From: Chrysophaeum taylorii | Lineage: Eukaryota; Sar; Pelagophyceae; Pelagomonadales; Pelagomonadaceae | NCBI GenBank assembly: GCA_029834535.1 | Contig: JAQMWT010000044.1 | Span: forward strand, 186,001 to 250,000 | DNA: 64,000 nucleotides | Direction of reading: 5' to 3' | Shown: positions 1 through 64,000 of the stretch, one piece after another | Position numbering within the stretch: position 1 is the first letter of the stretch | Layout of the letters: each line of letters opens with the position of its first letter | Translations under genes and position numbers: made by a program | The notes under the pieces: model-generated | Database searches by the model: none | Seen by the model: the letters and a program-made list of their open reading frames with translations, nothing else | Told to the model about the DNA's origin: nothing

Positions 1-1
1 G

Positions 2-1944
2 CTCAAAAATTATCGGCGACGAGGTCGCCGCGGCGATATCCGCTGGGCTAGAGAAAAACACGACGCTCCGGATTCTCTATCTTAAGTGCGTATTTCCAAA
101 CAATGGTCCCACGAATGCTTTTGTCTCCGCACAACGAGAGCTCCCGGCGCATCGCGTCTCCAGCGAATCGCGCCAACGATCCCTCGTACGCCCATTTTTT
201 TTTCATGTTCTTTTCGTGTGATTGCTGTGTTACCATCTCACCCCGAGTGCTTCTCGCAGCTCCAACAGCATCGCCGTCGAGGGCGCGAGGGCTCTTTCAC
301 AAATGCTCTCCAAAAACACGACGCTCCAGACGCTCTGGCTTAAGTGCGTATTTCCGAACTTAGTCCCTACGAATGTTTATTGTCTCTCCACAACGAGAGC
401 TCCCGGCGCATCGCGTCTCCAACGAATCGCGCCAACGATCCCTCGTACGCCCATTTTTTTTTCATGTTCTTTTTGTGTGATTGGTGTGACCATCTAGTGC
501 TTCTCGCAGCTCCAACAGCATCGGCGTCGAGGGCGCGAGGGCTCTTTCACAAATGCTCTCCAAAAACACGACGCTCCAGAAGCTCTATCTTAAGTGCGTA
601 TTTCCGAACTTAGTCCCTACGAATGTTTATTGTCTCTCCACAACGAGAGCTCCCGGCGCATCGCGTCTCCAGCGAATCGCGCCAACGATCCCTCGTACGC
701 CCATTTTTTTTTCATGTTCTTTTTGTGTGATTGCTGTGTTACCATCTCACCCCGAGTGCTTCTCGCAGCTCCAACCGTATCGGCGACGAGGGCGCGAGGG
801 CTTTTTCGGATATGCTCTCCAAAAACACGACGCTCCAGACGCTCGGGCTTTCGTGCGTATTTCCGAACTTAGTCCCTACGAATGTTTATTGTCTCTCCAC
901 AACGAGAGCTCCTGGCGCATCGCGTCTCCAACGAATCGCGCCAACGATCCCTTGTACGCCCCGTTTTTTTTTCATGTTCTTTTTGTGTGATTGCTGTGTT
1001 ACCATCTCACCCCGAGTGCTTCTCGCAGCTCCAACCACATCGGCGTCGAGGGCGCGAGGGCTCTTTCACAAATGCTCTCCAAAAACACGACGCTCCAGAT
1101 TCTCGATCTTTCGTGCGTATTTCCGAACTTAGTCCCTACGAATGTTTATTGTCTCTCCACAACGAGAGCTCCCGGCGCATCGCGTCTCCAACGAATCGCG
1201 CCAACAATCCCTCGTACGCCCATTTTTTTTTCATGTTCTTTTTGTGTGATTGCTGTGTTACCATCTCACCCCGAGTGCTTCTCGCAGCTCCAACCGCATC
1301 GGCGACGAGGGCGCTAGGGCTTTTGCGGAAATGCTCTCCAAAAACACGACGCTCCAGAAGCTCTGGCTTAAGTGCGTATTTCCGAACTTAGTCCCTACGA
1401 ATGTTTATTGTCTCTCCACAACGAGAGCTCCCGGCGCATCGCGTCTCCAACGAATCGCGCCAACGATCTCTCGTACGCCCATTTTTTTTTCATGTTCTTT
1501 TTGTGTGATTGCTGTGTTACCATCTCACCCCAAGTGCTTCTCGCAGCGACAACAGCATCGCCTTCGAGGGCGCGAGGGCTCTTTCACAAATGCTCTCCAA
1601 AAACACGACGCTCCAGTCGCTCGGGCTTTCGTGCGTATTTCCGAACTTACTTTCCCTACGAATGTTTATTGTCTCTCCACAACGAGAGCTCCCGGCGCAT
1701 CGCGTCTCCAACGAATCGCACCAACGATCTCTCGTACGCCCATTATTTTTTCATGTTCTTTTTGTGTGATTGCTGTGTTACCATCTCACCCCGAGTGCTT
1801 CTCGCAGCTACAACCGTATCGGCGACGAGGGCGCGAGGGCTTTTTCGGATATGCTCTCCAAAAACACGACGCTCCAGAAGCTCTATCTTTCGTGCGTATT
1901 TTAAACTCCAACATTCTCCAGCGAACCGAGATGTGTGCACATAG
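2..1944 (+). repeat. ~259-bp exon+intron tandem array, array 1
   Basis: Each unit is an 84-nt LRR exon plus an intron of about 175 nt carrying an eight-T tract and a CTTCTCGCAG acceptor. Spacing between successive exon starts is 258-260 nt, except one of 250 nt where the third unit has lost a few intron bases. The last unit is followed by a different, 53-nt intron. The first exon is an older variant (LEKNTTL instead of LSKNTTL), shared with the first array exon of the second gene. Confidence 0.9.
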
Positions 1945-2020
1945 GGGAAACAACATCACCGACGCCGCCAAAACCTTGCTTCGAGCTGCCGCTGGGCCGT
2001 CGCTACTATTGATCCTCTGA
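2..2020 (+). CDS. LRR (RNase-inhibitor type) receptor-like gene, 3' part; one LRR per exon
   Basis: This is the 3' part of a paralogue of the complete gene at 6912-11137; its N-terminal exons lie left of the window. Eight 84-nt exons each encode one 28-residue LRR: 2-85, 260-343, 510-593, 769-852, 1029-1112, 1288-1371, 1547-1630 and 1808-1891. The shared core reads NxIGDEGARAL...LSKNTTL, ending LxxLxL. Every exon ends before GTGCGT, the next begins after TTCTCGCAG, and every intron is phase 2. A final intron (1892-1944) leads to a capping LRR exon (1945-2020) ending in TGA. Exons differ at the residues between the final leucines (W, Y, G, D) and near the start (S, R, H; GD, GV, AV, AF). The introns are almost identical. 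RI-type LRR domains mediate protein-protein recognition; the ligand is unknown. The LRR call is firm and the role is inferred. Confidence 0.85.
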
Positions 2021-2134
2021 GGAACACGGACGTTTCGACGACTCGCGAAAACACCAATCGCCGCAGGTTGTTGTGAGGGTGTGGAGGTCCAGCAACCTAC
2101 CCCGTCGCGCGCTATCAAATGGGCGTGTGTCTTT

Positions 2135-2383
2135 AGAAGTTTCTTTCGCCTGCGTTTTCTCCTCCTCTCCTCCGAGGTGTTGGCTGAGGCCCCCCACCCG
2201 CGGAGAGTGCTCCCCTTAGAAGTTTCTTTCGCCTGCGTTTTCGCCTCCTCTCCTCCGAGGTGTTGGCTGAGGCCCCCCACCCGCGGAGAGTGCTCCCCTT
2301 AGAAGTTTCTTTCGCCTGCGTTTTCTCCTCCTCTCCTCCGAGGTGTTGGCTGAGGCCCCCCACCCACGGAGAGTGCTCCCCTT
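2135..2383 (+). repeat. 83-bp direct repeat, three copies, in the leader of the TYW1 remnant
   Basis: Units start at 2135, 2218 and 2301, each beginning AGAAGTTTCTTTCGCCTGCG and ending GAGTGCTCCCCTT. They lie between the LRR stop codon and the TYW1 start. The intact locus has the same unit only twice. Confidence 0.9.
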
Positions 2384-2403
2384 ATCTCTTAACCCTCCCC
2401 CAT

Positions 2404-2951
2404 ATGATGGAGGGCGAGGTCTTGGCGATGATGATGATGGTTCTTGTGATATTGGTGATCATCGCGAGCGTCGTCGTCGTGGTTCGACGTGTTCGACGGA
2501 AGAGGGGCGAGGCCGTGGTGGTGGTGTACGGTACGACGAAGGGTCGTGCGCGCGAGGTTGCGAATGAGTTGGCCGCGGGGCTGTCGCGCCCATCGATCAT
2601 CGTCGACGCCGCTCGCGACGAAATCCGTTGGGAGATTCCCCGCGACATCGTGGTGATTGTCGCGACTTATGATGGTCTCGCGCCCGAAGGGACGCGGCAG
2701 GCGTTTGCTGATCTCGAGGAGGCGTCGGCGGACTTTCGCGTGGATGCCGCGTTGACGGGAAAGAAGTATTCTATCCTTGGAGTCACTGGGTAGCTCGGCG
2801 TACGCCGAATACAATAACGCCGCCAAGACAATCGACGGGCATTTGCGGCGGTTCGGCGGCGCGCGCGTCGCGTGCGAGTTCCTGGACGACTGCAAGAACG
2901 ATCGCGCCAAGGAGGCGCGATGGATGAAGCGAACGATAAAAGCGATGGAAT
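2404..2951 (+). pseudogene. TYW1: TYW1 5' fragment (flavodoxin part only), broken
   Basis: This copy matches the first 545 or so bases of the intact TYW1 at 11438. It includes the ATGATG start, the hydrophobic N-terminal anchor and most of the flavodoxin domain. A small length difference near 2780, where the intact gene reads ILGLGSSAYAEY, shifts the frame and gives a stop at 2793. Homology ends abruptly at about 2951, after the codons for AMES, and unrelated sequence leading into Helitron debris follows. The radical-SAM domain is absent, so the copy cannot make wybutosine intermediates. It arose with its LRR neighbour by block duplication. Confidence 0.88.
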
Positions 2952-3019
2952 CACTGCAAAATACTGTAACACCATCCATCACTACCGGCTGTCGGACATC
3001 GGACATCCGGGTTCGACCG

Positions 3020-3935
3020 TGAAGGACAGGTAGGCGCGAGGTAAGGATCAGGTAGGCGCGAGAGCCGGCCTCCAAGCCGTCAACGGCGACCTCGCAGACA
3101 TTTCGCACGACCCGCGGCGGCTCTTTCAGCGCGCCTTCTCACGCCCCGTCGAAACGATGTTGTCGGCTGACAACGCGCGCATGACCGCGGCCTTTTTCCC
3201 GAAGACGAGGCGTCGGAGTTCTTTTCGGCCGACTAGGCTGGGTCCTCGCTCTTTACAGTCGAGTTTTCAACCCCTGACAACCAACGGCATGCTGACTTTG
3301 ATCGCGAGCTTAAAGTCTTCGCAACCTCGACCCGTCGCACGGCCACTGCAACGGTACCAGATACATCATCGATAGTGTCGTGTCACCGAGGCTCCTCCAA
3401 CCTGTATCCCTCAAGCCCCACCGACGCCAAACGATCACCAAGAGCCAGGGCCAGACGCCCCGCGAGGTCGGCGTCCTCTTGGCGAAGCCCGTCTTCTGCC
3501 ACGTCCAGCTCTACGTGGCTCTCTGTCGATCGGCAACCCCGAGGATATCCTCTTCTAAGTCGACGACTCCACCCTACCCCACACGTGCTGCGCAATACCG
3601 ATAAGCCCCCTCACGGCGTCTACACGCGCACTGTAGGTTAACTTACTGGGACCAGGTGAACTTACTGGGGTTAGAGATTGGGACTAGGTGAGCTGAGTGC
3701 CCAGGTGAACTAACTGGGACCAGGTGAACTAACTGGGACCAGGTGAACTTTCTGGGGTGTTTAGAGTAAACTCAAGGGTTGGCGGCGCGTGCGGATCACA
3801 GCAGCTTGGATTGGCGGGGGTGAGAGCGACGAGCTCAAAGGAGAGTGGGGTGAGTGGGTGTGAGCACGAGTGGGTTTACGCCGAACTTACTGGGGTTAGA
3901 GATTGGGACTAGGTGAACTTACTGGCCTGCACTTG
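3020..3935 (+). mobile_element. Helitron fragment with decayed Pif1-type helicase C-terminus (copy 1)
   Basis: In broken frames the stretch encodes Helitron helicase motifs: ...RAILTPRRNDVV-like, NLDPSHGHCNGTRYII (about 3330-3375), and INKSQGQT...KPVFCHVQLYVAL (about 3430-3520). These correspond to the final motifs of the RepHel helicase of rolling-circle transposons. Downstream are short direct repeats of the type GGTGAACTTACTGGGACCA. The 3' end reads GGCCTGCACTTG followed by T, shared with copies at 39675 and 59175. The Rep domain and the 5' terminus are missing. Related copies are at 39675-40826, 59175-60306 and 60307-61291. Confidence 0.75.
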
Positions 3936-6911
3936 TCATTGCTTAAGGACCAGTCCGATGACGTCTGCTGCGCCTCGGCCTGGAATGACAACGGACGCCG
4001 GGCTGGCGACCAGAGACAATCGCCAAAACCGACGATGTTTCCTGCCTGGATGCTTGGTCGGGCCACCTGAGAGACGCAGCAGCAAGAATTCACATGAGTA
4101 ATACAAACACACCACTTCACAGTGGGCCACTCAGGCCAGGCACTGGGTGATCTACACAAAGATAACCTGCATCTTCATTCACCATCTTTTACGGCACGTC
4201 GAAAACAACAACACCAACTGGTATTACCGTGCCACCTGCTTAGTAGTAGTCAAGGAAAGCCACGCGAACCACGTTCAAAGCTCAGTTCACGAGCATCGTT
4301 GTGTTGTACAGCGATTTCAACGCCTCGCACCTCTACGTCTCCCATCGGCCGTCCTGACTGCGGGCGCGGGCGCGGGAGGGGGCGACCGGAGGGGCTGAAG
4401 GGGGCTGTGGCCAGAGCGGCGGCCTGAGATCTGTGGATGAGCCGGCGCAGGAGAAGGTCGAGGTATCGACGAGGCAAGCGCCGGTCGACGAGGGTGGCGT
4501 CGCTCTGGTTGATGAGGCTGAAGATCTGGGAGTCGGACGCGATGGCCTGGTCGGGGGCAGGATGGAGAGAGAGGGGTGGGACGCGAATGGAGGAGGGCGC
4601 CAGCCGAGACGCGGTCGGGCGAGCTGGCGGCAGTGGTGACCGAGGCGGCTCTGCGGCCATCAGTCCGACAGGGGCCCCTATTCCTCGACTTCACGCTGAC
4701 GCCGCGTTCGTCCGCGTCTCCGCCGCCAGCTACACCGCCTTGGCCGCCGCCTGCTTGTGCTGCTGCTGCACCTGCTACCCCAGGCTCCTGGCGCTCGCCT
4801 GCGCCTCAACGGCGGAGGCCAGCTAGCTCTGCGCGCTCGCGCTTATTAGGCTGCAATGCATCTCCTCCCCCAGGTTCAGGTTGGTCCGCACCGCCTACAT
4901 TGCGTCCGCCAGCCCCACGAAATCCAGGTCGCTGATATCTTCTGCAACATCCCAGCCACAGCTCTTTCATCGCCTTGACCACTTACTTAGACTGCGTCGG
5001 CCCGGACCAACGCGTTACCTGATCCATCGATGCCGCAGGTACGTCGCGAAGCACGGCCCCGATCAAGGTGGTGCCCCTCCTGCGCCACGACTCTGCTCGT
5101 CCGACGAGGAGGGACATGGTTCTCGCACCATGTCCCACCCACGAAGCCTCCAGTGCTCTCCTCGACGCCACACAATGTCATGTCGTCGTGTCGGACCCCC
5201 CGTATTCGAAAAAAGGATGCGCGAGTGGTCTTTGTCCGACGATGATCTTGTTGATAATGGTGATCATCGCGAGCGTCGCGGTAATTCGACCCCCGGACAT
5301 CGGGTTTCGTACCGACGGGAATCGATCGTGAAGGCTTCGTCAGGGGTGAGTTCGTGTGCGGATGCACGTTCATGCATCTGCCAGCTGTTGGTGGCAATGC
5401 ATGCTTGTGGTGTCAGGGAAACTTTCATTTGACCTGCGGGCGTCGCTCCAAGCCCGCCTTCTGGCTCTCTCGACCGCGAAGGGCAAGCTCTCTGCCTTTT
5501 GCGAGCCAGCTCGCCTTCTGCATCTCTCGTCCGGAACCTAGTTGTCGAGCAACCAGCGCCTGAAGCTTAAATCAACGACGAGCAAGCGGCACACAGTACA
5601 CTTGATGCCGTCGACGTCGATCCTGTGCTGAACGTCGAGCCCGCCGACGCGAGTGCAGTTCCTTCACCCACGCGCGCTCCTCACGGGCGGCTGTCCCAGC
5701 TAGCGCGCCGTGCCGTCGTTCATGACCTCCAGCTTATCCGCGCGCTCCCTACCGACGCGGCGCTCAAGCCAAACCGGACTCGGGTAGAGGCGCGACCGCC
5801 GCCCCAACGTCCCGACCAGGCAAACGCCACCACCACCTAGAAAGATCCTCATTGTCGCCGTTGCGGTCGCTCGAAACAGAGGCTGTTGCGGACGCTTGAA
5901 ACAGAGGAATCCGATCGCCGCTGGCAAGCACGGGTCATAAGCACGTCGGCCGCCTACTGACGAGTGGGCTCATCTCAATATGAGCCAGGCATATCCCGAA
6001 ACCTGGTCATGGGCTCCTTGATGTTGCTTAATTTCATCCTTGCGTCCTTCGCATCGACTACGGGGAGAGAGGGCTCTGTCCAGATATCGAGACCCGGCCC
6101 AACCTGTCGCCTTTTTAAAGACGGGGACCTCCCTCAATTATTTTCTTCTCAGAACATTTCTAGAGTCCGCATTATATAATCAAGGCTTCAACTTCGCACC
6201 TCCAGCCACATCCAAACCCGACGTCATCATCGTCGATACTTCCGGCTCTCAGCTCAGAACCGCCGTCAACACACGATGGATGAAGAAGTTCGACAAGGCG
6301 CCGAGGTGCGTGGATGCAAAGGACTCAAAGTCGAGCGATGCCAACGACATACGAGCGAGATCGGCTCCTTGAAGTGGTGCGGTCGGCGAGTCACCGGTAC
6401 CGATGTCACCTGCAGCCGGGCGCCGTGTGGCGGTCGACAAACGAGACGCGCGCAGCGTCAATTATTTTTCGGACCGACAATCTCTCGATCACCGCTTGGC
6501 AGGAACAGACGCCATGGGCGCGCTGGTCTCGCGCAGGGATCGAGCTGTGGTCGGGGATCTATCTTACGAGCTCGACTTGGTGGGTTCAGCAAGACACCGA
6601 ACATCCAAACCCTGACGCCCATTTTCAGGGTCAGGTGGCTGTTACATGGTCGCGCTTATGGCTACGAAGTCAGATCCATCGCGTGCCACGTGGTAGACGC
6701 TGGCACTGTACCTCAAGGTAACTTAAAATCAAATTCGTGCTTTCCCTTGAAGTTCTCAAGCAGAATATTGTGACGTAGCAAACAAAAAAGCTAAAGATTT
6801 TATGATTTTGTACAGACGACTTCGCGACTTTTTCAACGGTCACCAATTTGGTACTGCCTGCGCGCAGTTTCTCAAGGTGTGCGTCGCGCCCAAAGACACC
6901 TTTGCTTTGAG
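3936..6911. other. Gene-poor interval, no recognisable gene
   Basis: Only short ORFs of skewed, GC-rich composition are present, on both strands, and none matches a family I recognise. A short plus-strand run near 6040-6290 (KPDVIIVDTSGSQ) loosely recalls a GTPase DxxG region and is not enough for a call. TATATAAT occurs near 6172. The last few hundred bases are the presumed upstream region of the LRR gene starting at 6912. Confidence 0.5.
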
Positions 6912-9900
6912 ATGGCCGCCTTCGACCCCGCCGACGCTGGGGCGTGCTTCGCCGAGCTCAAGCGCCACCTCGACTTGCCCGAAGCGCAAAACACGATTCC
7001 GATTCCTCTCGACGAGCTGTTCGAAGAGGCCTTCGACCTGTGCTTCAAGGTGCACCCTAGTTCGCTCAGTCCCGAAGCGCGCGCCGCCTTCTTCAACAAC
7101 CTCAATCGGAACCAGAACGGGCGCGTATCTTTCGTCGAGTGGCGGCTGTTCCACCGGCAGTGGCGGGCGTCCCGCGAGTCGATGGCCGACTACCTCGCGT
7201 CGCTGCCGACGTCCGGAGCGCTGACTAGCTCGACGCCCACGCACGACCAAAAAATCGCGACCACGATCGAAACCGACGCGCCCAAAGAGGAAGACTACGG
7301 TACGGGCACGGTCGAGGGCCGCGTGGAGGGGATTCAGGCGTTAAGCGGGCTCGGAGCTGCGGTTATTGCAATGGAAGCTCAAGAAGCCCCCGCAATCACG
7401 GTCGATGGTCGCGGCTCCGGGGGTGCTGAAGTCGGTCTGCTAGACGGCATTCGTTTTGAACTCAAGCTGGCGTTTCCCATCGAATTTGCTTGGCGGATCC
7501 TTAAGAATGCGGTAATTAAATACGGCGGCGGCGACGAGACCCGCGACATGATCATCGCCTCTCTGAAAGAAGATACAGAGAAGATCATCGCCTCTCTGAA
7601 AGAAGACACGCGGACGATCATCGCCTCTCTGAAAGAAGACACGCAGACGACCATAGAAGATCTCAAAGTGCTCCGCACGGCCAAGCTATCTGCCGTTTCA
7701 GACATGCTCGAGTCGCTGCTGGAAAAGTACGAGCTCTTGGCGTTGTCGATTTCGTCGTCGGATGAGCTGAGGAAGAGCGATGACTTCAGAAGGCTCCGCG
7801 ACGATGCCGTCAGTGTTCGGAATCTCGCGACCGAGGCGTTCCGCACCGTCCCGAACAAGGAGCAGAAGGTTCATGCAGTGAAGATCGCCATGATCGCGAC
7901 GGCAATCGGTTACGGCCTCGGGGCGAGCGCCGTAGAGGCCCATGTCGAACTGAAACACGAAGTCGAGAAGTTGCTCGGCGACGAGAGTATCAAGCGGGCC
8001 ATCAACACGCAGCTCAAAGGCGGCGCCGGGGCTTTCTCGTTTGGGAGCAGGGATGATCGCGAAAAGCTTATCTGCGACATCCTGGTGCTCGTTCTTCGCG
8101 AACACTCGTTCGCTGTCACGCACGGTTTCCGCGACAGGGAGTCTGTGGAGCCGATTCTGCACTCGAAGTCTATTATCGAGTTTCTGTTAAATCGGAACGG
8201 TACCGGCTACCTTCGAACGCTGGGCAAGGAGCGACTCGAGCTCTTCACAGCCGATTTCCCCACGCTTGGAACTCCGCACTTCTCAGTCCTTAAGTCGTAC
8301 GTCTTCCCCGCAGTGTTTGTCTTTGTGCTTCAATGAACGTCGCGTTGTGGTGAAAACTCGTGGGCGCAGTTTCGAGAGCTCGGGCGTCGAGGACGCGGCG
8401 CGAAAGGCGGAAATCATCGTTGGAATCCGAAACGACACCAATCTCGATCTAAGGTGAATCGCTGTGCCCGAGCATTTTTTTGAGATTGTCGGAAATTCGT
8501 TTGTTGTGCTCCGCGGGCAAACTCGACGATACCGCACCATCCCACGTCTGCCGTCCCCATTCTACCATCGCACTTATTCGTTGCTCGCAGCTCAAAAAAT
8601 ATCGGCGACGAGGGCGCCGTGGCGATATCCGCAGGGCTAGAGAAAAACACGACGCTCCAGTCGCTCGGGCTTCCGTGCGTATTTCCAAACAATGGTCCCT
8701 ACGAATGTTTATTGTCTCTCCACAACGAGAGCTCCCGACGCATCGCGTCTCCAGCGAATCGCGCCAACGATCCCTCGTACGCCCATTTTTTTTTCATGTT
8801 CTTTTTGTGTGATTGCTGTGTTACCATCTCACCCCGAGTGCTTCTCGCAGCTCCAACCGCATCGGCGACGAGGGCGCGAGGGCTCTTTCACAAATGCTCT
8901 CCAAAAACACGACGCTCCGGATTCTCGAGCTTAAGTGCGTATTTCCGAACTTAGTCCCCACGAATGTTTATTGTCTCTCCACAACGAGAGCTCCCGGCGC
9001 ATCGCGTCTCCAGCGAATCGCGCCAACGATCCCTCGTACGCCCATTTTTTTTCATGTTCTTTTTGTGTGATTGCTGTGTTACCATCTCACCCCGAGTGCT
9101 TCTCGCAGCTCCAACCGCATCGGCGACGAGGGCGCGAGGGCTCTTTCACAAATGCTCTCCAAAAACACGACGCTCCGGATTCTCGGGCTTTCGTGCGTAT
9201 TTCCGAACTTAGTCCCTACGAATGTTTATTGTCTCTCCACAACGAGAGCTCCCGGCGCATCGCGTCTCCAACGAATCGCGCCAACGATCCCTCGTACGCC
9301 CATTTTTTTTTCATGTTCTTTTCGTGTGATTGCTGTGTTACCATCTCACCCCGAGTGCTTCTCGCAGCAACAACCACATCGGCGACGAGGGCGCGAGGGC
9401 TCTTTCACAAATGCTCTCCAAAAACACGACGCTCCAGACGCTCTGGCTTAAGTGCGTATTTCCGAACTTAGTCCCTACGAATGTTTATTGTCTCTCCACA
9501 ACGAGAGCTCCCGGCGCATCGCGTCTCCAACGAATCGCGCCAACGATCCCTCGTACGCCCATTTTTTTTTCATGTTCTTTTTGTGTGATTGCTGTGTTAC
9601 CATCTCACCCCGAGTGCTTCTCGCAGCTCCAACCGCATCGGCGACGAGGGCGCGAGGGCTCTTTCACAAATGCTCTCCAAAAACACGACGCTCCGGATTC
9701 TCGAGCTTAAGTGCGTATTTCCGAACTTAGTCCCCACGAATGTTTATTGTCTCTCCACAACGAGAGCTCCCGGCGCATCGCGTCTCCAGCGAATCGCGCC
9801 AACGATCCCTCGTACGCCCATTTTTTTTTCATGTTCTTTTTGTGTGATTGCTGTGTTACCATCTCACCCCGAGTGCTTCTCGCAGCTCCAACCGCATCGG

Positions 9901-11137
9901 CGACGAGGGCGCGAGGGCTCTTTCACAAATGCTCTCCAAAAACACGACGCTCCGGATTCTCGGGCTTTCGTGCGTATTTCCGAACTTAGTCCCTACGAAT
10001 GTTTATTGTCTCTCCACAACGAGAGCTCCCGGCGCATCGCGTCTCCAACGAATCGCGCCAACGATCCCTCGTACGCCCATTTTTTTTTCATGTTCTTTTC
10101 GTGTGATTGCTGTGTTACCATCTCACCCCGAGTGCTTCTCGCAGCAACAACCACATCGGCGACGAGGGCGCGAGGGCTCTTTCACAAATGCTCTCCAAAA
10201 ACACGACGCTCCAGACGCTCTGGCTTAAGTGCGTATTTCCGAACTTAGTCCCTACGAATGTTTATTGTCTCTCCACAACGAGAGCTCCCGGCGCATCGCG
10301 TCTCCAACGAATCGCGCCAACGATCCCTCGTACACAAAATTTTTTTTCATGTTCTTTTTGTGTGATTGCTGTGTTACCATCTCACCCCGAGTGCTTCTCG
10401 CAGCTCCAACCGCATCGGCGACGAGGGCGCGAGGGCACTTTCACAAATGCTCTCCAAAAACACGACGCTCCAGAAGCTCTGGCTTGAGTGCGTATTTCCG
10501 AACTTAGTCCCTACGAATGTTTATTGTCTCTCCACAACGAGAGCTCCCGGCGCATCGCGTCTCCAACGAATCGCGCCAACGATCCCTCGTACGCCCATTT
10601 TTTTTTCATGTTCTTTTTGTGTGATTGCTGTGTTACCATCTCACCCCGAGTGCTTCTCGCAGCAACAACCACATCGGCGACGAGGGCGCGAGGGCTCTTT
10701 CACAAATGCTCTCCAAAAACACGACGCTCCAGACGCTCGTGCTTTCGTGCGTATTTCCGAACTTAGTCCCTACGAATGTTTATTGTCTCTCCACAACGAG
10801 AGCTCCCGGCGCATCGCGTCTCCAACGAATCGCGCCAACGATCCCTCGTACGCCCATTTTTTTTTCATGTTCTTCTTGAGTGGTTGCTGTGTTACCATCT
10901 CACCCCGAGTGCTTCTCGCAGCCACAACCGTATCGGCGACGAGGGCGCGAGGGCTCTTTCACAAATGCTCTCCAAAAACACGACGCTCCAGACGCTCGGG
11001 CTTTCGTGCGTATTTTAAACTCCAACATTCTCCAGCGAACCGAGATGTGTGCACATAGGAATAACAACATCACCGACGCCGCCGCCAGAACCTCGCTTCG
11101 AGCTGCCGCTGGGCCATCGCTAAAATTGTTCCTCTGA
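6912..11137 (+). CDS. EF-hand / coiled-coil / LRR protein with modular LRR exons (795 aa)
   Basis: Predicted exons are 6912-8296, 8370-8453, ten 84-nt exons at 8591, 8851, 9109, 9368, 9627, 9886, 10145, 10404, 10663 and 10922, and a last exon 11059-11137. They sum to 2388 nt, exactly 796 codons. The start is ATG in GAGATGGCC. Residues about 55-70 hold an EF-hand-like loop (NRNQNGRVSFVE). Three 11-residue repeats (IIASLKEDT) follow near residue 215, then a helical region, then about 12 RI-type LRRs. All introns are phase 2, so LRR exons can be added or removed without frame change. There is no signal peptide or membrane span, so a cytosolic receptor or scaffold is likely. The first intron donor could be 3 nt earlier. 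The architecture recalls exon-per-repeat LRR/TPR candidate immune receptors described in the brown alga Ectocarpus, but no NB-ARC or ROCO domain is visible. Function is inferred. Confidence 0.82.
7551..7649 (+). repeat. 33-nt tandem repeat x3 encoding an 11-residue coiled-coil repeat
   Basis: Units start at 7551, 7584 and 7617, each encoding IIASLKEDT plus two variable residues. The 11-residue periodicity suits a hendecad coiled coil between the EF-hand region and the LRRs. Confidence 0.85.
8591..11005 (+). repeat. 259-bp exon+intron tandem array, array 2, with a three-unit higher-order repeat
   Basis: Ten units are spaced 258-260 nt apart. Units 2-4 (8851-9626) recur as units 5-7 (9627-10403) with the same exon order (R-E, R-G, H-W at the variable positions) and a 776/777-nt offset, so a triplet was copied very recently. 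Introns are nearly identical to those of array 1. Confidence 0.92.
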
Positions 11138-11251
11138 GGAACGCGGACGTTTCGACGACTCGCGAAAACACCAATCGCCGCAGGTTGTTGTGAGGGTGTG
11201 GAGGTCCAGCAACCTACCCCGTCGCGCGCTATCAAATGGGCGTGTGTCTTT

Positions 11252-11417
11252 AGAAGTTTCTTTCGCCTGCGTTTTCTCCTCCTCTCCTCCGAGGTGTTGG
11301 CTGACGCCCCCCACCCACGGAGAGTGCTCCCCTTAGAAGTTTCTTTCGCCTGCGTTTTCTCCTCCTCTCCTCCGAGGTGTTGGCTGAGGCCCCCCACCCA
11401 CGGAGAGTGCTCCCCTT
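11252..11417 (+). repeat. 83-bp direct repeat, two copies, in the TYW1 leader
   Basis: Units start at 11252 and 11335. They are homologous to the three units at 2135-2383 and lie just upstream of the TYW1 ATG. The reading frame is open across them, but this is more likely 5' leader than coding sequence. Confidence 0.88.
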
Positions 11418-11437
11418 ATCTCTTAACCCTCCCCCAT

Positions 11438-13183
11438 ATGATGGAGGGCGAGGTCTTGGCGATGATGATGATGGTTCTTGTGATATTGGTGATCATCGCG
11501 AGCGTCGTCGTCGTGGTTCGACGTGTTCGACGGAAGAGGGGCGAGGCCGTGGTGGTGGTGTACGGTACGACGAAGGGGCGTGCGCGCGAGGTTGCGAATG
11601 AGTTGGCCGCGGGGCTGTCGCGCCCATCGATCATCGTCGACGCCGCTCGCGACGAAATCCGTTGGGAGATTCCCCGCGACATCGTGGTGATTGTCGCGAC
11701 TTATGATGGTCTCGCGCCCGAAGGGACGCGGCAGACGTTTGCTGATCTCGAGGAGGCGTCGGCGGACTTTCGCGTGGGGGCCGCGTTGACGGGAAAGAAG
11801 TATTCCATCCTTGGACTGGGGAGCTCGGCGTACGCCGAATACAATACCGCCGCCAAGACAATCGACGGGCATTTGCGGCGGTTCGGCGGCGCGCGCGTCG
11901 CGTGCGAGTTCCTGGACGACTGCAAGAACGATCGCGCCAAGGAGGCGCGATGGATGAAGCGAACGATAAAAGCGATGGAATCCAAGAAGAAGACGAAGAT
12001 TCTAAACCTCCCCCCACCGTCCCGGGAAGAGCAGCCGGACGACATCGAGGACACTGCAGCAGCAGCAGCAGTACAAGTGACGGCGCGGCAAGCGAGGAAT
12101 TTGAAGAAGGAGGGGTACGCGCTCGTGGGGTCTCATTCGGCCGTGAAGCTATGCAGATGGACCAAACATCAACTTCGCGGTCGTGGCGGCTGCTACAAAC
12201 ACACGTTCTACGGGATCACGAGCTACCAGTGCATGGAGGCGACGCCGTCCCTCGCGTGCGCGAACAAGTGTGTGTTTTGCTGGCGACATCACACGAATCC
12301 CGTGAGCAAGGAGTGGAAGTGGAGCGCGGACGATCCTTGGTGGATCGTGGACGCGGCCGTCCGGGAGCACGTGAAAATGATTCGGGCGGCCAAAGGGATT
12401 CCGGGGGTCTTGGAGGACCGGTGGCGCGAGGCCCACACTGTTCGACACTGCGCTCTTTCTCTGGTCGGCGAACCCATAATGTACCCTCGGATTAACGAGC
12501 TCGTCGGCGAACTTCATCGAAGGGGAATATCGACGTTTCTAGTCACGAACGCCCAATTTCCCGAGGCCCTCGAGACCCTCGACCCCGTCACGCAGCTCTA
12601 CGTCTCCGTCGACGCGCCGACCGAAAAGGAATTGCTGGAAATCGATCGTCCTTTATTCAAAGACGCGTGGGATAGACTTAAGCGAAGCCTCGAGATCGCA
12701 AAGCGAAAGAAGGGCAGGACCGTCGCGCGGCTGACGATCGTCAAAGGCTACAACAACGACCCAGCTGGATACGCGGATCTCGTGAATGGCGTCACCTTTG
12801 TGGAGATCAAGGGGGTGACGTTCTGCGGCAAATCCGACGCCTCGAACCTCACGATGGACAATTGCCCGTGGTACGACGAAGTTCTCGACTTTGCGCGCGA
12901 TCTGCTCCGCCACCTCCCCGACTACGACATCGCCTGCGCCCACAAGCACTCCGTCTCCGTGCTCTTGGCGCGCACCGAGCTCAAGAAAGACGGCGTCTGG
13001 CACACGTGGATCGACTACGAAAAATTTCTCGATCTCCTGCGCACCTCCTCCCCCGGCGACTTTGGAGTCGAGGACTACTGGGCCCCGACCCCCTCCTGGG
13101 CCCTCTTCGGCGCGCAGGAAGATGGCTTCGACCCCAGCGACACCCGCCTCTACAAGAAGAAAGCCAACGGAAAGTCGAGATGA
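11438..13183 (+). CDS. TYW1: tRNA 4-demethylwyosine synthase TYW1 (581 aa)
   Basis: TYW1 converts N1-methylguanosine-37 of tRNA-Phe to 4-demethylwyosine, using pyruvate and S-adenosylmethionine, in wybutosine synthesis. The chosen start is ATGATG at 11438. It is followed by a strongly hydrophobic segment (MMMMVLVILVIIASVVVVV), as in the ER-anchored eukaryotic forms. A flavodoxin domain follows (VVVVYGTTKGRA; LGLGSSAYAEY), then an acidic/Ala linker, then the radical-SAM domain with CxxxCxxC (CANKCVFC, residues about 275-282). The C-terminus WALFGAQEDGFDP is typical of the family. Length is normal and there is no intron. It lies 300 bp downstream of the LRR gene stop on the same strand, an arrangement repeated in the broken copy at 2404. 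Identification is confident. Confidence 0.96.
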   Translation: MMEGEVLAMMMMVLVILVIIASVVVVVRRVRRKRGEAVVVVYGTTKGRAREVANELAAGLSRPSIIVDAARDEIRWEIPRDIVVIVATYDGLAPEGTRQTFADLEEASADFRVGAALTGKKYSILGLGSSAYAEYNTAAKTIDGHLRRFGGARVACEFLDDCKNDRAKEARWMKRTIKAMESKKKTKILNLPPPSREEQPDDIEDTAAAAAVQVTARQARNLKKEGYALVGSHSAVKLCRWTKHQLRGRGGCYKHTFYGITSYQCMEATPSLACANKCVFCWRHHTNPVSKEWKWSADDPWWIVDAAVREHVKMIRAAKGIPGVLEDRWREAHTVRHCALSLVGEPIMYPRINELVGELHRRGISTFLVTNAQFPEALETLDPVTQLYVSVDAPTEKELLEIDRPLFKDAWDRLKRSLEIAKRKKGRTVARLTIVKGYNNDPAGYADLVNGVTFVEIKGVTFCGKSDASNLTMDNCPWYDEVLDFARDLLRHLPDYDIACAHKHSVSVLLARTELKKDGVWHTWIDYEKFLDLLRTSSPGDFGVEDYWAPTPSWALFGAQEDGFDPSDTRLYKKKANGKSR

Positions 13184-14378
13184 GGATATCCTAATGAAAT
13201 TCGGTTTTATTTTATTGTCGTCGGGGGTGATGATGCGAATAATGACGTCCCTTTTATTAGCCCGCCCGCCAGCCCCAGATGATGATCCGCAGTTCGTTTG
13301 ATCCACCCCTGGTGCTGCCTGCCTGCCTGCCTGCCTGCCCCCGACGCGGCTCGGTGCTGCGAGCTCTCTCTGGACGACATGATGTTGCGGCAACTGGAAT
13401 TGGTCGGCAGCCTCATCAAACGTCCTCGGACGGGGGTCGAGCGTCGTCGTCGCGGCCGGTCCTCAGTTTTTTTGCGGTCAAGGCGATCATCATCATCATC
13501 ATCGGGCCGTAGAGTTTATTACCGTTGATGTGTGCCGGCGAGATTGAATCGAATCACCCGGACGGATGGGTCGGGCTCGCGGTTTAGGTCGACGATCAGC
13601 AGCAGCCGTCTGACCATCTCGAGAGCGAAATGCAAATGCGCTTCCGTTGCTCGCTCTTGACCACCCTGGAGGTATTGGTCGACCTCTTAGCCCGCGTTCT
13701 GCTCGTGCGGTGGAAGAGCCCCGAGCAGTCGTGTTTCTCGTAGCAGATGCGGCGCCAAAGCCGTGCTAGAGCTTTGCGACGACGAGCGCATTCTAACCTT
13801 TAGCGATCAAACGAAGCATAACGTCCTTTGGTTTGGGAGTGCAACACCCAAACACCCAGGGATTCGATTCTCATAGATCGATTCTTAAGTTAGGAGGTAG
13901 TATCGAGCCGATGTCGCACGCGCAACCAATCAATCCGTCCGTCCGTCGGTGGTGGAGATTTGGGTAGACTCATCCTCGCGGCAGCGTCACCCCCACCATA
14001 ATGCTTGTTGGGATGCGCTGCGCGCGAACTGGATCTCCAAACCTACTCCACTGCGGTATGCGGCTGGCGAGGCCGCAGCTCTGACGGAAGTCGACGCCGG
14101 AACGAACAGGAGGATCATCGGGGAAATCGCGTCCGAAGCCGAAACAATTTCCCGCGTTCGGCGATTCTCCTCCTCCTCATCATCGCCGCCGATGGACCGC
14201 ACGCAACCAGGACGATAAGTTCCGATGTGATGAGTGATTGTGATCATCCGCTGTGTCAAAATCAAGAACACGCTAGTTAACTTGAGATCGCCGCAACTAT
14301 GCGGCGATCTCGGCGCGGATGGCAAGCAAACTTGTCGGAATCCAATAAAAACAAGTGCCGAGAAAGCTGTCCGGAGTC
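13184..14378. other. Intergenic, nothing recognised
   Basis: The interval holds a (CTGC)n-like run near 13318-13340, (CAT)n near 13490-13502, and scattered short ORFs with no family resemblance. It contains the 3' flanks of the convergent TYW1 and transporter genes. Confidence 0.6.
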
Positions 14379-15611
14379 TCACCCTCCGGCGTCCGAGGAA
14401 TCCTCGGGATCGGGGGTGACCCGACGACTTTGAGCTTGGAGGAGCTGAGCTGATGTGTCGCTCAGACTTTTTTCATCAGGGCGTGCGCTTGAAGCAGGCA
14501 GGGCACCGAAGGCGACGTCGCCGTCGTGGAGGAAAACATCGATGTTGCAGCAGCGGAAGGATCGGTTGTGGTCGCCGCCGCAGGGCGTGGGGAGGGCGGA
14601 GCAGATGGGGATATGGCGGAGGACGTCCGCGTACAAAAAGAGCGCATAGATAACCCCCGCGGCGCCCGCGAAGAAGAGTTTCGAGAGGACGAACGAGTAG
14701 AAGATGTTGGAGATGAAAGCGACGATCAGGAGCGACACGGCCGTTGCGAAGGTTTTGAGGATGTTGTCGGCGTACTTGATGACGGCGCCGATCAGCAAGC
14801 CGCCGCACGCCTGGACGCCCACGTAGAGCCACGCCTCCTTGCCAAAGCCCGTGAGAACTCCACATTCTGCGACCGAGACGCGGGACTCGGTGTGGCCCAA
14901 CACAACAAAGCTTCCGGTGAGGCAGCTGAAGGTCGCGAGGTGGATGTTCCGAATCCATAAAGAAATAGGATTCGCCTTGAGCACCGACTCGAAGTAGACG
15001 CCAGCAAACCCCGAGATGAAGCAGGCCAGGGTCACCACGAACAATCCAAGTTCGATGTTTTTTGCGCCTTCGTCCCCCGTGGAGTGCTGGCGCTTCGCGA
15101 TCTGGACGACGGCGATCGCCGCCGTGAGGACGACGAGCGCGAGCCACTGTCGGAACACCAACCGCCGTCGGAGCAACGTCACCGTGAAGACGCCGGTCGC
15201 GAGGATCTTGAGCTGGCCGAACAGGGCGAGGAGGGGACCCTCGAGATTGTCTGCAGCGACGAGCAAGAGGTTATTCGAGATCGTGTAGAGGAAGGCAGGA
15301 ACGAGGATTTTGGCGCAATCTAGAGGATTCGAGGCCGTCACTTTTGCGACGAGCTGCGCGGCCTCGACGAAGCTCGAGTTCTCCAGGCGGAGCAGCAGGA
15401 TGGCTCCGACAATTTTCAAGAGTTCGATCACGACGACGCCCGTTGTTGACTGGAACGGACACTGAGTTTGCACCGACGCCACGACCCGCGCGCGTCGCGC
15501 CGCGACGTTGAGCACCGCGTTCTGCACGATCAGACCCGCGAGCAGGGCGAGCTTTAGGCACACGCCGGGCTCGCTCCTCTCTGCAACCAGGTTGTTGTTG
15601 TTCATCATCAT
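14379..15611 (-). CDS. SLC35A-type nucleotide-sugar transporter, copy 1 (410 aa)
   Basis: The protein is a multi-span membrane protein of the UDP-galactose/CMP-sialic acid transporter family (drug/metabolite transporter superfamily). Such proteins exchange nucleotide sugars for nucleoside monophosphates across the Golgi or ER membrane. Visible hallmarks are LVPAFLYTISNNLL, LKILATGVFTV, GVYFESVLK, and a helix-rich C-terminal half (ADNILKTFATAVS). The start is the first ATG of ATGATGATG at 15611, with a short Asn run. There is no intron. The C-terminal tail after SALPTPCGG is polar and not shared with copy 2. Substrate cannot be predicted from sequence alone. The gene is a tandem duplicate of 16280-17392 on the same strand. 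Confidence 0.92.
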   Translation of the reverse strand: MMMNNNNLVAERSEPGVCLKLALLAGLIVQNAVLNVAARRARVVASVQTQCPFQSTTGVVVIELLKIVGAILLLRLENSSFVEAAQLVAKVTASNPLDCAKILVPAFLYTISNNLLLVAADNLEGPLLALFGQLKILATGVFTVTLLRRRLVFRQWLALVVLTAAIAVVQIAKRQHSTGDEGAKNIELGLFVVTLACFISGFAGVYFESVLKANPISLWIRNIHLATFSCLTGSFVVLGHTESRVSVAECGVLTGFGKEAWLYVGVQACGGLLIGAVIKYADNILKTFATAVSLLIVAFISNIFYSFVLSKLFFAGAAGVIYALFLYADVLRHIPICSALPTPCGGDHNRSFRCCNIDVFLHDGDVAFGALPASSARPDEKSLSDTSAQLLQAQSRRVTPDPEDSSDAGG

Positions 15612-16279
15612 CCTAAATTACAAATTTATGTCGCATCAAAAGAATTACTTTTATATTCAACAACGAGATACTCTGGTATCTCCAACCAACGGAACCTTTG
15701 ATGCCGAGACTTTGTTTGCAAGCGCAAGATACTGCTGGCCGGTATTAAGATCTGCCGCGCAAACTATATGAAGTTCCGACCGCAGAAGGCGCGCCCGATG
15801 ATGCAAGAAGCCTTTTGCTGAGCGCCAAGGGGCCAGAACGGCGCGAATTGAACTAAAAGCCACGCTATTATAGTATGGGAGATCCACAGTGTGCGCGAAC
15901 GAAAGAGCACCCGAGGGGCGTGTCGCGTCATTAATGCCATCTGCATGCTCGTGGAAGTGGTCGCGCGATCGCTTGCGTCCTGGCAAAGCTGAAACACCAA
16001 AATTGCCTGGCGCTGAAACACCCATGCAGCGCGCGCGCCGCAGCCCGGGGATAATTAATTGGGTACTACAACAACAAACGCTGCTGAATTTCTCGTCCCA
16101 CGCGGTCCCAAAGAAGCTGATGACGTGATGAACGACCTGACTAACATCGCCTGGAGGAGAGCGAGATCTTCGCCGCCTTCCCGCTCGAGCGCCTCACTCC
16201 GCCCGTCGCATGGTGGAGAACCCCGTGCCAGACAATACCTTCAAACAACGACGGTCCCCAAATGAACATAACATCGTCC
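15612..16279. other. Interval between tandem transporters; nothing recognised
   Basis: This is upstream sequence of copy 1 and downstream sequence of copy 2. A run of A/T-rich bases precedes the copy 1 ATG. No other gene is seen. Confidence 0.55.
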
Positions 16280-17392
16280 TTACGGCGACTCTGGACCGAT
16301 GGCGACGTCGCCGTCATGGAGGAGAATATTCGTGTTGCAGCAGTGAAAGGAACGGTTGTGATTGCCGCCGCAGGGCGTGGGGAGGGCGGAGCAGATGGGG
16401 ATATGGCGGAGGACGTCCGCGTACAAAAAGAGCGCATAGATAACCCCCGCGGCGCCCGCGAAGAAGAGTTTCGAGAGGACGAACGAGTAGAAGATGTTGG
16501 AGATGAAAGCGACGATCAGGAGCGACACGGCCGTTGCGAAGGTTTTGAGGATGTTGTCGGCGTACTTGATGACGGCGCCGATCAGCAAGCCGCCGCACGC
16601 CTGGACGCCCACGTAGAGCCACGCCTCCTTGCCAAAGCCCGCGAGCACCCCACATTCTGCGACCGAGACGCGGGACTCGGTGTGGGCCAACACAACAAAG
16701 CTTCCGGTGAGGCAGCTGAAGGTCGCGAGGTGGATGTTCCGAATCCATAAAGAAATAGGATTCGCCTTGAGCACCGACTCGAAGTAGACGCCAGCAAACC
16801 CCGAGATGAAGCAGGCCAGGGTCACCACGAACAATCCAAGTTCGATGTTTTTTGCGCCTTCGTCCCCCGTGGAGTGCTGGCGCTTCGCGATCTGGACGAC
16901 GGCGATCGCCGCCGTGAGGACGACGAGCGCGAGCCACTGTCGGAACACCAACCACCGCCGGAGCAACGTCACCGTGAAGACGCCGGTCGCGAGGATCTTG
17001 AGCTGGCCGAACAGGGCGAGGAGGGGACCCTCGAGATTGTCTGCAGCAACGAGCAAGAGGTTATTCGAGATCGTGTAGAGGAAGGCAGGAACGAGGATTT
17101 TGGCGCAATCTACAGGATTCGAGGTCGTCACTTTTGCGACGCGCTGCGCGGCCTCGACGAAGCTCGAGTTCTCCAGGCGGAGCAGCAGGATGGCTCCGAC
17201 AATTTTCAAGAGTTCGATCACGACGACGCCCGTTGTTGACTGGAACGGACACTGAGTTTGCACCGACGCCACGACCCGCGCGCGTCGCGCCGCGACGTTG
17301 AGCGCCGCGTTTTGCACGACGAGACCTGCGAGCAGGGCGAGCTTCTGATATGCGACCGGCTCGCCCTCGGTACCCAATTCCCTAGTGTTCAT
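16280..17392 (-). CDS. SLC35A-type nucleotide-sugar transporter, copy 2 (370 aa)
   Basis: About 1.07 kb (16313-17380) is nearly identical to copy 1, including LVPAFLYTISNNLL and GVYFESVLK, so the duplication or a conversion event is recent. The chosen start is ATG at 17392 (MNTRELGTEG). An upstream in-frame TTG-led extension is not used. The N-terminal 15 residues and the C-terminus (ending near GPESP) differ from copy 1, because homology stops at both coding ends. This copy therefore lacks the 40-residue tail. Membrane topology should be the same as copy 1. Both copies look translatable. Confidence 0.9.
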   Translation of the reverse strand: MNTRELGTEGEPVAYQKLALLAGLVVQNAALNVAARRARVVASVQTQCPFQSTTGVVVIELLKIVGAILLLRLENSSFVEAAQRVAKVTTSNPVDCAKILVPAFLYTISNNLLLVAADNLEGPLLALFGQLKILATGVFTVTLLRRWLVFRQWLALVVLTAAIAVVQIAKRQHSTGDEGAKNIELGLFVVTLACFISGFAGVYFESVLKANPISLWIRNIHLATFSCLTGSFVVLAHTESRVSVAECGVLAGFGKEAWLYVGVQACGGLLIGAVIKYADNILKTFATAVSLLIVAFISNIFYSFVLSKLFFAGAAGVIYALFLYADVLRHIPICSALPTPCGGNHNRSFHCCNTNILLHDGDVAIGPESP

Positions 17393-20300
17393 CGTGAATA
17401 AAATTATTAAAAAGAATTCTATATTCAAAACATCGGATATCCAACGGAACTATTTATGACTGCGACCCTTTTCACCAAAGAGGTTTCGTAGCGAAGAAGA
17501 AGAAGAAGAAGGGACGGTGTGCTTGACGCCCCGACCTCGATGATGCCGAATGTCCCAGCGCCGTCCGTCGGTGCAGGCGGAGGAGGAATGACCAAATTCG
17601 CTGGGCGACGACCTCCTTGACACGTATCCTCCTCGCCATGATGGTAAGCGGCGCCGCGGCTCGCCGATGACCCCGACTAGGCCCTGGCTTTCAGGCTCTC
17701 CTCCGGCCTTCACCCCCGAACCCCTTGTGCGGGATACGCGACTCCGCCTTCCAGGCATATCCCTCGTGTCCCCACACTAACTAAACTAACTTCGGACCTC
17801 TCCCGGGCATGGGAGCTAGGCTGGGCCGGCAGGAGCCGGTCCAGGATCAGAGAGCAAAAATCACACGGTTGGGGTATAGAGGCGGGGGATGAAAAGGCGT
17901 TGATGGCGGACCGCCACTGCGGACCGCGGTCTTGTGCGAGGTCGTGCCACGAGTTGTGAAGGGGATGCCGCATTTCCGGAGTGCCTTCCTGGCGAGCGTC
18001 CTCGCGTACGTACGTCATATGCGGAGCCCCCCGGTGGGCGCTTGGAGCGGGCCCAAGATGAGAGCATCTTGCGAGGGAGTCGGGAGCATGCGGGCGACGT
18101 GCTCCGCTGGCGGCGCGTGACGTAGACGTCGATGGACTCGAGGCCGAGACGCCGCAGCAGGATCTCCGTTGAGATGTGGTGGAGGCAGGTAGGTGTGCTT
18201 CCGGGGTCGCACGACACATGACGCGGGCGCAGTGCGCGTCCCCACACAACGCACCAAAAAAACCATCAAGCACCCGCACGCCCCCCCTCTATTTGTAGTA
18301 GCAGTCGACCTTTTCTCAATAAAAAAACGAACAGTGTTTGAAACATGCAAAAAAAAAGAAAGTAGTACAAAAGACGCATCCGATTAGCGTGTGCTCAAAG
18401 AGAGTTCTCACAACCGTCGTCGAGGTGGCAGGCTACGGTGGCGGCCAACGCGCGGACGATGAACCGACTTAAGAAATCTCGGGGCACTGTGCGACAACTC
18501 GTGGGCGTCCTTCGCGAGATCGCCCTAGCGCTGGGCTGCGGCGACGTCGTCGACGCCGCTCGATGGCAAAGATATCGCTACCACCCGCGTTCGCTTTTTC
18601 AAACGATGTCGCAAGAGAACTGGACGCTGAGGGCGTACGTGATCTCCGACCAGAGCGCGGCTGGCGAGGCCAAGGCGATCGCCAATAGGCTTCCGAGACC
18701 TGAGTCGTCGCGCGCTCCAGTTCGTTCGTCAAGTTCACCTGGAGCGCTACGGAGCCGACGGTTCTCGAGCGCCAACCAGCCTAGCCTCCTTCAGAGTCTG
18801 CTGCTGCCAGGATTTATAATCCACAACTGAGCTGTCCGTCGACGGACGGCCACTCCGCGTTCCGCGACGTCTTCGTTCGGGCGCGGCTCTAGTCTCCGAC
18901 TGCTGACACCAATGATCCAGAAAGACCATGTTCGACGCGCTCCGGTGCCGCGGGAGGGAGGGAGGACCCAGCTCTCGACGATGGCGACTCGACGCGGCAC
19001 ACTCCTAAGTATCAGGTCCCGAGAGACGCTGTCATCGATCGAGGGGCGTGGGCGACCTCAAACCCAAGCCATAAATCTCGGGCAAGGACCCGACGATCGG
19101 CCTGGTTATTCTATGGCCAAAATTCCTCGCCGCGCACCTCGAGTACGAACGCATCAAGTCCCGCGAGTTGGTCGCCGCGTGAGTACCGACTTGAGCTGTT
19201 CGGGACGCCCCTGCGTGTCGAACTTGAGGCGGCGGCACTGATCTCAAGGCCAATGTTGTGGAGTGCAGTGCCTCTCGTCACCCTAAAAAGCGGCGGACGA
19301 GTGGCGGCTCTGAGAGCTGCTGCCAACGATCGACCGTTGTTTTTGCGTCGCGAAATTCTTGTCGAAATTCGCTACTGGATGTCCAACACCATCATCGAGG
19401 TGGTATTCGACGAAAACTCCAATCAGTGTCGCTAGAGAAGACTCCAGGGGTTGGATCTTCGTTTGCTGCGACGACGGTTTAAGCCGCCACCGGTGTTAAC
19501 TCCAAAAGCGGGTTTCGCGGCGGCGCTTCGTACGAACGTACGACGACGACGAGGAAGCCGAGCGTGAAGACAGGGGCCAATTGAAGTAAGTGGCCCTACA
19601 CAGCGCGAAAGGCGCAGTCTAAACGCACCGCGCCTATTGCGATGGATGTTGTAGTTGGAGCCGATGGCAGAATAGAGCCCCTACTAGCCTCGCCCGCTTC
19701 CCCTGACGGACGGACGGAATCCCGTGTAGATACTCCAAATCCGCAGCTCTCCAGTAAAATCGATATCAACTTGGCGACGGACTACTAAAAAAGCCGGCCG
19801 ATTATTTATTATTTTTCTTTGGGGAGTTTCGGTTTCTTGGCCGACACTCTTAGCAATCAACCTTTTGAAAAAAAAACAAAAAACCCCTTGCTGCTGAAAA
19901 AAAAAATGGGACGCACTGTGTGGCGGTAACGCCCTTCCCTCCAGTTTACCCTTTTGCCTTGAACTTGGAGATGCCGCCCTGCCATCTCGATTCACCTGCC
20001 ACTCTATTGATTGCATTCCCCTTCGAAACAACCTCATTATCGGCGCCACGGGCGAGATCACTCGCGGTTCAGCCATTATTAAGGGTCGCGTTGCGACCGC
20101 CGGTCCGGCCTAGGGGAGTGGGCAAACCCGGGAGTTTCCGCAGGACAAGATTCCTCGTGCTCAGGCAGCGCTCGCAGTAGTAGCTCTGCGCGCCGCCATG
20201 TGTACTACCAATTGAAACAACCCTTAGAGGCAGGCAGGCTCTCGCCATGTCCGGAAGGAAGGAACCCATACTGCACCACCTTGGTGAGCGGCCGATACAG

Positions 20301-22719
20301 CTTTCCAACGTCGAGCACAGCCAGATCCGTGAGAAAAACAACAACGACTTCTTCTTCTTCTCAACCTCAGGATAATGCTCTTTCCCGTCGAGCGAACGAC
20401 CTCGAGAACCTGATCCATTGAGTGAAGACCTCTTCAAACTCCACCACATTGAAATCGGGCAAAATCTAGTTCGCAGGCATACCGAAAGAAGGCACGTTGC
20501 GCCACTAATGTCGTCGTCCCGAGCGTCGGGTGCGTCGAGTGCCACCAAGAGAATGCGGGCAGGCGCAGGCTCGGAGGAAGTCTTTGGTGGAATGTAGTCC
20601 CCGTGCGTAAATCACATATTCTTTCTCTCGAGCCACTTCCTGGCCCGGGTTTTCTGTTCGGCCGACAGGTGCCTGCAGTTGATAGTCCGAAAGTCAAGAT
20701 CAATTCGCGAATCGTTGAATTCGTAGTTGAAGTGACGCACATTCTCGTCATTATTCCCGCAAAACTGATGCTCACATTCGAGAATAATAGCCCGTTCAAA
20801 ACAGGTTTTGCCCGTCTCGCTGAGGGTCGTCAACATCGACCGTCTAATTTGGCATGGATTTCGCAGTTATTTATGTTCGAGAGATCAATGACTCTTCTAG
20901 CGTGCTCGCAGAGACTCGATCATGTTGTGCTTGATCAATGCGGCGCACGCCCCCAGGTATAAGTAAGTGTTCGTGTTGCACGAAAGCAACGGCCGCTTCC
21001 TTTATAGCAAAAATCGCGTCGAATTCAGCCAACGCCACCCCATATTGCTCGTTACGGATTGTCTAGGGGAGTCCAATGTTGGTAGCCGCGTAGAGTTTTG
21101 AGCACGAGGTGCATGCGCAGCAAGGAACAAATAAGTTAGTAGCGCGCCCGGAACCTCGTCTTACTATTGAGGTCCAGCTCGAGCTTCGGCGATTTATTTC
21201 CCCGGCTGTGATGGCAAAAGCGCGTGCAGCTTCATGTGCCGTAAGAAAAGCAGTACTTGGCTCCATCGTGGGCACCACTGTTCAGCAGCTCCTGGCCAGC
21301 TGGGAATAGATTGATCACCTGCTTGCCTCTGGATCGTGTCAAGTCGCCACATACCGCTGCCGAGATCTTTGAGATATATCATTCATGCCACACGCTTCTT
21401 CTTCGACCTCGAAAAAAGAAATTCTTCGGCGACGCGAATTACAGCCCGGTCTTGAACAATGGTTGCGGCCGCCAAATCGATATCGATTCCCGCACGACCA
21501 CAGAACGGAGCAGGGAAGCCGTGCCGGCATCATCGGTTCCGTCGTCAGCTGGAACGAGGCACACCGTCTCAACGCCACACTCCAATCGGGCCAGATGAAG
21601 GATAGGCCAATGGGCGCCTGTCCTTCGAACTTTTCCTTGAGTGTCGTGCAGCACCTGGGCGAATGGAATGCCGAAAGCCGCTTCATAACTATATCATAAA
21701 CGACGCCTTTCAGAATCCGAACAAAGCAACGACGTCCACCCATTAAAACATCGCCTTTCGAGTCACGAACGGGCAAATTGCCTTTCCTGCCACTGCCATG
21801 GCAGAAAGGTAGCGATGATCTTCGTCCTCAAAGGTGCGCTTGGAAATGTGTACACGTAGTGCCGAGCCGAGAATGCCATCAGGGCAGAGTGACTTGACTG
21901 GCCGGGCATGGCCAGGAAGTAGCTAGTAATCTCCGATTATTTTTTCGGGGCTGTTACAACGGCCACGGCCGTCATAACGGCTTCCATCTCCTGGTCTGTC
22001 TTCTGTTTCTTGGTGTTAGCTGTCCCAGCTCATCATCCGGATGCGCAGCCTTAGAGTGGTCAAGAGGAGCCTTCGTCGTCTGCCAGGTGCCCCTCCTGGA
22101 TTCTCTCGTCACCTTTGACCAGGCGCTCTCAGACACCGGTTGACCAGGCGCTCCCAGACACACGTGCGTCGCCTTCCCATTGCGGTCAGGATGATAATCC
22201 TTAAGACGGCGCACACCTATTCAACAGTGTAGTGGTTTTCTCTCAAGACACCCGCCCCTCCTGGCCGGATCAGAGGCCTCAACAACCCTTTCTCCCAACC
22301 CGAACCACGGGTGAAACCACCACACGCCCGATCTCAGCGCAAACACCTCACACGCCATGACGAAAATCGGACAATCAAAAATGAGGGTAATAGCAAGAAG
22401 AGACAGCAAGAAAGCAATAACACAAATTCCTGGTCGACATTGGGTTTTTCAGTAGTGGGTGAGGGTGTCCACAGATGATGACACCCCCACCATCAGTGCA
22501 AGGCGAGGGCAACAACAATCAGGGTAAGTCAGGTGGGGGGATGGGCGTTACTGCCACAACAGCTTAACGGGCCAAAAAATAATTTCGTCATATATCGATT
22601 ACTACTTTAATATTATATCGTTTCGTTTGTATTTTTTCAATTTTTCGCTTTGTTTTCAAAACCCTCTCGGCGCGTCAGTACTTTTGGTCGTCCACTACTT
22701 TTGAGAGGCGGTTGCGTCG
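17393..22719. other. Long decayed interval with fragments of dead coding sequence
   Basis: No intact gene is visible over 5.3 kb. On the minus strand near 17860-18247, LRRLGLESIDVY resembles an aldo/keto reductase helix and may be a remnant. On the plus strand at 19253-19330, LWSAVPLVTLKSG...RVAA resembles the nucleotide-binding loop of SPINDLY/O-GlcNAc transferase-like enzymes; upstream, LFGTPLRVELEAAA is consistent, but frames are broken. On the minus strand from 20069 to 21776 several protein-like runs occur (for example 20612-20836, with ECEHQFCGNNDEN, and 21439-21654), none of which I can place. From 22221 to 22719 nothing is seen except an AT-rich stretch. Confidence 0.4.
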
Positions 22720-24871
22720 ATGGCGCCGAAGGTTGGCCGCAAAAAGAGCATCGTCGCGGACTACGTCGTCGAGGGACCTACGAATTCCGAGAATCAAACG
22801 ACGTATTCTTGTGCGGCGGCGCATGGGCTGCACCTATTCGAATGAGACGCAGACATGGACGGCGTCGTACTGGGCGGATCCCTCATATTGTTGGGTGCAA
22901 GTTAGTTTACTACTGATGAGGTCAAAATCGCCGTCGCCATGCCTGAATCGCTCTGTGTCCCCTCTAAGCGAACAGCCGAGTCCGAGCCAGCCGCGACCAG
23001 TAAGAGTAAGCAGGCACGGGTAACACACTGGCTGCTTTGACCGTTGTGACGACGCGCGTGCACAGCGCATCACCGCGACGATCACCAAGTTCGTTGTCGG
23101 GTGCGCTCTCCCGTTCTCCATCGTGGCCTCCTTCGTGTTCTTCATTGATATGATTATAGCTCTCAACTCGGCATACTAAAAGCACTTGCCGCCCAAGTGC
23201 GACGCCGCGTTCCGGCGAACCTGGATGGTCCAGCTCTTCAACGACACGGTCGCGAACATCGACAAGATGTGGGCCAGCCAGCCTTGGAAAAAAAATCCGC
23301 GGCGGGTCATGGGCTTCGACGGGTACGAGACGGAGGCCAACACGCACGTCATCAACGTCACCGAGACTGCCGGCAACAAGTCGGCGTTCAAGGCCTGCGT
23401 AGACAGACCCCGGCGAGTACCGAGAGACGGGCGAGTACTTGGCCACGGTGCTCGAGGGCCAGCTGGTCGAGGGCGCTGACAATAAAGCCGGCAAATCTGT
23501 CGAGGAAACATACGTTGTTGTCGTCGCAGACAACAAAAACGTCAGCTACAATTTGAGCGCTTTCAGGCTCCTCGCCTTCAAGTTCCCGCACCTGTTCTTT
23601 CTGGGCTGCGCGGCGCACTGTTTGTTTCGACCTGATGATGATGGAGGACCTCGCCAAGATCCGCGAGTTCAAGAAGCTCATCGATATCGTTGTTTTTTAC
23701 GTGGCCGTCTTCGTCCGCAACCACAAAGTCGTCGTATATGCTCGGTTCAAGAATATCATCGGTAAGACAGACGGGCAAGATGGTCATCGGCTTCCCGCAG
23801 ACCCGCTTCGCCTACGCCGACCTGACCATTACCCGCTGCTTCAAGAATGCGCACAACCTCGAGAAGCTCGTCTTCGCCGACAGCTGGTCAGAAGCTGCCC
23901 CCTGGGCATCAAGGCCACCCTGCTCAACAAGTTCGAGTGCTGCATCCGCGACCAGTCCTTCCGGAAGATGGAGTGCCTGCACGAGCTGCTCGGCCCCGTC
24001 GACGCGGCCATCCACCATATCGAGACGTGCGGCGCCAAGCTGTTATGGGTCTTCATGCTATTCTCCGGCGTCTACGCCGACACCAACAACTGGGCGAAGA
24101 AGTCGTCGACGAAGCACTACTTCTCGGCGGATACGATCAAGGCGGGGACTGATGCGATTACTGGGCGGTGGCTCGGCTCGGGGTCGCGGCAGGTTGGTCT
24201 GCTGGACTCGCTGCACATCTTCGCCTGGCTGGTAGACCCGTTCACGACGCCGACGTATGATGAGCTTCTTAATGTGACAGACTGGGAAGAAAGACCGCGG
24301 CATCAAGATAATCGAGCGGTTCTACCCAGACTCTACTGATCGCCGCGAGGTGGCCTTCACCGAGCTCAAGCAGATCGCTCTCCGACGGGGCCAGTGGGGC
24401 GCGCTCATCGAACGCGAGCAGTCCCTCGTCAAACCGCCCACCGACATGCGATGCAAGAAAACGTCCACCGAGCGCGAGATCTTCAAGCAGTCGCGGATGA
24501 TCTCATGTCCGTCGCCGACGACTGGCGACTCTGACACCGGCATCAAGCAAGTCCCAAAGATTGATCTGATCACCCCCATCGCCATCCGCATCGACGAGAT
24601 GACTGTCCAGTCTGCCGACGTCGAGCGAGTCGAGTCTGCAAGACCCACAAGCTCATCCACACCAAGACGCGCAACCGCCTCTACACCCTCACCGTCCATC
24701 GCCTTCACTTTACCTACGTCAACCTCCGTCTCCTCAACAAGCGCACTGAGGAACTCGGCGACTTTTTTCCTCGTGCAGCAGACGCTGAGCAACTGCCACG
24801 ACGAGGACGACCCCCCTCTCGACCAGCCGGGCGCGCTCCGAGTACGAAGACCCAACCGCAGTCGCCGATGA
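22720..24871 (+). mobile_element. hAT-family DNA transposon, transposase pseudogene
   Basis: Plus-strand pieces in shifting frames reproduce a hAT transposase in order. The DUF659-like entry is ITKFVVGCALPFSIV at about 23070. Next come VMGFDGYETEANTHVINV (23310) and GEYLATVLEG (23430). The conserved VVVVADN...PHLFFLGCAAHCL (23515-23630) leads into LMMEDLAKI (23635). PQTRFAYADLTI (23800) and a dimerisation-type C-terminal part (DSLHIFAWLVDP, 24210) follow. At least four frame changes interrupt it, so it is inactive. I found no clear terminal inverted repeats or 8-bp target duplication, so the true ends are uncertain. The ATG at 22720 may be the original start, but a BED zinc finger is not evident. 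Confidence 0.78.
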
Positions 24872-25672
24872 CGCCCCCTTCGTCGCCGCAGTGCTCGAGC
24901 ATTTATTTATTTATTTATTTCCGACATAATTTATTATAAAGTTGGGCTGTATGTGCTAATTTCGTACAGGCGTTTTTTTTTTTTTTTAAGCGGCTTCTAT
25001 ATAATATCAATATAAAACGAAAAATTATGTTTTTGCCAATATAATATAGCGCTGTTCAATACCCACACCTTGGATCTCACTTTTGCCGGGCGTGTTTTTT
25101 CGACGTCGCAATCGGCTCGTTCATGTGCTCCTCAGTCTGTTCCGCGTTCCCCTACTCATCATCAACAATATCTTCCACCTCTCGGTAGCGCGGCTCCACT
25201 TGGCTCATCAGACGAGGGTGAGGGGTGAACACGAAGGCGGAATTCTGGTGAAGTGAAGTTCAATGAACCTAGTGAAGCGAGCTTAGTGAATTCCCAACGC
25301 TGTTTATTAAACCGTCGTGACCCCGAGACCCGAAAGCGCCGATGATTTGTGGAGGAGGGGGAGTGACCAGACTCGCTGAGCGACCTTGACACATACCCTT
25401 ACCATGGTAAACGGCTCCGTGGGGCGAATCTATATATTTTGGGGCCGTTTGAATTAAGGACGCCCGTCGCTTTTGAGTGGGAGTGCAGGCGGGTCGACAC
25501 AAAAAATCACCCGACAGTAAAAATTACCCGCTCTTCAGCTTCCGCAGCTAGGAACGCCACCAGAGCCGAAGGTGTGGCGAAGCGCCCCAAGGCAGCATGG
25601 AAGGAGCCTGGGCGGGCCCCTACGACAGACAGCCCGGCGAGAAAAAACGGCTCCTAAGAAGCGAATTTTCTT

Positions 25673-25727
<55 letters not shown>

Positions 25728-26385
25728 AAAGAAAAGAAAACGGCGGCGTTGGACGCAAAAAAGAAACGCCAGCAGCAGCAGAAAGTTTTTTTTCTTCGCG
25801 GAGGGAGGCCTTAGCGTATTGCGAGAAGGAAGGAGTAGGGGCCAAGAAGGAAGTGCATGACTGACCACCTAGAGTGGATTGAGCTCATCATCATCACCTG
25901 GAGACGACAGCTCGACGACGATCGACTGAACTGAAGGGGCGTGCTTCGTTTCGTGAAACAGCCGCGACGCACGCTCGAAACTTGGACCGGACGTTGCTCG
26001 GAGCAGGCGCCTGTGAAATGGATCGTATTTTGAGAGCAACAGCAAGGCCCGAGGTGCGAAGAGATTGGAGGCAACAAACAAAGTGCGTCATATTCTACTC
26101 CTCGATCGTCGACTTGAGAACCACCGGCGAAGCGGCGGACGGCCGCGCTGCGAGAAAGTTCCGTTGAACAACTACAAACTTGTTGTGTGTGCGGCCATTT
26201 TTCCTCTCGGAAGAATTGAATTCAAAATTCAATTATTCAATTATTCATAGGTTTTTTTTTCTTCTTCGCCACCCGCACCTCGTCCGAGACGCCCCAGTGT
26301 GGACTACCTACCTACCTACCTCAAAGCAGCGTTTCAGGAGGACGTCAAATAAATGAATAACTTCAAGAATCACGAAGGGCAGCAG
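24872..26385. other. AT-rich interval and microsatellite
   Basis: Around 24900-25050 the sequence is AT-rich, with TTTA repeats and a T16-like run. At 25673-25740 lies an (AAAG)n tract. No gene is recognised. The right end is 3' flank of the minus-strand DUF4116 gene. Confidence 0.6.
25673..25740. repeat. (AAAG)n microsatellite
   Basis: About 16 consecutive AAAG units, ending in a short AAAAG variation. Confidence 0.95.
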
Positions 26386-27693
26386 CTAGGTAGGCAGGTC
26401 CCTCGGTATTGCGCGGGAGCGGGCGGCGGCCAGGGCGAGCTTTCTGTCTTTTCTGAGGTCGGGGGAGGCGTGGTGGAGCGCAATTCCGTTTTGCCGGACC
26501 GCCTCGAGGACCACGTTGAAGTCGGCCTTGAAGTCGAGCGCGAATCGGAGGGCTCGACCGTCTTGCTGCACCGCGGCGACCACGACCTCCTTGTCTTTTT
26601 TGAGGTCGTCGGAGGCGAAGGAGAGGGCGAGGCCGTTCTGGCGGACGGCGGCGAGGACGACGTCTTTATCTCCGCGAAGTTCTAGCGCGGCGTCCTCCAA
26701 CGTCCAGCCATTTTTCGAGACCGAGGCATAAACAAAGCCCTTGTCGCGCTTCAGCTCTGGTGGCGTGCTTTCCTCGAGATCGTGCTCTCGGCGCGCGCGA
26801 CGCAGTTTTATCCTTCGAATCGACGACCTAGTCGAAGAAGAAGAAGAAGACGGCGAGACGAGGTCCCGAAAAATTCCTAACGTCGAAAAAAAAACCGAAA
26901 CGCCGAAAAAGATCTTCGAACCCCAAACGTATCCTCCGCTTTTTGCGTAAAACGTACAAGCCTGGACCAACAGCTGCGGAAAACCCGAGAGATCGACGAT
27001 CTGGACTCTGTTTTTGTGGACGAGGGACCGAGCGAGAAGAAAAGGGTACAGCGGACAGCTCACGAGGAGGGCTAACTCGACTTGAAGAATCAAGAGGTAG
27101 CGACTTAATTTGGTGGTCCGCGCGAACTCGGTCGCCCCGTTGTCCACGACCGAAAAAATGTCCGGCACGGCCTCCTCGACGTCTTCGTCTTCGAGAAATT
27201 CCTCGACCCAATCCTGGTCGTCCCTCGCCACCACGCCGTGCCAGAACGGAATCACCAGCCCCGGAACGTACAGGACCACCAAGCGGTCGAAAGAAGGCCC
27301 CGGCCGACATGCGGCGTACAGCATCCCAAACCGCCAGCTCAGGTAAAAAATCACAGCCGAAAACGAGAAAGACAAAACCCATCGCTCGAGCACAAAGAAA
27401 ACGAGTTGTTGCAGATCCGTCAAAAGATCCGGCACCGGAACAAACCACAAAACCTTGTAGACGCGCGACTCCGGCCCGAACTTTAATGATGCTTTCAAAG
27501 CGCGGGACTTCGTGGCCATAACCGCCGAGCACCCGGCTGCGAACGATGCACTCCCGCTCCGCGTCCCCCGCGACACCACCGCACCAACCTCCGCAACACC
27601 AAAGAAATCCCGGACCCGCCGCACTCTATCGACGAACGCATCGCAAAACACCACAACCCACGAAGCGCACACATAGCAGCACGACTGCATCAT
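26386..27693 (-). CDS. Membrane protein with C-terminal DUF4116 repeats (435 aa)
   Basis: The C-terminal 120 residues contain about four 24-26-residue repeats of the DUF4116 type. The consensus here is LRxDKxVVLAAVxQNGLAL, and examples are ELRGDKDVVLAAVRQNG and DLKKDKEVVVAAVQQDG. DUF4116 has no assigned biochemical role and is expanded in protists and algae. The N-terminal two thirds contain several hydrophobic segments (LVFFVLERWVLSFSFSAVIFY; YLLILQVELALLVSCPLY), then a Ser-rich and basic linker (SPSSSSSSTRSSIRRIKLRRARR) before the repeats. The start is ATG at 27693, with ATGATG. There is no intron. Neighbours do not suggest a function. Confidence 0.8.
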   Translation of the reverse strand: MMQSCCYVCASWVVVFCDAFVDRVRRVRDFFGVAEVGAVVSRGTRSGSASFAAGCSAVMATKSRALKASLKFGPESRVYKVLWFVPVPDLLTDLQQLVFFVLERWVLSFSFSAVIFYLSWRFGMLYAACRPGPSFDRLVVLYVPGLVIPFWHGVVARDDQDWVEEFLEDEDVEEAVPDIFSVVDNGATEFARTTKLSRYLLILQVELALLVSCPLYPFLLARSLVHKNRVQIVDLSGFPQLLVQACTFYAKSGGYVWGSKIFFGVSVFFSTLGIFRDLVSPSSSSSSTRSSIRRIKLRRARREHDLEESTPPELKRDKGFVYASVSKNGWTLEDAALELRGDKDVVLAAVRQNGLALSFASDDLKKDKEVVVAAVQQDGRALRFALDFKADFNVVLEAVRQNGIALHHASPDLRKDRKLALAAARSRAIPRDLPT

Positions 27694-28121
27694 TTTACTT
27701 TGTGGAGGATGGATTTTTCACCCTAACCCTTATTCTGAACATGAAAATTCACCCTACTACAGTTTTTGACCAAAAAAACCGCCACAACGCTCTTAACTTA
27801 AGAAGACACACAGCTGCTAGACGGGACTGCAAAACCACCCGCCCGCCCGCCCGCCGCTAAGTCACACATGTCAATTCTTCTTGGAAGGACGATATGATGA
27901 AGTCGGCTCCGGCTTGACCACCCACCGCAGATAGTAGTAGAGATAGGACCCATATGTAGACAGGCGGCCACGTTTGTTGTTTTAACGTCGGTGCGCTCAG
28001 CAGTCTCGTTCAGAACGGACGACGTCGCCAGACTTATAGTACCAGGTGTTGTTTGTCGTGAGCTGGGAGTGATATATACTCAGGGCAGAGCGAGCATGGG
28101 ATCCATCCATCCATCCATTCA
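27694..28121. other. Intergenic, nothing recognised
   Basis: Upstream region of the DUF4116 gene and 3' flank of the next minus-strand gene. A CCGC run lies at 27838-27855 and (ATCC)n at 28101-28118. Confidence 0.6.
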
Positions 28122-30512
28122 TCAAGGACAGACGATACCGTATGGACTGGTGAAGTAGAAGTGCATGGTGGATGCCGTAACGTTGCCGTACGGCAACGTC
28201 GGGTCGAAGGAGTTGATGTTGGAAAAGCAGTTGGGGAGAGTGTCGCTTGAAAAGGTGTGTCGGAGTAAGCCATAGGTGGGAAGCTCCCAAATAGCGAGGT
28301 CTTGATTCTTCTCGACAACCACTCGCCCGTCGTTGGCGATAGAACCAAGCCCAAACCCAACGAGTCGACCACGGTCGAAAAGAAGGAAGAGTGGTCCAGC
28401 CGTAGCGCTGAAACTGTCGCAGTCTAAATCAGGCGTCAACCTGCGCCAGAATGAATGGTGGTCATCGTCGTGGCAATTCGAGACAGACGCCGGGGGGCGC
28501 GAGACGTCCCAGTAGTGAGTCCCCATGCCACTCGGGATCCCGTAGAGTCCGGACGGCCTGCGAAAAAATGACGGTTAACTTTAAAACACTCGAGCAGCAA
28601 GCTTGCCAGCAGCCGGCGGTCGGTCCCCAAACGCTCGAGTCGCCGACGCGAACTTCTTCCAGCGAAACTTCGTCCAGAGAAACTTCGTAGGAGCCGGCCG
28701 GTGCGTCGACCCAGAGGCCGTCGACATCCACGGGGTCGGCGATGGCGCCGCGGGAGCAGGCGGTCGAGGGATCGCGGAAGCGGACTCTAATTGCGACGGC
28801 AAGGTCGTCACCCAGCGACTCGAGGATTTTCTCGGCGTAGGTCGACGCGTTGAAGACCATCTCGACGCCAAACAAAGCACCGCGCGCATCGTAGATAAGC
28901 GTCGGCGTCAAGACCCCCGCCATCCGGTATCTCGTTTCGCACGACGCCGACGACGACACTTCAATCCAATCCGCGGCTACAGCCTCGTCCGTCGTTCTCG
29001 GAAGGCTTGTCGCGCTCGGATACGAGACGCGCACAACCGTAGGCTCGTCGTACGCGGCATTTATCTTGTAGCCTTGGTCTGGGTCGATACCGACGTTCTC
29101 GGCGAATCTATTAAAGAGGGCAAAGTCACCGTCGTCGAAGAGATCGGTCGGGAGAATGTTGGATGATTCCTGGCACTTGAACCGACCCTTGGGGTCGGCC
29201 GTTGGCTCGAAGGAGATGTGTGGGCAGTGGTTTTCGGGGTTGTTGCGCGCGAAAACGCCATGCAGGTCGCGACACGCTTCGCAATTGCCATCGACGTGAC
29301 CGAGACTACTCGCGAACGTCGGGAGCGCCTCCAAACCCGCAACGCAATCGTCCATACTTGGAGCGACGAAGGTGCAGTTGTCCGCCATCACGCCGCATAC
29401 GAACTCTCTCGTTTGCCGCGTATTGAGGACCTTTCCGAAGAAATAGTTCACAAAGCCCGGCGGGTAGTACAAGTCAATTCGCAGCAGGGAGTCGTCGCGC
29501 GGGTCGTAGTACACCTTGCTCATACTCACCAGAGAAAACCGCGTCGCGAGAGCGACTTCGGGATTCGTGATATAATCTGATTCTTGTACCAAGACAAACT
29601 GACAAATGCCAGTCTCGGCGTCAAACGATTTGAATGTCGTCAACAGCTCCAAGTCGAGCTCGGACGCGACGTAGGGGGAAGTGTCCAACGCAAACCTGTG
29701 TGATTCATCGAATATCGAAGACACGATCCGAGTAGTAGTAGTAGTACCTCACGTATTCCTGCGCGGCTATTATTACCGATGATGAAAGACATAATACTCG
29801 AACCTCGATGTCATCCGGTCCTTCGTACGTTCCAGCTTGCGCGAGCGTCATCGTGCTTTCTTCGTTGAAGTAGCTTGGGTACATGTGGAAGTTTCGGAAC
29901 AGGAAGCCCGTACGCGCGAATCCGGAGATGCATTTTAGCGCGTCGTTTTCGTTGACGTCGTCGTCGTTGTGATAGACCTCGTTCTCCTTGTGGAGGAGCT
30001 TGTCGTTCAGCTCGTTGTTCTCGTAGAGCTTGAAGATGATAACCTCGACGACGACGAAATTGAAGAACAAGAGCACGCCGACGAGCAGCGTCTGGACGAC
30101 AAACAAGACCCCCCCGCGGTTTTTAGCTTTACGACGCACAAACCATCGTGTCGCGACAAAGAGCAATATGCTCGCGATAGACATAAAGATGGCTGCGGCC
30201 GCGTGCTTCGGCTCGCCTGATCGTGGGGGCAAAGAAGAAGAAGTAAGTGCGTGCGTGCGTGCGTGCGCGCGCGGTGCTGCTTCAAACACTTTTTTGACAC
30301 AACAAACGCGCTGCGGTCCACGGTCGTATGGCTGCCAGCTGTTCGCAACGTATATCTCTCGAATCAAGCCCGTCGTCCAGAACAACGTGAGCGAGGCTGC
30401 GAGGAGGGGCGTCACGGTACTCTCCATCTTCTTGCGACCGTCGATGAGCTGGACGTTTTTGCTGATGCCAGCCGCGTCGACGTGCTTTTGATACCTACGT
30501 CAAAACGGCCAT
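28122..30512 (-). CDS. Multi-pass/Cys-rich protein of unknown function (750 aa, four exons)
   Basis: Predicted minus-strand exons are 30512-30499, 30461-29748, 29695-28607 and 28557-28122. They sum to 2253 nt (751 codons) with every junction in phase 2. The tiny first exon gives MAVLT; the second continues KNVQLIDGRKK. Three hydrophobic segments occur early: LLAASLTLFWTTGLI, IFMSIASILLFVATRWFV and GVLFVVQTLLVGVLLFFNFVVVEVIIF. A large Cys-containing domain follows (CGVMADNCTF; NCEACRDLHG) and probably lies on the far side of the membrane. The third intron (28606-28558) appears to use a GC donor (GCAAGC) with a CAG acceptor. Joining there restores WPSGLYGIPSG. I do not recognise the family. The first exon overlaps the predicted tail of the PAP2-like gene. 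Confidence 0.7.
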
Positions 30513-31482
30513 CGAACTGATGATGCGCGACTCTTTTTGGGGGGGTGCGTGTCTCAACACACGAATTTGGTTTCGACACTGTTGTATGATACGTCCTCGT
30601 CCACGCGATAAGATCTGTCATCAGGGAACCCCCGCGCTTCGCAAAAACGAAGGCGATACCGAGGCCGACGGCGTTGACGGCTGTCACCGCGGCAGTCACG
30701 CCGAGCTGACGGTTCACGAGCTCGTCGTCGCGCACAAGGAACCCCTCGGGGCCGCGGGATCTCTGCAACAAACCGAGCGGACCGAAGACCAGGTAGTTGA
30801 GCGCCGCGGCGCTCGCAGCGCCCGTAACGACGTCTGACGGGTAGTGGACTCCGGCGACGACGTTGGCGATAACCGAAACGATGGCGAGGCAGGTCGCGAT
30901 CACGCTCGTTATCCGCGAAGCTCCGAAATTCCAGCATGTCGCCGCAATCGTCGCGACGAAGGCCGCGGAGCCCGACGGAAAGCTGCCGTCGCGGACGGAG
31001 AGATTCCACGGGTACGCAAACTTGACGCGATTCTCTAACCAGAAGGGCCGGGGCCTTGCACAGAGGAGCTTGGGCACGTAGCACACCCACGCTTGCGTGA
31101 TGGTAAAGGCGCGACCCACCGAGATCACCAGGTCGGGGCTCTGACGCGCCGCCGCGAGCACGCAGCCAAGAGCGACAATTTGTTCCTCCGCAAAGAGCCA
31201 GCAAACCAAGGAGACCAAAAGCTGTATGGCGTACGACGGTGGCAACAAGACGCGTTGAATCGTCGCGACGACGTTGGCCTCGAACTGATTCAACTTTCCG
31301 CACCAAGTCTCGGGCGCATCATCAGCCCCGACCTCGTTAAAAATACCGCGAGCGACAACAATCCCGTTCGCGGCGTCCGATGGGTCCCCCACCGCGACCT
31401 GGGCGAACACAACCTGCGCCTCGCTCAACTTTCGATGCCACGACGGACGCGTCTTCTCCAAATTTGTGTGGACCTTGGACAT
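30412..31482 (-). CDS. PAP2-like membrane phosphatase-fold protein, atypical active site
   Basis: The core matches the PAP2/type 2 phosphatidate phosphatase fold with several membrane helices. Motif 1 is present as KLLCARPRP (K-x6-RP). Motif 2 reads PSGS instead of PSGH. Motif 3 reads ANVVAGVHYPSD, where SRxxxxxHxxxD is usual, so the Arg is replaced. In the family the motif 2 His acts as general acid and the motif 3 His is the nucleophile. The nucleophile His is retained, but two supporting residues are not, so activity may be weak, altered or absent. The start is ATG at 31482 (MSKVHTN). The ORF tail from about 30550 to the stop at 30412 is low complexity and overlaps the first exon of the next gene. 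An unrecognised intron probably gives a different 3' end. Confidence 0.75.
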   Translation of the reverse strand: MSKVHTNLEKTRPSWHRKLSEAQVVFAQVAVGDPSDAANGIVVARGIFNEVGADDAPETWCGKLNQFEANVVATIQRVLLPPSYAIQLLVSLVCWLFAEEQIVALGCVLAAARQSPDLVISVGRAFTITQAWVCYVPKLLCARPRPFWLENRVKFAYPWNLSVRDGSFPSGSAAFVATIAATCWNFGASRITSVIATCLAIVSVIANVVAGVHYPSDVVTGAASAAALNYLVFGPLGLLQRSRGPEGFLVRDDELVNRQLGVTAAVTAVNAVGLGIAFVFAKRGGSLMTDLIAWTRTYHTTVSKPNSCVETRTPPKRVAHHQFDGRFDVGIKSTSTRLASAKTSSSSTVARRWRVP

Positions 31483-31922
31483 GCTGTAATCGGTCGGCAA
31501 AGACTCTTCTGCCACAAGCGCCAAGCACAAGCCAGGAAGCTTCCTGTCTTTCGACCGGGCGCCTACATCATACCGACTACTACATTATTCAATTGAGCGC
31601 ACCATAACCCTTTGGTCTGGCATGTGTCATGGAATCTTCAGAAAACATTCTAAGATTAATCTTCAGAAAACATTCGGAAGATTCCGTCCGATGTCCGAAA
31701 AGAATGCGAAACCGTCGTTATTACAGGCCCGCCACGACAACCGTACCGGAAGGAAAGGAACAGGTTTTTCCCTGCGCCCTCTGTCATGTTCCTAGTAGGA
31801 ATAAAACGCATTCCCGTATATTCCTAGGAAAAAAGTACGTCTCAGAATTTGCCATTTCGAGTCGTGGAATGAATAGTCGCGTCACGCGAGCGTGCGAACG
31901 CACAAGGCTGCGAATCTCACAA
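31483..31922. other. Divergent intergenic region between the PAP2-like and acyl-ligase genes
   Basis: Shared promoter region for two head-to-head genes. From about 31815 it is homologous to 46545-46647, the start of the duplicated block. Confidence 0.55.
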
Positions 31923-34729
31923 ATGACGTCGAGTATGTCGAGTATGCCGCAGTGGTGGCGGCCCTGGAGCGACGAACCTAGTTGGCAGGCTCAGGCAAGC
32001 GTGACGGCAACTGTCCTCGCGGACGAAACGTTCTTGACGTGGCTCGACGGCTCCGGCGCCGAAGCTGTCGACCTCTCGTACGGCCAAGTCTGGAGCCGCT
32101 CGGCAGGCATGGCCGAGTGGTTCTTCGGGGATAACGGTCTCGCGGCGGGCGATCGCGCCATGCTCGTGTACGCGCCGGGGCCCGAGTTCTTCGTCGCCTT
32201 TGTGGCGTGTCTTCGCGCCGGCGTCTTGGCCGTGCCGAATTACCCCCCCGACCCCTCAAACCTGCGACGAGGCCTGGAGAAGCTGGACCTCGTTACCATA
32301 TCCTGCGGCGCCAGGGTGGGCCTCACCGACGACGTCGTGCACAAGTTGCGCGTGACGACGAGCGTGTTGCACTCGTGGCCCGACATTCGCTGGCACAATA
32401 CGGACGGCCTCGGCGGCGACGACCACCGACGTGCATCCCGTGGGCTGATGAGCACGGCGGCCTTTGTGGGGTCGTCCGGTTATTCCTTTGCCTCGAGCGG
32501 CGACGCGAGCAGACGTATGTCGAAGGAAGCTACGTCGGAAAACGTTCCTTCTCGAGTTTCCCAAAGCACGCTCGCCTCGCGCTTCTTTGGCTCAATATTC
32601 AGCAGCAGCAGCAGCGCTGGCTCCGACGCGACGGATTCGGATACTTCACTTCTCGACGGCCAGGACGATAACATCTCGTGCGTATCGCCCGTTCGCACCG
32701 AAAAGTTCGGCGACAAACATCAACAGAGTAGATCCAGTCTCGACAGAACCCCGAACGACGACGACGACGACGATTCCATAGCTTTTTTACAATTCACGTC
32801 TGGCTCTACCGGGTGCGTGCGTTTGTTTCTCGCTTGACCCGAGCTGCTTCCTTCTTCTTCACCAGGGACCCCAAGGGCGTCATGATTTCGCATGGCAACA
32901 TCTGGCACAATCTCAACGTTATTTTCTTGCCCGCGCAACGCCGTTGTTTCGACCTTCGCTTGGGCGAGGCCAGCAGCAGCCGCTTGTACGATCTTCACGA
33001 AACGTCGGTGCGCGTCGTCACGGTCTCGTGGCTGCCGCAGTTCCACGACACGGGTCTGATGTTGACGTTGCTTGGGCCGTTCTGCGCCGGATACCACATG
33101 GTCAACTTCTCGCCGCTCTCGTTCCTCGCCGACCCGCTCGCGTGGCTGCGCGCCATATCTAAATACCGCGCGCTCTGGACCGCGGCGCCAGACTTCGGCT
33201 ACCAACTGTGCACGAAGCGAGCAGTCGACGGTGCCGATATCAGCGACCTCGACCTGAGTTGTGTGGCCTTTCTGGCTTGCGGTGCTGGCCAGCGATCCGT
33301 TCCTTCGATCCTCCGCGAGTTCGCCGCGTACTTCGCCATTCACTGCAGGTTGCCGGACGACGGCAATCGGAGCTTATTCGTGCAGGGCTATGGCCTGGCC
33401 GAGCACGTAGTCGCGACGTGCGCCGAGGCCGAGGGCATCGTCACGTCGCGACGGCGGCCAGACCTCGCCTCGTGCGGCTCCGACTTCCAGATTGACTTCC
33501 GCATCGTCGATTCGGAGACGCGGTGCGTCGTGCCCGACGGCGCGCCCGGCGAGCTGTGGTTGAGCTCGGGCTCGGTTGCCAAGGGCTACTGGGGCAAGCC
33601 CGAGCTCACCAGGGAGACTTTTCACGCCCGACTCGAGCCTGACGACGGCAAGGTATACCTCAGGACGGGCGACGAGGCCTTCCTCGAGGACGGCCACCTG
33701 TTCATTTGCGGCCGAATCAAAGACATGATCATCATCGGCGGCGAAAATTATTACAGCGACGACGTCGAAATTGCTGCGACGGAGGCTATGGTCGACGCCG
33801 TGAGACCTGGATGCATCGCCGCCTTTTCGGCCACGGCCGACGACGACGAGGAGTTCTTGTGTATCGTGCTCGAAGTCCGCGATCACGCTGCCTCCGAGTG
33901 CGAGGCTCTCGCGTCGACGCTCACCAAGTGCGTTCGCAAAGCGGTTGGTCTGACACCGCGCCGCATCGTGTACATCAAGCAGAAGACCATCTTGAAAACG
34001 ACGAGCGGGAAGCTGCGACGCCGGGCGATTCGAGAAGCGTTGTTGGGTGGCGAGCTTCGCGTTGTCTTTGATTCGAACCCAACTCTCGGCGGCAAGCAAC
34101 AAACGCTATCCGCCGCCGGTTGCGAGCAAGACGATTCTCGAAAGAACTCGACGGATGACTTTTCGAAGTGGCTATGGCGCCTCGCCAGCTCCGCGAGCGA
34201 TTTGGCGGGCTATCCGCTGGATTCGACATCACCACGTAAACAAACCGATGATCCGACATTGAAGTGGTCCGAGTCCTTGCTCGCGGAAGCGCAGGCTCGG
34301 GGACGTTCCTACGAGCTTTCGGACTTTCTTGGCGTCTGGGAAGTGCTCGACGACCACTACGCGATTCGAAAATTCGACGTCAAGGCCGAAAACGCGATCG
34401 ACGACAGTCAGAGCCAGTGCCCCTAAGAATTTAGCCATAAAAAGCTTGATGAATCTCGCAGGTGAAAACTTGTACTGCCAGCACCATTTGGGCTGTGGGC
34501 GTTGCGCGCACGAAAGTGCTCTCGTCGCGAAGATCGTGGTGTCGAAAGACGACGTCGAGACCAGACCCGACGTTCGAGATGACGTAATCGCACGACTGCC
34601 GCGAGAGATTTACGTGCTTGTCCTCCATCAGAACGGCGTCGTCAAGTTCGTCCCGTACGCCTCGAGCTCGCGTCTCCTCCTCGCGGCGCTCGATAGCTGT
34701 GACAGCCTCGATGCCGAGATGAATCTTGC
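31923..34729 (+). CDS. Fatty-acyl-AMP ligase module, locus copy 1 (N-terminal part of a multidomain synthetase)
   Basis: Exons are 31923-32812, 32866-34406 and 34462-34729. Introns are 53 and 55 nt, and a further donor lies at 34730. The domain activates a fatty acid as acyl-adenylate. Joining the first two exons rebuilds the ATP-binding loop TSGSTGDPKGVMISHGN. FAAL-type signatures follow: SWLPQFHDTGLM, NFSPLSFLADPLAWLRAIS, and the C-terminal GRIKDMIIIGGENYYSDDVE and LKTTSGKLRRRAIRE with the acyl-ligase lysine region. The chosen start is ATGACGTCGA, conserved in copy 2. An earlier in-frame ATG at 31629 lies outside the duplicated block. The FAAL reading is preferred to an amino-acid adenylation domain because of the PLxFLxxPxxWL motif. 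It is probably one gene with the next module. Confidence 0.82.
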
Positions 34730-34789
34730 GTAAAAAAAGCTTGCAGCGTCGCGAACGAAAAGACGTAACTTGAACGACATGACTTTTAG

Positions 34790-35671
34790 AACCCAGGCAC
34801 GCCGAGAAATTCGGTTGCTTCTGCTTTGGCATCGTTGTCGGCGAAGGCCGAGATCGCAGAATGATTCGCTGCAATCGATGGGCGACGGACAACCGCTATT
34901 TCTGGTCCGCCGTCAACTCGACGACCGACTTTCGTGAACCGAATGAAATCGGTGAGCATCTGATCGAGCTTGGCCTCGCTGCGCATTCCGGCGTCGACGG
35001 CGCGACGCCTTCGGGCGCACTCCGCGACACCATTATCGCGCTCGATGGCGAAGGCTCTTCTGGCGGCGGCGAGGAAGCCGTTGTTTCGCGAGCAGCGAGA
35101 GCGGTCAAGAACCAGCCACCAGGTATCGATAACGACCAATTGTTGTTCGCGTGGCAATCTTCCGAAACCTCTACCGACGACGCGCCCTTCTCTCTCGGCG
35201 TGGCTCTCGTCGACCGCGTAGCAAAGCAGATCTTGGGGCTTTTCCCGCCAGGCACCTCTCTCAAAGACCATCCGGACGTGGCAATCATACTTCGGCAGCA
35301 GCTCGACGTTCCGGACGAGCTCATGCGACGTCTCGAGTACGACGAGTCCGTTGTCGACGTCGCAGATTTCGTCGAGGCGGTCAAGTCAAATCTCATCAAG
35401 ATGCCCGTTCTCCTGCAGGTCGCGCAAGAACTCGAGGTCCAAGAGCCCGGTGGTCTTCCCGTTTCAGACGAGCGCGCCGCGGCCGACCTGCGGACTGCGG
35501 TTCTCTATTGTTTCGCTCTTCACACGCTCGCGATCTCGATGCTGCGGGCGTCTGCGTTGATGCCACAGAGTTCTGACTTCTTAGTCGATTTCTTGAAAGC
35601 CCAAGAAGCAGCCGTCATTCGCGCGAACGACGACGATGCTACGGATGATGCGTCGACTATGATTGCGTGCG

Positions 35672-35703
<32 letters not shown>

Positions 35704-38700
35704 CGGACTCCACGCGCGCAGGCTCATGAAAAACGAGGCGCTTCTGTCAGCTCTAAGAAACATGGCCGAGACGAGACGCGACCGGAGTCAACTCGCGACT
35801 GCGCGCGCAACCGGGGTGCTGCTCGCGGACAGTATCATGATGGAAGCCATCGAGGACGTTTCGAAAAATTCGACCGCAATGCTCGCGCCGAGCCAGAGTC
35901 TCGCTCAATTATTGCGGTTGTACAAAGGAACACGAATTCGCACTATCGCAGGCGCTGGTTTCGAGCTCGCTTACTGGAGCTGCGTGCTTCGACAATCAAC
36001 TGCACGAGTTGAGATTTCCACGACCAAGCTGCTGCGTTCGGGTGTTACCGAGCTAGTTCGCCTCGAGATGTGCCCGGCTATGATGTCGGAATGGGTCCAA
36101 ACTTATATCGTGTGGAATCTCTCATCCGGGTTCTCAGAACCATTCCTGCCTCGTGTCGCGACTCTTTTTGTACCGTGCTTGCTGTCGTTAACCAACGAAG
36201 ATCCAGCTTTTTTCGCGTGGACGCGCCTCCTGACGTTAAACGTGCACGCCGCTTCGCTGGCTTGTCATCCCGAGCTTCGGCAGATGTCGGCGACGACGTA
36301 CGACTGGCGCGAGACCATGAATGCGTCGGGCGCGATGAGCGAACATCTTGCGTTTCAATTCAGAGTTTTCGCGTGCATTGTGAATGATTGTTGTTGTCGC
36401 GCCTGAAATTCGCTCGAAATAAAAATTCGACCCCCAGGTGCCAACTTTCGAGCGCAATTTCTGCCAAGATAAAGAGCCGCCGCCCTCAGAGCCAAGCTGG
36501 AAGCGATGCACAGATCGCAACACTGTTTGCCAAGACGCGGCAAGAGATCCTCGAGAGATACCAGACGTCGCAGAGTTCGACGTTGAACAATCTAAGCGGT
36601 GTTCTCGGCGAGGAATGGCTTAACAAGATTCGGTCGCGCGTGACGAAACGCGAGGACCAGCAGCAGCAGCAGCAGCAGCATGAATTATCCGACGAAAAAA
36701 GCGGTATCACTGCAAAAGAAGACCTCGTCGTCGTCCAGAGATCAAACGCCGGCGACGACGACGAGTCCGCGGCGCCGCTGGTGTCGGGAGGCCTGCTGGA
36801 GACGAAAGTTCGCGAAGAACAGCTCGCGTACGTACAAACCACTCTCCTGCGCATTCTCGCATCGATGGCATCAGAGTCCGACATCGACGTACAGACAACG
36901 TCTGTGGCACAGTTTGGCCTGTCTTCTCAAGACGCGCTGATGGTGCAGACGCGGTTACAGCAGGACTTGTCTGTGGAAGTGCACTTCAACTTGCTTATGG
37001 ATCCGAATCTTAAGATTGCTGGATTGGCCAACGAAATTCTTTGTATTGCGCGCGAGGAAAGCGAGCTGCCGCTCGCGCAGCTCGTGCCACTCCCCGATGA
37101 TGGCATCGATCTCGGGTCGTCTCGTACGATGCTCCCGCAACGGGTTGTCGACGTGGCTCAGGTGCTCTTAACGGTCGTCGTCGTAGTCTTGGTGTCGATC
37201 GCGCTCATTCCATCGTATCACTTTGGGCGCTGGGCGCAGTGGCGTGCGAAGTCTATTGGTTCGAAGCGCATTCGAGTTCGACGCGACAACGCGCCGTGGT
37301 CGCATATCAAGGTTGCCGGGACAGATCGTGTTTATACTTATGGTCTCTTAGTTCCATTGGTTATCCCGCTCTTCATGATGTCGCTTACGGTGATAACTAT
37401 CGCGTCAAAATGGCTCGTGATCGGTCGCTACCGCGTTGGGACTACGCGCCGCGGGACGCGTTTTTTCTGCGCTGGTGGTTCGTCGATCGCGTGCTAGACC
37501 AGTTCAACGCGTGGGTTGGCGTGTTCATAAACGATACGCTCTTCATTAACGTGTTCTACTTGCTGATGGGCGCGCACATCTCGATTCATGCGTCTGTTGA
37601 GAATCACCTGCTGCGAGAGGTCGACCTCGTCTCTATCGGGCCGTACGCGCGAGCGAGCGGCATCTGCTACGCGCGAATGTTCGAGCCCAGCGGCGGCATG
37701 CGTTTCGCGCGAGTCATCATCGAGCCGCATTCGAAGATCGAGTCAACTGCTATCGTCATGCCAGGCTGCAAGATCGAGCACGGCGCCGTGCTCGAGCACG
37801 GTGCCGCCACGATAGCTGGCCAGCTCCTCGCGAGCGAAAACGCGTATCGATCGAGCCCGGCGCAATTGGTCGGTGTCGCGCAAAAAAACAAACCGGCTCT
37901 GCCGACCGGCTGGCTCGCCTTTGAGCTTTTGAAACTCGCGACGCTCGCGTGCTATCTCTTCGGTTCGTTGAAAGCCTCAAACGTATTGCTCGAATACGTT
38001 CTGCGACGGCTCGACTGGTACTCTTGGCGGTTTCGGTATCGCGAGCTCCTATATTTTGTCATGGGCTATTTTCTCGCGCTCTTCGTGTCGGCAGGCGTGG
38101 GTGTTGTGGTGTTCAAGTGGCTGCTGATCGGCCGGCTGCGTCCGGGGATGCGCAAGTCGACGGACTTGACGTGGCGCCTGCGGACGTGGTTCGTCGAGTG
38201 GATATGGTACCGCGTCTTGCTCTCGTTCGGAGCAATGCTGTGGCAAGAGAACGGTCTAATCAGCGTGGCGCTGATGAAGGCGTTGGGTATGCGCGCACAC
38301 TATACGGCAAGCATGGCAACCCTCTCCTTTTTCTCGCCTGTCGAAGCCGACTTGATCGAGGCGAGCACCAATTTTTTTTTGTAGAACGTTGTTGTTGTTG
38401 TTGTTGTTGTTGTTGTCTTCTCGCGCGCGCGCGCAATAACACACTTCTCAGGTCGGCGAATTCGCAACTCTATCTGGCGGCGGCATGGCGATCTCGTGCG
38501 AAAGCGCGACGGGAGAGTACAAGGCAGTTAGGATCGAAGCGCGCGCACAAGTTGGCCTGCGCGCACGGCTCAACGCGGGCGCGGTCGTCGAGAAGGACGC
38601 GGGCGTTGGACACCAGACGGTGGTACCCGAGGATTTCGTCGTCAGAACCGGGACAACTTACTTCGCTAGCAGCGTATTTCATCGCAAGACGGAGGATCGC

Positions 38701-39586
38701 GAATACGAAACAACAAACCACTACTTGCTCGCACAATTGCAGCAATCGATCTTGCGCGGAATGATTTTGTTCTTGCTCGGCGTCGTCGCCCTCCTTCCCG
38801 CGTACGAAATAGCAGTGCGACTCTTGTACAGAAAGGCGAACTACTTTAAATCTGACTACTACAACAACGGCTTCCGCGTCAGCGCCACCGGACGCGTCCA
38901 ACCGTGGCGACCCCCTGTCGCACGCACCTACGCGCTCCCGCTCGTCGGGCCCATCGCCCTCGTGGCCTACGCGTCGATGACGGTAGTGTTTCGCGCGTGG
39001 CAACGGCTGATACTTTGCGACTGGAAAGACGCGCGCAACTTCACGCCGTTCCAAAACTTCGCTTATATGGATTATCAAGAGACGTTTCTCGGCCTTTCCG
39101 GACAAATCATGCCGCTCCTCCGCGGAAGTCGGCTCGCGATCCTGTTCATGCGTTTTTTCGGGGCGAGAGTTGCGGGCACGGCCTTCATAAATACGCCGCA
39201 TTTCTTCGAACCGCCGTTGCTGACGATCGACGCCGACGCGGTCGTCGACGACCACTCCGTGAATATTGCACACGTAGCGACGAGGCAGCGTCGAAAACTC
39301 CTGCTTGTTGCTAACTTAGTTGCAGGTCTACGAGCACGGACGCCTCGTGTTCCGGGACAAAGTTGTCGGGAGAGGCGCTATTTTGCATCCGGGCACAGTC
39401 ACTTGGGCTGGCGATGTGGTCCCTGCCGATGTCATCTTGGGCCCCAGCGCGCAGCTCGACGGTCGCGACAACAACAACCTAGACTACCCGCCGCGCTCGT
39501 ACCTCCAAGGCTGCCCGGCACGAGACTACACCAAGCTCTTCTCCCATATAAAGCTCCGTCTCGAAGAAGAAGAAGAAGAAGATTGA
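34790..39586 (+). CDS. Carrier + membrane/beta-helix (Pls/PosA-like) module, locus copy 1
   Basis: Supported introns are 35667-35721, 36373-36437, 38381-38451 and 39274-39325. The structure at 34790-35230 is unresolved. After a helical region of unknown type, an acyl-carrier domain at about 36790-37060 holds the phosphopantetheine site FGLSSQDAL. Transmembrane pairs (VVDVAQVLLTVVVVVLVS; LVPLVIPLFMMSLTVIT) alternate with three left-handed beta-helix-like segments (VIIEPHSKIESTAIVMPGC; YKAVRIEARAQVGLRA; VVGRGAILHPGTVTWAGDVV). Carrier, membrane pairs and three tandem condensing domains is the plan of bacterial epsilon-polylysine synthetase (Pls), here behind a fatty-acyl ligase. An acyl-polymer or acyl-transfer product is inference. 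Against copy 2, a T run near 37466 is one base shorter and breaks the frame, and another near 38372 is two longer. Confidence 0.68.
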
Positions 39587-39674
39587 GTATTTTACTTACT
39601 TCTAGCAATTTGGATGGGCAGGTTTATTGAGCCTTACCCGTAACACGTCACACGATGTATTAGATACATACTAA

Positions 39675-40826
39675 ACAAGTGCAGGCCAGTAAGTTCGCCA
39701 GTAAGTTCACCTGGTCCCAATCTCTAACCCCAGTAAGTTCACCTGGCCCCAGTAAGTTCACCTAGTCCCAATCTGTAACCCCAGTAAGTTCGGTGTAAGC
39801 CCACTCGTGCTCACATCCACTCACCCCACTCTCCTTCGAGCTCGTCGCTCTCACCTCCGCCAATATAAGCTGCTTTGATCCGTACACGCCGCTCGCCTTT
39901 GCGTTCACTCTAAAAACCCCTGTAAGTTCACTTGGTCTCAGTAAGTTCACCTGGTCACTAAGTTCACCTAGTCCCAATCTCAAACCCCAGTAAGTTCACC
40001 TGGTCCCAGTAAGTTCACCTACCGTGCGCGTGTAGACGCCGGGAGGGGGCTTATCGGTATTGCGCAGCACGTGTGGGGTAGGGTGGAGTCGTCGACTCAG
40101 AAGAGGATATCCTCGGGGTTGCCGATCGACAGAGAGCCACGTAGAGCTGGACGTGGCAGAAGACGGGCTTGGGCAAGAGGACGCCGACCTTGCGGGGCGT
40201 CTGCCTCTGGCTCTTGTTGATCGTTTGGCGTCGGTGGGGCTTGAGGGATACAGGTTGGAGGAGCCTCGGTGACACGACACTATCGATGATGTATCTGGTA
40301 CCGTTGCAGTGGCCGTGCGACGGGTCGAGGTTGCGAAGACATTAAGCTCGCGATCAAAGTCAGCATGCCGTTGGTTGTCAGGGAGTTGAAAACTCTACTG
40401 TAAAGAGCGAGGCGTCGTCTTCCGACCCAGCCTAGTCAGCCGAAAAGAACTCCGACGCCTCGTCTCCGGGAAAAAAAAAGGCCGCGGTCATGCGCGCGTT
40501 GTCAGCATCGACAACATCGTTTCGACGGGGCGTGAGAATGGCGCGCTGAAAGAGCCGCCGCGGGTCGTGGAAATAGTCTGCGAGGTCGCCGTAGACGGCT
40601 TGGAGGATCACTGTCTGGCTCTCGCGCCTACCTAATCCTTACTCTCGCTCCTACCTGATCCTTACCCTAAATCGAGGCGTCAGGCACATCCCTCATACCC
40701 CACAAACCCCCACATCCTTCATGCTCCCCACACACACCCCCCCCTCTTAGCAGTCGACATTTTTTTAAAGACAAACAGACAGACAAACAAACAAACAGAC
40801 AAACATCTGTCGATTAGTAGTTAGGA
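39675..40826 (-). mobile_element. Non-autonomous Helitron with helicase remnant (copy 2), insertion resolved
   Basis: In helicase orientation the element starts TCCTAACTACTAATCGACAG and ends GGCCTGCACTTG. Comparison with the duplicate at 54370, which lacks it (TACTAAACTTTTAGCAC), fixes both ends to within a base. The interior carries NLDPSHGHCNGTRYII-like and INKSQ...VFCHVQLYVAL helicase motifs in broken frames. It also has (GACA)n-like DNA near its 5' end and GTGAACTTACTGG-type repeats near its 3' end. There is no target duplication, as expected for a rolling-circle transposon. It inserted after the locus duplication. Confidence 0.82.
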
Positions 40827-40862
40827 CTTTTAGCACTTTTGGGAAAATACAAGTTCATTGAG

Positions 40863-43800
40863 TGTGAGAACTGAAATGGGGATGTGAGAACTATAATGGG
40901 GACGTGGTGCAGGGGTAAGTGTCATAGCTTCCTCACACAGGTGCTGGAAAAGAAAGAAAAGGGAAAAAAGGGGTAAGTGAGGTCCTCACACAGGTGCTGG
41001 AAAAGAAAGAAAAGGAAGAAGGAAAAGGGGTAAGTGAGACGCTCACAGAGGAGAAGCTTGAAGGAAGACGTCAGGAGAGGCAGTGTGGCAGAAAGAGACA
41101 GGAGATATCAGGGCGAAGTCGCGAGGTGAGGTAACGAGCACGAAGCCGGAGGAAGGAAGGAGCTTCCGTACTGCGGGTGAAGATATCGCTATGTTGGAGG
41201 TCAATGATGTGGTTGCGATGATATTCGGCGGTAAAAGCGAATATCAATATGGCGGGTGCGCCGCGGGAGACATTGGAGACGGACTTGGGTGACGGTGGTG
41301 CTATTATCGACACATTGGAGACGGACTTGGGTGACGGTGGTGCTATTATCGACATACATTGGTACCGTGTGACGAGGGAGATCAAAGTCATCAAAAAGTT
41401 GGAGAAGCCAATAGAGCTCAGCAGTAGCGGCGTAAAGAGCGAGCAATTCAGCTTCAAAAGCCAACGTAAGAGGTGAGATCAAGTTCATTGACGTCAGTGA
41501 AAGCGCGGAAATGGAGGAAAAAGGCTTGGTAATGGCAAATGCAATGACGAGGGTGCGCCACAAGAAGATCATCAACGACTAAAACGAGAACAAGGCGTGG
41601 AACGACAGTAGACTTAAGCATGAGTGTGTAGCTGCAAGTGTCACCAGATCCGCGGACGAAGCCACAGTCATTGACGAGAAAGCGTGCCAAATAAAGCCAC
41701 CAATTACGACAAGCTTGTTTGCAACCATACCAAGAGCGACGGAGCTCGTAAACGATTTTGGAACCATCGGTGGGTTGGCGAGGAGCATAGCCTTCGGGTG
41801 GCCAGACATAGATGTCTTCGTCAATGAGAGCTTGGATAAAAGCGGAGTTGACATCCAGCTTATGCAAATCCCATTCATGAACAGCAACGCCAGACAGGGG
41901 CTTGTATGAAAGCAGAGATGACATCTACAGGACGGCACGTGTCGTGGTAAGCAATGCCGTGAACCTGCGTGTAACCGCGGACAACGAGGCGAGCCTTGTA
42001 CGATTTGAAGCGGCCAGAGTCATACTTCTTGCGGAGGATCCACTTGAGGGTACAAATGTTGCCAGAAACATCATCATCATCGAAGGAAGGTGCTAAACAA
42101 AGGGGAAGGAAGACATAATGAACTAACAAACGAAAGCTAACAGAAGCGACATACAAAGAGTTACAGGGGGAAACAGAAGCGACAGAGGAAACAGAATCAA
42201 CATCACGACAGGAGGAAACAGAATGGCCCGTATCGACATCAGAATGGCCCGTATCAACATCAGAATGGCCCGTATCAAGATTGTGACAGGATGAAACAGA
42301 ATGACCCGTAAAAAAAAAGTTTGTTGGTTGTTGTAACGCGCGTTGGTCGACTTTACGCGGTCGGCCCCGTTTGGCGCGACTTTGTTTTGCACTTTCTGTT
42401 GTTTTCTCTCTTTTGCACTTTCAGTTGTTTTCTCTCGAGCTCGTAGAATGGTCGGTTCACGTGATGGGGTGATCAGTCCCAGTGAAACCGGCGCATTCTC
42501 ATCAAACAAGGGGCAAGGGGGCAACAGCGGACAAGGCGGCAACAGCAGGAACAGGTGACAATGGGGCAACAATAGACGAGAGCTTGGAAGCGTGATTCGA
42601 GAAAGTCAGAACAACGTTGAAGTTCCTTCGGTGGTTGACATTGCAGGAAATCGGGTAAGTGAAACTGTCAGCAAAATCGAGGTCTGAAGAACAATAGCGA
42701 CAAAAGTGCCTGGGGAGACTTGCGTTAAGCGATTGTTGCCACTGAGGATCGCAGCGGGGTAAAGATAGCGGGAACACAGGCTGGTATATATGATGGCAGT
42801 GTACAAGACGTCTGATGAGAACGTGGCCTTTGGGCAGATAGGATGCATGGTGCATGGTGACCAGGTTACGTTGCATGGTGCATGGTGACCAGGTTATGAC
42901 GATGGTCGGAGTCGACAGAAGCAAAAACAGGCGTAAACAGGGTTGATGCGAACGTGGGTGTTTGGTTGTTGTAGTGCGAGCAAGTTGCCATGGGCACGAC
43001 CGCGTCCTGTACGCGAAAATGGAAGACTTCGGACGCGCCAGCGGTGTAAGGAACGAACACGGGTAGACCAGGCTGCTGTATGCCAGCCTGCTGTGACGTG
43101 ACAGATAAGAAAGTGGCCCGTTTTCGCATTCGCAAGAACGAAGTTGCCATATGGACCAACGTTGGAGGAGCAAGCGGCGATCTTTGCTCGTCATACTCGA
43201 ATAGACTGCGGTAGAAGTTGGCGATAGTGGCAAAACAGTTGTGGCACGTAATAACGTTGCAGATAGCGTCGCAGACGTAAGAACATTGCAGATAGCGTCG
43301 TGGGTGCTGAGCACGGAATTCGCTGCGATAGCAAAACCGGATTTTAAAGATCAGAAAAGCGGCGAAAAGGCGAGAGTGCGCGAAGGAGAACCACAAATCA
43401 CACAGCAAAGAAGCGTCTGTCCAGGATCCCGAAGATGAGCGATCCAACCACATAGGAAGCACGAAAGCTGCGCACGCGAAAAATTGACAGGCACAGCTTA
43501 GTTGTGGCAGGTGAAATGCGCGATGGAACGTGATTCGCTGGTTTTACCAAAACCGACAAGCACAACGAGGAGTGGTTCAACGAATAGGTGAAAATGCACA
43601 ACGGGGAGTGGAGCAACGAATAGGCGATATACAGAACGAGGAGGGGAGCAACGACGAGGTGAAAAGACAACGAGGAGGGGAGCAACAACGAGGTGAAAAT
43701 ACAGAACGAGGGGTTGAGCAACGAATAGCGGAAAATACAGAACGAGGCGCCTGTGCAATGGGAGCTAAAAACAAAAACGAGGGGCTTCCGTGGGATGGGT

Positions 43801-44870
43801 TGTTGATGTGCTTGCATCAGACATTCGGCGGTACACACGCTGACTTGGAATTATCGTGAAAGTGCTGCGCTGTTGAGAAGAACGGCGATGGTGGGTAGGG
43901 CGTTGTCGTTGAATAGCTCGGAACTTTGAAACTTGCGGCAGTCCCCCTTAAAGTGATCCTTGCAGCCGCCAAAAAAGCGGGTAGTGCGTCGGAATCGAGT
44001 AGAGCCAGGTTGTTGGGAAAGGGGGGCGTCTAGGGTAGGTCAGTTGGAAGAGTCTAAAGTCGTGGCTGACGACGCGGCGGATAGCGCGGCGGAAGTGGTT
44101 GTGCATGCCATCGAAAATGGTTGTTGTTGAACTTCTCAAGGGTAGAACCACATTCATCGGTACGAAACGCGAGACGATAAAACAAAGCCAGTAAGGCTTG
44201 AAGCACGATGCACGTAGTCAAATGCGAGGACACACTCGAGGGTACGTCGGATCAGGTACAATGCCGAGCAACTTGAACTCCGGTGATTGGTACAATGCCG
44301 AGCAACTTGAACGCCGGTGATAGGTACAATGAAGAGCAACTTGTATACTCCGATGATGAACTTGTTGAGGAAGCTCGCTACGCGATCCCCACGGCCCATG
44401 TAGACATCGGTAATGCGCTTGGAAAGTCGCGTGAATTTCATGTCGCGGTTTTCATGGATATCAACGTTGTTGCTTGACGCGAAAGTCTTCTTCAGAGCAG
44501 CGAGATGCTTCTGCAGAGCAGCGAGATGCTTAGATGCTAGTCCAAGGATCGTTGGTCGAGATAATGTGATCGCCGGTAGAGAGGATCATGTTCGCGACGA
44601 CGTGTCCATTGGTGGAAAAAAAAAATGTCGCTCACCGCTGAAGGCATCAAGTTTTTTGCGAAAGCTTGCTATCTTTAATTGCGATCGAGGACATGAGAGA
44701 CGAGAACGAACCGAACACGTAGCAATGAACTGAAGCCGAGGAGGAGTCGCCACGAAGTCAAGCACAGGCTCGACCGTGGAGGACACCTGCTGCCATGTGA
44801 GAACTGAAATGGGGATGTGAGAACTGTAATGGGGACGTGGTGCAGGGGTAAGTGTCATAGCGTCCTCACA
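40863..44870 (-). mobile_element. Ty1/copia LTR retrotransposon, 4.0 kb, broken
   Basis: The element is bounded by 75-bp direct LTRs (40863-40937 and 44796-44870) that begin TG and end CA. It is flanked by a 5-bp target duplication TTGAG (40858-40862 and 44871-44875). Coding is on the minus strand. A copia-type reverse transcriptase segment lies at 41454-41924 and an RNase H-like segment at 41201-41575. The gag/integrase part upstream is only weakly recognisable. The duplicate locus at about 54400 lacks the element and shows the empty site. The LTRs differ at about two positions, so it is fairly young, yet the internal region looks broken with multiple breaks (at least five). The LTRs are unusually short. 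Confidence 0.85.
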
Positions 44871-46544
44871 TTGAGCCTTACCCATTCATTTGTACTATGT
44901 GCGTCAGCTCTTCCAAACAGCAACCAAAGTACAAGTCCCTATAGAGTGAGTCCTCGAGGCCCTCGGACTTAAATTGGCGCGAAGCTCTCGACAGGCCTCG
45001 GGGAGCGACGCTGCGCGCCAAAACGTGCCGAATGAGGGTTTCGTCGCTCACAATAAACAGCCGTGTCAACCGATTTCCACCTCGCCATCGTTGCGTCTCT
45101 TGCTCGGGGACAAACCAAGGTGCTTGTACGACGGGACCTGCGGCCCGAAGATTTTGAGTTTTTTGCAAATGGATGGGTGACGTGACGAGGCCCTGGAGGG
45201 AGAGAGAAAGTTTTTTTTCTGATGCGCCAGATGTAATGCGTTTGCTCGACGAACATTGACTTGCTTCCCGTGCTATGTACGGCGAGCAAGCACGGGTACG
45301 GTCGTGCCGAGGAGACGGCGTCCGCACATCGTGCTGAGGCAGGCTTGCGATTCTCGGCCGCTCCATCTCGGCGAGAATTTTGTTGGACTTTATCGTCAGC
45401 CTCGCGCTTAAAAAAATAAAGTCTGCGCCTCTCAACTCGATTCGAATAATCATCGGATCTCGCTTGGGTGGTCGGGATCGTCGAGGGCGTTAAAGCGATC
45501 GAGCAAATACACCGACCACCCACGAAGGAAACGCAGCCGCCGCTGAAGATCGATCAAACCCGGCTGGGCTGCGATGACGATGCAGAGCTGGACCCCGAAA
45601 CTTTGTTTCGCTGAAAGGAAAAAAAAAACAAACAAACAAACACCTGGTGGCGGAGATGGATGATCAAGCGCAAAGAGCAAAGCGTGCCGGAGCCCAGGTG
45701 CAAGGCCTGGAACTGGGCCGCGCTCGTGGCTTGGCTCGAGAAGGTGGAAACGAGTGCAACGCTCTTCACACTGAGTGACTCGGCCGAGTCGGAGCAGGAG
45801 GGCGCAGAGTCAGAGGCTGCATCCGTCGACGCAGCGCGCGAGGCGGCAACTGAGGTGGCGTCCCCGAACCAGCGCAACCCGCCGCGTGCAGCTCGCTCGC
45901 TCGTCGCCGGCACCGACGACGATGAACTGGTCGAAGGATTCCTGCCGATCGCTGACGATGATCACGGGCATCGTCGTCCAGACACGAGACTCCTACCTTG
46001 TGCGGGACGCGACGCCATCTCGAGAAACACGGAGACCAACTCGTACTGGGAGCAGCTGGCCAAGGCCTGCAACTCGAACGATCCTGCGCGCTGGACGACA
46101 ACGCCGATCCTCGTGTTCCTGAGCTCGTCCGGAAGTTGAACCCGAGAGCGCACCTTCGCTGCGACCAAGCTCGAGGAGGAGGAGCATACCAAGCTGCGCT
46201 CCGGCCAGCGCATCTTTGCCAAGTTCCAGGCGTCCGGCCAAGTGTCGTCACGGGCCTGTAGACGAGGAGCGCCGAAAGGTCGGTCGGCAAAGAGTGACCA
46301 TCAAGCTTGTCGCCATGCGACGAGGAGACCGCGATGTGACTGACAACCAACTCGTCGATAACCTTCCGTCTTCGCCCCCCGGCCATACCCCGTCCCACTG
46401 CGAACGTTCCGGCTGCCAACCGGCCCGCCCGGGAGGCGAATAGGTCCCAACCTACGCCGGGAGGGCGGATGCCCTCGCAAGGCTCAGGATTCATGAGGCA
46501 CCGTCCTCCATCGCAACCATGTGGCGATCAGGGTAAGGGCATTC
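44871..46544 (+). other. 3' part of duplicated block, copy 1, with gene remnants; then a unique spacer
   Basis: This resumes the 3' flank interrupted by the copia element and is homologous to 54404-55765 up to about 46235. At 45467-45614 the plus strand encodes VVGIVEGVKAIEQIHRPP... ending DPETLFR. It resembles the end of a PPIL4-type cyclophilin domain and is followed by a stop. Further coding-like pieces (45656-46140, 45998-46261) change frame and are unrecognised. The last 300 bp are not shared with copy 2 and hold nothing I can name. Confidence 0.4.
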
Positions 46545-46647
46545 ACGTATATTCCTAGGAAAAGTACGTCTCAGAATTTGCCATTTCGAGTCGTGGAATA
46601 GTCGCGTCACTCGAGCGCGCGAACGCACAAGGCTGCGAATCTCACGC

Positions 46648-49435
46648 ATGACGTCGAATATGTCGAGTATGCCGCAGTGGTGGCGGCCCTGGAGCGACGA
46701 ACCTAGTTGGCAGGCTCAGGCAAGCGCGACGGCAACTGTCCTCGCGGACGAAACGTTCTTGACTTGGCTCGACGGCTCCGGCGCCGAAGCTGTCGACCTC
46801 TCTTACGGCCAAGTCTGGAGCCGCTCGGCGGGCATGGCCGAGTGGTTCTTCGGGGTCGGTCTCGCGGCGGGCGATCGCGCCATGCTCGTGTACGCGCCGG
46901 GGCCCGAGTTCTTCGTCGCCTTTGTGGCGTGTCTTCGCGCCGGCGTCTTGGCCGTGCCGAATTACCCCCCCGACCCCTCCAACCTGCGACGAGGCCTGGA
47001 GAAGCTGGACCTCGTTACCATGTCCTGCGGTGCCAGGGTTGGCCTCACCGACGACGTCGTGCACAAGTTGCGCGTGACGACGAGCGTGTTGCACTCGTGG
47101 CCCGACATCCGCTGGCACAATACGGACGGCCTCGGCGGCGACCACCGACGTGCATCCCGTCGGCTAACGAGCACGCGCACGCGCACGCCCGTTGTGTCCG
47201 GCCATTCTTTCGCCTCGAGCGAAGACGCGAGCAGACATATGTCGGAGGAAGCTATGTCGGAAAACGTGTCTTCGGCTTCTCAAAACTCGCTCGCATCGCG
47301 CGTCTTTGGCTCAATATTCAGCAGCGCTGGCTCCGACGTGGCGGATCCGGACATTTCACTTTCGGATGGCCATGACGATGACATCGCGTGCGTATCGCCC
47401 GTTCGCAACGACAAGTACGGCGACCAACATCATCAGAGCAGCTGCTACCTCGACCAAGCCGTGGGCGACTCCATTGCATTCTTGCAATTTACGTCTGGCT
47501 CCACGGGGTGCGTTTGTCACCCACCCACCCACCCACCCACAAAACCTCCTTCTTCCTCCGACTCTCTCCCGCAGGGACCCCAAGGGCGTCATGATTTCCC
47601 ACGGCAACATCTGGCACAATCTTAACGAAATTTTTTTGCCCGCGCAGCGCCGAGAACTCGACGTGCGCTTGGGCGAAGCCAAGAGCAACCGTTTGCACGA
47701 TCTCCAGGACCTCTCGGAAGGCATCGTTACTGTCAGCTGGCTTCCGCAGTTCCATGACCTGGGCTTGGTGGCTATGCTGCTCGGGCCGTGGTGCGCCGGC
47801 TACCACGTGGTGAGCTTCTCGCCGCTCTCGTTCCTCGCCGACCCGCTCATGTGGCTGCGCGCCATGTCCAAGTACCACGCGCAGTGGACCGCGGCACCGG
47901 ACTTTGCCTACCAGCTATGTACGAAGCGCGCCGCCCATGCCGACGTCAGCGACATCGACCTCGGTAGTGTGGTTTACTTGGTTGGCGGCGCGGGCCAGCG
48001 CTGCGTGCCATCGATCCTGCGCGAGTTCGCCGCGTTCTTCGCCATTCACTGCAACCTCCCTGACGACGGAGGCCGCGGCATTTTTGTGCCGAATTATGGC
48101 CTTGCAGAGCACGTGGCCCCGACTTGCGGCGAGGCCAACGGCATCGTCACGTCGCGGCGGCGGCCAGACCTGGCCTCGTGCGGCTCCGACTTCCAGATTG
48201 ACTTCCGCATCGTCGATTCGGAGACGCGGTGCGTCGTGCCCGACGGCGCGCCCGGCGAGCTGTGGTTGAGCTCGGGCTCGGTTGCCAAGGGCTACTGGGG
48301 CAAGCCCGAGCTCACCAGGGAGACTTTTCACGCCCGACTCGAGCCTGACGACGGCAAGGTATACCTCAGGACGGGCGACGAGGCCTTCCTCGAGGACGGC
48401 CACCTGTTCATTTGCGGCCGAATCAAAGACATGATCATCATCGGCGGCGAAAATTATTACAGCGACGACGTCGAAATTGCTGCGACGGAGGCTATGGTCG
48501 ACGCCGTGAGACCTGGATGCATCGCCGCCTTTTCGGCCACGGCCGACGACGACGAGGAGTTCTTGTGTATCGTGCTCGAAGTCCGCGATCACGCTGCCTC
48601 CGAGTGCGAGGCTCTCGCGTCGACGCTCACCAAGTGCGTTCGCAAAGCGGTTGGTCTGACACCGCGCCGCATCGTGTACATCAAGCAGAAGACCATCTTG
48701 AAAACGACGAGCGGGAAGCTGCGACGCCGGGCGATTCGAGAAGCGTTGTTGGGTGGCGAGCTTCGCGTTGTCTTTGATTCGAACCCAACTCTCGGCGGCA
48801 AGCAACAAACGCTATCCGCCGCCGGTTGCGAGCAAGACGATTCTCGAAAGAACTCGACGGATGACTTTTCGAAGTGGCTATGGCGCCTCGCCAGCTCCGC
48901 GAGCGATTTGGCGGGCTATCCGCTGGATTCGACATCACCACGTAAACAAACCGATGATCCGACATTGAAGTGGTCCGAGTCCTTGCTCGCGGAAGCGCAG
49001 GCTCGGGGACGTTCCTACGAGCTTTCGGACTTTCTTGGCGTCTGGGAAGTGCTCGACGACCACTACGCGATTCGAAAATTCGACGTCAAGGCCGAAAACG
49101 CGATCGACGACAGTCAGAGCCAGTGCCCCTAAGAATTTAGCCATAAAAAGCTTGATGAATCTCGCAGGTGAAAACTTGTACTGCCAGCACCATTTGGGCT
49201 GTGGGCGTTGCGCGCACGAAAGTGCTCTCGTCGCGAAGATCGTGGTGTCGAAAGACGACGTCGAGACCAGACCCGACGTTCGAGATGACGTAATCGCACG
49301 ACTGCCGCGAGAGATTTACGTGCTTGTCCTCCATCAGAACGGCGTCGTCAAGTTCGTCCCGTACGCCTCGAGCTCGCGTCTCCTCCTCGCGGCGCTCGAT
49401 AGCTGTGACAGCCTCGATGCCGAGATGAATCTTGC
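46648..49435 (+). CDS. Fatty-acyl-AMP ligase module, locus copy 2
   Basis: Exons are 46648-47507, 47575-49112 and 49168-49435, parallel to copy 1. The first intron (67 nt) carries a (CCCA)n run. Joined exons give TSGSTGDPKGVMISHGN. FAAL hallmarks are SWLPQFHDLGLV and SFSPLSFLADPLMWLRAMS. From about 48160 onward the sequence is almost identical to copy 1. Between about 47140 and 48160 it differs heavily (for example EFFLPAQRRELDVRLGEAKSN against VIFLPAQRRCFDLRLGEASSS). That interval covers the middle of the adenylation domain, where FAAL acyl pockets lie, so the copies may prefer different substrates. It is probably the N-terminal part of one protein with the next module. Confidence 0.82.
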
Positions 49436-49495
49436 GTAAAAAAAGCTTGCAGCGTCGCGAACGAAAAGACGTAACTTGAACGACATGACTTTTAG

Positions 49496-50377
49496 AACCC
49501 AGGCACGCCGAGAAATTCGGTTGCTTCTGCTTTGGCATCGTTGTCGGCGAAGGCCGAGATCGCAGAATGATTCGCTGCAATCGATGGGCGACGGACAACC
49601 GCTATTTCTGGTCCGCCGTCAACTCGACGACCGACTTTCGTGAACCGAATGAAATCGGTGAGCATCTGATCGAGCTTGGCCTCGCTGCGCATTCCGGCGT
49701 CGACGGCGCGACGCCTTCGGGCGCACTCCGCGACACCATTATCGCGCTCGATGGCGAAGGCTCTTCTGGCGGCGGCGAGGAAGCCGTTGTTTCGCGAGCA
49801 GCGAGAGCGGTCAAGAACCAGCCACCAGGTATCGATAACGACCAATTGTTGTTCGCGTGGCAATCTTCCGAAACCTCTACCGACGACGCGCCCTTCTCTC
49901 TCGGCGTGGCTCTCGTCGACCGCGTAGCAAAGCAGATCTTGGGGCTTTTCCCGCCAGGCACCTCTCTCAAAGACCATCCGGACGTGGCAATCATACTTCG
50001 GCAGCAGCTCGACGTTCCGGACGAGCTCATGCGACGTCTCGAGTACGACGAGTCCGTTGTCGACGTCGCAGATTTCGTCGAGGCGGTCAAGTCAAATCTC
50101 ATCAAGATGCCCGTTCTCCTGCAGGTCGCGCAAGAACTCGAGGTCCAAGAGCCCGGTGGTCTTCCCGTTTCAGACGAGCGCGCCGCGGCCGACCTGCGGA
50201 CTGCGGTTCTCTATTGTTTCGCTCTTCACACGCTCGCGATCTCGATGCTGCGGGCGTCTGCGTTGATGCCACAGAGTTCTGACTTCTTAGTCGATTTCTT
50301 GAAAGCCCAAGAAGCAGCCGTCATTCGCGCGAACGACGACGATGCTACGGATGATGCGTCGACTATGATTGCGTGCG

Positions 50378-50409
<32 letters not shown>

Positions 50410-53400
50410 CGGACTCCACGCGCGCAGGCTCATGAAAAACGAGGCGCTTCTGTCAGCTCTAAGAAACATGGCCGAGACGAGACGCGACCGGAGTCAACTC
50501 GCGACTGCGCGCGCAACCGGGGTGCTGCTCGCGGACAGTATCATGATGGAAGCCATCGAGGACGTTTCGAAAAAATTCGACCGCAATGCTCGCGCCGAGC
50601 CAGAGTCTCGCTCAATTATTGCGGTTGTACAAAGGAACACGAATTCGCACTATCGCAGGCGCTGGTTTCGAGCTCGCTTACTGGAGCTGCGTGCTTCGAC
50701 AATCAACTGCACGAGTTGAGATTTCCACGACCAAGCTGCTGCGTTCGGGTGTTACCGAGCTAGTTCGCCTCGAGATGTGCCCGGCTATGATGTCGGAATG
50801 GGTCCAAACTTATATCGTGTGGAATCTCTCATCCGGGTTCTCAGAACCATTCCTGCCTCGTGTCGCGACTCTTTTTGTACCGTGCTTGCTGTCGTTAACC
50901 AACGAAGATCCAGCTTTTTTCGCGTGGACGCGCCTCCTGACGTTAAACGTGCACGCCGCTTCGCTGGCTTGTCATCCCGAGCTTCGGCAGATGTCGGCGA
51001 CGACGTACGACTGGCGCGAGACCATGAATGCGTCGGGCGCGATGAGCGAACATCTTGCGTTTCAATTCAGAGTTTTCGCGTGCATTGTGAATGATTGTTG
51101 TTGTCGCGCCTGGACTTCGCTCGAAATAAAAATTCGACCCCCAGGTGCCAACTTTCGAGCGCAATTTCTGCCAAGATAAAGAGCCGCCGCCCTCAGAGCC
51201 AAGCTGGAAGCGATGCACAGATCGCAACACTGTTTGCCAAGACGCGGCAAGAGATCCTCGAGAGATACCAGACGTCGCAGAGTTCGACGTTGAACAATCT
51301 AAGCGGTGTTCTCGGCGAGGAATGGCTTAACAAGATTCGGTCGCGCGTGACGAAACGCGAGGACCAGCAGCAGCAGCAGCAGCAGCATGAATTATCCGAC
51401 GAAAAAAGCGGTATCACTGCAAAAGAAGACCTCGTCGTCGTCCAGAGATCAAACGCCGGCGACGACGACGAGTCCGCGGCGCCGCTGGTGTCGGGAGGCC
51501 TGCTGGAGACGAAAGTTCGCGAAGAACAGCTCGCGTACGTACAAACCACTCTCCTGCGCATTCTCGCATCGATGGCATCAGAGTCCGACATCGACGTACA
51601 GACAACGTCTGTGGCACAGTTTGGCCTGTCTTCTCAAGACGCGCTGATGGTGCAGACGCGGTTACAGCAGGACTTGTCTGTGGAAGTGCACTTCAACTTG
51701 CTTATGGATCCGAATCTTAAGATTGCTGAATTGGCCAACGAAATTCTTTGTATTGCGCGCGAGGAAAGCGAGCTGCCGCTCGCGCAGCTCGTGCCACTCC
51801 CCGATGATGGCATCGATCTCGGGTCGTCTCGTACGATGCTCCCGCAACGGGTTGTCGACGTGGCTCAGGTGCTCTTAACGGTCGTCGTCGTAGTCTTGGT
51901 GTCGATCGCGCTCATTCCATCGTATCACTTTGGGCGCTGGGCGCAGTGGCGTGCGAAGTCTATTGGTTCGAAGCGCATTCGAGTTCGACGCGACAACGCG
52001 CCGTGGTCGCATATCAAGGTTGCCGGGACAGATCGTGTTTATACTTATGGTCTCTTAGTTCCATTGGTTATCCCGCTCTTCATGATGTCGCTTACGGTGA
52101 TAACTATCGCGTCAAAATGGCTCGTGATCGGTCGCTACCGCGTTGGGACTACGCGCCGCGGGACGCGTTTTTTTCTGCGCTGGTGGTTCGTCGATCGCGT
52201 GCTAGACCAGTTCAACGCGTGGGTTGGCGTGTTCATAAACGATACGCTCTTCATTAACGTGTTCTACTTGCTGATGGGCGCGCACATCTCGATTCATGCG
52301 TCTGTTGAGAATCACCTGCTGCGAGAGGTCGACCTCGTCTCTATCGGGCCGTACGCGCGAGCGAGCGGCATCTGCTACGCGCGAATGTTCGAGCCCAGCG
52401 GCGGCATGCGTTTCGCGCGAGTCATCATCGAGCCGCATTCGAAGATCGAGTCAACTGCTATCGTCATGCCAGGCTGCAAGATCGAGCACGGCGCCGTGCT
52501 CGAGCACGGTGCCGCCACGATAGCTGGCCAGCTCCTCGCGAGCGAAAACGCGTATCGATCGAGCCCGGCGCAATTGGTCGGTGTCGCGCAAAAAAACAAA
52601 CCGGCTCTGCCGACCGGCTGGCTCGCCTTTGAGCTTTTGAAACTCGCGACGCTCGCGTGCTATCTCTTCGGTTCGTTGAAAGCCTCAAACGTATTGCTCG
52701 AATACGTTCTGCGACGGCTCGACTGGTACTCTTGGCGGTTTCGGTATCGCGAGCTCCTATATTTTGTCATGGGCTATTTTCTCGCGCTCTTCGTGTCGGC
52801 AGGCGTGGGTGTTGTGGTGTTCAAGTGGCTGCTGATCGGCCGGCTGCGTCCGGGGATGCGCAAGTCGACGGACTTGACGTGGCGCCTGCGGACGTGGTTC
52901 GTCGAGTGGATATGGTACCGCGTCTTGCTCTCGTTCGGAGCAATGCTGTGGCAAGAGAACGGTCTAATCAGCGTGGCGCTGATGAAGGCGTTGGGTATGC
53001 GCGCACACTATACGGCAAGCATGGCAACCCTCTCCTTTTTCTCGCCTGTCGAAGCCGACTTGATCGAGGCGAGCACCAATTTTTTTGTAGAACGTTGTTG
53101 TTGTTGTTGTTGTTGTTGTTGTCTTCTCGCGCGCGCGCGCAATAACACACTTCTCAGGTCGGCGAATTCGCAACTCTATCTGGCGGCGGCATGGCGATCT
53201 CGTGCGAAAGCGCGACGGGAGAGTACAAGGCAGTTAGGATCGAAGCGCGCGCACAAGTTGGCCTGCGCGCACGGCTCAACGCGGGCGCGGTCGTCGAGAA
53301 GGACGCGGGCGTTGGACACCAGACGGTGGTACCCGAGGATTTCGTCGTCAGAACCGGGACAACTTACTTCGCTAGCAGCGTATTTCATCGCAAGACGGAG

Positions 53401-54283
53401 GATCGCGAATACGAAACAACAAACCACTACTTGCTCGCACAATTGCAGCAATCAATCTTGCGCGGAATGATTTTGTTCTTGCTCGGCGTCGTCGCCCTCC
53501 TTCCCGCGTACGAAATCGCAGTGCGACTCTTGTACAGAAAGGCGAACTACTTTAAATCTGACTACTACAACAACGGCTTCCGCGTCAGCGCCACCGGACG
53601 CGTCCAACCGTGGCGACCCCCTGTCGCACGCACCTACGCGCTCCCGCTCGTCGGGCCCATCGCCCTCGTGGCCTACGCGTCGATGACGGTAGTGTTTCGC
53701 GCGTGGCAACGGCTGATACTTTGCGACTGGAAAGACGCGCGCAACTTCACGCCGTTCCAAAACTTCGCTTATATGGATTATCAAGAGACGTTTCTCGGCC
53801 TTTCCGGACAAATCATGCCGCTCCTCCGCGGAAGTCGGCTCGCGATCCTGTTCATGCGTTTTTTCGGGGCGAGAGTTGCGGGCACGGCCTTCATAAATAC
53901 GCCGCATTTCTTCGAACCGCCGTTGCTGACGATCGACGCCGACGCGGTCGTCGACGACCACTCCGTGAATATTGCACACGTAGCGACGAGGCAGCGTCGA
54001 AAACTCCTGCTTGTTGCTAACTTAGTTGCAGGTCTACGAGCACGGACGCCTCGTGTTCCGGGACAAAGTTGTCGGGAGAGGCGCTATTTTGCATCCGGGC
54101 ACAGTCACTTGGGCTGGCGATGTGGTCCCTGCCGATGTCATCTTGGGCCCCAGCGCGCAGCTCGACGGTCGCGACAACAACAACCTAGACTACCCGCCGC
54201 GCTCGTACCTCCAAGGCTGCCCGGCACGAGACTACACCAAGCTCTTCTCCCATATAAAGCTCCGTCTCGAAGAAGAAGATTGA
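49496..54283 (+). CDS. Carrier + membrane/beta-helix (Pls/PosA-like) module, locus copy 2
   Basis: This has the same architecture as 34790-39586 and is nearly identical at the DNA level. The carrier site FGLSSQDAL, paired membrane segments and three beta-helix segments are all present. The frame is open from the carrier through the second membrane region (51095-53086), and an intron at 53087-53157 leads to VGEFATLSGG. The last intron is 53980-54031. Relative to copy 1, an A run at about 50570 is one longer and shifts the frame of the helical region. The final acidic run is three Glu codons shorter. The indels lie in homopolymers, so either sequencing error or true inactivation is possible. 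Confidence 0.68.
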
Positions 54284-55765
54284 GTATTTGACTTACTTCT
54301 AGCAATATGGACGGGCAGGTTTATTGAGCCTTACCCGTAACACGTCACACGATGTATTAGATACATACTAAACTTTTAGCACTTTTTTTGGGAAAATACA
54401 AGTTCATTGAGCCTTACCCATTCACTTGTACTATGTGTGTCAGCTCTTCCAAACAGCAACAACCAAAGTACAAGGCCCTCGGACTTAAATCGGCGCGAAG
54501 CTCTCGACAGGCCTCGGGGAGCGACGCTGCGCGCCAAAACGTGCCGAATGAGGGTTTCGTCGCTCACAATAAACAGCCGTGTCAACCGATTTCGCCATCG
54601 TTGCGTCTCTTGCTCGCGGACAAACCAAGGTGCTTGTACGACAGGACCTGCGGCCCGAAGATTTTGAGTTTTTTGCAAATGGATGGGTGACGTGGCGAGG
54701 GAGAGAGAAAGTTTTTTTCTGATGCGCCAGATCTAATGCGTTTGCTCGACGAACGTTGACTTGCTTCCCGTGCTACGTACGGCGAGCAAGCACGGGTACG
54801 GTCGCGCCGAGGAGACGGCGTCCGCACATCGTGCTGAGGCAGGCTTGCGATTCTCGGCCGCTCCATCTCGGCGAGAATTTTGTTGGACTTTATCGTCAGC
54901 CTCGCGCTTAAAAAAAAAAGTCTGCGCCTCTCAATTCGATTCGAATAATCATCGGATCTCTCGATCTTGGGTGGTCGGGATCGTCGAGGGCGTTAAAGCG
55001 ATCGAGCAAATACACCGCCCACCCACGAAGGAAGCGCAGCCGCCGCTGAAGATCGATCAAACCCGGCTGGGCTGCGATGACGATGCAGAGCTGGACCCCG
55101 AAGCTTTGTTTCGCTGAAAGGAAAACAAACACGAACAAACAAACAAACAAACAAACAAACAAACACCCGGTGGCGGAGATGGATGATCAGGCGCAAAGAG
55201 CAAAGCGTGCCGGAGCCCAGGTGCAAGGCCTGGAACTGGGCCGCGCTCGTGGCTAGGCTCGAGAAGGTGGAAACGAGTGCAACGCTCTTCACACTGAGTG
55301 ACTCGGCCGAGTCGGAGCAGGAGGGCTCAGAGTCAGAGACTGCATCCCGTCGACGCAGCGCGCGAGGCGGCAACTGAGGTGGCGTCCCCGAACCGGCGCA
55401 ACCCGCCGCGTGCAGCTCGCTCGCTCGTCGCCGGCACCGACGAAGATGAACTGGTCGAAGGATTCCTGCCGATCGCTGACGATGATCGTCGTCTAGACGC
55501 GAGACCCCTACCTCGCGCGGGACGCGACGCCATCTCGAGAAACACGGAGACCAACTCGTACTGGGAGCAGCTGGCCAAGGCCTGCAACTCGAACGATCCT
55601 GCGCGCTGGACGACAACGCCCATCCTCGTGTTCCTGAGCTCGTCCGGAAGTTGAACCCGTACCTTCGACCAAGCTCGAGGAGGAGGAGCAGCATACCAAG
55701 CTGCGGTCCGGCTGCCAGCGCATCTTTGCCAAGTTCCAGGCGTCCGGCCAAGTGTCGACGACGGG
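54284..55765 (+). other. 3' flank of duplicated block, copy 2
   Basis: This matches 39587-39674 plus 44871-46235 but lacks the Helitron and copia element. At 54970-55117 it repeats the cyclophilin-like tail (VVGIVEGVKAIEQIHRPP, ending DPEALFR). An (AAAC)n run lies at 55130-55165. The other coding-like pieces share the same frame changes as copy 1, so the gene was probably degraded, or intron-rich, before duplication. Confidence 0.45.
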
Positions 55766-55792
55766 GACGAGGGTCTGATGTCGGATTAAGAA

Positions 55793-56409
55793 TATAGTCT
55801 TCTCCTCCGGTTTTAAAATCGTTCGTCGGTGAGGACGACGAGGGCAACGAGACGGTCTACTTTACGTATCGGCACAAAGTACGGCTTCTTCTACTCATGC
55901 TTGACTCTGATGCCAGCCTCAGAATGGCATGTCGAGGTCTACGACGTCTTCTGCTTTCGGTGAGGTCGGACCGGGGCTCGGGAAAGCGACGCGCGACAAG
56001 CGACGACGATACCGACGAGCTCGTAGATGCCCTCAAATTGCCCGTCCGCATCGTGAAGCTTGATGGAGATATCTTTGTCCAGACGACAAAGCGCCAGAAA
56101 GCGAAGGCCAGCTCTAACTTATTAGTCCTGATGGAAGAGTTTGACAAGATCCAGCCGAAGCTCTACGCGAGCCACTATAAGTTGCTCGATTACTATCGAT
56201 GCCGTCTGCAAGAAATTGACAAAGATATTCTGAAGCCACCAGAAAAGCATCCTCTACCACCCCCGCCCTCGTCCTCGCCCCCAGTCGCTCGGCGCTCTCC
56301 TCGCTCCACCGACGAAGAAGAGTTCATGGAAGACTATGCCGAAGCCCCGTATCTTGGCAAGCAGCACAACGCAGACGAGGAGATCCCCGACGAGACTATT
56401 GGTCTTTAA
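55793..56409 (+). CDS. Unrecognised ORF, C-terminal part (about 205 codons)
   Basis: The frame is open from after TAG at about 55792 to TAA at 56409, with the first ATG at 55897. Visible features are an acidic start (GEDDEGNETVYF), a helical middle (LLVLMEEFDKIQPKLY; YYRCRLQEIDKD), and a Pro/Ser-rich then acidic tail (LPPPPSSSPP; STDEEEFMEDY). Composition looks like real coding sequence. It starts exactly where homology of the duplicated block ends, so the 5' part may be missing. No family is recognised. Confidence 0.45.
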
Positions 56410-56518
56410 ACCCGCCGCACTGTTCCGCGCAGCCCAACGACACCCCCTTGCGCTCTTTGCATCCTCTGCACACCTCCGCTCCCTCGATGGAGAATCTTTT
56501 CGTCATACTTTACTTTGC

Positions 56519-57528
56519 TTAACGGCGCCGCCTACGGCGCCGCCGAAGCCCCTCCTCGCGGAGGAGCGCCTCGAGAGTCATAGTGCGCCGGGTAGGATCG
56601 GGCCTCTCGTCGGCAACCCCCACGACAGTAGTCACGTCGACACGCGGTATCGAGATTCTCGATTGGCACACCATCGCGATCGACGTCAGGTGATTTCCAG
56701 CGGCGGCCGGGCTGCACCTCAAGTCTCTCCTCGCCCTCCTTTCGCAACTCTACTTCGAGCTCGAGGTTTGTTTTTGTCGATGCAGAAGTCGTGGAGGCGC
56801 ACGCAACAGCCAACAACGGCTCCGCGCTTGTTGAAATCCATATCGAGGGCTCGCCAGAGGATGCCCCAGGAGGCGCACTCGATATTGATGCGCACCGAGC
56901 TGTGCTCCAAGTTGAAGTCGTCGTCGTTGCCCGGCGTGATCATGCCGCGGGTGTTGGCAAAGGCGCAATCAATCACCTATGAGAAAAAAAACGGGCAGGC
57001 AGATGCCCACTTCTCACCCGCTGACCGAGCAACGTACTAGCCCATGCAAGACTGTCTTGAGTCGTCGTCGTCGGAGTAGCCGATATGTCAAACCAGCGGA
57101 AGCGCCGCTCCGAGTCGCAGACGGCCACGAGCAAGAGTTTGAACTTTTCCTTGAGAACGCAGTAGTACTGCATGGGGTTGTGGACAGCACAGCCCGGGTT
57201 TTTCTGCAGCAAACGTCGATGGCACCCACCACGCCTCGAAGAAGGACAGCGCGGCGTGACTTGCGAGCCCAGCCCGCCTCCAGTTTCTCGAGTTCCGTCT
57301 CGTCGTCCAGCGGGGAACGCGTTGTTGATGGCGTCAACACATCTCCAAAAAATCGATCGATCGATCGATCGATCGATCGATCGATAAAACTCCGCCGGAG
57401 AACTCTCGCGTCTTCAGTATCTCCCTCCGCACCAACTCCTCGTTGTTGAAATGCTCGACCTCCATGCGATACGTCCGCCGAAATTTAATTTTCGTGGACC
57501 CTCCTCTGTCCGCGCGTGATGATGCCAC
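56519..57528 (-). mobile_element. Harbinger-like DDE transposase remnant
   Basis: Minus-strand pieces in order resemble PIF/Harbinger (DDE_Tnp_4) transposases. KFRRTYRMEVEHF lies near 57480. A central NPMQYYCVLKEKFKLLLVAVCDSERRF...SLAWASTLL lies at about 57010-57180. A C-terminal RINIECASWGILWRAL...RLHDFCIDKNKP lies at about 56760-56890. The frame changes several times, and an ATCG microsatellite interrupts the N-terminal part. No terminal repeats are identified. It is a dead DNA transposon fragment. Confidence 0.65.
57347..57386. repeat. (ATCG)n microsatellite
   Basis: About nine tandem ATCG units inside the Harbinger remnant. Confidence 0.9.
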
Positions 57529-58138
57529 TCTTTACGCGAAGCTTGGGCCCAAAGCGCTTCTCACGGTCAAACGCACCAAATGCGGTGATCGCCGCGATTC
57601 GACGACGCTTTAAAACGCTTCGATGATGATGCCGGTCGTGAGAGCATCGTCGTCGCTGTCCGATTCGGAGTCGCTCGTATGAGCGCTCTTTCCTTCAAGT
57701 CGTCGTCGTCGTGACAAGGACGTTCAAGCCGCGGCAAAATTAACCATCAATTTTACACGACACCGGCACTTTTTGAAACTGGCCAAATAATCAGTAACCC
57801 TGATTGTTTGGTCATCATCAGCTTGAGACGATAACGCACATTTCGTCGCTCCGCCTTGATATTATTGGGCAACCGCATTTCTTCTTGCTTGCGACGCTCC
57901 CCTCGTACATTCATTCGCCTCTTCTGCTCCTGTTCCATCTCCTCTCCGTTGGCCGCCCTCCGAGACGCCGGACAATGTTCGCCAGACTACAGGATGTTTT
58001 CGGGCTGTAGCTCGTAGAGACGTGAACTCCCTCCCTCCCTCCCTCCCTCCCTCCCTCCGCCGAAAAGTCGGTTCCCCCCGGTGCTGGCTGGCGCGCGATC
58101 TCGAGATTAGTCTATTACAAAAAAAAATCTTCGAGCCA
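57529..58138. other. Intergenic, nothing recognised
   Basis: It contains a (CTCC)n run at about 58029-58058 and no convincing gene. Confidence 0.6.
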
Positions 58139-58915
58139 TCAGAAGACGGTGCCCGGGTTGAAGTGGATCTTGTGGTGTCGGAAGATGGACTCGCAGTGGT
58201 CGTCGTCGAGGGCCATGGGGAAATGGTCGACTTTGTTCAGGTTGGAGCACCACCACGTTTTGAAGACGGGGTTATAGAGGTCCGGGATCCGATAGTTGTC
58301 AGCAGGAGTCCCGCACTCGACGACCTGCTGCATGAAGGCCCTGCAAAACGGGTTCTTTCCGGCATCGCAGGCCGTGCAAAACGCGTGCTGCATGCAGCCG
58401 TCGGTCCACCCTTTGGAAATATCCTCGAGGGTCGGAATAGCCACAAATCCAGCGGTTCCGTTTGGCGTTGTGGGTTCGAAGGTCCCTTGGCAGTAGTCGA
58501 CGGATTGAGCGAGGGCTTGCCACGTGCACACGGCAAACCAAGCGTTTCCAGGCCACGGGTTGTTGCGCGAGAACGCCGCGCTTTTCTCGCACGCTTCGAC
58601 GTTCGGACCTGCAGAATTAATAATGAACGCGTCGATCGAGGACGCACCATAAGTCTTGCGCGCCCAGTCGTAAAACCCATCGGGCTCGAGGCGGCCGCAG
58701 AGCGAGTAGTCAGCACCCTGATCAAAAGCCTCACAAACGTCGCCATTGATGTCCATCTTGTACAGCAACGAGGCCGTGGCCTTGTTGCGGCGAAGCGCCG
58801 CACCGAAGCACATCGAGATGACCATCACGCCAGCAACCACGAGGCCCCGTCGCCGCCGCCGCTGTTTGGGTCGCGGCGTTGCTGTCGTCGCAGCTGGAAT
58901 CGATCCATAATACAT
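58139..58915 (-). CDS. Cys-rich type II membrane or secreted protein, paralogue 1 (258 aa)
   Basis: After a basic N-terminus (KQRRRRRG) comes a hydrophobic segment (LVVAGVMVISMCFGAAL), a signal anchor or uncleaved signal peptide. A lumenal/extracellular domain with about 12 cysteines follows. Blocks shared with the paralogue at 61354 are LYKMDING, CGRLEPD-FYDW, NNPWPGNAWF, PTLEDISKGW-DGCMQHAFCTAC and WWC. The start is ATG at 58915 and there is no intron. I do not recognise the family, but the strict Cys and Trp conservation between paralogues shows selection. MDINGD is only superficially EF-hand-like. Confidence 0.75.
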   Translation of the reverse strand: MYYGSIPAATTATPRPKQRRRRRGLVVAGVMVISMCFGAALRRNKATASLLYKMDINGDVCEAFDQGADYSLCGRLEPDGFYDWARKTYGASSIDAFIINSAGPNVEACEKSAAFSRNNPWPGNAWFAVCTWQALAQSVDYCQGTFEPTTPNGTAGFVAIPTLEDISKGWTDGCMQHAFCTACDAGKNPFCRAFMQQVVECGTPADNYRIPDLYNPVFKTWWCSNLNKVDHFPMALDDDHCESIFRHHKIHFNPGTVF

Positions 58916-59111
58916 CGTCGTCGCAGAAATTTGACGTCACCCAGGATTCGTCGTGACGTGTAAAGGAAACGAGACATGTGGATATCATATCATATCAATC
59001 AATATCCGTACAGCCATTAATTAATTAATTTATTTATTTATCAATCGGTGTGGTGGAAATCCTACAAATGAGACAAGATAAGACAGCCGCCACTTACAAC
59101 CAGCGTCCTTA

Positions 59112-59174
59112 CTACTAATCGACAGATCCTAACTACTAATCGACAGATCTTAACTACTAATCGACAGATCTTAA
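59112..59174. repeat. Tandem copies of the Helitron 5'-terminal 21-mer
   Basis: The motif AACTACTAATCGACAGATC is repeated three times with small changes, directly abutting the 3' end of Helitron copy 3. It equals the 5' terminus of Helitron copies 2 and 4. Confidence 0.8.
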
Positions 59175-60306
59175 CAAGTGCAGGCCAGTAAGTTCACCTA
59201 GTCCCAATCTCTAACCCCAGTAAGTTCACCTGGTCCCAGTAAGTTTCATATAAGTTCACCTGGTCAGTAAGTTCACCTAGCTCACACCAACTCCTTTGAG
59301 CTCGTCGCTCTCGCCTCCGCCAATCTAAGCTGCTTTGGTCCGCACGCGCCGCCAACCTTTGAGTTTACTCTAAAAACTTTACTCTAAAAACCCCAGTATG
59401 TTCACCTGGTCCCAGTTAGTTCACCTGGTCACTCAGTTCACCTAGTCCCAATCTCAAACCCCAGTAAGTTCACGTGGTCCCAGTAAGCTCACCTATAGTG
59501 CGCGTGTAGACGCCGGGAGGGGGCTTATCGCTATTGCGCAGCACGTGTGGGGTAGGGTGGAGTCGTCGACCCAGATGAGTATATCCTCGGGGATGCCGAT
59601 CGACAGAGAGCCACGTAGAGCTGGACGTGACAGAAGACGGGCTTGGGCGAGAGGACGCCGACCTCGCGGGGCGTCTGGCCCTGGCTCTTGTTGATCGTTT
59701 GGCGTAGGCGGGCCTTAAGCGATACAGGTTGGAGGAGCCTCGGTGACAACGACACGATCGATCATGTATCTGGTACCGTTGCAGTGGCCGTGCGACGGGT
59801 CGAGGTTTCGAAGACATCAAGCTCGCGATCAAAGTCAGCATGCCGTTGGTTGTCAGGGAGTTGAAAACTCTACTGTAAAGAGCGAGGCGTCGTCTTCCGA
59901 CCCAGCCTAGTCAGCCGAAAAGAACTCCGACGCCTCGTCTCCGGGAAAAAAAGGCCGCGGTCATGCGCGCGTTGTCAGCATCGACAACATCGTTTCGACG
60001 GGGCGTGAGAATGGCGCGCTGGCTAAAAGAGCCGCCGCGGGTCGTGGAAATAGTCTGCGAGGTCGCCCGTAGACGGCTTGGAGGATCACTGTCTGGCTCT
60101 CGCGCCTACCTGATCCTTACTCTCGCGCCTACATGATCCTTACCCTAAATCGAGGGACAAACCCACCCACATCCTTCATGCTCCCCACACACACCCACCC
60201 CCCTCTTAGCAGTCGACATTTAAAGACACACACCCCCCTCTTAGCAGTCGACATTTAAAGACAGACAGACAGACAGACAAACAGACAAACATCTGTCGAT
60301 TAGTAG
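59175..60306 (-). mobile_element. Helitron with helicase remnant (copy 3), left arm of a palindrome
   Basis: It has the same organisation as copy 2: 3' end CAAGTGCAGGCC (reverse strand GGCCTGCACTTG) at 59175, GTTCACCTGG-type repeats, and decayed helicase motifs. (GACA)n DNA lies near 60260, and the 5' terminus is at about 60306. It is joined head to head with copy 4. Confidence 0.78.
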
Positions 60307-61291
60307 TCCTAACTACTAATCGACAGATGGGTGTGTCGACAGATGGGCGTGTGTGGGGAGCATGAAGGATGTGGGTGGGTTTGTGGGGTTGTCTGTTTGT
60401 CCCTCGATTTAGGGTAAGGATCAGGTAGGCCCGGGAGCCGGCCATTGATCCTCGAAGCCGTCTACGGCGACCTCGCAGACTATTTCCACGACCCGCGGCG
60501 GCTCTTTTAGCCAGCGCGCCATTCTCACGCCCCGTTGAAACGATGTTGTCGATGCTGACAACGCGCGCATGAATGACCGCGGCCTTTTTTTCCCGGAGAC
60601 GAGGCGTCGGAGTTCTTTTTCGGGAGACTAGGTTGGGTCGGAAGACGACGCCTCGCTCTTTACAGTCGAGTTTTCAACTCCCTGACAACCAACGGCATGC
60701 TGACTTTGATCGCGAGCTTAAAGTCTTCGCAACCTCGACCCGTCGCACGGCCACTGCAACGGTACCAGATACATGATCGATCGTGTCGTTGTCACCGAGG
60801 CTCCTCCAACCTGTATCCCTTAAGGCCTGCCGACGCCAAACGATCAACAAGAGCCAGGGCCAGACGCCCCGCGAGGTCGGCGTCCTCTTGCCCACAAGCC
60901 CGTCTTCTGTCACGTCCAGCTCTACGTGGCTCTCTGTCGATCGGCAACCCCGAGAATATGCTCTTCTGAGTCGACGACTCCACCCTACCCCACACGTGCT
61001 GCGCAATACCGATAAGCCCCCTCCCGGCGTCTACACGCGCAGTGTAGGTGAACTTACTGGGACCAGGTGAACTTACTGGGTCTAGACATTGGGACTAGGT
61101 GAACTGAGTGACCAGGTGACCTTACTGGGACCAGGTGAGCTTACTGGAGTTTTTTGACAACTCAAACTCAAAGGTTGGCGGCGCGTGCGGATCAAAGCAG
61201 CTTAGATTAGCGGAGGTGAGAGCGACGAGCTCAAAGGAGAGTGGGGTGAGTGGGTGTGAGCACGAGTGGGTTTACGCCGGGATAGAGATTG
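60307..61291 (+). mobile_element. Helitron with helicase remnant (copy 4), right arm of a palindrome, 3' truncated
   Basis: It starts TCCTAACTACTAATCGACAG at 60307 and carries the same decayed helicase (INKSQGQT...VGVLLP; NLDPSHGHCNGTRY) and GTGAACTTACTGG repeats. It stops at GACTAGGTGAA near 61291 without the GCACTTG terminus. Confidence 0.78.
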
Positions 61292-61353
61292 GGACTAGGT
61301 GAAATTAAATTGATAAAAGAACAAGGGCCAGGAGGTCCGGCATGATGTACAAA

Positions 61354-62040
61354 TCAGACTCCCCAGTTGAAGACCCCGAAGATGGAGTCGCACTCGGAGT
61401 GGTCGATATCGCTGGCGTCGAAGGTGCCGTCGTCGATGGCGTCGAGGTGGTCGCACCACCAGTCCTTCGCCCCAAAGATCGCAGGCGAGCGATAGTCTTC
61501 GTCCATCACGCCGCACACGACGCTTTGCCGCATATACGCTCTGCAGTACGGGTTCCCGTCGTCGCAGGCCGTGCAAAACGCGTGCTGCATGCAGCCGTCG
61601 TGCCACCCCTTGGAGATATCCTCGAGGGTCGGTAGCGCGACGTCACCCGGGTCGCCGGAGGGAAGCTCGGGCACAAAAGTACCTTTGCAGTACTCGTCCA
61701 ACCGAGCGATGACCTGAAAATTACACACGAAAAACCACGCGTTTCCAGGCCAAGGATTGTTCGGCGAGGACGGCGACGACGCCTGGCAGACCTCCGCATC
61801 CGCGCCGTATTTCTCGCGTACCCAGTCGTAAAATTCGTCGGGCTCGAGGCGGCCGCACGCAGAGTAGTCAGCGTCTTGATCAAAAGAGTCGCAAATTTCG
61901 CCGTTGATGTCCATCTTGTACAGCTTGGCCTTGGCGGCTTCCGCCGTGCGCCGAAATGCGGCGATACTTAGGGAGACCGCGAACATGCTTGCAACGACCA
62001 TAAACCGTCGCCGCCTCAGACACTTCTCTTGAGCATCCAT
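61354..62040 (-). CDS. Cys-rich type II membrane or secreted protein, paralogue 2 (228 aa)
   Basis: It is a paralogue of 58139-58915 and lies about 2.4 kb from it on the same strand, with the Helitron palindrome between. Basic residues (CLRRRRF) precede the hydrophobic anchor (MVVASMFAVSLSIAAF). The conserved lumenal part holds LYKMDINGE, CGRLEPDEFYDW, NNPWPGNAWF, PTLEDISKGWHDGCMQHAFCTAC and DWWC. The protein lacks about 30 residues of loops present in paralogue 1. The start is ATG at 62040 and there is no intron. Function is unknown. Confidence 0.75.
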   Translation of the reverse strand: MDAQEKCLRRRRFMVVASMFAVSLSIAAFRRTAEAAKAKLYKMDINGEICDSFDQDADYSACGRLEPDEFYDWVREKYGADAEVCQASSPSSPNNPWPGNAWFFVCNFQVIARLDEYCKGTFVPELPSGDPGDVALPTLEDISKGWHDGCMQHAFCTACDDGNPYCRAYMRQSVVCGVMDEDYRSPAIFGAKDWWCDHLDAIDDGTFDASDIDHSECDSIFGVFNWGV

Positions 62041-62775
62041 CTCGGTAATCTCGAATCTCTATGCGTCACGCCTGACGTCACATTACTTTAGGAAAAAAAT
62101 AGTATCCATTAGGGATCTTGTGGGGTAGGAGGGATGTGCCTGACGGGCGGAGATATAAGTATGCGGGACCGACCTCGTCGGGGTCATCGCCGAGAGAGAC
62201 CGCGGGGCAGGCGAAAAGAAGACAAAGGGTCGTACGCATGCTGCCGCCGGACGTATGTGCGACGAAGGGTGACGTCCTGCTGGGATCGGGCGGCCTGGGT
62301 AGGGCTGCCCGACCTCTCGGCGGCGACATAGGTGATGAGGGCACAGCGCGCCCGGGTTTCAATGCGTTGGCGATCCCCCCCCACTCACGGTAGGTAAATG
62401 CGACGGCGGCGAGTTTTTTTTGGGCCGTCTTTGCCTCTGTCTTCAAATTTCGCGCAGCCGCTTGCCACCCAGGTTCGCGCAGCGATGATGCGCAGCAGCG
62501 ATGATGCGCTCTATGTATTGGCGAGGGCGTGGCATGCCGTCCTGGGGGCCTCACCGAAGGCACCAAAGACGAAAATGGGTCGCCGTAGCTACGTAGCCGC
62601 TGTTCGACAGGGCCCAAGATGCCAGGCGGTGGTGCTGTATATGACTCGCGCGCAAGGCCTCCTCCGCGTTCGCCCACTGTGAGACAGACCGCTTAGTGAG
62701 AGAGCGCCGGCATGCACGTTCGTGTTGGTGTCACGGGCCACGCGCTCGAGTGGGATGGGCGGAAGCTCCGTTCCG

Positions 62776-62807
<32 letters not shown>

Positions 62808-64000
62808 TTCGTTCACAAGGCGCTGAGTGAACCTTATTACGGGGGTCAATCTTTCAGAGACAAAGGGTTGATGAAAGTGTTGGCGTTCTTTAGTGAAGAA
62901 GAGGCGGTGCTGGACGCCCCTGGACCCTTTACACGAACGACCCCGTCCAAGTTGACGGTCGCGGCGAACGTCAAGACAAAGCTGACGCGGACCCATTGTG
63001 GTCTAGAGTTTCAACGCGAGAACATCGACTAATAATAATCTGCCGTTTGAGAGCCACGACGACGACAAGGACGACGACGAAGATCTTGATTTGGAAGACG
63101 ACGATGACGGGGGAGACGAAGAGCATGATGGCACTACGGTTTACTTCGATGAGTTTGAAGTTCCTCCTCCAGGCTTCTCTCTTTCGTCGACAAGCCGGCT
63201 TTCTTTCTTTCTTTTCTCCGCGAAGACGAATATAGATCCCGCTCTTCGTTGTTCTACTTTGCTGCTTTTACACCTCGACCGACGACGACGACCTTTGAGA
63301 GCCATCATGGTGGTTCGGGAGGGTGGTCAAGTTCAAGCCGCGGGCCCGGGGCTAAACCTACGACGTTCAGCGGGACAGCAACGTCGGTCACCAGGGGCTT
63401 AAACTCGAAGAAAACTACGTGGACGGCAGTCGAACTCCGACTGTTATAAAGGCTATATAGGTTGCTGGTACTATCTGAAGAAGACACTCCCCTCTGCCTC
63501 TGCTGCCTCTTCCCGCCGGCCGCTTATCCTAGATAGTGCCGCCGCGTCGACGAGACTCCTCGCCAGCGCCGCCGCATCGACGACAGACAGCCTTTTCGAC
63601 GACTGAGGTTCGCAGCTCGAAAAGCGTTGCGACTGAAAAAAACACTGCTAGCGTTGCAATCGAAGTTAAACGACGAAACACTCAAACAATTTTGCCACTG
63701 AGCATGCTCACGCTCCCCCTCTTACCACAGGTTACCTCCTATAAAGACTTTCCTAAAACCACTGAACGCACTGCGTGCTCACACCACCGCACTCCGCGCG
63801 CTGGTGGCGGTCGCAGACACCTCAATATGTCTACCCGCGTGTCTCTATTGAGCGTTCTTTAGCCACTTTGGGCTCAGTGTGGCTGAAAGTCTCCTCTCTA
63901 GATTTTCCTTCCGGATAACTCCACAGTAATGGAAGAATATGGAATTTTCCGGATGTTTCCAGGTCGGATGTTCACTTTTCCGCAAATACGATGTACCCTG
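62041..64000. other. Right-end interval; only weak coding signals
   Basis: At 62712-63032 a plus-strand ORF of 106 codons contains a (GTGTCG)n run (62776-62806, encoding Val-Ser repeats). Around 63040-63180 an acidic stretch (DDDEDLDLEDDDDGG...YFDEFEVPPPGF) looks protein-like but is short. No family is recognised. It could include exons of a gene that continues past the window. Confidence 0.4.

Follow-up and report, generated by a model that had tools for sequence, protein, structure and literature searches.

Why should the repeats of an LRR gene differ strongly at a handful of codons when the introns between them hardly differ at all? This question is raised by CTAYLR_002121, a gene of the colony-forming pelagophyte Chrysophaeum taylorii that is located at positions 6912-11137 of a 64,000-nucleotide stretch of contig JAQMWT010000044.1 (C44), referred to below as the window. 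It stands fourth and last in a row of tandem paralogues, which we designated genes A to D.

Exon organisation of CTAYLR_002121

Gene D lies on the forward strand, with its ATG at 6912 and the end of its stop codon at 11137. These coordinates, which had been proposed in the initial annotation, proved exact, and the spliced model of the gene matched the deposited protein (P0001; 795 aa) letter for letter. The model starts with an exon of 1385 nt (6912-8296) that ends in phase 2 and encodes 461 aa plus a split codon, comprising an EF-hand-like segment and a helical region. This is followed by eleven phase-2 exons of 84 nt, each encoding one RI-type LRR, and by a terminal exon of 79 nt including the stop codon (11059-11137), which encodes the C-terminus. 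All eleven LRR exons are used in the deposited model and all share the same length and phase, so that the cassette anatomy and frame neutrality claimed for this gene were borne out. The introns were of the GT..AG type in 12 of 12 cases, with GTGCGT as the donor in ten, GTACGT in one and GTGAAT in one, while the acceptors were TCTCGCAG (nine introns), GCTCGCAG (one), GGGCGCAG (one) and GCACATAG (one). An Rfam scan across the window gave no match.

Ten of the eleven LRR exons are located inside an array with a period of ~259 bp, for which TRF reported 9.2 copies of 259 bp. The remaining one, exon 2 (8370-8453), encodes a degenerate first LRR and is not part of the homogenised array, but it was correctly described as an 84-nt exon in phase 2; exon 2 is likewise found in genes A-C, and the second exon of CTAYLR_005759 is also 84 nt long. 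Within the array, the edge exon D1 (8591-8674) has diverged and is clearly unlike the other nine. Units D2-D4 (8851-9626; exons 8851-8934, 9109-9192 and 9368-9451 with their introns) and D5-D7 (9627-10403; exons 9627-9710, 9886-9969 and 10145-10228 with their introns) are the two copies of a triple block. Exons D8 (10404-10487) and D9 (10663-10746) and their intervening intron span 10404-10746, and D10 (10922-11005) is followed by an unlike intron of 53 nt. The initial picture of ten near-identical exon-plus-intron units of 259 bp was therefore accurate for nine units of 258-260 bp and for nine array exons, whereas the tenth exon carries a different intron and the first exon is not near-identical to the others.

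Tandem paralogues and turnover of array units

The arrays of genes A, B, C and D comprise 10, 5, 8 and 10 exons, respectively, and are ~1.1-2.4 kb long. Array size thus differs between the tandem paralogues of this one assembly. All 33 array exons are 84 nt long, in phase 2 and in open frame, and every array exon is used in the deposited CTAYLR_002113 model. A second array within the window, absent from the initial annotation, belongs to the 3′ part of gene C (forward strand, 2-2020), with array exons at 2-85, 260-343, 510-593, 769-852, 1029-1112, 1288-1371, 1547-1630 and 1808-1891 and a terminal exon at 1945-2020; exon 1 of this gene lies left of the window (C44:184356-185707). An 83-bp tandem repeat on the forward strand downstream of gene D (11250-11418), which is also present downstream of gene C (2133-2384), marks the segmental duplication. 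In gene A, exon 1 shows a frame break relative to the other paralogues, which the annotation spans with a 56-nt intron.

Exon 1 of genes B and D is identical at 1383 of 1385 positions. However, since the 1000 bp preceding exon 1 are only 93.5% identical, this exon looks converted, and its identity was dropped as a clock for array change.

Duplication of array units, as had been suggested, was evident in the triple block of gene D (~777 bp): across 252 nt, the exons of D2-D4 and D5-D7 show no difference, and the introns, taken together, have five differing aligned positions, one of which is an indel. This block duplication is recent, and its identical exons argue against ongoing hypermutation. 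Shuffling of exon sequence was also upheld, within exons: of 91 pairs of biallelic sites, 35 showed all four gametes, some of which recurrent mutation could explain.

Diversity of exons and introns within the arrays

Diversity within the arrays was expressed in pairwise measures only; array units share ancestry and recombine, so that their sites are not independent. By these measures, array introns differed by ~2% (0.0185), the clean fourfold silent sites of array exons by ~3% (0.028) and their interleaved buried codons by 0.009, whereas codon positions 1 and 2 of the concave-face residues differed by ~41% (0.415). Amino-acid-changing diversity at the concave codons was ~15-fold that at the clean silent sites, an excess at codons whose presumed ligand-facing role is deduced from the LRR fold. 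Among 29 core units, seven amino acids were found at each of codons 1 and 26. Codons 3, 6, 12 and 14 were also variable, though they lie outside the concave set, and the codons between the hypervariable ones were almost invariant, silent sites included. Since the concave excess is accompanied by quiet introns and quiet silent sites, the sequences point to diversifying selection on the putative binding face during turnover and homogenisation of the units.

The exon-faster pattern was contradicted in two of five positional B/C pairs, with 17 intron versus 3 exon differences in B1/C1 and 4 versus 1 in B4/C4. Most intron variants were singletons, at 17 of the 27 segregating core sites, and between units with identical introns there were up to 12 differences in the 84 exon nucleotides (A4 versus A6).

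Predicted fold and N-terminal region

The family protein consists of an EF-hand-like and helical N-terminus joined to an LRR horseshoe of the NLRP/RNase-inhibitor type, and is probably intracellular. Assignment of the repeats to the RI type followed from their length of 28 aa, from Pfam LRR_6 matches in ten stretches (E 8.7e-71), and from RNase inhibitor and NLRP3 as the best structural matches of a predicted structure in which strands are spaced every 28 residues. This whole-protein prediction was built on a 3-sequence alignment and did not resolve the N-terminus, where pLDDT stayed below 50 all along residues 100-257 and 334-484. High scores in the structure comparison also went to axonemal LRR proteins, RanGAP and CARMIL, and the fold thus gives no pointer to immunity.

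For exon 1, the four paralogues showed 36-56% identity. Pfam assigned no family above the cut-off to gene D exon 1, with only a sub-threshold BORCS6 match, and no EF-hand match was listed for it at E 1; the gene A protein gave EF-hand_5 at E 0.03, below the cut-off. By eye, the N-terminus contains what we take to be an EF-hand loop motif. Roc, COR, NACHT or NB-ARC families were not listed at E 0.1 for P0001-P0004. The middle N-terminal region was not detectably an MLKL_N domain (hhalign probability 0.2%), and when the alignment of N-termini was used for a profile search of PDB sequences, the three matches obtained, at E 0.38-0.85, were taken as chance. Among ~8000 candidates scored per search, homologues of the N-terminus came from C. 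taylorii only, a restriction that is unproved because the searches missed known relatives in the same genome, such as a gene on contig C25. The proposal that the N-terminal partner differs from that in Ectocarpus held within this scope, in that it is not ROCO.

Other loci with one LRR per exon

The one-LRR-per-exon layout is not exclusive to CTAYLR_002121: unlinked loci also carry 84-nt phase-2 LRR exons, and one unlinked array, of 13 exons, has a different N-terminus. An LRR-start pattern had 32 matches outside the C44 arrays, 12 of which have CAG at the boundary; upon inspection, 8 of these 12 showed GT at exactly 84 nt. A genome-wide Pfam LRR_6 scan listed 20 LRRs, all in frames of at least 123 aa, and missed the short exons. 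With a 758-bp array piece as DNA query, the matches listed were on C44 and contig C203 only, such counts being lower bounds.

Like gene D, CTAYLR_005759 on C203 and the array on contig C314 have phase-2 LRR exons of mostly 84 nt, with mostly TCGCAG acceptors and GTGCGT donors. The C203 gene differs in having exons of 84-96 nt and introns of 47-733 nt. The C314 array differs in being preceded by a charged repetitive frame and in having introns about as diverged as its exons (exon pi 0.27 versus intron pi 0.31), the exons not exceeding the introns, and it again displayed the concave-face variation pattern.

Possible origins of the pattern

We consider it reasonably probable that the genes constitute a lineage-specific tandem LRR family in which frame-neutral units undergo turnover and the diversity of the binding face is maintained by selection. 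Because every repeat is a phase-2 exon, the reading frame would survive the gain, loss or relocation of units. Array turnover would be driven by unequal exchange and gene conversion acting between the near-identical introns and constant exon cores, during which diversifying selection would maintain variation on the binding face. With less certainty, the proteins may recognise variable non-self ligands, be it of a microbe, a virus or a mate, and signal via the N-terminus. The array layout looks like a fast route to new recognition surfaces.

The pattern might also come from an ordinary young tandem duplication, whose introns would be too young to have diverged and in which unequal crossing-over would have reshuffled older exon variants; the product would then be a structural or scaffold LRR protein under no special selection. 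The ~2% distance between introns and their many singletons, the recent duplicates with identical exons, and the apparent activity of conversion and duplication, as in exon 1 of B and D, all fit this idea. However, neutral shuffling of old exons would bring along linked silent differences, and the fourfold sites and buried codons are about as quiet as the introns, in contrast to the concave codons. Together with the 33 of 33 exons that retain 84 nt and an open frame and the recurrence of the concave pattern on C314, this makes such an origin unlikely. A targeted diversification of the exons, by somatic or germ-line hypermutation or by donor-templated conversion, might account for the ~15-fold excess, for the seven amino acids at codons 1 and 26, and for the A4 and A6 exons beside identical introns. 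Yet the recently duplicated block has changed introns and unchanged exons, regional mutation would not spare the near-invariant codons between the hypervariable ones, and distant donor copies were not among the matches listed for the 758-bp query. We therefore regard it as highly improbable.

Combinatorial splicing, in which near-identical introns and splice sites let cells or transcripts vary their LRR exons, is compatible with turnover under diversifying selection and seems possible, if rather less than likely. Skipping any LRR exon causes no frame shift, precedents exist in Ectocarpus ROCO genes (PMC11378527, in part) and one human NLRP3 exon (PMC6642158, in part), and the deposited model of the paralogue CTAYLR_005759 omits a well-formed 84-nt phase-2 LRR exon (C203:51335-51418) within its 733-nt intron. 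That omission may, however, reflect an annotation choice, and the deposited CTAYLR_002121 and CTAYLR_002113 models use every array exon; the published RNA-seq consists of 50-base single-end reads, too short to bridge several 84-nt exons. Near-identical 259-bp units are also difficult to assemble, and the frame break of gene A could raise the suspicion that unit number and intron identity stem from collapsed or mis-joined repeats. Since the arrays are short relative to long reads, the assembly drew on Nanopore, PacBio and Illumina sequencing alike, and the units contain distinct variants and open frames, an artefact of this kind is very unlikely.

Turnover under diversifying selection might extend to a genome-wide LRR-cassette system, in which unlinked 84-nt exon arrays on varied N-termini, with the intron and binding-face contrast of C44, would form a fast-renewing, immune-like repertoire separate from NLRs and ROCO, widened by the choice of exons in splicing. 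In such a system, the repertoire would be linked to cell-death-like signalling by an EF-hand-like segment in common with a protein that has MLKL_N and kinase domains. We hold this extension to be doubtful.

The near-identical introns beside the repeats serve as a gauge of unit age, an internal control that is rare in repeat genes and by which selection on the repeat becomes directly readable. If the recognition reading is true, the diversification of recognition in protists without NLR- or antibody-type systems would be testable with a cultured strain and public DNA and RNA reads.

Relation to known repeat systems

The C. taylorii arrays vary an already known strategy, and what is new is the presence of quiet introns and silent sites beside 41% concave divergence. 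No earlier report of such C. taylorii genes came up in the literature searched: the main text of the genome paper (PMC10366177) does not mention introns, exon, leucine or repeat, and titles and abstracts on introns that are better conserved than exons, on accelerated evolution and on diversifying selection contained nothing on these arrays.

The brown-algal LRR-ROCO (Ectocarpus, Saccharina) and NB-TPR genes, which were proposed as candidate immune receptors, likewise have a phase-2 exon per repeat, tandem arrays and positive selection at concave positions, as described in parts of PMC11378527. Their LRR-ROCO exons of 72 nt encode an LRR of 23 aa, as opposed to 84 nt and a 28-aa RI-type LRR in C. 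taylorii, and they include ROC-COR domains, none of which was matched in P0001-P0004; the sections of that paper on LRR-ROCO do not describe intron similarity. The parallel with Ectocarpus that had been drawn initially thus applies to the strategy of one repeat per exon and not to the exons themselves, which encode another LRR length. The C. taylorii genes add a further stramenopile case, which belongs to a different class and is built on a different protein backbone; the repeat-per-exon strategy thus seems to have been taken up more than once.

According to parts of PMC6642158, vertebrate NLRP and RNase inhibitor genes share RI-type LRRs of 28 or 29 aa and strict exon modularity, with the exon border at one fixed spot in the beta-sheet, and one LRR exon of human NLRP3 is alternatively spliced. 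The NLRP3 exons, however, are 171 nt long and contain two LRRs instead of one in 84 nt, and no NACHT domain was matched in the C. taylorii proteins. Fungal NLRs whose repeats show high internal conservation carry WD, ANK or TPR repeats, not LRRs, on a NACHT/NB-ARC core, and one exon per repeat is not described for them in the portion of PMC4986451 considered here. In that same portion, the Podospora NWD genes resemble the C. taylorii arrays in their near-identical repeats, concerted evolution and repeat-number variation, as well as in diversifying selection at few binding-face codons.

Gene structure and tandem paralogues

A protein search identified the gene at window positions 6912-11137 as CTAYLR_002121, gene D of contig JAQMWT010000044.1 (C44), which belongs to a 70.8-Mb assembly and contributes its bases 186001-250000 to the window. 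As built from the sequence, its exons lie at 6912-8296 and 8370-8453; ten 84-nt exons then span 8591-11005, and a terminal exon occupies 11059-11137. Spliced and translated, this model was identical to the deposited 795-aa protein, which verified the initial annotation's proposal of an LRR cassette array with one 84-nt exon per LRR. According to the available part of the source, the C. taylorii genes were annotated from RNA-seq and homology, and the assembly was derived from Illumina, Nanopore and PacBio reads (PMC10366177).

Gene D closes a row of four tandem copies on C44, the others being A (C44:162950-167107, 10 array exons), B (C44:173478-176397, 5 array exons) and C (C44:184356-188020, 8 array exons, with its 3′ part within the window); D itself (C44:192912-197137) has 10. 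All 33 array exons were 84 nt long and open in a scan that demanded 84 nt; their spacing is even, with no room for an overlooked exon, and the reading frame was continuous through the arrays in spliced B, C and D and in the deposited A model. The 29 introns between array exons measured 166-177 nt (9 of them other than 175 nt) and started with GTGCGT in 28 cases and GTACGT in one. Exon 1 of A (C44:162950-164270) carries a frame break relative to B-D that the annotation spans with a 56-nt intron, possibly reflecting decay or an assembly error.

Exon diversity is concentrated at the presumed binding face

Once the first unit of every gene, which is diverged, had been set aside (4 of 33 exons and 4 of 29 introns), the mean pairwise difference was 0.107 among the 29 core exons versus 0.0185 among the 25 core introns; with all units included it was 0.153 versus 0.025. 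Per gene, the exon and intron values were 0.073 and 0.007 (A), 0.135 and 0.027 (B), 0.121 and 0.022 (C), and 0.072 and 0.017 (D). LRR binding faces are marked by the xxLxLxx rule, from which we took codons 1, 23, 24, 26 and 28 as the concave set, fixed after the exon translations had been seen. The exon excess was concentrated at these codons, with an amino-acid diversity of 0.594 versus 0.112 elsewhere (exact p = 2.7e-4, 98280 sets; the units are related, which makes their sites non-independent, so that p values, Fisher and exact alike, serve as guides only). Mean differences were 0.415 at concave codon positions 1 and 2, 0.028 at clean fourfold silent sites (n = 10) and 0.009 at the interleaved buried codons (15 sites). 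Uncorrected pN/pS was 2.94 for concave and 1.16 for the remaining codons, and 0.69 for exon 1 of C versus D. Codons 3, 6, 12 and 14 were also variable, and 12 and 14 look as if they vary within a block exchanged whole.

Array units are named here by gene and array position. In a recent event, D2-D4 were copied as D5-D7, and the two triple blocks show no exon difference in 252 nt while five intron positions differ, one of them an indel; with exons unchanged and introns changed, nothing favours a currently higher mutation rate in exons. Two of the five positional B/C pairs likewise argue against faster exons, with 3 exon and 17 intron differences for B1/C1 and 1 and 4 for B4/C4. Among the other pairs, B2/C2, which have a derived intron deletion in common, differ at 12 exon sites and 1 intron site, B3/C3 at 9 and 3, and B5/C8 at 9 exon sites without a comparable intron. 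Within gene A, units A4 and A6 show 12 differences across the 84 exon positions but none in their introns. Since quiet silent sites directly adjoin saturated codons, variation tracks the encoded residue rather than the stretch of DNA. The near-identical introns mean that units are young or homogenised, and diversifying selection would explain their occurrence together with quiet silent sites beside saturated codons. Among 91 pairs of biallelic sites in the exons, 35 contain all four gametes, so parts of exons have probably recombined.

Relatives and a second array

An unlinked relative on another contig, CTAYLR_005759 on C203, consists of one 1247-nt exon followed by LRR exons of 84, 93, 84, 84, 96, 87, 84 and 87 nt; its introns measure 47-733 nt. 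The layout of one LRR per phase-2 exon therefore seems to predate the homogenised array in this family. Within the 733-nt intron of the deposited model, a well-formed 84-nt phase-2 LRR exon (C203:51335-51418, minus strand) is unused, which points either to an annotation gap or to exon skipping. Single-frame relatives (628 aa) combining the N-terminus and LRRs are found near 192 kb on contigs C25 and C521. These contigs also carry a gene (C25:16745-20047 and C521:16751-20053) with the deposited 1473-aa protein CTAYLR_004470, in which the EF-hand-like segment is accompanied by MLKL_N and protein kinase domains; at least four further C. taylorii kinases with MLKL_N were among the matches listed. 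On C44, pieces resembling the N-terminus and/or LRR units lie on the minus strand at 42103-43421, 51549-52305 and 61022-61645, spaced by about 9 kb; one carries a stop codon, and together they may be the decayed remains of an older cluster in the A-D family.

A genome search with a repeat-start pattern gave 48 matches, 16 of them inside the C44 arrays; among the remaining 32, CAG stood at the boundary in 12, of which 8 also had GT at exactly 84 nt. A second array at C314:736810-739065 comprises 13 consecutive 84-nt phase-2 LRR exons whose starts are spaced by 151-196 nt; the scan that detected them gave no matches in reversed or in complemented sequence. Concave diversity was 0.741 versus 0.339 (p = 0.0018), in a scan biased toward the concave/buried contrast by demanding set residues at some buried positions; pN/pS was 1.6 at codons 1, 23, 24 and 26 versus 0.53. 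With a pi of 0.31 for introns and 0.27 for exons, this array is therefore older and lacks intron homogenisation. Upstream is a long frame of charged repeats and not the C44 N-terminus, so that cassette LRR domains have at least two different N-terminal contexts in the C. taylorii genome.

Comparison with known systems

As far as described in the accessible parts of the sources, brown-algal ROCO genes have 72-nt phase-2 LRR exons, four concave positions under positive selection and splice variants (PMC11378527); NLRP3 has 171-nt exons with two LRRs, an exon border at one fixed beta-sheet point and exon skipping (PMC6642158); and fungal NLR repeats undergo concerted evolution, with codons of the binding face under selection (PMC4986451). 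On these accounts, the C. taylorii genes join the exon modularity of ROCO genes and NLRP3 with an evolutionary regime resembling that of fungal NLR repeats, on a different N-terminus and with one 28-aa RI-type LRR per exon. A domain search of the C. taylorii genes did not find the defining domains of ROCO or NLR, and we therefore filed them as neither.

Other features of the window

Downstream of gene D lies a TYW1-like gene (11198-13183) with flavodoxin, radical SAM and wyosine domains. DNA resembling its first part (0.7-0.9 kb) also occurs downstream of A, B and C, and the DNA downstream of A and B has 1.8 kb in common at 98.7%. A 7.9-kb gene-bearing duplication (31808-39676 and 46539-54373, 96%) encodes what, from the translations, we take to be adenylation-domain synthetases with hexapeptide-repeat parts. 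Two neighbouring, closely alike ORFs on the minus strand (14379-15611 and 16280-17428) presumably resemble nucleotide-sugar transporters. Scattered short-period repeats at 3635-3756, 39724-39973, 59392-59450 and 61046-61147 have AGGTGAACTTACTGGGACC or its complement in common and are perhaps parts of a mobile element.
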